Shown here: piece after piece, positions 1 through 35,557 of the stretch
Layout: every line of letters starts with the position of its first letter
Numbering within the stretch: the stretch's first letter is position 1
Assembly: GCA_031285925.1 (NCBI GenBank)
Contig: JAITVG010000101.1
Coordinates: forward strand, 1 to 35,557
DNA length: 35,557 nt
Source of the DNA: Tannerellaceae bacterium
GTDB lineage: Bacteria; Bacteroidota; Bacteroidia; Bacteroidales; Tannerellaceae
Direction: 5' to 3'
The notes under the pieces: model-generated
The model's database searches: none
Told to the model about the DNA's origin: nothing
Seen by the model: the letters and a program-made list of their open reading frames with translations, nothing else
Translations under genes and position numbers: made by a program

Positions 1-2843
1 AGGATCGTGTAGTCGATCAAGACGATACCGTTCTTCACTACGATACCCATCAGCATGATCACACCGATCAGCGCCATTACTCCTAATGGCGTTTGCGTGA
101 TGGACAATCCGAGCACAACTCCCGTAAAGGCAAACGGGATGGAGAACATGATCACGAATGGATCGACCAGCGATTCAAACTGGGCTGCCATCACGATGAA
201 TACCAGAATGACGATCAACAGCATCAAGATTCCCAGGTCGGCAAACGTTTCCTGCTGATCTTCGTAAGTTCCTCCTATCTGCCAGCTGATGTCGGCGGGA
301 ATTTCCATACTGCGCATTTCCCGGTTGGCGGCGGCAACCACGTCGCTCAATGCGGCGCCCTGTCCCACAACGGCCGATACGGTAATTACGCGCTCACGGT
401 TCTTGCGCTCGATGGTCGGCGGCGTCATCCGTTCAACTACCGTGCCTACGTCGCGGATACGGATACCTTGCCCCATGCTGTTATACATCATAATGTTTTC
501 AAGGTCTTCCAGCGACCGGCGAAATTCCGGTGCGTAGCGCACGCGGATGTCATATTCATCTCCGTCTTCCCTATACTGAGAAGCGATAGAACCGTTGATG
601 CGGTTGCGCAGATACATGGACGCCGTCGTTACGTTCAGTCCGTGCTGGGCTAACTTTTCGCGGTCGAAGTCAATCTGATATTCCGGAATATAATCTTCGC
701 GGCTGATGTTTACCTGCGAAACGCCTTTATCGTTGCGCATACGTTCGGCTATTTGCTGTGCCATCTCATCCGTCTGTGCAAAATCATACCCGTAGATTTC
801 TATATCGACGGATGTTTCTCCGCCCATACCGCCACCGCCACCGGCACTGACGGTGTACTTTTTAATTTCGGAATATTGCCTGAGGTCTTGCCGCATCAAT
901 TCGCAAAGTTCTATCAGGCCACGTTCCCTTCCGTCCACTTTCACACGCTCGCCAACACTTTGCAGTCTGATGTTATATTCAATGATGTGCGTGCCGTTTT
1001 CACTCAACTGTGCAAACGTGTTGTCCGTATCGGCCTGCCCCTCGCTGAAGTTTATGATATCTATTTCCGGGTATTTCTCCGTAAATTCACGATCGATCTT
1101 CATGGCGAGGTCGCGGGTAATTTCCTGACGGGTACCGATCGGCAACTCGACGACAATACCTATACGGGCATTGTCCTGCGTGGGGAAGAACTCCGTTTTT
1201 ACGGTCGGTACAAGCATCATGCTTCCGACAAAGATCAGAAAAGCCCCGATGATGACCGTCGCCCTGTGGCGGACAGACCAGTTCAGGAACCGTGCGTAAT
1301 AAGTATCCAGCGCATTCAATGCTTTTTCTACCGGAATGAATAAAAGTAGGAACAGTTTTCCCTTCTTCGGGTTCAGGCGAAGCAATTTGGAGCAAAGCAT
1401 CGGAATAAGCGTAAGAGCGGCCAGCGTGGATACGATCATAATGATGCTGACGATCCATCCCAATTGCTTAAACAGGATACCGGCCAAACCCGTAACCATT
1501 GTCAGCGGAAGGAATACGGCCAGCATCGTCAGTGTGGAGGCGACTACGGAGATTGCCACTTCGTTGGTTGCATGTACGGCGGCCTCTTTGGGTTTGCTTC
1601 CCCGTTCGATATGCGTAGTCACATTTTCCAAAACCACGATCGCGTCGTCCACCACCATACCGATGGCAATGGAAAGCGAACTCAAGGAGATAATATTCAG
1701 TGTATTGCCCGATGCCAGCAGATAAGCAAAGGCGGCGATCAGGGAAATGGGGATGGTGAGTATAATGATAAACGTAGCTCTCCACCGGCCAAGGAACAGG
1801 AATACAACCAGCATTACGATGATGAACGTGATAGTGATCGTTTCGATCAAACTGTCGATCGTATTCTGAATATTGGTGGAAGTATCTACGATTATTCCCA
1901 GCTTCACGTCGGAAGGAAGGGATTCCTGCAGGGAAGGAAGCAAATCCTGTACTTTTTTGGAGATGTTCACCGAGTTGGCGCCCGCCTGTTTCTGTACGAT
2001 GATCATACCTCCGCGCACACCGTTGTTGTAAGTTTCCTGCGCACGTTCTTCAACCGTGTCTTCCACGCGGGCGACATCCCGCAGGTAGATGGTTTTCCCG
2101 TTCTGATACCCGATCACAATATTCATGATCACCCCGGCATCGATAAATTCACCCTGCACACGAAGGGAGTAGGTATTGGATCCAATATCTATACTTCCGG
2201 CAGGCGTGTTCCTGTTTTCCGAAGCGATAATAGACGAAATGCTTTCGATCGTTTGCCCGTAGGCTTCCAGTTTGTACGGATCGCAATAAACCTGAACTTC
2301 ACGGATGGGCGTACCGGCAATGGAAACGGCACCGACTCCGCCTATACGCGCAATGGGGTTTGCTACCCGGTCGTCCAGTATCTTGTATAACGCATTGGTG
2401 CTTTCTTCCGCCGTTACGGAAAGCATAAGGATCGGAATGTTTTCCGTACCGAACTTGAAAATGACCGGACTTTCGACCGCTTCGGGCAAGAAGGATGTAA
2501 CCATATCCAACTTGTCGCGAACGTCGTTTGTCGCCACGTCGATATCGGTGCCATACTCAAATTCGAGCATGACGATGGAAATATTCTCTTTGGATTGCGA
2601 AACGATACTTTTCAAATCGCTGACGCTGTTCAATGTATTTTCCAAAGGCCTGGAAAGGTTTGTTTCAATGTCCGCGGCGCTCGCTCCGGGATAGGCCGTC
2701 ATGACCAACAGAAAATTGGATTCGATTTCCGGCAGCAAATCGACAGATAACCGGGTCAGGGAATAAAGCCCCATAATCACGACAGCCACAAAGACAAGGG
2801 CTGTCGTAACCGGTTTCTTTACCGCACTACTATATAAACTCAT
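1..2843 (-). CDS. RND-family efflux transporter permease subunit (AcrB/MdtB-like), C-terminus beyond window start
   Basis: Minus-strand reading from ATG (revcomp of 2841-2843) gives MSLYSSAVKKPVTTALV..., followed by a continuous coding frame to the window edge; located directly downstream of the adaptor and TolC genes. The plus-strand ORFs here are antisense shadows. Confidence 0.9.
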   Translation of the reverse strand, partial: MSLYSSAVKKPVTTALVFVAVVIMGLYSLTRLSVDLLPEIESNFLLVMTAYPGASAADIETNLSRPLENTLNSVSDLKSIVSQSKENISIVMLEFEYGTDIDVATNDVRDKLDMVTSFLPEAVESPVIFKFGTENIPILMLSVTAEESTNALYKILDDRVANPIARIGGVGAVSIAGTPIREVQVYCDPYKLEAYGQTIESISSIIASENRNTPAGSIDIGSNTYSLRVQGEFIDAGVIMNIVIGYQNGKTIYLRDVARVEDTVEERAQETYNNGVRGGMIIVQKQAGANSVNISKKVQDLLPSLQESLPSDVKLGIIVDTSTNIQNTIDSLIETITITFIIVMLVVFLFLGRWRATFIIILTIPISLIAAFAYLLASGNTLNIISLSSLSIAIGMVVDDAIVVLENVTTHIERGSKPKEAAVHATNEVAISVVASTLTMLAVFLPLTMVTGLAGILFKQLGWIVSIIMIVSTLAALTLIPMLCSKLLRLNPKKGKLFLLLFIPVEKALNALDTYYARFLNWSVRHRATVIIGAFLIFVGSMMLVPTVKTEFFPTQDNARIGIVVELPIGTRQEITRDLAMKIDREFTEKYPEIDIINFSEGQADTDNTFAQLSENGTHIIEYNIRLQSVGERVKVDGRERGLIELCELMRQDLRQYSEIKKYTVSAGGGGGMGGETSVDIEIYGYDFAQTDEMAQQIAERMRNDKGVSQVNISREDYIPEYQIDFDREKLAQHGLNVTTASMYLRNRINGSIASQYREDGDEYDIRVRYAPEFRRSLEDLENIMMYNSMGQGIRIRDVGTVVERMTPPTIERKNRERVITVSAVVGQGAALSDVVAAANREMRSMEIPADISWQIGGTYEDQQETFADLGILMLLIVILVFIVMAAQFESLVDPFVIMFSIPFAFTGVVLGLSITQTPLGVMALIGVIMLMGIVVKNGIVLIDYTI

Positions 2844-2856
2844 ATCGTATTATTTC

Positions 2857-3876
2857 TTAATTTACAACTTCAACTTCCATTCCGTTCGTCAAACGGCTTT
2901 GTCCGGTGATCACCACCCGGTCGCCATCGTTTACGCCCGAATTTACTTCATACCGGTTATCCATCCGGCGCCCCAGTATAACCTTCTCGTAAGAAACCGT
3001 ACCGTCTTTATACACATAAACATACCTGTCGCCCGAACCGGCTTGCTTCACTACGGCCTGATCCGGAATAACCACATGATTCATCGTGCCGAGGCTTAAA
3101 GACACACGGGAAAACATTCCCGGACGTATCCGCTGGTCATTGTTGGCGATCCTGATCTCTACGGGGAATGTGCGCGTAGCCGGGTCGATGGTCGGATGAA
3201 CCAGATGTATTTTCCCTTCAAAGGATTCATCTCCGTATACATCCAGTCGAACCGCCACATCCATTCCTTTTTTTACATGTTTGAAGTAACCTTCTGAAAT
3301 GTTAATCATCAACTTTACGGGATTGATCTGTTCCACCGTATACACCGGTGTGGCTCCGTTATACAGATCACCGTTGTCGTAATTGCGGGCGGTCACTATG
3401 CCTGCTATCGGGCTTTGCAAGCGATTGTTTTCCAATAAATTGTTGTATATCGTACGGCTTACTTCCAATGCCGTCTTTTGCGCGTCCCAAGCCGATCTGG
3501 ATACACCGCCGACTTTAAACAGTTCGTCAATACGGCTGAACTCCTTTTCCTGGTTATCCATCTGTATTTTGGTTTGTTGCAGGCTCGTGGCATCCATCGT
3601 GGCAAGCAGTTGTCCGGCATTTACCCGGTCGCCCACTTCCACGTGAAGTTTCTCTATGCGCACGGGAGCCTGAGGCGCTATCGAGTTGGATATGTTTGCC
3701 GTTACGGTAGCCGTAAACTCCGCAACCTGTTCCACCTCCTGCAAGTGTACCGTTTCCAGTTTCACCTTCACTTTTTCCTCAACCGCGGTATTTTCTTTCG
3801 ATTTATCACCTGTGCACGACATTAGAAAGACAATGCTTGCAACCGGTATTACTTTCAGCATTTTACTTGTTTTCAT
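2857..3876 (-). CDS. Efflux RND transporter periplasmic adaptor (membrane fusion protein, lipoprotein)
   Basis: 339 aa; lipoprotein-like signal (VFLMSCTGDK); HlyD/AcrA features (VEVGDRVNAGQLLATMD, LQSPIAGIVTARNYDNGDLYNG). Confidence 0.92.
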   Translation of the reverse strand: MKTSKMLKVIPVASIVFLMSCTGDKSKENTAVEEKVKVKLETVHLQEVEQVAEFTATVTANISNSIAPQAPVRIEKLHVEVGDRVNAGQLLATMDATSLQQTKIQMDNQEKEFSRIDELFKVGGVSRSAWDAQKTALEVSRTIYNNLLENNRLQSPIAGIVTARNYDNGDLYNGATPVYTVEQINPVKLMINISEGYFKHVKKGMDVAVRLDVYGDESFEGKIHLVHPTIDPATRTFPVEIRIANNDQRIRPGMFSRVSLSLGTMNHVVIPDQAVVKQAGSGDRYVYVYKDGTVSYEKVILGRRMDNRYEVNSGVNDGDRVVITGQSRLTNGMEVEVVN

Positions 3877-3900
3877 TTTATTCCTATGGTTTTATTGTTA

Positions 3901-5391
3901 TCAAATCTTTTGCGTATCTTTTCCTAAAATCTTTTCCAGATCGGCTTTAGCTACTACATAGTCGTAAATCGCCTGATTGTAGTTCAGCCGCGATTGCGTC
4001 AAAGCAAGTTCGGAATCATTCAGTTCCAGTAAAGTTCCGGCGCCTGTTTCGTAACGTTTTTGAGCGATCAACTGTCCTCTTTCAGCCTGTCCCACTCCCC
4101 GGCGGGCAGCTTCGTAGCGTTTGAGGCAGGTATTCATGTTGTCCATGTACTGTTTGACGGCCAATTGCAGGTTTCGTTTCGTGTCGTCGCGCTGTATGGC
4201 CAACTGGTTCATGGTGACCCGCGTTTGATTCATCCGCTGTATGCGGCTTCCGCCCGAATAGATCGGGATGGAGAGGGATAAGCCTACGATTGAAAAAGGA
4301 TTCCACTGGTAGTTCTTGAATTTGAAATCGTTGTTCATCGCACTCCAGTTGTAGGCAGCCGAAAGCGAAAGGGTAGGCAGGAAATCGAGCTTCTGCATTT
4401 CCAGTGTCTTCTTTAACTGCGACGACTGCAAATCGATTTGCTTCAGGTTCGTATTACCGGCCAGCGCCGTATCCGTCGACAGGTAATCATCGAACAGCAG
4501 GGTTTTGTAATCTTCCAGCATTCCTTCGCATTCAACCGACAGTTCAAGGTCTATTCCCAGCAAGGCTTTGAGTTGCCATTTGGCAAGCGTTACCGCGCTT
4601 TCGGCTTGAAGCATATTCGGTTCCAGATTCTTAACGGCAACATCGGCGCGGATCAAGTCGTATTCGGCTACCAGTCCCTGGTCGTATTTGTTTTTAATGT
4701 CCCGGTAGTTTTCCATCGCGTTGTCGTAGCTATCCTTGAATACGCGGTACGAGTCATTCGCCAGCATTACTCCGTAGTAACTCTTTTTCACCTGATTTGC
4801 CATATCTATTTTAGATGAACGCGCCTGTTCGATCGCCAGTTCCACGTCCAGCCCCGAAATCGCCAGGCTCTTCCACAGCGATGCGTTGATCAGAGGCATA
4901 CCGGCGCTGAAGCCAAGGCTCCAGTTGTTGTCGCGGCCTACCGAAATCCCTTCGCTGCCCCCTTCGGAAGGCTCCGGCTTCGGAATGTTTGCATTTATGT
5001 TTTCCGCCAGCGTGCCTTCCTTGTAACCGGGAACCAAATCCGCGATAGTCTTATCCGTTCCTTTTATCAGCGGTTCCGTGATGGGTGCAAGCATGGAAGT
5101 CATATCAAACGCACCATCCATATACATCACCTGCTTTTGCAGCGTCCGCGTATAGTCCGCGCTGAAATTAACCTGCGGAAACAGGGCTGCGTACGATCCT
5201 TTCCTGGCGTATTTCTTCTTTTCAATTTCCCGGTCGGCAACCTTTACCGTCGGGCTTTCAGTCATCGCTATTTCCAGCGCCTTGTCGAGCGTGAGCACAA
5301 TCGTTTCCTGCGCCCGCGTTGAAAAAGCAAAGGATGGCAGTAGCACAAGCACTGCGCAAATCATCTTTCTACTCACAACGAATCGTTTCAT
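3901..5391 (-). CDS. TolC-family outer membrane efflux protein
   Basis: 496 aa; signal peptide; TolC-type repeats (LTLDKALEIAMTESPTVKVADREI..., ARRGVGQAERGQLIAQKRYETGAGTLLELNDSELALTQSRLNYNQAIYDYVVAKADLEKILG). Confidence 0.93.
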   Translation of the reverse strand: MKRFVVSRKMICAVLVLLPSFAFSTRAQETIVLTLDKALEIAMTESPTVKVADREIEKKKYARKGSYAALFPQVNFSADYTRTLQKQVMYMDGAFDMTSMLAPITEPLIKGTDKTIADLVPGYKEGTLAENINANIPKPEPSEGGSEGISVGRDNNWSLGFSAGMPLINASLWKSLAISGLDVELAIEQARSSKIDMANQVKKSYYGVMLANDSYRVFKDSYDNAMENYRDIKNKYDQGLVAEYDLIRADVAVKNLEPNMLQAESAVTLAKWQLKALLGIDLELSVECEGMLEDYKTLLFDDYLSTDTALAGNTNLKQIDLQSSQLKKTLEMQKLDFLPTLSLSAAYNWSAMNNDFKFKNYQWNPFSIVGLSLSIPIYSGGSRIQRMNQTRVTMNQLAIQRDDTKRNLQLAVKQYMDNMNTCLKRYEAARRGVGQAERGQLIAQKRYETGAGTLLELNDSELALTQSRLNYNQAIYDYVVAKADLEKILGKDTQKI

Positions 5392-5421
5392 CTGATTTTT
5401 GATTTGAGTTTTAATTAAACT

Positions 5422-6030
5422 TTATGCCTTTGTATAAATCATTTTATTTTTCATCTCCCAACTGTCAAGTATTTGCCTCCCTTTCCCGGTGCTTATTCCA
5501 TGAAGGAAAATAGTCAGTACCGTGTCGTATACCTCTCTGTTTGAATACCGGCAAAATGTTTTCGACGGTTGGAGCATTTGAGCCTGTTCCTCGAACAGAA
5601 GGGCAACGATTTCGAAATTTACTTCTTTCCGGAACACGCCTTCTTTCACTCCCCGATCGAACAGGTAGATACATTTTTTTATATAACTGTTCTTTCCCGT
5701 TTCTACCTCTTCCTGTGCTCTGGGGTATTTCTTCAAATCTTCATAAAATTTCAGGCTATACCACCGGGGATTTTTCATTATCTCGGCGTAGATCAGAATA
5801 AAGATGTCGAGAGCCGTATAGTCTCCCTTCTCTATCTGGTGCAAATGTTCCGCCAGTTGCCGGTGTGCATATTTCAATCCTTCCACCAGCAAGTCTTCCT
5901 TGTCAGCGAAATATTCATACAGCGTACGTTTGGATATGCCTGCGCTGCAAGCAATATCATCCATACTTACCCGCTTTATTCCGTATTGAGCGAATAAATC
6001 CAATGCCGTTGATATGATTTTCCCTTTCAC
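5422..6030 (-). CDS. TetR/AcrR-family transcriptional regulator
   Basis: 202 aa; N-terminal TetR HTH (ISTALDLFAQYGIKRVSMDDIACSAGISKRTLYEYFADKEDLL); first gene of the efflux operon. Confidence 0.92.
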   Translation of the reverse strand: MKGKIISTALDLFAQYGIKRVSMDDIACSAGISKRTLYEYFADKEDLLVEGLKYAHRQLAEHLHQIEKGDYTALDIFILIYAEIMKNPRWYSLKFYEDLKKYPRAQEEVETGKNSYIKKCIYLFDRGVKEGVFRKEVNFEIVALLFEEQAQMLQPSKTFCRYSNREVYDTVLTIFLHGISTGKGRQILDSWEMKNKMIYTKA

Positions 6031-6165
6031 GAAATTGTTTTTTACCGAATAACCGCGGCAAAGGTCTGTTATTTGTCGGAAACCGAAATGGTTTATTCTA
6101 TTACAGGATTGGTATATTTCGAATATATTCGGAAGGAAAAGGGGATTTTTTCGGCAAATACTCCC

Positions 6166-6173
6166 TACATTTG
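6166..6173 (+). promoter_or_regulatory. Candidate Bacteroidota -7 element (TACATTTG) upstream of the AraC-family gene
   Basis: Matches TAnnTTTG, 28 bp upstream of the ATG; T-rich stretch about 20 bp further upstream. Confidence 0.4.
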
Positions 6174-6201
6174 TTGGTCAAAAACGAAACAGTAATTATT
6201 T

Positions 6202-7104
6202 ATGGCAAATCTTCCGGTAATTGAGATGACGGTTGTGAGCGATCTTATAACCGCAACCGATAGTTTTCAGGACATGCTGACGGTAGCGGATGTAGATGCA
6301 ACTATTTCGATTAAACGATATGAATTTGAAGGCTATACGGATCCGGTTCGTTTGAATGCCCTTTTCCTGATACTGGTGTTGAAAGGGGAGGCGAAAATCA
6401 GTCTGGACTATATACATTATACCATTAGCCCGAATATGCTTGTTACCGTAATGCCCGTACATATTCTTCAGGCAGCCGAAGTCAGTCCCGACTTCAAGGC
6501 GGTGATGATCATGATCCACCGCTCTTTCCTTGAAGGATTGAATATAGCCCAACGCACACCTTCGATGACCAACTACATGCTTCTTCGTAAAAACCCCTGC
6601 ACAAATCTGTTGCCGGAAGAAACATTGCATTTGGAGAACTGTACCCGGCAATTGCGCGAGAAGATACACCGGCGCACACATGCCTTTCATAAGGAGCTTA
6701 TGCAAAACGCCTTTGTCGCACTGATGTTGGAGATGGCCGATATTATGGTGGGAAAGAAGGATACGGTTGTACACCGCACACTGTCGCGCAAGGAAGAAAT
6801 CATGAATAAATTCGTGAACCTTCTCATCCGGCACGGCAAGCGCGAACATCATGTGTCTTTTTATGCGGCGAAACTGTTCATCACTCCCCAGTATCTGTCC
6901 CTGATCCTGAAGGAACTGTCCGGAAAGTCGGCCAATAAATGGATTGACGAAGCGCTTGTGATGGAAGCCGGGATATTGTTGAAGACGCCGGAACTGACGG
7001 TACAGCAGGTGGCCGACGAATTAAACTTCTCCGACCAGTCTACCTTCGGCAAGTTCTTCAAGAAGAATACAGGCCTCTCTCCGATGGAATACAGGAAAGT
7101 GTGA
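6202..7104 (+). CDS. AraC-family transcriptional regulator
   Basis: 300 aa; C-terminal AraC HTH (VQQVADELNFSDQSTFGKFFKKNTGLSPMEYRK). Confidence 0.93.
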   Translation: MANLPVIEMTVVSDLITATDSFQDMLTVADVDATISIKRYEFEGYTDPVRLNALFLILVLKGEAKISLDYIHYTISPNMLVTVMPVHILQAAEVSPDFKAVMIMIHRSFLEGLNIAQRTPSMTNYMLLRKNPCTNLLPEETLHLENCTRQLREKIHRRTHAFHKELMQNAFVALMLEMADIMVGKKDTVVHRTLSRKEEIMNKFVNLLIRHGKREHHVSFYAAKLFITPQYLSLILKELSGKSANKWIDEALVMEAGILLKTPELTVQQVADELNFSDQSTFGKFFKKNTGLSPMEYRKV

Positions 7105-7177
7105 TTACTAATGTTCTGCTATTTCACTTCAATATCTTTGCTTAACCGGATGTCTGCGGAGGAAGCTCCGGCCATCA
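7039..7177. repeat. Left copy of the duplicated araC 3'-end / GH3 3'-end junction
   Basis: 7039-7080 matches 14954-14995 (3 mismatches in 42); 7120-7177 matches 14996-15053 (1 mismatch in 58). The right copy lacks 7081-7119. Confidence 0.9.
7120..7177 (-). pseudogene. 58-bp relic of a GH3 gene 3' end
   Basis: Reverse complement reads ...MAGASSADIRLSKDIEVK*, versus ...MAGASSADIRLSKEIEVK* at the end of the intact GH3 CDS (14995-17178). Confidence 0.85.
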
Positions 7178-7182
7178 CGCAC

Positions 7183-7271
7183 ACACACAGCACATTGCGA
7201 AATGTGAAAAAGTGTTTCTATATATAGTACGCGCTCGTACTACCTATACAACGGCGCCGTACTATAGGTAG
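7183..7271 (+). repeat. 89-bp repeat element, left copy; inverted relative to 18953-19041
   Basis: Reverse complement of 18953-19041 aligns over 89/89 positions without gaps and with about 4 mismatches; contains cacatt-gcga-aatgtg, tagtac-gcgctc-gtacta and acctata..ggcgcc..tataggt hairpins. Confidence 0.9.
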
Positions 7272-7348
7272 TACGCGCTCATACTACCCCATACTTTTTT
7301 ATACAATACTTCGTTAAACTTTCATTTTACTTTTTAATTTTGCCAAAT

Positions 7349-7921
7349 ATGGAAACCAGAGATATATCGGAAATAGACAAACTCTTTTGGCAGATAGCGT
7401 TAAAGGACGATGAGGGCGCTTTCCGCTCTTTGTTTCTTGATTATTTTTCTTCGCTTTGTGTTTTTGCACACAGGTATATCGAAAGTTGGGAAACGTGTGA
7501 AGATGTAGTGCAGGATACCTTTTATAAAATATGGAAAAACCGCAGGAAACTGGAAATAAGCGCTTCGGGCAGGAATTTTTTGATTACCAGCGTGCGGAAC
7601 GGCTGCATCGACTATCTGCGCAGAAAAGAAACGGAAACCTTATGGAAAGAAAAAGAATTGCAGCATAACACGATATATGCCGCGGAAAATATTTACTCGA
7701 CAACAGAACTGGAAGAAATCTTAAATTCGGCATTGAAACGTTTACCTGAAAATGTGCGCACAGTGTTCGAACAAAGCCGTTTTGAAGGGAAAACTTATGC
7801 GGATATTGCCTCCGGACAATCTATTTCGGTCAAGACGGTGGAAGCCTACATGACGAGGGCATTGAAACAATTGCGCATAGAACTTAAAGATTATTTGCCA
7901 CTGATTTTACTTTTTCTGTAA
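7349..7921 (+). CDS. RNA polymerase ECF-type sigma-70 factor
   Basis: About 190 aa; sigma-70 region 2 (YIESWETCEDVVQDTFYKIWKNR) and region 4 (LKRLPENVRTVFEQSRFEGKTYADIASGQSISVKTVEAYMTRALKQLR); followed by FecR and SusC. ORF track start at 7340 is TTG; ATG at 7349 preferred. Confidence 0.93.
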   Translation: METRDISEIDKLFWQIALKDDEGAFRSLFLDYFSSLCVFAHRYIESWETCEDVVQDTFYKIWKNRRKLEISASGRNFLITSVRNGCIDYLRRKETETLWKEKELQHNTIYAAENIYSTTELEEILNSALKRLPENVRTVFEQSRFEGKTYADIASGQSISVKTVEAYMTRALKQLRIELKDYLPLILLFL

Positions 7922-7981
7922 AAAAAACTTTTTTCATAGGGTACAGCTCCACCTGTACGTCTATTTTTAAAATTAAATGTA

Positions 7982-9010
7982 GTGAACATCACCACGCAAC
8001 ATATATTAGCCTATCTGGATAAAGAATTGTCGACGGAAGAAAGGTATGATTTCGAGAAAACGCTGGAGTCTTCGGCCGAATTGCGGCAGGAATTGGAGGA
8101 AATACGTTTGGCCTGGGAAATGACTGCCGAATTGAAAATGCACAAACGAATCAACACAGCAAAAAACTGGAAAGAATTATCCCGTAGAATAACGGTCGAG
8201 AAATTTCGGAGAAAATTATGGATATTTACACGTAACACTGCCGCCATATTCTTGTTGCCGTTCATGATCGCTGCCCTTTTATTATTCAAAGGCGTAAAAG
8301 AACGTGATCATGCACCTGCTGAGCAGATAGAACTTACGTCGGCCAACGGGCTTGTGTCGAAAGTTTCATTATCTGACGGATCGGAAGTCTGGCTTAACTC
8401 CGGTTCAAAACTGTCTTATCCGCAACGGTTTAAAGAAGGTATCCGTGAAGTTTCCCTTTCCGGAGAAGCCTATTTTAAGGTAAAAGCCGACGATGAAAAC
8501 CGCTTTGTCGTACTTGCCGGCGAGAAGTTGTCGGTAAGCGCTTACGGCACGGAATTTAATATATGCGCATACGAAGATGAACAGACGATCGAAGCGACCC
8601 TGGTTGCCGGAAATATAGAAGTAAGTGTCGTTGCGGACGAAAAGTCCGGAAAAACAAAGATCCTTCGCGAACAGCAAGCCGTGTTTGATAAAGAAAGCGG
8701 AAAATTAACCGCCGGCAGAATCAATGTGGCGGTAGAAACTTCATGGAAAGACGGGAAAATGCTATTTCGCAGAGCAAACATGAAGGAGATAACACGCTGC
8801 CTGTCGCATCATTTCAATGTAGACATATATTTACAGGGCGAAGAACTGCATGACTATGAATATTCCGCAACTTTTACGACAGAAACCCTGGAAGAAATAC
8901 TGTATTTGCTGGAGAAGTCATCGCCTATAAAAATAGAGATAATATATCCGGAACAAGCGGATAATTATTCGTATACAAAACGTTCGGTAGTAATAAGTAT
9001 AAAAGAATAA
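7982..9010 (+). CDS. FecR-family anti-sigma factor (GTG start)
   Basis: 342 aa; FecR core (LTSANGLVSKVSLSDGSEVWLNSGSKLSYPQRFKEGIREVSLSGEAYFKV); one TM segment; C-terminal DUF4974-like region; adjacent to ECF sigma. Confidence 0.92.
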   Translation: MNITTQHILAYLDKELSTEERYDFEKTLESSAELRQELEEIRLAWEMTAELKMHKRINTAKNWKELSRRITVEKFRRKLWIFTRNTAAIFLLPFMIAALLLFKGVKERDHAPAEQIELTSANGLVSKVSLSDGSEVWLNSGSKLSYPQRFKEGIREVSLSGEAYFKVKADDENRFVVLAGEKLSVSAYGTEFNICAYEDEQTIEATLVAGNIEVSVVADEKSGKTKILREQQAVFDKESGKLTAGRINVAVETSWKDGKMLFRRANMKEITRCLSHHFNVDIYLQGEELHDYEYSATFTTETLEEILYLLEKSSPIKIEIIYPEQADNYSYTKRSVVISIKE

Positions 9011-9218
9011 GAGAGATGAAATAAAACGAGTTGTAATCTTAAATTGATATACCTATGGGAAAGTAAATTATGAAGGACAAAAAAAACGGGAACATGTAAA
9101 ATGACATCTTCCCGTAATATCAAACTCTGTTACCGATCCGAAAATCTCACCTGACGAACGGTAACAAATCAAGTAAGTACTGTAAACTTAATTAATTAAA
9201 TTTGACAATGTTAAAGAT

Positions 9219-12200
9219 ATGAAGAATCTACTATCAAACAAAGGGTTCAGGTTAAATTACAACTTGATTCCTAAAATCCCAAATTTTATGCGAATAGCCT
9301 TATTGCTTTTATTTGTTATTGCACTTCAGGCCGGAGCAAATTCTCTTTATTCCCAGTCCGCCAAAGTGAGCCTTGAAATGAATAATGCTACTGTGGAAGA
9401 AATTCTTAATACGATTGAAGAAGAATCGGAATTTTATTTTTTGTACAACAGTAAGCTCGTTGACGTAGACCGAAAGGTAAGTGTTAATGTGAAATCACAG
9501 TCTGTTGAAACTGTTTTAGACCAGTTATTTGCTTCAACTGATGTAACCTATAAGATTGAAGACAGGCAAATTATTTTAAGTAAAAAAGAATTTGCAGGAA
9601 ATGAACTCCAGCAAAACAAAAAGACGGTAAGCGGCGTTATTGTAGATAATCAGGGAGAGCCTGTTATCGGAGCAAGTATTGTTGAATCCGGTACGACCAA
9701 TGGTGTTATTTCGGATGTGGACGGCAAATTCAGTATCAGTGTTTCACAGGATGCCATGCTGCAAGTTTCATATATCGGATATGCGGCGCAAACTATCAGT
9801 ACAGCCAATCAGACGAGCCTCCAAATAGTGTTGTTGGAAGATACGCAGGTGTTGGATGAAGTAGTGGTTGTAGGCTACGGCACAGTGAGGAAGAAAGACT
9901 TGACGGGGGCGGTTATTCAGGTTCGCCCCGACCGTTTAGCTAACGAAAATCCTCAAACCATCCAGGATGTGTTGCGCGGAACAGCCGGTTTGAATGTAGG
10001 GATGAGCAATGATGCAAAGGGGGGCGGCTCACTCAATATCCGCGGACAACGTTCGGTTTACACCGATGGTGGTCATAATGACCCATTGTTAATCCTTGAC
10101 GGTATGCAATTCTATGGCGAACTGTCAGAAATCAATCCGGATGATATAGAGCAAATTGACATACTGAAAGATGCCTCTTCGGCTGCCATTTATGGAGCCA
10201 AAGCTGCTAACGGTGTGATTATCATCACCTCAAAAAAAGGTAAAAGCGGCAAGCCTGTCGTGAATTTTACAGGTAGCCTGGGATTGACTACGCGTGCGGA
10301 TTATGAGCGTTATTTCACCGCTGATGAGTATCTGCAACACAAGGTAGACTACTATGAATCGAATACCTTTGGGGTAAATTCTGCCGGTCAATGGTCGCCT
10401 TATCAAACAGGTTCAATTGCAAATAGGCCTTATTATTACACCAACTACAAAAATCTGCCTGAAAGCATCAGTCTGGATCAATGGCGTGGCTATACACAGA
10501 ACGCCGCAGGCGAAAGCGATGAGAGTATTTGGGCAAGACGCATCAACTTTCATGATGAATTGCTTGATAACTATCTGGCAGGCATGTATGTGAATTGGGA
10601 AGACTATGTCTATCGAACGGGTATACAACAGGATTATAATATAAGTGTAGGTGGTGCTTCGGATAAAGCGAACTATTACCTTTCTGCAGGTTACCTGGAC
10701 AATCAGGGAGTGCGTAATGGAAATGATTACAGTACTGTCCGTGTCAATATGAAGTTGAACATGGATGTCACGAAATGGTTCTCCATTGGCGCCAATGTCA
10801 ACTTTCAGGATCGTACAGACGGAGACAACTATAATCCTGAAGGAATGAGAGGTAACGCGCCTTGGGCTAATCGCTACGATGAGAATGGTGACTTGGCGCA
10901 ATACACTTTACCCAGCTATAGTATGAGAGGGAACGCATCCGACTTTAATGCAAGATACCAAGAATTGGAGAAAGGGTATACCGTATTCAACACTCAATTC
11001 AACGCAAAGGTGAAGTTGCCGTTTAACATCACTTACCAATTTAATGCTTCTCCGCGCTACCAATTTTTTTACGACCGTTATTTTACTTCACAGGAATTAC
11101 CCGATTCAAACCCTGTGGATCGTGGTGTGAACCGTGAACAAAGTAAGAGGTTCGACTGGTCGTTAAACAATACCATTACTTGGGATCAGACTTTTGCCGA
11201 AAAGCATCATGCGGTAGTGACTTTGGTACAGGAAGCTGAAGAGCGTCGCTTTTGGAAAGATCGAATTGAAGCACGAGATATACAACCTTCAGATGCACTC
11301 GGGTTCCACAATACGGAGAATGGTAATCTCGAAAACAGCAAATTTTCTTCTGAAGATACCCATGAAACGGCTGATGCTTTGCTCGCCCGTCTGCAATATA
11401 CCTATGATGACCGTTACCTGCTTACCGCTTCCGTACGTCGCGATGGCTATTGCGCATTCGGTGGAAACAATCCTTATGCCACGTTCCCTTCCGTAGCGTT
11501 GGGTTGGACATTTACCAATGAGGAGTTTTGGCAGTGGCAGCATATAATGGACTATGGTAAACTTCGCGTGTCATACGGCAAGAATGGAAACCGTTCGTTG
11601 GCTAACCCCTATTTGGCGCTCTCTAATCTGACAACAGGCAAATACATGGGATATATTTATAATAGCACGATCAACGATATGACATATCTGAGAGTTGAAC
11701 GTTTGGCCAATCCGAATTTGCAATGGGAAAAATCACAGGCATGGAATATTGGCCTCGACTTCGGTTTCTTGAATCAGCGTATCTCGGGTAGCATCGAGTA
11801 CTACAATACACAGACCAAAGATATGATTATGTATCAGAGACTACCTCAGTTCATTGGTTTCGGTGGTATCAACACGAACCTCGGACAGGTAGATAATAAT
11901 GGCTTCGAGTTGACCATCAACTCAAAGAATATGGATTTGCCCAATTTTCAATGGAATACACAGTTTGGTTTTTCTTACAATAAAAACAGGATTGTGCACC
12001 TCTATGGTGAGTACGATGAGAACGGCAAGGAGATGGACGATACTTCAAACGGATGGTTTATCGGCAAATCCATCAACGAGATTTGGGATTATAAGGTGAC
12101 GGGTATTTGGCAAAAAGACCAGATAGAAGATGCTGCCAAATATGGCCAAAAGCCGGGTGACCCGATTGTGTGGAACAACCCCGACAATGATATCAATAAT

Positions 12201-12749
12201 GAAGATGGTACGACTACTATCGTATATGACAACGACGATAAGCAGTTTCTCGGTAAACGTACAGCTCCTATCAATTGGTCCCTGCGTAACGACTTTATCC
12301 TATTTAAAAACATCTCGGTAGGATTCAGCATATACTCATACATGGGACATAAACAACACCGCGAAGGCACCTATGATAGCGATGCTTTCCTTAACAATGA
12401 CAATGGTGGCGGTTTCTTGGAATATGGAATGTACAACCAACCCTGGAAGCGTTACTGGACAATTGACAACCCCGAAACAATGATGGGCCGTATCAATGCC
12501 GTCGGGCCTACAGGTGCGGAAAAGCCCAACCTCTATCTGAACCGTTCTTTTGTACGCTTTGACAATCTCTCGATTGCCTACACCCTACCCAAGGCCTGGG
12601 TAGAGAAACTTCAAGTGAGCAACGTGAAAGTACATGCCAACGTGAAGAATATAGGCACTATCCACTCCGGTGATTGGTACTATGGTGACCCTGAGAATAT
12701 TGGGGTTTCCACTCGCACTTATACCTTCGGTCTTAATGTAACATTCTAA
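9219..12749 (+). CDS. SusC/RagA-family TonB-dependent outer membrane receptor with N-terminal STN domain
   Basis: 1176 aa; STN (VSLEMNNATVEEILNTIEEESEFYFLYNSKLV), carboxypeptidase-like domain, TonB-box/plug (EVVVVGYGTVRKKDLTGAV), SusC signature; followed by SusD. Confidence 0.96.
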   Translation: MKNLLSNKGFRLNYNLIPKIPNFMRIALLLLFVIALQAGANSLYSQSAKVSLEMNNATVEEILNTIEEESEFYFLYNSKLVDVDRKVSVNVKSQSVETVLDQLFASTDVTYKIEDRQIILSKKEFAGNELQQNKKTVSGVIVDNQGEPVIGASIVESGTTNGVISDVDGKFSISVSQDAMLQVSYIGYAAQTISTANQTSLQIVLLEDTQVLDEVVVVGYGTVRKKDLTGAVIQVRPDRLANENPQTIQDVLRGTAGLNVGMSNDAKGGGSLNIRGQRSVYTDGGHNDPLLILDGMQFYGELSEINPDDIEQIDILKDASSAAIYGAKAANGVIIITSKKGKSGKPVVNFTGSLGLTTRADYERYFTADEYLQHKVDYYESNTFGVNSAGQWSPYQTGSIANRPYYYTNYKNLPESISLDQWRGYTQNAAGESDESIWARRINFHDELLDNYLAGMYVNWEDYVYRTGIQQDYNISVGGASDKANYYLSAGYLDNQGVRNGNDYSTVRVNMKLNMDVTKWFSIGANVNFQDRTDGDNYNPEGMRGNAPWANRYDENGDLAQYTLPSYSMRGNASDFNARYQELEKGYTVFNTQFNAKVKLPFNITYQFNASPRYQFFYDRYFTSQELPDSNPVDRGVNREQSKRFDWSLNNTITWDQTFAEKHHAVVTLVQEAEERRFWKDRIEARDIQPSDALGFHNTENGNLENSKFSSEDTHETADALLARLQYTYDDRYLLTASVRRDGYCAFGGNNPYATFPSVALGWTFTNEEFWQWQHIMDYGKLRVSYGKNGNRSLANPYLALSNLTTGKYMGYIYNSTINDMTYLRVERLANPNLQWEKSQAWNIGLDFGFLNQRISGSIEYYNTQTKDMIMYQRLPQFIGFGGINTNLGQVDNNGFELTINSKNMDLPNFQWNTQFGFSYNKNRIVHLYGEYDENGKEMDDTSNGWFIGKSINEIWDYKVTGIWQKDQIEDAAKYGQKPGDPIVWNNPDNDINNEDGTTTIVYDNDDKQFLGKRTAPINWSLRNDFILFKNISVGFSIYSYMGHKQHREGTYDSDAFLNNDNGGGFLEYGMYNQPWKRYWTIDNPETMMGRINAVGPTGAEKPNLYLNRSFVRFDNLSIAYTLPKAWVEKLQVSNVKVHANVKNIGTIHSGDWYYGDPENIGVSTRTYTFGLNVTF

Positions 12750-12762
12750 CAAATTCGTAATT

Positions 12763-14784
12763 ATGAACAAGATGAAATATATCAATAAAATTTGGGGGAT
12801 CATTCTTATTGGAGCAACTGTTATGGTGAGCAGTTGCAGTGAAAATTTTCTCGAACCCGACCCGCTGTCGTTCTATGAACCTTCGGCAACATTTACTACC
12901 GAGGCCGGTCTGAAAGCGGCATTGGCGCAAGCTGATCGCAATATGAAGCTCTATTACACCACCAGTTCGGATGTACTCCTGCCTATCGCTACGGAATTTG
13001 TTTTCTCGGATATGCTTGTTGTTAGCGCAACCGACAAACAGTCACAGATCAGCGATATTGCCAATATGCTGGTGCCCAGTACAGGTGTTTACAATACTGC
13101 TAACGATGGCGCTCGCATGCACAGTATTATTCACTTTTGGAACGAGAATTACGCAGGTATCAAGTATGCCAATACGGTGCTCGATTATGCTCCCCACGTA
13201 ACAACTTTGTCTGAAAAGATCAGGAACGAGTATGTCGGACGCGCTTATTTTCATCGTTCTTTTCGCTACTATGCGATGGTTCATCAGTTTGGAGATGTAC
13301 CCTTAGTGAGCAAACTGGTCGAAGTACCCAAGCAAAATTATCGCTCCACAAAGCGAGAAGCCATTCTTCAGATGATTGAAATTGACATGGAGAAAGCCAT
13401 AGAATGGGTGCCTGAGCAACCTGTCGGTAGCTACACAGTCGGCTATCCCGGCGGTTATATAAATAAGGCAGCCTGCCGCATGTTGCTTGCTAAAATCTAT
13501 ATGGCTAATGGTAAATTCCAGGAGGCTAAGGCTCAGCTTGACATTCTCATTGACCAAAGCGGCTTCAGACTGATGACCGAACCGTTTGGCACAGAAGTAC
13601 AACCTGCTGCTTCGGAAACGTGGAAGGTAGAACGCAACGTTATTTGGGATCTCCACCGTGGCGAAAATATCTATAATGCCGCCAATACGGAACTGATTTT
13701 GGGTATACCCAATCAAGGTGAGAACATTGTGGGTTACACAATTATGCGTTGTCTATCTCCTTTTGTGTTCAACGGCGCTTTGGCAAGCCCGTCAGGCAGA
13801 CAGGGTCTGCAGAACTACAACCGTAGAGACGGCAAGTACAATGCCGAGTATGACTATCAACGCGTGTTCGGTCGTGGCGTAGCTTCCATGCGTCCTTGTA
13901 CTTGGGCGCAGTATGGATTGTGGGAAGTGAACGACAAAACGGATGAGGGTGACCTGCGGCACAGCCGCAAGGCAGGCAACTGGCTCCACATGGGCGACTT
14001 GAAGTACAATAACAAAGACGATCAGGAATGGTTTGGAAAGAACCTCCGTCTATTCGACGACGAAGGTAATCTGCTTTGTAATGACACGATTCGCCGTTGG
14101 TACGACATTCCGCTGTATAAATTCTACTACTACGATAAGGTGCAAGACGACAATCTGAGTTCGGACGGTTTCCGTGGTGCACAAAGGGGTAGTATCGGTG
14201 ACCTCTATCTCTATCGTTTGGCAGAGGCTTATCTGCTGCGTGCAGAGGCTAAATTCTATATCAACCCAAGTGATCCGGGGATTGCCGACGATGTAAACAT
14301 CATCCGCGAACGTGCTCAATGTGAGCAGCTCTACACTGCAGGGCAAGTGACTATCGGCGATATCTTCGACGAACGTGCTCGTGAACTTTACCTAGAAGAG
14401 TGGCGTCACGTTGAGTTGGTTCGCGCTTCTTTCGGCCTTGCTATCAGTGGTCGGCAGGATGAATGGGGAAATACTTACAGCCTTGATAACCTAACCAAGC
14501 AGAGCGGTACCGACCAGTCTGGTGGTAGTTACTGGTATCAGCGTTGTATCAAAAATAATTTCTACAACGATGGTATTACCCGAAATGTAGTTGCTTCCGG
14601 ACAGTCATCCATCAACTACACCATGGATAAGAAAAACATGTTCTGGCCTATTCCCGAAGTGGCCATTACATCAAATAACAAGGGTAAACTCTTTCAAAAT
14701 TATGGTTACAGCGGCTACGATGAAAGTATTTCAGTTTGGGATAACTGGGAAGATGCGGTAGCAAATGAAGACATAATAGAATAA
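12763..14784 (+). CDS. SusD/RagB-family nutrient-binding outer membrane lipoprotein
   Basis: 673 aa; lipoprotein signal (GATVMVSSCSENFLEPDPLS); SusD-like TPR features; immediately downstream of SusC. Confidence 0.95.
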   Translation: MNKMKYINKIWGIILIGATVMVSSCSENFLEPDPLSFYEPSATFTTEAGLKAALAQADRNMKLYYTTSSDVLLPIATEFVFSDMLVVSATDKQSQISDIANMLVPSTGVYNTANDGARMHSIIHFWNENYAGIKYANTVLDYAPHVTTLSEKIRNEYVGRAYFHRSFRYYAMVHQFGDVPLVSKLVEVPKQNYRSTKREAILQMIEIDMEKAIEWVPEQPVGSYTVGYPGGYINKAACRMLLAKIYMANGKFQEAKAQLDILIDQSGFRLMTEPFGTEVQPAASETWKVERNVIWDLHRGENIYNAANTELILGIPNQGENIVGYTIMRCLSPFVFNGALASPSGRQGLQNYNRRDGKYNAEYDYQRVFGRGVASMRPCTWAQYGLWEVNDKTDEGDLRHSRKAGNWLHMGDLKYNNKDDQEWFGKNLRLFDDEGNLLCNDTIRRWYDIPLYKFYYYDKVQDDNLSSDGFRGAQRGSIGDLYLYRLAEAYLLRAEAKFYINPSDPGIADDVNIIRERAQCEQLYTAGQVTIGDIFDERARELYLEEWRHVELVRASFGLAISGRQDEWGNTYSLDNLTKQSGTDQSGGSYWYQRCIKNNFYNDGITRNVVASGQSSINYTMDKKNMFWPIPEVAITSNNKGKLFQNYGYSGYDESISVWDNWEDAVANEDIIE

Positions 14785-14800
14785 TCTCTAAATCCTTTTT

Positions 14801-14953
14801 GAGGGTGTGTCAAAAGTCAATAAAAGAGATTAAAACACAGAGGCACGGAGGACACGGAGTTTTTTATTTTACTCATTATCAGAATAATAATAAAACTTCG
14901 TGTCCTCTGTGCCTCTGTGTTTAATCTCTTTAAACGACTTTTGACACACCCTC
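14801..14953. repeat. Large imperfect palindrome (~65-bp arms), 'ACACAGAGGCACGGAGGACACGGAG' family
   Basis: Left arm gagggtgtgtcaaaagtcaataaaagagattaaaacacagaggcacggaggacacggagtttttta; revcomp of right arm gagggtgtgtcaaaagtcgtttaaagagattaaacacagaggcacagaggacacgaagttttatta. Confidence 0.93.
14801..14953. terminator. Possible bidirectional transcription terminator between convergent susD and GH3
   Basis: Long stem with T/A-rich centre lying between two convergent genes; termination itself is inferred. Confidence 0.4.
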
Positions 14954-14995
14954 TCTACTTTCGGCAAGTTCCTCAAGAAGAATGCAGGCCTCTCT
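14954..14995 (+). pseudogene. 42-bp relic of an AraC-family gene 3' end
   Basis: Reads STFGKFLKKNAGLS versus STFGKFFKKNTGLS in the intact AraC gene; 39/42 nt identical to 7039-7080. Confidence 0.85.
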
Positions 14996-17178
14996 TATTT
15001 CACTTCAATCTCTTTGCTTAACCGGATGTCTGCGGAGGAAGCTCCGGCCATCAGTTTTACCTTTCCCGGCTCTATAACGTAAGAGTCTTTGTCGTTATCC
15101 CAATATGCCAGATCGTCGGCGGTCAGGGTGAAGCTGACTGTTTCGCTTTCGCCTTTTCGTATCATCGAACGTTGGAACCCTTTCAATTGTTTGATCGGCC
15201 TTACTACTTTCGAGCGGGGGAAGGATACATATAATTGCACAACCTCTTCGCCGTCCCTGTCGCCCGTATTCTTTACCTTGAGCGACACCGTGATGTCTTT
15301 TCCTTTCGTCAGGGTAGGGGAGGATACCGTAATATCCGAATAGTTGAATCTTGTATAGCTCAATCCGTATCCGAAGGGGTAAAGGGGTTTCTCTTTGGCA
15401 TACATATATGTTCTGCCGTTGCGGATGTCGTAGTCCATCATTGGGGGCAGATCGGCGATGGACTTCACCCATGTCTGGTTTGTTCTTCCCGCCGGATTGA
15501 AGTCGCCGAAGATCACGTCGGCAAGCCCGTTGCCCAGCTCCTGACTGTTGTTCGTGATGTGCAGGATGGCAGGTACGTTTTCCTGCGACCAGTTGATGGC
15601 GAACGGAAAACTGCTGACGAGCACCATCAGTGTATTCGGATTGGCCTTGTGAACTACTTTCACCAGATCTTCCTGTTCAAGCGACAATGCTTTGCGGTCT
15701 ACCGCCTCGCGCCCGTCGCTCGGTACGGGTGAGTATTTCCATCTGGGTTCGGTGCCGTATACATGATTACCCACGCAAACGATGGCTATGTCGGCTTTTT
15801 GCGCTGCGATATATGCCTTGTCCATTTCGTTCGAGGGTTCATAGATTACTTCCACGCTGTTTCCCACCGCATTTTTTATTCCCTGCAATACGGATACGGC
15901 GTAAGGAGGCGTTCCGCTATACCAATCGAGCAATACCTCATTCGCACGGGGGCCTATGACTGCTATGGATTTTATCCGGCTCTTGTTTAGCGGCAGCAGG
16001 TTCTTTTCATTCTTCAGCAGAACTGCGGACTTGGCCGTTACCAGGCGCACGAAATCCTGTACTTCCCTGTTCCGCCAAACGGAAACCGTATCCGTCACTC
16101 CGATGTGCGCATACGGGAGCTTTGTCTGGTCGGCATCCAGCAATCCCAATTTCAGCGCGACATAGAAATTGCCCCGGATGGCTTTGTCTATATCCGCTTC
16201 CGAAACCAATCCTTTTTCAAGGGCTTCGTATATATAAGGCTTGTAAGTGTCGAGAAACTGCCCTACACCGGCCTTGACCACCGCCGCGCTGCCTTCGGTG
16301 TGTGTAGGGAATGCCTTATGCGCCGATATAAGGAGGTTCAACGCTCCGCCGTCGGTACAGATAATCCCTTTCATGTTCCATTCCCTGCGTATCTTTTCGA
16401 ACACGGGATGAATCGTCATCGGTATGCCGTTCCAGCTGTTGTATGCCGCCATGAATGCCTGCGATCCTCCTTCTTCGATCCCTTTCCGGAAAGGATAGGA
16501 GTAGTATTCGTTGAACAGCCGGTTATCGAAGTCGGAAGAAGTAGAATCCCGCCCGTCTTCGTTGCTGTTGGCCAGAAAATGCTTCATTAAAGATGCCGAT
16601 TTCCAATAGCGGGGATTATCTCCCTGCAACCCCTTTACAAAAGCGACTACCATTTCCGATACCAGATAAGCATCTTCTCCATAGCTTTCTTCCGTGCGCC
16701 CCCAGCGCGGATCGCGTGCCAGGTCTGCATTCGGCGCTCTCATCACCATGCCGCCTTTTGCGTATTTACCGTTTTGCGTGTAGAACCTTACTTCGGTAGC
16801 TTCTATATCCGCCACCTTGCGTATCACTTCCGTATCCCAGGTTTCCCCCAGTCCGTAGGCTTGCGGAAAAGTCGTAGTCGGATAGGTATCCGCCACCCGC
16901 TGGTAGTTTACCATCTTGAATCCGCCCCAGTTGCCCGGCCCACCAAGCGCCATGCCGTGAAGCCCTTCGGAATGTCCTGTGCTGCGGATGCCCAGGCGGG
17001 GTACGCCCAGATCGGTGGACAGGGCGTTCACTTTCTCGTCTATCGTCATCAGCGACAGGAGATTGTCCAGTCGCCTGTCATCGCTTAAAGATGTATCCTG
17101 AAACGGATAAACATGCTGCTGCGCAGATAAAAGGCAGGCAGATAAAATACAGAAAACAGACAATGCAATTCTTTTCAT
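14995..17178 (-). CDS. Glycoside hydrolase family 3 (beta-glucosidase/beta-xylosidase-like), secreted
   Basis: 727 aa; signal peptide; GH3 N-domain (MVMRAPNADLARDPRWGRTEESYGEDAYLVSEMVVAFVKGLQG; GIICTDGGALNLL) plus C-terminal and Fn3-like domains. Confidence 0.94.
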   Translation of the reverse strand: MKRIALSVFCILSACLLSAQQHVYPFQDTSLSDDRRLDNLLSLMTIDEKVNALSTDLGVPRLGIRSTGHSEGLHGMALGGPGNWGGFKMVNYQRVADTYPTTTFPQAYGLGETWDTEVIRKVADIEATEVRFYTQNGKYAKGGMVMRAPNADLARDPRWGRTEESYGEDAYLVSEMVVAFVKGLQGDNPRYWKSASLMKHFLANSNEDGRDSTSSDFDNRLFNEYYSYPFRKGIEEGGSQAFMAAYNSWNGIPMTIHPVFEKIRREWNMKGIICTDGGALNLLISAHKAFPTHTEGSAAVVKAGVGQFLDTYKPYIYEALEKGLVSEADIDKAIRGNFYVALKLGLLDADQTKLPYAHIGVTDTVSVWRNREVQDFVRLVTAKSAVLLKNEKNLLPLNKSRIKSIAVIGPRANEVLLDWYSGTPPYAVSVLQGIKNAVGNSVEVIYEPSNEMDKAYIAAQKADIAIVCVGNHVYGTEPRWKYSPVPSDGREAVDRKALSLEQEDLVKVVHKANPNTLMVLVSSFPFAINWSQENVPAILHITNNSQELGNGLADVIFGDFNPAGRTNQTWVKSIADLPPMMDYDIRNGRTYMYAKEKPLYPFGYGLSYTRFNYSDITVSSPTLTKGKDITVSLKVKNTGDRDGEEVVQLYVSFPRSKVVRPIKQLKGFQRSMIRKGESETVSFTLTADDLAYWDNDKDSYVIEPGKVKLMAGASSADIRLSKEIEVK

Positions 17179-17206
17179 ACCCTATAATAGTTGTAAGTGT
17201 TATACA

Positions 17207-18829
<1,623 letters not shown>

Positions 18830-18952
18830 TTAGACAGGCAAGGCGGTAATGATTCATATAACAGCCCTCTATCCGGCCGTTAAGGTAAACTTATGTTGCA
18901 AAAAGGAGTAATTAATGATAGTTGGATTTTCTATTAATAGTATTTCTTCGTG

Positions 18953-19041
18953 CTACCTATAGTACGGCGCCGTTGTATAGGTACTACGCGCTCGTACTAT
19001 ATATAGAAACACTTTTTCACATTTCGTAATGTGCTGTGTGT
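18953..19041 (-). repeat. 89-bp repeat element, right copy; inverted relative to 7183-7271
   Basis: See left copy; gap-free alignment with inverted orientation. Confidence 0.9.
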
Positions 19042-19122
19042 TAAGCTGGCTGAGATATTGTCCCCTTTTCGGGGAACTGCAAAGAAAAAGTGAGATTTTT
19101 TTTTGAGAAAAGTTGCATGAAT

Positions 19123-19154
19123 GTTGTATAATTATATAACTGCGCTTATATTTG
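19123..19154 (+). promoter_or_regulatory. Candidate Bacteroidota promoter for the toxin-antitoxin/HTCS operon
   Basis: GTTG (19123-19126), 20-bp spacer, TATATTTG (19147-19154; TAnnTTTG), 4 bp upstream of the toxin ATG. Confidence 0.4.
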
Positions 19155-19158
19155 CTCC

Positions 19159-19490
19159 ATGAGAAAGATAATAGCTTACAAAGGGTACTTTTCTGACTTT
19201 ATGTCTAAATTGCAAGAGCATGAAAGAAAAAAATATCAAAAGCATTACTGCTATTTGAAACAGAAGACAAGATTCCGGCTCACTATATTAGCTTTATAAG
19301 AGACGGAGTATATGAGTATCGCGTAAACTATGGGAGCAATGAATTTAGAATATTATTTATATACGACGGAAATGACATAGTGATTCTATTCAACGGCTTT
19401 AGAAAGAAAACACAGAAAACTCCTAATAACGAAATCGAAAAAGCGATAAAATTAAAAGCAGAATACAATGGAACTAAAAGAAATCAGTAA
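19159..19490 (+). pseudogene. HigB/RelE-type (phage-derived Gp49-like) toxin, interrupted by a frameshift at a 7-A tract
   Basis: Frame 1 gives MRKIIAYKGYFSDFMSKLQEHERKK then stops at 19297-19299. Shifting -1 at 19227-19233 continues as KKISKALLLFETEDKIPAHYISFIRDGVYEYRVNYGSNEFRILFIYDGNDIVILFNGFRKKTQKTPNNEIEKAIKLKAEYNGTKRNQ* to 19490, overlapping the antitoxin start. Could instead be a functional recoded gene. Confidence 0.75.
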
Positions 19491-19773
19491 GGATGTTTAC
19501 GATGTAAGCGGATACCTTGCAAAAGAATTTGGAGAGATCGGATCTCCTGAGCGGGAAGAATCCACGAAAAAGGCATGGGAAGAGTACAATGCTCAAATAT
19601 TATTGGATGCCCGTAAAAATGCCAGACTAACACAAGAGGAACTGGCTAAACGTATAGGAGTAGACAAAGGATACATTTCAAGAATAGAAAGAGGAATTAT
19701 CGTTCCTACTGTATCTACATTATACCGCATTGCATCAGCTATGGGATTGACCGTAGAATTACGTCCGATGTGA
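19468..19773 (+). CDS. XRE-family (HigA-like) antitoxin
   Basis: 101 aa; HTH_3 (ARKNARLTQEELAKRIGVDKGYISRIERGIIVPTVSTLYRIASAMGLTVEL) directly downstream of and overlapping the toxin frame. Confidence 0.88.
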   Translation: MELKEISKDVYDVSGYLAKEFGEIGSPEREESTKKAWEEYNAQILLDARKNARLTQEELAKRIGVDKGYISRIERGIIVPTVSTLYRIASAMGLTVELRPM

Positions 19774-19776
19774 TAA

Positions 19777-22700
19777 ATGATACGATTAATCCTTACATTA
19801 TCGGCCTTCTGTTGCTTCGCCATTCTCTCCGGCGCAAACGAATTTGCGTTCAAGCACTTGGAAATAAACGACGGGCTTTCCAACAGCCAGATCAATTATA
19901 TCACCAAAGATTCGCGCGGCTTCATGTGGTTCTCCACCTCCTACGGGCTTAACCGCTACGACGGCTATGTATTCAAAGTCTTTACCCGCAACAGCAACGA
20001 CCCTCATTCACTGCCCGATAATTATGTACACGACGTGCAGGAAGATGCCGACGGATTGCTTTGGATACGCACGGAAAATGCGGGATATGTCTGTTATGAT
20101 CCGCAGAAGGAAACATTCCGGCCGGCAGGGCCTCTGTTGGAAGAGAAATACGGAATTCCGGATGCACCCGGGCGGATGTACGTGGACAAGGGAAAAAACA
20201 TCTGGTCGTATGCCTATAACGGAACACATTGCTACGATATAAAGGAAAAGAAACTTCACTTCTATCCGGCTGAAGAGGTGTATAAGGAACAGGGCGTAAG
20301 CCTTCTCGCTTTTGAGGAAGATGAAAATGCCGTCGTGCTGCTCTATTCCAACGGTTATTTCGAGTTGATAAGCCGGAAGACGAAAGAAATAACGCACCGC
20401 AACCGGACGCTTGTCAATACCGCGAGCGTTGAACACCGGAAATACGGAATACTCGTCGATGCGGACGGCGACTATTGGCTGTATGGTGATAATGAAGTGT
20501 GGCTCTACTCCGTCGGCGAAGACAAATGGCAACAGGTCAGCACCCGGAAAGACTCCCCCTACGTACTCTCTTCCGGAAGCAACGTGAACGCAATAAAAAA
20601 GGATGCGGAAAACCGGATATGGATAGCCATGGATCACGGAGGCATCAACATCGTCGATAAAAACCTGCACACAGTAAGGCTTCTTCAAAACGACGTATTC
20701 AACGAAAGCAGCATTTTGCAGAACAGCATAAATGCACTCTACTGCGACGAAACCGGCGGAATGTGGGTGGGCTACTACAAGAGAGGGATTTCCTATTACA
20801 ACGAAAGCATATTCAAGTTTCGCACCGACTACCTGTCCGAATTCAACCGGATCGGGAATTTCACATCCGATGTGAATACGATTGTTGAAGACAAGCAGGC
20901 CAACCTGTGGGTAGGAACCAGCAGCGGCCTTGTATTCATCAACCGTGAAACCGATGAACGGAAGATATACCGCCACGAATCAACCGGAAATTCCCTGTCG
21001 GGAGATGTAGTGGTAAGCGTGCTGAAAGCGAAAGACGGGAAAACGTGGATAGGCACTTTCCTCAACGGGCTTAATGCTTTCGACGGACAGACTTTCACCC
21101 GGTACAGGCATCAACCGGACAATGCCAATTCCTTGAGCCACGACAATGTATGGGCACTGGCCGAGGGCGACGACGGATATATCTGGATAGGCACGCACGG
21201 AGGCGGACTGCAGGGACTCGACCCGCGCACGGGGAAGTTCACTACCTGTTCCAAGCCGGGTACGGGATATGACACGGAGTATATAACATCCGTTTTCGTA
21301 GGGCGCGACGCAAACATATACATGGCCACGACCAACGGCATAACCGTCTATTCGTCGGCGACCGGTACATTCGAGAAATGGCTTACAAATAAAAAGGGGA
21401 CGCAAAGTTTTTTGCATCCGAGGCTGAATGAAATATATGAGGATAGCCGGGGGCTGCTTTGGGCTGCTACGGCCGAAGGGCTTAATGTGTACGACCGCAG
21501 ACGGGATGAAATCACTGTGCCCGTGAAAGAGCCGCCTCTGGGAAATGAAATCATTCAGGCCATCATAGAGGATAACGATAAAAACATGTGGGTAACTACA
21601 ACCAGCGGCATATTCAACCTCGTGGTAAACATTGATCCGAAAACGGGGATGTATACTTACGCCTGCCATCGCTATGGTGAATTGGACGGCTTGCGAGGGC
21701 AGCAGTTCAACGCGCGTGCCATAGTCAAGACCTTCCGGGGGGAAATCATATCGGGAGGTATCCGGGGAATAAACTTTTTCGATCCCGCCGGATTAAAATA
21801 CAACAGCAACGCTCCCAAAATAGAATTTACGGGATTGCAACTGTTCAACCGGGAGGTTAAGATAGACGGCGTATATAACGGAAACCGCATCTTAACCCGG
21901 CCACTTAACTATACAGAGTGTATCCGCCTGAAATACAAGCAAAATGTGTTTTCCGTTTTCTTCTCGGCAATGAATTATGTGTTGCCGGAAAAGACCGGAT
22001 ACATGTATATGCTCGAAGGATTTAATCACGATTGGCTTACTACGAATAATAACAACCTGACATATACCAATCTGTCGGCAGGAGAATACGTGCTGAAGGT
22101 GAAGGCTATCAATAGCGACGGTTTCAGCAGCCGGGAAACATCCGAACTCAAGATCATCATCGAACCTCCTTTCTGGGCATCGCCTGTTGCATACGTATTG
22201 TACTTCTTCCTCATAGTCGGCATATTCTTTTTAGTACGCAGGGAAATACTGCACAACGAACGACAAAAGTACCAGCTGGCACAGATCAGGCAGGAAGCTC
22301 AACAAAAGCATGATATCGACGATGTGAAGCTGCGCTTCTTCACCAATATCAGCCATGAGTTGCGCACTCCGCTCACGCTGATTATCTCTCCGCTGGAGAA
22401 TGTGATAAGCCGGATTGCAGACGACGACCAAAAAAACAAGTTGGAGATGGTACACCGCAATGCCCTGCGGTTGCTCGATATGGTTAATCAGCTGCTCGAC
22501 TTCAGGAAGAGCGACGTGAAAGGGCATCGCTTCAATTCGTCGCAGGGAGATATTGTTGATTTCATCCGTAAGGTCAGCTATTCGTTCAATGAATACTCGG
22601 AAAAGAAGAATGTGCGCTTTTTCTTCTTCTCGGCAGTCGAGGAAATGTTTATGGCATTTGATGAAGACAAGATGGGCAAGATTATAATGAACCTGTTGTC

Positions 22701-23889
22701 CAATGCCTTTAAGTTTACCCTTGACGGCGGCAGGGTAGACGTTTCGCTGGATTGCCTGCCGGCTACGGAAGAACAGCCGGAACTGTTTGAAATTAAGATT
22801 TCGGATACAGGCGTAGGCATTAAAGACGAAGACAAAGCACTCATATTCGAACGCTTTTATCAGGCTCAACAGAAAGGAGGGCAGAAAACAGGCGGCAGCG
22901 GCATCGGGCTGCATTTGGTGAAAGAATTTGTTTCCCTGCACAACGGTTCTGTTACCGTGCTCGACAACGTGAGCAAGGGGAGTGTGTTTATAATCACACT
23001 TCCGATAGTTCGCGCACAGACGGCACAGGAACAGGAAGCCAAAGCGATACCGGAAGGCACGGAAGCACCTGTGGAGATGCCTTCGGCCGACGATGTTCCG
23101 ACCGGTAATGCCGCTGACAGGGAGAAGGAATTGCCGATTGTCCTTATTGTCGATGACAATGAAGATTTTCGTCATTTCATGCGCGACAGTTTAAATTCGG
23201 AATACAGGGTGGAAGTTGCCGCAGACGGCGCGAAAGCATGGGCGATAATCCCGGAACTGCAACCGGATGTTATCGTAAGCGATGTGATGATGCCGGAAAT
23301 GGACGGGAATGAGTTGGCCAAATTAGTGAAGACGGACATACGCACCTCACACATCCCCTTGATCCTGCTAACCGCCCGTTCGGCTAAAGAGCATCAACTG
23401 GAAGGATTGGAAAGCGGAGCGGATGATTACATCACCAAGCCGTTTGAATTTAATATATTGAGTTTACGCATTAAAAGGCTGCTGAAGCTCCGCCAAAAGC
23501 GGCAGGAGAATTTTAATCCGCGGATGGAGATTGCTCCCGCTGAAATAACAATCACTTCACTGGACGAGAAGTTGATACGGAAAGCCATCCGCTACGTGGA
23601 AGACAATATCGACAGAAGCGAACTTTCGGTGGAAGAACTTAGCAGCGAACTGAATATGAGTCGGGCGCATCTGTATAAAAAAATTCTATCCATCACGGGA
23701 AAAACACCGATAGAGTTCATACGTGTCATCCGGCTGAAGCGTGCCGCACAGTTTCTGCGTGAAAGCCAGCAAACGGTGTCCGAAATTGCTTATCAGACCG
23801 GGTTCAGCAATCCGAAGTTCTTTAGGAAATACTTCAAGGAAGAGTTTGGTATTCTGCCTTCCGAGTATCAGGACAAAAAGGGGAAATAG
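19777..23889 (+). CDS. Hybrid two-component system (HTCS) sensor/regulator
   Basis: 1370 aa; signal peptide, two-component propeller repeats, Y_Y_Y domain, TM, HisKA (FFTNISHELRTPLTLI), HATPase (GGSGIGLHLVKEFV), receiver (VLIVDDNEDFRHFMRDSL...SDVMMPEMDG...KPFEFNIL), AraC HTH at the C-terminus. Confidence 0.97.
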   Translation: MIRLILTLSAFCCFAILSGANEFAFKHLEINDGLSNSQINYITKDSRGFMWFSTSYGLNRYDGYVFKVFTRNSNDPHSLPDNYVHDVQEDADGLLWIRTENAGYVCYDPQKETFRPAGPLLEEKYGIPDAPGRMYVDKGKNIWSYAYNGTHCYDIKEKKLHFYPAEEVYKEQGVSLLAFEEDENAVVLLYSNGYFELISRKTKEITHRNRTLVNTASVEHRKYGILVDADGDYWLYGDNEVWLYSVGEDKWQQVSTRKDSPYVLSSGSNVNAIKKDAENRIWIAMDHGGINIVDKNLHTVRLLQNDVFNESSILQNSINALYCDETGGMWVGYYKRGISYYNESIFKFRTDYLSEFNRIGNFTSDVNTIVEDKQANLWVGTSSGLVFINRETDERKIYRHESTGNSLSGDVVVSVLKAKDGKTWIGTFLNGLNAFDGQTFTRYRHQPDNANSLSHDNVWALAEGDDGYIWIGTHGGGLQGLDPRTGKFTTCSKPGTGYDTEYITSVFVGRDANIYMATTNGITVYSSATGTFEKWLTNKKGTQSFLHPRLNEIYEDSRGLLWAATAEGLNVYDRRRDEITVPVKEPPLGNEIIQAIIEDNDKNMWVTTTSGIFNLVVNIDPKTGMYTYACHRYGELDGLRGQQFNARAIVKTFRGEIISGGIRGINFFDPAGLKYNSNAPKIEFTGLQLFNREVKIDGVYNGNRILTRPLNYTECIRLKYKQNVFSVFFSAMNYVLPEKTGYMYMLEGFNHDWLTTNNNNLTYTNLSAGEYVLKVKAINSDGFSSRETSELKIIIEPPFWASPVAYVLYFFLIVGIFFLVRREILHNERQKYQLAQIRQEAQQKHDIDDVKLRFFTNISHELRTPLTLIISPLENVISRIADDDQKNKLEMVHRNALRLLDMVNQLLDFRKSDVKGHRFNSSQGDIVDFIRKVSYSFNEYSEKKNVRFFFFSAVEEMFMAFDEDKMGKIIMNLLSNAFKFTLDGGRVDVSLDCLPATEEQPELFEIKISDTGVGIKDEDKALIFERFYQAQQKGGQKTGGSGIGLHLVKEFVSLHNGSVTVLDNVSKGSVFIITLPIVRAQTAQEQEAKAIPEGTEAPVEMPSADDVPTGNAADREKELPIVLIVDDNEDFRHFMRDSLNSEYRVEVAADGAKAWAIIPELQPDVIVSDVMMPEMDGNELAKLVKTDIRTSHIPLILLTARSAKEHQLEGLESGADDYITKPFEFNILSLRIKRLLKLRQKRQENFNPRMEIAPAEITITSLDEKLIRKAIRYVEDNIDRSELSVEELSSELNMSRAHLYKKILSITGKTPIEFIRVIRLKRAAQFLRESQQTVSEIAYQTGFSNPKFFRKYFKEEFGILPSEYQDKKGK

Positions 23890-24043
23890 AATACCGCCCG
23901 GGGGGATATTTAACGAAATACTCCCTAAACTAAAAACATTGCTATCGCCCCCTGTCCCGCTTACGCAACAAAACATATCCTTTACTTTCCGTTTGTTTCC
24001 CGAATTTTGCGGCATAAATATCAATTGACAAATAGCAAAATTT

Positions 24044-26917
24044 ATGAGAAACCTGAAACACAGCCTGTGGATGCTTGTATGTCTGTTCTTGTTTTCGTGC
24101 GTAAAGGAAAGTTACGAGAAAACACCGGACGGCATCATCATCAACCTGCAACAAGAGCAGTCTTCCGACACGAGAAAAATCAGATTACAAGTGATTAACG
24201 ACAAGGTAATCCGCATTTCGGCCACACCCGGAAAGCAATTCTCGAAAGAGAAAAGCCTCATAATCGTGCCGCAGCCGGAAGCCCCCAAGTTATTCGCAGT
24301 AGAAGAAACAGAGCGACAGATCATCCTCACTACGGCAGCCTTGCAAGTGATCGCAGACCGTACTACCGGCGAAGTGGTATTTACCGATAAGAACGGGAAT
24401 GCCATTCTGCGCGAAAACGAAGGAGGAGGGAAGGCCTTCACACCCGTCACCGTGGATGGGACGAAAGGATATGCCCTGCGGCAGGTATTCGAATCGCCGG
24501 CAGATGAAGCTTTTTACGGATTGGGACAGCATCAGGCCGATGAATTTAATTATAAGGGGAGGAACGAAACCCTGTTGCAGTACAACACCAAAGTATCCGT
24601 CCCCTTTATCCTCTCCAATAAGAATTACGGCATCCTCTGGGATAACTATTCGCTGAGCCGTTTCGGCGATCCGCGCGAATACGCCCAGCTGAACGAGAAC
24701 TTTAAGCTGTTCGATGCCCAAGGAAAGGAGGGTGGACTGACTGCCGTATACACTCCCGTGTCAAAGGATATGGATCCGGTGGAACGTACGGAGAGCACGA
24801 TCTGTTATGAAGATATTCAGACCATAAAGAACCTGCCCGAAGGCTTCCCGCTGTCGGGTTCGTCTGTGGAGTATACCGGAGAAATCGAATCCAAAGAAAG
24901 CGGAACATATCGTTTTCACCTGTATTATGCCGGATATGTAAAGGTTTATGTGGATAATCAACTGATCGTACCCGAACGCTGGCGGACAGCATGGAATCCC
25001 AACAGTTACAAATTCACCCTCAACCTTGAGGCCGGCAAACGCGTACCTGTCCGCATGGAATGGAAGCCCGACGGCGGAGTGTCGTATCTGGGATTGCGCG
25101 CATTAAGCCCCGTGGACGAAGACGAACAGGGCAAACTCTCCATCACCGGCGAGATGGGCAACGAATTGGATTACTATTTTGTCTATGGAAACAGCATGGA
25201 CGAGGTAATCAGCGGTTATCGCACGCTTACCGGCAAAGCGCCGATCATGCCCAAGTGGGCTATGGGCTTTTGGCAAAGCCGCGAACGCTATAAAACGCAG
25301 AAGGAAATACTGGGGGCGCTGAAAGAATTTCGTACGCGCCGCATTCCGATCGACAACATCGTGCTCGACTGGAATTATTGGGAGGACGATGCCTGGGGGA
25401 GCCATGAATTTGAGAAATCGCGCTTCCCCGATCCCAAAGCAATGGTAGATTCCATCCATGCCATGCACGCGCAAATGATGATTTCCGTCTGGCCGAAGTT
25501 CTATGCCTCCACAGAACACTATAAAGAGTTCGACGAAAAAGGCTGGATGTACCGGCAAGCCGTGAAAGACAGTATCCGCGACTGGGTTGGCCCCGGCTAC
25601 ATCGGTTCTTTCTACGACGCCTATTCGGAAGGCGCCCGCAAGCTCTTCTGGCAACAGATGAAGGAACACCTCTATCCCCTGGGCATCGACGGCTGGTGGA
25701 TGGACGCAAGCGAACCGAACGTGCGCGACTGTACGGATATGGAATACCGCAAGGCATTGTGCGGCCCCACCGCCCTTGGCTCTTCAACGCAATACTTCAA
25801 CGCCTACGCCCTCATGAATGCACAGGCCATCTACGAAGGCCTTCGCGAAGCCGACCCCAACCGCCGCGTATTCCAGCTCACACGTTCGGGCTTCGCCGGA
25901 TTGCAACGCTATGCCACAGCCACATGGAGCGGCGACATCGGTACCCGCTGGGAGGACATGAGAGCACAGATTTCCGCCGGATTGAATTTCGCCATGAGCG
26001 GCATTCCCTACTGGACGATGGACATCGGCGGTTTTTGCGTGGAAAGCCGATACGTGAGGGCGCAAGCCGAATTTAATCGCACAGGCAAAGAAAACGAAGA
26101 CATGAAAGAATGGCGCGAACTCAACACGCGCTGGTATCAGTTCGGTGCATTCACACCGTTGTTTCGTGCGCACGGGCAGTTCCCCTTCCGCGAAGTGTAT
26201 AACATCGCTCCCGAAAGCCATCCGGCCTATAAATCCATCGTCGCATACACCCGCCTGCGCTACCGCATGATGCCCTACATTTATTCACTGGCCGGAAAGG
26301 CTTATTTCGATGATTACACCCTCATGCGCGCCCTAGTGATGGACTTCGGCAAGGACAGGCAGGTGGAAAACACGGGCGACCAGTTCATGTTCGGCGCTGC
26401 ACTTATGGTGTGCCCCGTCTACGAATACGGCGCACGCAGCCGTGAGGTCTATTTTCCAGCCACCACCGGCTGGTACGACTTTTATACCGGCGATTACATC
26501 CGGGGCGGACAAAGCCGCACGGTTGCCGCGCCCTACGAGCAGATCCCGCTCTACTTCCGCGAAGGCTCCATCGTTCCTTTAGGGGCGGAAATTGAATACG
26601 TCGATCAGAAGCAACCCGAACGCATCACCCTCTATGTCTACACCGGCAGCAACGGCACGTTTACACTCTACGAAGACGAGGGCGTGAACTACAACTACGA
26701 GAAAGGAAAATACAGCAAGATTCCGTTCCTCTACGACGAAGCATCGCGCACACTGCTTATCGGCAATCGCCAAGGTGAATATCCGGGTATGATTAAAAGC
26801 CGTACATTCAACGTCGTCTTTGTAGATAAAAACCATCCGAAGCCATTCGATGCGGACGCAAAAGGAATAGAAGTTTCATACAGCGGCAAGAAAGAAATCG
26901 TGCGCTGCGAGGCCTGA
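24044..26917 (+). CDS. Glycoside hydrolase family 31 (alpha-xylosidase-like) with inserted PA14 domain
   Basis: 957 aa; PA14-like stretch (YTGEIESKESGTYRFHLYYAGYVKVYVDNQLI); GH31 motifs (PIDNIVLDWNYWEDDAWGSHEF, GIDGWWMDASEPN, SGIPYWTMDIGGF). Confidence 0.95.
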   Translation: MRNLKHSLWMLVCLFLFSCVKESYEKTPDGIIINLQQEQSSDTRKIRLQVINDKVIRISATPGKQFSKEKSLIIVPQPEAPKLFAVEETERQIILTTAALQVIADRTTGEVVFTDKNGNAILRENEGGGKAFTPVTVDGTKGYALRQVFESPADEAFYGLGQHQADEFNYKGRNETLLQYNTKVSVPFILSNKNYGILWDNYSLSRFGDPREYAQLNENFKLFDAQGKEGGLTAVYTPVSKDMDPVERTESTICYEDIQTIKNLPEGFPLSGSSVEYTGEIESKESGTYRFHLYYAGYVKVYVDNQLIVPERWRTAWNPNSYKFTLNLEAGKRVPVRMEWKPDGGVSYLGLRALSPVDEDEQGKLSITGEMGNELDYYFVYGNSMDEVISGYRTLTGKAPIMPKWAMGFWQSRERYKTQKEILGALKEFRTRRIPIDNIVLDWNYWEDDAWGSHEFEKSRFPDPKAMVDSIHAMHAQMMISVWPKFYASTEHYKEFDEKGWMYRQAVKDSIRDWVGPGYIGSFYDAYSEGARKLFWQQMKEHLYPLGIDGWWMDASEPNVRDCTDMEYRKALCGPTALGSSTQYFNAYALMNAQAIYEGLREADPNRRVFQLTRSGFAGLQRYATATWSGDIGTRWEDMRAQISAGLNFAMSGIPYWTMDIGGFCVESRYVRAQAEFNRTGKENEDMKEWRELNTRWYQFGAFTPLFRAHGQFPFREVYNIAPESHPAYKSIVAYTRLRYRMMPYIYSLAGKAYFDDYTLMRALVMDFGKDRQVENTGDQFMFGAALMVCPVYEYGARSREVYFPATTGWYDFYTGDYIRGGQSRTVAAPYEQIPLYFREGSIVPLGAEIEYVDQKQPERITLYVYTGSNGTFTLYEDEGVNYNYEKGKYSKIPFLYDEASRTLLIGNRQGEYPGMIKSRTFNVVFVDKNHPKPFDADAKGIEVSYSGKKEIVRCEA

Positions 26918-26931
26918 CGAAGCAAGGGAGT

Positions 26932-26950
26932 AAACACAGAGGCACGGAGG
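26932..26950. repeat. Short fragment of the 'ACACAGAGGCACGGAGG' repeat family
   Basis: taaacacagaggcacggagg, shared with the arms of 14801-14953 and with 31752-31840. Confidence 0.65.
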
Positions 26951-27031
26951 GGCGAGCATTATTGCGGTATCGTTTTTTATTCGACGCGCTTATAAATCAC
27001 TATTTTGCTTGCTCGTTTATTTGGGCTTATA

Positions 27032-27204
27032 CCTGCATTATTCATACTAATCGAGTGAAAGTACCCGAACGAAGTGAGGGGGAGGTGGTTGGAGAGTGAG
27101 TTATCCAACCACCTCCCGGCTCGTACCTTGCCGTACTCCTTCTTATCCAAGGAGGAGAGCCTCGCGAAAGTGCCTTTCACTCGGTTTAGTATGAATAATA
27201 CAGG
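27032..27204. repeat. MITE-like 173-bp element with ~30-bp terminal inverted repeats and internal hairpin
   Basis: Ends cctgcattattcatactaatcgagtgaaag and revcomp cctgtattattcatactaaaccgagtgaaag; internal perfect 14-bp stem gggaggtggttgga/tccaaccacctccc (27080-27093/27104-27117). Confidence 0.75.
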
Positions 27205-27235
27205 CTAAATGTTTTTTCAAAAACTACATAGAAAC

Positions 27236-27243
27236 TATATTTG
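27236..27243 (+). promoter_or_regulatory. Candidate -7 element TATATTTG upstream of dipeptidyl peptidase III
   Basis: TAnnTTTG match 18 bp upstream of the ATG. Confidence 0.35.
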
Positions 27244-27260
27244 CAAATAAAACAAGAGAT

Positions 27261-29321
27261 ATGAAGAAAATAACACTTTTATTTATGACAGTATTAGCAA
27301 TGGCGGGGTGCAATTCTTCCCCGGCCGAAAAAGAAAAAGAGAATGTGGGGAATGATTTCAATTACATCGTAGATCAATTTGCCGATCTTCAAATCCTTCG
27401 CTATCAGGTTCCGGGATTCGAGAACCTTTCCCTGCAACAGAAACAGTTGATCTATCATTTGTCGCAGGCCGCCCAGATGGGAAGGGATATTCTGTTCGAC
27501 CAAAACAACCGCTACAACCTGGCTATCCGCCGCACGCTGGAAACCGTTTACCTCTATTACAGCGGAAGCAGGGAGGACGAACAGTTCAAAGCGCTTGAAA
27601 CATATCTCAAGCGAATATGGTTCTCCAACGGCATCCATCATCATTATGCGGAAGACAAAATTATTCCCACATTTTCTTCCGATTACTTTACGGCCTGCGT
27701 AAAGGCATTGGATCCGTCGAACCTTCCCCTGCGCGAGGGGCAAACGGTTGAACAATTCCTTGCCGAGATCGTTCCGGTGATATTCGACCCGGCGGTGATG
27801 CCCAAGCGTACCGTTCAAAGCGGCGACCGGGATATTATATCGGCATCGGCGAACAACTATTACGGGGAAGGCGTAACCCGGCAGGAAGTAGAGGCTTTCT
27901 ACGCGAACATGAAGAAGCCGAATGATCAAACACCCATATCCTACGGATTGAACAGCCGTCTGGTTAAGGAAAACGGCCAATTGAAGGAAAAGGTTTGGAA
28001 AGTAGGCGGACTTTATACGCAAGCAATCGAACAGATCGCCCGCGAATTGAAAAAAGCCGTTCCGTTCGCGGAGAATACCCGGCAGAAAGAAATCATCGAA
28101 AGGTTGATCGAATACTATGAAACCGGCGATCTGAAAACGTTCGACGTCTATTCGATCCTCTGGGTAGAAGATACGGAGTCCGAAGTGGATTTCATTAATG
28201 GTTTTATAGAAACCTACGGCGATCCGTTAGGATTGAAAGCCAGCTGGGAATCGACCGTAAACTTTATCAATAAGGAAGCTACCAAGCGGACTAAAATTAT
28301 CAGCGACAACGCCCAGTGGTTCGAAGATCGTTCACCCATCGACGAACGCTTCAGGAAGAAAGAAGTGAAAGGGGTTTCCGCGAAAGTGATCACGGTTACG
28401 ATGATAGGCGGAGATTGTTATCCGGCAACGCCTATCGGCATAAACCTGCCGAACGCCGACTGGATTCGCCGGGATCACGGTTCCAAGTCGGTAACTATCG
28501 AGAATATCACGGAAGCCTACGACAGAGCCTCTCAACAGGGCGGAAGTATTGGGCAGGAGTTTATATGGAGCGATGCCGAACGGGAATTGAACAAAAAATA
28601 TGGTTTCCTGACCGGAAATCTGCATACCGACTTGCATGAATGCCTGGGACACGGCTCCGGACAATTACTTCCCGGTGTTGAAACCGATGCGCTGAAAGCA
28701 TACAGTTCCACACTGGAGGAAACTCGTGCCGATCTTTTCGGCCTGTACTACATTGCCGATGATAAACTTGTTGAACTCGGATTGCTCCCCGATACCGAAG
28801 CCTACAAGGCAGAGTATTATAACTTTATGATGAACGGCCTGATGACACAGCTTGTCCGTATCGAAAAGGGGAAAGACATCGAAGAAGCCCACATGCGCAA
28901 CCGGCAGCTGATAGCCAAATGGGTGTATGAAAAGGGGCAGGCGGACAAGGTTGTCGAACTGCGCGAAAAGGACGGAAAGACGTATGTTGCAGTCAATGAT
29001 TACCGGAAACTGCGCGACCTCTTCGGAGAGTTATTGTACGAAGTACAGAGAATCAAAAGCGAAGGCGATTTGGAAGCGGGCAAACAGTTGGTGGAAAACT
29101 ACGCAATCAAGGTAGATCCCACTTTGCACGCGGAAGTGTTGCAGCGCTATGCCCTGCTCAACCTGGCGCCCTACCGCGGTTTTGTCAATCCGGTAATGAC
29201 ACAGGTTAAAGACGATGCCGGCACAGTTACCGACATCACGATGGACTACACGGAAAGTTACGCCGACCAGATGCTGCGTTACAGCCGCGACTATTCCTAT
29301 TTGCCCACATACAATGACTGA
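27261..29321 (+). CDS. Dipeptidyl peptidase III (M49 family zinc peptidase), lipoprotein
   Basis: 686 aa; HECLGH zinc motif of M49 with downstream EETRADLFGLY; lipoprotein signal (AMAGCNSSP). Confidence 0.93.
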   Translation: MKKITLLFMTVLAMAGCNSSPAEKEKENVGNDFNYIVDQFADLQILRYQVPGFENLSLQQKQLIYHLSQAAQMGRDILFDQNNRYNLAIRRTLETVYLYYSGSREDEQFKALETYLKRIWFSNGIHHHYAEDKIIPTFSSDYFTACVKALDPSNLPLREGQTVEQFLAEIVPVIFDPAVMPKRTVQSGDRDIISASANNYYGEGVTRQEVEAFYANMKKPNDQTPISYGLNSRLVKENGQLKEKVWKVGGLYTQAIEQIARELKKAVPFAENTRQKEIIERLIEYYETGDLKTFDVYSILWVEDTESEVDFINGFIETYGDPLGLKASWESTVNFINKEATKRTKIISDNAQWFEDRSPIDERFRKKEVKGVSAKVITVTMIGGDCYPATPIGINLPNADWIRRDHGSKSVTIENITEAYDRASQQGGSIGQEFIWSDAERELNKKYGFLTGNLHTDLHECLGHGSGQLLPGVETDALKAYSSTLEETRADLFGLYYIADDKLVELGLLPDTEAYKAEYYNFMMNGLMTQLVRIEKGKDIEEAHMRNRQLIAKWVYEKGQADKVVELREKDGKTYVAVNDYRKLRDLFGELLYEVQRIKSEGDLEAGKQLVENYAIKVDPTLHAEVLQRYALLNLAPYRGFVNPVMTQVKDDAGTVTDITMDYTESYADQMLRYSRDYSYLPTYND

Positions 29322-29925
29322 TCCTGTACAATCCGCAATAACAGACATACGGAAACGGCTTCGTTTATTCATGAACGGAGCTGTTTCCGCGAGTATGCGC
29401 GAAAAAGGAGCAGTATATAAATTGAATTTCGGCGTATCCCTGCCCGACCTGAAGAGGATCGCCGCCAACTATACTCCGAATGACGATCTGGCCGAAGCCT
29501 TATGGCAGGAAGATGTAAGGGAGATGAAAATACTTGCGGCCATGCTGCAACCGGCCGACTCTTTCAGTAAGGAAGAAGCCCGGCGTTGGGCATCCATGCT
29601 CACGCAACCCGACTTGATCGAATTTGTCAGCACCTTCCTTTTTCGGCGCCTTCCATACGCCGGCGAATTGGCGGCGGAATGGGTCGCACACTCCGAAGAA
29701 CTGATGCAATTGCAAGGCTTTCATCTCTTTGCCCGGATATGTATGGACGGACGATTGCTTTCCCGCCGGGAAGCAGAAGCGCTTTTACGTGAAGCCGAAA
29801 AAGTATCCGCCGACGACGATGCCCGGCGCATACGGCAAGCCGCTTTCCTTGCATTAAAATATTACGGAATACCCGAAGAAAATCTTTGCGCATCAAATAA
29901 ATACGTATCTTTGTTCACTGTGTGA
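29314..29925 (+). CDS. DNA alkylation repair (AlkC/AlkD-like HEAT-repeat) protein
   Basis: MTDPVQSAITDIRKRL... ATG overlaps the DPP III stop; ORF WVAHSEELMQLQGFHLFARICMDGR resembles alkylation repair HEAT-like proteins. Confidence 0.7.
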   Translation: MTDPVQSAITDIRKRLRLFMNGAVSASMREKGAVYKLNFGVSLPDLKRIAANYTPNDDLAEALWQEDVREMKILAAMLQPADSFSKEEARRWASMLTQPDLIEFVSTFLFRRLPYAGELAAEWVAHSEELMQLQGFHLFARICMDGRLLSRREAEALLREAEKVSADDDARRIRQAAFLALKYYGIPEENLCASNKYVSLFTV

Positions 29926-29939
29926 AAGCATTGAAAATG

Positions 29940-30434
29940 GATACAAAAACACATAGTGACCTGCAGGAACAGCTTACCGCTTATATCGTCGGGAAGAAAC
30001 TTCGGAAGACGGAAGAACGGTACACTATACTGCAACAAATAAGTGAATATCCCGGCCATTTCGATATTATTTCCCTCCACGAGAAACTTGAAAGTTTAAA
30101 TTTCCACGTCAGCAAGGCTACATTATATAATAATCTCAACCTGTTTATCGAGGCAGGATTGATCGTGCGCCATTTTATCACGCCGCAAAACGTGCAGTAC
30201 GAGCTGCGTTCGCTTGCGGAAACTCACCAACACCTGATTTGCACATATTGCGGCGATGTAAAGGAGATTCGCAACCAGGCACTGAAAACAAATGCGTGCA
30301 ACCTGAAGTTGCGCCGCTTCACACCTGAATTTTCCAGCCTGTATATATATGGAACATGCAGCCGCTGTACTTACCGAATGAACCGGGATCGCAGGAAACG
30401 CGAAAAGCAGGAAACTCAAAAGAAAATAAAGTAA
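29940..30434 (+). CDS. Fur-family transcriptional regulator
   Basis: LRKTEERYTILQQISEYPGHFDIISLHEKLESLNFHVSKATLYNNLNLFIEAGLIVRH... HLICTYCGDVKEI. Start could also be GTG at 29922. Confidence 0.9.
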   Translation, partial: DTKTHSDLQEQLTAYIVGKKLRKTEERYTILQQISEYPGHFDIISLHEKLESLNFHVSKATLYNNLNLFIEAGLIVRHFITPQNVQYELRSLAETHQHLICTYCGDVKEIRNQALKTNACNLKLRRFTPEFSSLYIYGTCSRCTYRMNRDRRKREKQETQKKIK

Positions 30435-30457
30435 TATAAATTACACACTTGTACAAG

Positions 30458-31735
30458 ATGAAAAAAGTAGATGTTTTATTGGGATTGCAATGGGGCGACG
30501 AAGGAAAAGGGAAGATTGTCGATGTGCTTACTCCAAACTACGATGTTATTTCCCGTTTTCAGGGCGGCCCGAATGCCGGGCATACGCTGGAATTTAACGG
30601 GCGGAAACATATCCTTCGCTCAATCCCTTCGGGTATTTTCCAGGGAGGCAAAGTGAATGTGATCGGGAATGGCGTCGTGCTGGATCCGCTGTTGTTCAAG
30701 CAGGAAGCCGAAAGCTTGGAAGCCGGCGGCCACAACGGCTTGAAGAAACAGCTTTACATATCCAAAAAAGCCCATCTGATCCTGCCTACCCACCGCCTGC
30801 TCGACACCGCTTACGAAGCAGCCAAAGGCGCCGGAAAGATAGGAACGACAGGCAAGGGGATCGGCCCGGCCTACACCGACAAGGTGAGCCGCAACGGCGT
30901 GCGCGTGGGCGACCTGCTTCACAACTTCAGCGAAGTATACGCCAAAGCAAAGGCACGCCACGAGCTTATACTGAAATCCATGAACTGCGAATACGATATA
31001 CGCGAGCTTGAAGAGCAATGGTTCGAAGGCATTGAATATTTGAAGGAGTTCAACCTGATCGACAGCGAGCACGTAATCAACAAATACCTCGGAGAAGACA
31101 AAACCGTTCTGGCGGAAGGCGCGCAAGGCACGATGCTGGATATTGATTTCGGATCCTATCCTTTCGTCACCTCTTCCAATACGGTATGTGCCGGATGCTG
31201 CACCGGTTTGGGCGTTTCGCCCCGTTCGATAGGAGAAGTGTACGGCATCTTCAAAGCCTATTGCACACGCGTGGGAAGCGGCCCGTTCCCCACCGAACTG
31301 CTCGACGAAACGGGTGATAAACTTTGTGAGATCGGCCATGAATTCGGATCCGTCACCGGCCGCCGCCGCCGCTGCGGATGGATTGATCTGGTTGCACTCA
31401 AGTACGCAATTATGATCAACGGAGTAACCCGACTGATCATGATGAAGAGCGATGTGCTCGATACGTTTGAAACGATAAAAGCCTGTATCGCTTACGTGAT
31501 CGACGGAAAGGAAGTAGTTGAATTTCCCTACTCGATCAGCGACGACGTTGAACCTGTCTACGTGGAATTGCCCGGCTGGCAAACCGATATGACCACGATG
31601 ACAAGCGAAGACGAATTTCCCGAAGAGTTCAACAATTATCTCTCCTTCCTTGAAGAAGAACTTGGAATACCCGTCAAGATCGTATCCGTAGGCCCCGACC
31701 GCGAACAAACGATTATCCGCTACGAAGAGCAATAG
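30458..31735 (+). CDS. purA: Adenylosuccinate synthase
   Basis: MKKVDVLLGLQWGDEGKGKIVDVL...GGPNAGHT...GTTGKGIGPAY; canonical PurA motifs. Confidence 0.97.
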   Translation: MKKVDVLLGLQWGDEGKGKIVDVLTPNYDVISRFQGGPNAGHTLEFNGRKHILRSIPSGIFQGGKVNVIGNGVVLDPLLFKQEAESLEAGGHNGLKKQLYISKKAHLILPTHRLLDTAYEAAKGAGKIGTTGKGIGPAYTDKVSRNGVRVGDLLHNFSEVYAKAKARHELILKSMNCEYDIRELEEQWFEGIEYLKEFNLIDSEHVINKYLGEDKTVLAEGAQGTMLDIDFGSYPFVTSSNTVCAGCCTGLGVSPRSIGEVYGIFKAYCTRVGSGPFPTELLDETGDKLCEIGHEFGSVTGRRRRCGWIDLVALKYAIMINGVTRLIMMKSDVLDTFETIKACIAYVIDGKEVVEFPYSISDDVEPVYVELPGWQTDMTTMTSEDEFPEEFNNYLSFLEEELGIPVKIVSVGPDREQTIIRYEEQ

Positions 31736-31751
31736 ACAATTAATCATTGAC

Positions 31752-31840
31752 GGCTGCACCAAAAGTCGATTTAAGAGATTAAACGCAGAGGCACGGAGGA
31801 CACGGAGTTTTTACATTTCCCCTCCGTGCCTCCGTGTTAT
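31752..31840. repeat. Partial copy of the 'CAGAGGCACGGAGGACACGGAG' palindromic repeat family
   Basis: caaaagtcgatttaagagattaaacgcagaggcacggaggacacggagttttt matches the left arm of 14801-14953; right arm shortened to cctccgtgcctccgtgtta. Confidence 0.85.
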
Positions 31841-31965
31841 TTTAGCGAAACGCAAGAGTTATAGCAAATTATAGCGAGGAAATGGTGATTTAAAAGAATT
31901 TGTCAATTATCTTTGTGAAACAGACGTTGGAATGGTTGCTTTGATCCGAATCATTTTTTTGTAAG

Positions 31966-33072
31966 ATGTCATCCGATAGCGAGATAAAATTTAATTATTT
32001 GTTAGCCCCTCTATCTTTTTTGTACGGATTGGGAGTTAAAATAAGGAACAAACTGTTCGATTTGGGGATACTTCCCTGCGAACAGTTTCCTGTCCCCGTT
32101 ATCTGTGTCGGAAACCTGGCGGCCGGCGGAACAGGAAAGACCCCCCATACGGAATACATCATCAGGCTTTTGCTACACAGGCGATACAAAATAGCCGTAC
32201 TCAGCCGCGGATACAAACGCAAAACAACCGGCTACATACTGGCGGAATCCCACCACACAAGCCGGGAAATCGGCGATGAACCCTTTCAGATACGGAGCAA
32301 ATTCCCCGACATAACACTGGCCGTTGATGCCGACCGCAGGCGCGGGATACGGAATCTTCTGCGATTGCCGGAAGACAAACGGCCGGAAGTTATTCTCCTC
32401 GACGACGGCTTTCAGCATCGCTACGTAAAACCTTCCTTCTCTATTATCCTTACCGATTTTCACCGTAAGTTTTCTTCCGACAAACTCCTCCCGGTAGGTT
32501 TGCTGCGCGAACCGGCGGAAGCCGTGCGTCGCGCGGATGTAGTGATCGTAACCAAATGCGAAAAAGACATGAAGCCCATCGAATACCGGATCATGGAGGA
32601 AGATATGCACCTGCTCGCGCATCAGCAGGTCTTTTTCAGCCGTGTGGTTTACAGCGATTTAAAGCCGCTATTCCCCGGTGTTGCCGGCCTGCGGGTGTTG
32701 AGGGATATACGGCGGAACGACGATGTGCTGGTGATTTCGGCTATTGCCAATCCGGCTCCTTTGGAGGATGAAATAAAAAGATATTCCAAAAAGGTACACT
32801 GCGCGAGCTTCCCCGACCATCACGATTTCGACAGGAAGGATTTCGAGGAGCTGGCAAATCTGTTCGACGCAATGGCCTCTTCCGAGAAACTGATCGTCGT
32901 AACCGAAAAGGATGCCGCCCGAATACGGCATAATCCCCTTCTTCCGGAGAAATGGAAAGAAACGATCTATTATCTGCCCATCTCCATTGTTTTCCACGGA
33001 AAGAGGGAAGGCTTCGACGAGATTCTGATTAAACATATCGAAACCATCCGACTGAAAGGTTTCACTGAATAA
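31966..33072 (+). CDS. lpxK: Tetraacyldisaccharide 4'-kinase
   Basis: 368 aa; PVPVICVGNLAAGGTGKTPHTEYIIRLL P-loop and LSRGYKRKTTGY; DDGFQHR motif. Confidence 0.94.
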   Translation: MSSDSEIKFNYLLAPLSFLYGLGVKIRNKLFDLGILPCEQFPVPVICVGNLAAGGTGKTPHTEYIIRLLLHRRYKIAVLSRGYKRKTTGYILAESHHTSREIGDEPFQIRSKFPDITLAVDADRRRGIRNLLRLPEDKRPEVILLDDGFQHRYVKPSFSIILTDFHRKFSSDKLLPVGLLREPAEAVRRADVVIVTKCEKDMKPIEYRIMEEDMHLLAHQQVFFSRVVYSDLKPLFPGVAGLRVLRDIRRNDDVLVISAIANPAPLEDEIKRYSKKVHCASFPDHHDFDRKDFEELANLFDAMASSEKLIVVTEKDAARIRHNPLLPEKWKETIYYLPISIVFHGKREGFDEILIKHIETIRLKGFTE

Positions 33073-33078
33073 TAATAT

Positions 33079-34101
33079 ATGAACCGAACTGAAATTGCAT
33101 CTTTAGGCGAATTCGGACTTATTCGCCACCTGACTGACAGACTGGAAATCAAAAACGACAGTACACTGTTCGGCGTCGGCGACGACGCTGCAGTATTGAA
33201 CTATCCGCACAGACAGATCCTTGTAGCTACCGACCTGCTGCTCGAAGGCGTCCACTTTGATCTAACGTATGTCCCTCTGAAACATCTGGGATACAAATCC
33301 GCGATCGTAAACTTCTCGGATATTTACGCCATGAACGGCCTGCCCAAGCAAATCACCGTTTCCTTAGGCATCTCCAAACGCTTTTCCGTGGAAGACCTTG
33401 ATGAATTTTATTCCGGATTGAAACTTGCCTGCGACATCTATGGCGTCGATATTGTCGGCGGCGATACCTCGGCGTCATTGACGGGACTAACCGTTAGTAT
33501 CACCTGCATCGGCGAAGTGGATAAGGAGAAAGCCGTTTACCGCAACGGCGCCAAGGATACGGATCTGATCTGTGTGTCCGGCGATTTGGGCGCCGCGTAT
33601 ATGGGATTGCAGTTGCTGGAAAGGGAAAAAAAGGTGTTCAGCGAGGATAAGCAATTCGCCCCGGACTTTTCCGGCAAGGAATATCTGCTGGAAAGACAGT
33701 TGAAACCCGAAGCGCGCAAGGATATTATTGAGTTGCTGGAGCAGGCGGGAATTGTTCCGACGGCGATGATTGATATTTCCGACGGCCTTTCTTCCGAACT
33801 GCTGCATATTTCAAAGGAAAGCAACACGGGATGCCGCATCTACGAAGAGCGTATCCCCATAGACTTTCAAACTGCATCTATGGCCGAACAATTCAATATG
33901 AATGTCTACACGGTAGCCCTCAACGGCGGGGAAGACTACGAACTGCTGTTCACCGTCCCCCTTTCCGCACACGAGCAGGTGGAAAGTATCGAAGGCATCC
34001 ATGTCATCGGTCACATCACCCGGCCGGAACTGGGTAATTATCTCATTGGCCGCGACGGAGGAGAAGTGCAATTAAAAGCGCAGGGCTGGGGTCATTCATA
34101 G
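33079..34101 (+). CDS. thiL: Thiamine-monophosphate kinase
   Basis: 340 aa; FGVGDDAAVL, TDLLLEGVHFDL, DIVGGDTSAS, DISDGLSSELLHI, ALNGGEDYELLFTV. Confidence 0.95.
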   Translation: MNRTEIASLGEFGLIRHLTDRLEIKNDSTLFGVGDDAAVLNYPHRQILVATDLLLEGVHFDLTYVPLKHLGYKSAIVNFSDIYAMNGLPKQITVSLGISKRFSVEDLDEFYSGLKLACDIYGVDIVGGDTSASLTGLTVSITCIGEVDKEKAVYRNGAKDTDLICVSGDLGAAYMGLQLLEREKKVFSEDKQFAPDFSGKEYLLERQLKPEARKDIIELLEQAGIVPTAMIDISDGLSSELLHISKESNTGCRIYEERIPIDFQTASMAEQFNMNVYTVALNGGEDYELLFTVPLSAHEQVESIEGIHVIGHITRPELGNYLIGRDGGEVQLKAQGWGHS

Positions 34102-35300
34102 TTTTGGAAAAGGAAATCGTTGTAAGGGAAGCGGGTGATATGGATTTCCTTCACCCGCCGGTACAGCAACTCCTTTAATGTTTCCACATTGGTTTTTTGC
34201 CGGGCTGAAACAAATGCCGTGTTCTCCGGCTGCCTGTTCATCCAGGTCTGTTTTAATTCATCTAGGTCGATATTTTCACGCGTGCGGGGTGTCAGGTCGT
34301 CTTCCTCTTTCTGTACGAAACTGAAGGCATCGATCTTATTGAATACCATGATCATCGGTTTCTCCGTACCGTCAATCTCGATCAAGGTTTTATTTACTAC
34401 CTCGATCTGTTCTTCAAAGTCCGGATGGGATATATCGACGACATGAACCAGCAAGTCGGCTTCCCGCACTTCGTCCAGCGTCGATTTGAAAGATTCCACG
34501 AGTTCCGTAGGAAGTTTGCGGATAAACCCGACGGTATCGGAAAGGAGGAAAGGCAAGTTGTCCACAATCACTTTCCGCACGGTCGTATCCAGTGTGGCAA
34601 ACAGTTTGTTTTCGGCAAACACTTCGCTTTTGCTAAGCAGGTTCATTAAGGTAGATTTCCCCACATTCGTATAACCGACCAGTGCCACGCGCACCATCTT
34701 CCCCCGGTTTTTCCGCTGCACGCTTTTCTGCTTGTCGATGGCAACCAACTCTTTCTTCAGCAGAGCAATTTTATCCTGTATGATACGCTTGTCCGTTTCC
34801 AGCTGCGTTTCGCCCGGCCCGCGCATCATGGCGCTTCCGCCTCTTTGCCTTTCCAGGTGAGTCCACAAGCGGGTCAATCGGGGTAACATATATTGATATT
34901 GCGCCAGCTCCACCTGTGTTTTCGCATGGGCGGTCTGTGCGCGCAAGGCAAAGATATCCAGTATTAGGCTGGTACGGTCCATGATACGCACCTGCAATTC
35001 CTTTTCTATATTGCGCAGTTGCTTGGGCGACAATTCATCGTCGAATATAATCTGCCCTACTTCGTTCTCTACGATATATTCTTTTATCTCCTGCAATTTC
35101 CCGGAACCGACAAAGGTTACCGGATGCGCGTAATCGAGTTTTTGCGTAAACCGCTTAACTGCATCCATCCCGGCCGTTTCTGCCAGAAAGGCAAGTTCGT
35201 CCAGATATTCTTTCACCCGCTGTTCGTTCTGTGTCGGCGTAACCAGTCCTACCAGAACGGCCTTTTCGGTCTGATTTTCAGTAATAATAAAATCTTTCAT
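34092..35300 (-). CDS. hflX: GTPase HflX
   Basis: 402 aa; HflX signature GGSAMMRGPGETQLETDKR and G-domain VALVGYTNVGKSTLMNLL, DTVGFIRKLP. Confidence 0.96.
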   Translation of the reverse strand: MKDFIITENQTEKAVLVGLVTPTQNEQRVKEYLDELAFLAETAGMDAVKRFTQKLDYAHPVTFVGSGKLQEIKEYIVENEVGQIIFDDELSPKQLRNIEKELQVRIMDRTSLILDIFALRAQTAHAKTQVELAQYQYMLPRLTRLWTHLERQRGGSAMMRGPGETQLETDKRIIQDKIALLKKELVAIDKQKSVQRKNRGKMVRVALVGYTNVGKSTLMNLLSKSEVFAENKLFATLDTTVRKVIVDNLPFLLSDTVGFIRKLPTELVESFKSTLDEVREADLLVHVVDISHPDFEEQIEVVNKTLIEIDGTEKPMIMVFNKIDAFSFVQKEEDDLTPRTRENIDLDELKQTWMNRQPENTAFVSARQKTNVETLKELLYRRVKEIHITRFPYNDFLFQNYE

Positions 35301-35372
35301 GCAGCAAAGGTAGTTTTTTTGGATTATTTATCTATTTTTGGCGTCATCATATATAACAAACAACCTAAAACT

Positions 35373-35557
35373 ATGGAAATTAGAAAGGTCACAAAGCATT
35401 TTTATTCTTTTTCGGTACTGTCTTTCCTATTGATTTGCGCCCCCTCGCCGGCGCAAAAAGTGATTAATCCATCGACATGGGATTCTTTCGTCGCGGGAAG
35501 TGAAAACAGTGTGCTCTGCGACACTTTCAAGGTGCAAAGCTTTATTCCGGCTTCAGC
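35373..35557 (+). CDS. Hypothetical secreted protein, truncated by window end
   Basis: MEIRKVTKHFYSFSVLSFLLICAPSPAQKVINPSTWDSFVAGSENSVLCDTFKVQSFIPAS...; signal-peptide-like start; frame open to the edge. Confidence 0.6.
   Translation, partial: MEIRKVTKHFYSFSVLSFLLICAPSPAQKVINPSTWDSFVAGSENSVLCDTFKVQSFIPAS

Follow-up and report, generated by a model that had tools for sequence, protein, structure and literature searches.

Glycan-use islands of Bacteroides are located between core-gene 'nodes', and homologous recombination between the flanking core genes has been proposed for them (Pudlo et al., 2022; PMC8845570). The locus described here is similar in that a glycan-use segment free of mobile-element genes adjoins a core gene with a variable neighbour, but it differs in that a direct duplication with dispersed repeats at its limits is present, and in that the segment forms a sub-module next to an enzyme cluster already in place. 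In its single operon of sigma factor, FecR, STN-domain SusC and SusD, the segment also resembles ECF-sigma/FecR-regulated SusCD operons, but it lacks the GH88 gene found at the end of the orthologous operon in relatives. Together, STN-SusC, FecR and ECF sigma form a trans-envelope sensing and import unit, and hybrid two-component sensor (HTCS) proteins sense oligosaccharides and control glycosidases. Direct repeats flank the block, as in insertion of an IS, transposon or ICE with target-site duplication, but this block carries no recombinase, its ends are unmatched, and the duplication, at 139 bp, is far above usual transposition target duplications. In DNA duplication associated with inversion, the copies lie inverted around the inverted segment, whereas those at the present locus are direct. 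The likeness to that process is in the short duplication of gene ends at the breakpoints (Furuta et al., 2011, as cited in PMC8963470). The locus is thus not a new kind of system, but a familiar process in a gut-type bacterium, the shuffling of sugar-use modules, that has left an unusually legible scar. The gain of import and sensing modules by glycan loci without mobile elements is usually inferred from strain comparison; here the scar lies within one genome.

The stretch of DNA analysed (hereafter the window) comprises 35,557 nucleotides of contig JAITVG010000101.1, from a metagenome-derived Tannerellaceae assembly of 293 contigs that is 80% complete (GCA_031285925.1). Gene identities were assigned by Pfam profile matches, which support AraC, ECF sigma, FecR, SusC (with STN domain), SusD, GH3, GH43, HTCS and GH31 (Table 1). 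Pfam matched no transposase, integrase, relaxase or other recombinase among the block's four proteins (sigma, FecR, SusC, SusD), and the block ends carry no matching terminal inverted repeats, being formed by two different repeats, B and A. Block GC3 (0.45–0.50) is below that of the neighbours (0.59–0.65); a foreign origin argued from composition was rejected, as these values fall inside the range covered by the other SusC/SusD genes of this genome (~0.37–0.65) and are not diagnostic. Inside the block, TAATTTTG at 7335..7342 (+) resembles a Bacteroidetes −7 promoter element (TAnnTTTG), a resemblance only.

Table 1. Features of the araC–GH31 part of the window (positions are those of the whole window).
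Feature	Position	Strand	Basis
araC-family regulator, intact, last gene of conserved family core block	6202..7104	+	Pfam HTH_18; synteny in relatives
araC segment, duplicated at 14954-14995	7039..7080	+	39/42
Spacer, 14 bp, araC stop to relic GH3 stop	7105..7118		sequence
Left relic of GH3 3′ end	7120..7177	-	57/58 to 14996-15053; tblastn E 1.8e-7
Repeat B, dispersed palindromic, left edge of inserted block	7178..7300 (approximate)		copies aligned; folding
ECF sigma factor	7349..7921	+	Pfam Sigma70_r2, r4_2
FecR anti-sigma factor	7982..9010	+	Pfam FecR, FecR_C
SusC-like TonB-dependent transporter with STN domain	9219..12749	+	Pfam
SusD-like protein	12763..14784	+	Pfam
Repeat A, dispersed palindromic, right edge of inserted block	14801..14953		multi-copy matches; folding
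Right relic of araC 3′ end	14954..14995	+	39/42; tblastn E 4e-5
GH3 glycoside hydrolase, intact	14995..17178	-	Pfam
GH3 3′ end, duplicated at 7120-7177	14996..15053	-	39 bp between parts missing at right junction
GH43 glycoside hydrolase	17207..18823	-	Pfam
Second repeat B copy, inverted relative to first	18929..19041		104 nt, 90%
Hybrid two-component sensor (HTCS)	19777..23889	+	Pfam
GH31 glycoside hydrolase	24044..26917	+	Pfam

The 3′ ends of araC and GH3 recur on both sides of the sigma/FecR/SusC/SusD block in the same order and orientation, that is, as a direct duplication, with one copy of a junction of ~100–140 bp on each side. The initial annotation had described these copies, and a repeat search of the window recovered both of them, the araC part at 39/42 (93%) and the GH3 part at 57/58, the latter as the core of a longer pair (7115-7177/14991-15053) at 95%. 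The relic translations likewise read as had been claimed: tblastn of intergenic stretches placed residues 707-727 of GH3 behind araC and residues 280-293 of AraC next to GH3, and the left relic runs to its stop as AGASSADIRLSKDIEVK, against AGASSADIRLSKEIEVK in GH3 itself. With the right junction as query against the whole of the same genome, the left pieces are matched at E = 3e-22 (58 bp) and 5.9e-11 (42 bp), and in a search of 125 family genomes with the junction DNA the GH3-end part found a good match only in the window; the duplicated ends are therefore neither chance nor a dispersed repeat. In the left copy, 39 bp (7081-7119) separate the araC part from the GH3 part and are made up of the final araC codons with their TGA stop, then the spacer leading to the GH3 stop, such that this copy retains the full junction of araC stop, 14-bp spacer and GH3 stop. 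In the right copy these 39 bp are absent, again as first noted, and the parts abut.

Each edge of the block coincides with a repeat. The left relic ends at 7177 and repeat B begins directly after it, and the right relic begins at 14954, directly after the end of repeat A. Repeat A, which occurs at about 40 places in this genome, folds as a near-perfect ~150-nt hairpin (z −18.5). Candidate copies of repeat B number ~100 here and ~10 in the sister genome G002, while G114 has one partial match and the remaining family genomes have none; the two copies in the window form an inverted pair spanning 7183-19041. Both breakpoints therefore lie at dispersed repeats able to form hairpins. The left edge of repeat B, in aligned copies, lies further out by a few bases, with a consensus of about CTAACAC, and the left join seems to cut slightly into the repeat, possibly with a 2-bp overlap (CA). 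Repeats A and B share with MITEs a short, multi-copy, non-coding and palindromic character; judged by eye, the aligned copy edges show no consistent target duplication, and no Rfam family matches the window, repeats included. A literature search for these repeats, and for PUL insertions with long direct duplications, yielded nothing on point. The association of breakpoints and repeats is suggestive and not proof of cause, since repeats of this type are frequent at the intergenic ends of operons in this genome. Should A and B promote such events, their enrichment at breakpoints would be expected by comparison with sister species.

The block and the glycosidase cluster beside it both have counterparts elsewhere in the family. 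The block, for which occurrences at other loci had been envisaged, was found as a stand-alone sigma-FecR-SusC-SusD operon in three relatives (G084, G092 and G082), with identities of 67–70% for sigma, 58–60% for FecR, 62–64% for SusC and 55–56% for SusD, and it is therefore a real, independent module. A GH88-family enzyme gene (Pfam-tested in two of the three) then closes the operon in these relatives, and the upstream neighbours of the operon differ between G092 and G082. No such gene is present in the window's block, and the window's other intergenic stretches hold no traces of the operon or of GH88. The 80%-complete genome itself contains neither a GH88 orthologue elsewhere, in a search whose positive controls in three relatives worked, nor a source copy of the block, the nearest SusC paralogue being 55–57% identical. 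A plasmid vehicle was rejected, as plasmid records held no SusC at or above 60% identity. As for the enzyme cluster, in G082 (UBA8128, L021) GH3, HTCS and GH31 occur in the same order and orientation as in the window, without GH43 and without the SusCD block, and the GH3 is 89% identical to that of the window; this cluster and the sigma/SusCD operon of that genome are on different contigs (C274 vs C327). A GH43-GH3 pair is present in L026 and L041.

The flanks are core regions. At the left of the window, several small genes, HlyD, OMF, TetR and araC form one conserved block in 10/10 relatives first examined and in later ones. What lies downstream of araC is variable: most genomes have unrelated genes there, G008 and G009 carry other SusC/SusD genes, and so does G007 at a distance of 5.5 kb. 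The window's right end, from the M49 peptidase to adenylosuccinate synthetase, is core too but is located elsewhere in sister genomes, where the two core flanks are apart; the gene before M49 resembles mnmA in three sister genomes, as judged from N-terminal sequence only. The locus is a composite of core flank, glycosidase cluster and import module, each found separately elsewhere. Such a composite would put import and degradation under separate sensors, and the substrate range may differ, the operon's usual GH88 partner being gone and the neighbours being GH3, GH43 and GH31.

The initial annotation further held that araC and GH3 were once convergent neighbours and that the block was a modular insertion between them. 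Searches with araC, GH3 and the junction DNA across 125 family genomes found no empty site and no araC-GH3 adjacency, so that we infer the ancestral junction for this lineage. More than 30 GH3 or araC neighbourhoods were examined directly, and in these neither gene is near the other; GH3 orthologues occur in 12 other family genomes, on a contig different from that of the best araC match wherever both are present, and in G002 (30 contigs) the two genes are on two separate large contigs. Several family genomes are fragmented, so the missing empty site is not proof of absence. The exact junction is also absent from viral contigs. Nor do the duplicated ends occur in any relative; the arrangement as a whole is specific to this lineage, and by the criterion given in the initial annotation a recent insertion is neither proved nor refuted. 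The modular insertion stands on the independence of the block in three relatives, on the collinear GH3-HTCS-GH31 cluster of L021 that lacks it and on the complete junction of the left copy, but not on an empty site.

Because the operon and a block-free GH3-HTCS-GH31 cluster exist separately in G082, the sigma/SusCD module probably came to lie next to GH3 by an insertion in this lineage. In our best explanation of the whole, to which we give a probability of roughly 0.55, an ECF sigma/FecR/STN-SusC/SusD operon with B at its left and A at its right would have entered between the convergent 3′ ends of araC and GH3, the target being the core araC beside the GH3 of an existing GH3-GH43/HTCS-GH31 locus. 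The joining would have been homology-poor, most likely by replication template switching or other illegitimate recombination at the hairpin-forming repeats, and would have overlapped itself by ~139 bp, leaving the araC/GH3 junction on both sides. The two unused gene ends would then have decayed, the right junction losing its 39 bp, and the resulting locus would join sigma/FecR-controlled import to HTCS-controlled glycosidases. Here we infer the single step and the joint function, as well as the template switching, which is read only from the positions of the breakpoints. A currently mobile cassette is unlikely, since the block has no mobility gene and the longest perfect match between left and right copies is ~43 bp.

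The substitutions between the copies bear on both donor and age. There are four in ~100 sites, and two can be clearly scored: a Phe conserved in relatives is Leu in the araC relic (F->L), and a Glu that the closest relatives retain is Asp in the GH3 relic (E->D), each being derived in the relic. As both are on the relic side, the slightly diverged donor suggested at the outset is disfavoured, and the polarity favours decay, as expected of a copy without use. The four changes, together with the loss of 39 bp, indicate that the event is not recent, although they provide no clock.

The duplication might instead have arisen from within the locus. In one such history, a segment with the junction and the sigma-SusCD operon was duplicated in tandem, head to tail, and the extra GH3 and araC were mostly deleted up to B and A. 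This predicts the same direct relics ending at repeats and needs no external donor, and the SusC-end duplication around a SusCD pair at L186 resembles such a remnant. The operon must then have pre-existed in the locus, yet relatives carry it elsewhere; no second trace of operon, GH3 or araC occurs in the window's other intergenic stretches, and more events are needed, such that we consider this history unlikely. Quite unlikely, in our judgement, are two inversions, the first with staggered breaks copying the junction in inverted orientation and the second turning one copy back, with the operon between. Bacterial inversion breakpoints are known to carry short duplications (Furuta et al., 2011, as cited in PMC8963470), and the inverted pair of repeat B copies, together with the separation of the core flanks in sister genomes, indicates that rearrangements occurred; however, the copies are direct today, two events are required, and a purely local version must also restore GH3 beside HTCS in the G082 order. 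One local version, starting from a sigma-SusCD-GH43-GH3 operon, was set aside as disfavoured by the gene order of L021.

Homologous recombination offers a further route, by which a circular or linear donor with junction and operon would integrate by a Campbell-type single crossover after conjugal transfer. A direct duplication around the insert would follow in one step, and homologous exchange of loci between Bacteroides has been proposed (PMC8845570). We regard this route as very unlikely, as the operon would already have had to lie next to this junction in the donor, so that the problem is shifted rather than solved, and as the substitutions are derived in the relics and not donor-shared. 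A misjoin of the metagenome-derived contig at repeat A or B is also very unlikely, for although the assembly is fragmented and each breakpoint falls at a repeat, where Bacteroidota assemblies are known to break (PMC5771137), other A and B copies in this genome reach at most ~95–97% over part of their length, no identical bridge was seen, and the private substitutions of the relics mean that duplicate ends exist whatever the joins. Compared with duplication and deletion, paired inversions or misassembly, a one-step insertion with overlap is the most likely; it needs a single event.

A base rate for similar scars was obtained from 0.9 Mb of the same genome (102 pieces), with 0.44 Mb of the sister genome G002 for comparison, by counting direct pairs of at least 30 bp and at least 85% identity that lie 0.5–16 kb apart and are not multi-copy. 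The 0.9-Mb sample contains 11 qualifying duplications, including two at this locus. A further clear gene-end case is found at L223, where a 45-bp copy of the 3′ end of the preceding gene flanks a Fic-type gene, and weaker candidates are L204 (68 bp around 7.1 kb) and L186 (362 bp around the SusCD pair). None of the five pairs in the 0.44 Mb of G002 is a gene-end relic by inspection (they are tRNAs, a 507-bp repeat, a hairpin and an intergenic repeat). Gene-end scars are uncommon in this genome, not unique. It is quite improbable that a recurrent, recombinase-free cassette insertion duplicating 45–140 bp of the neighbouring gene end operates here. The Fic-type gene of L223 also has a 5′-end relic 9.6 kb away.

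Repeat B, at the left edge of the inserted ECF sigma/FecR/SusC/SusD block, is an intergenic palindrome of about 110 bp with roughly 100 candidate copies in its own genome, about ten in the sister genome G002 and a single partial match in G114; none was found in the remaining family genomes searched. Repeat A, at the right edge, is likewise palindromic and intergenic, with a core (CACAGAGGCACGGAGGACACGGAG) and outer arms (GAGGGTGTGTCAAAAGTC) that are missing from many copies, as if two elements were nested.

Coordinates of repeats, junctions and duplicated stretches
Feature	Position	Remarks
Repeat A	window 14801-14953	incomplete copies at 26924-26963 and at 31760-31812; loci L112-L131
Repeat B	window 7178-7300 and 18929-19041	the two copies are inverted and lie 11.65 kb apart; loci L132-L151
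GH43-HTCS gap	window 19150-19773	
GH31/M49-AdSS core block junction	window 26917-27261	
GH31 of UBA8128	L021:2506-5280	
Fic-family gene and relics	L223:2913-4082 and 12592-12674	
Direct duplicate, 68 bp	L204:295-362 and 7397-7464	96%
Direct duplicate, 362 bp	L186:184-536 and 5433-5792	89%

In other relatives (L106, L107, L108) unrelated SusC/SusD genes follow the core araC on its 3′ side, which may therefore be a place where glycan-use loci land repeatedly. The junction between GH31 and the M49-AdSS core block is another lineage-specific breakpoint, because the gene preceding M49 differs in sister genomes. A partial repeat A lies near this junction. Two parts of the UBA8128 GH31 match that of the window, at 76% and 84%, with a less similar stretch between them, all within one open reading frame. 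Between GH43 and HTCS sits an Xre-type antitoxin-like gene with an HTH_3 domain (19468-19773). In front of it lies an apparent HigB-like reading frame broken by a frameshift.

Direct duplications also occur at three other loci of the same genome. At L223, 45 bp from the 3′ end of one gene recur as a duplicate flanking the Fic-family gene that follows it, with relics of the Fic gene's own 5′ and 3′ ends close by. At L204 the two copies stand on either side of 7.1 kb of large genes, and their sequence is readable as a gene end (RELTTFAVAEV*). At L186, the SusC 5′ region is duplicated either side of a SusC/SusD pair, possibly the remnant of a tandem SusCD array.
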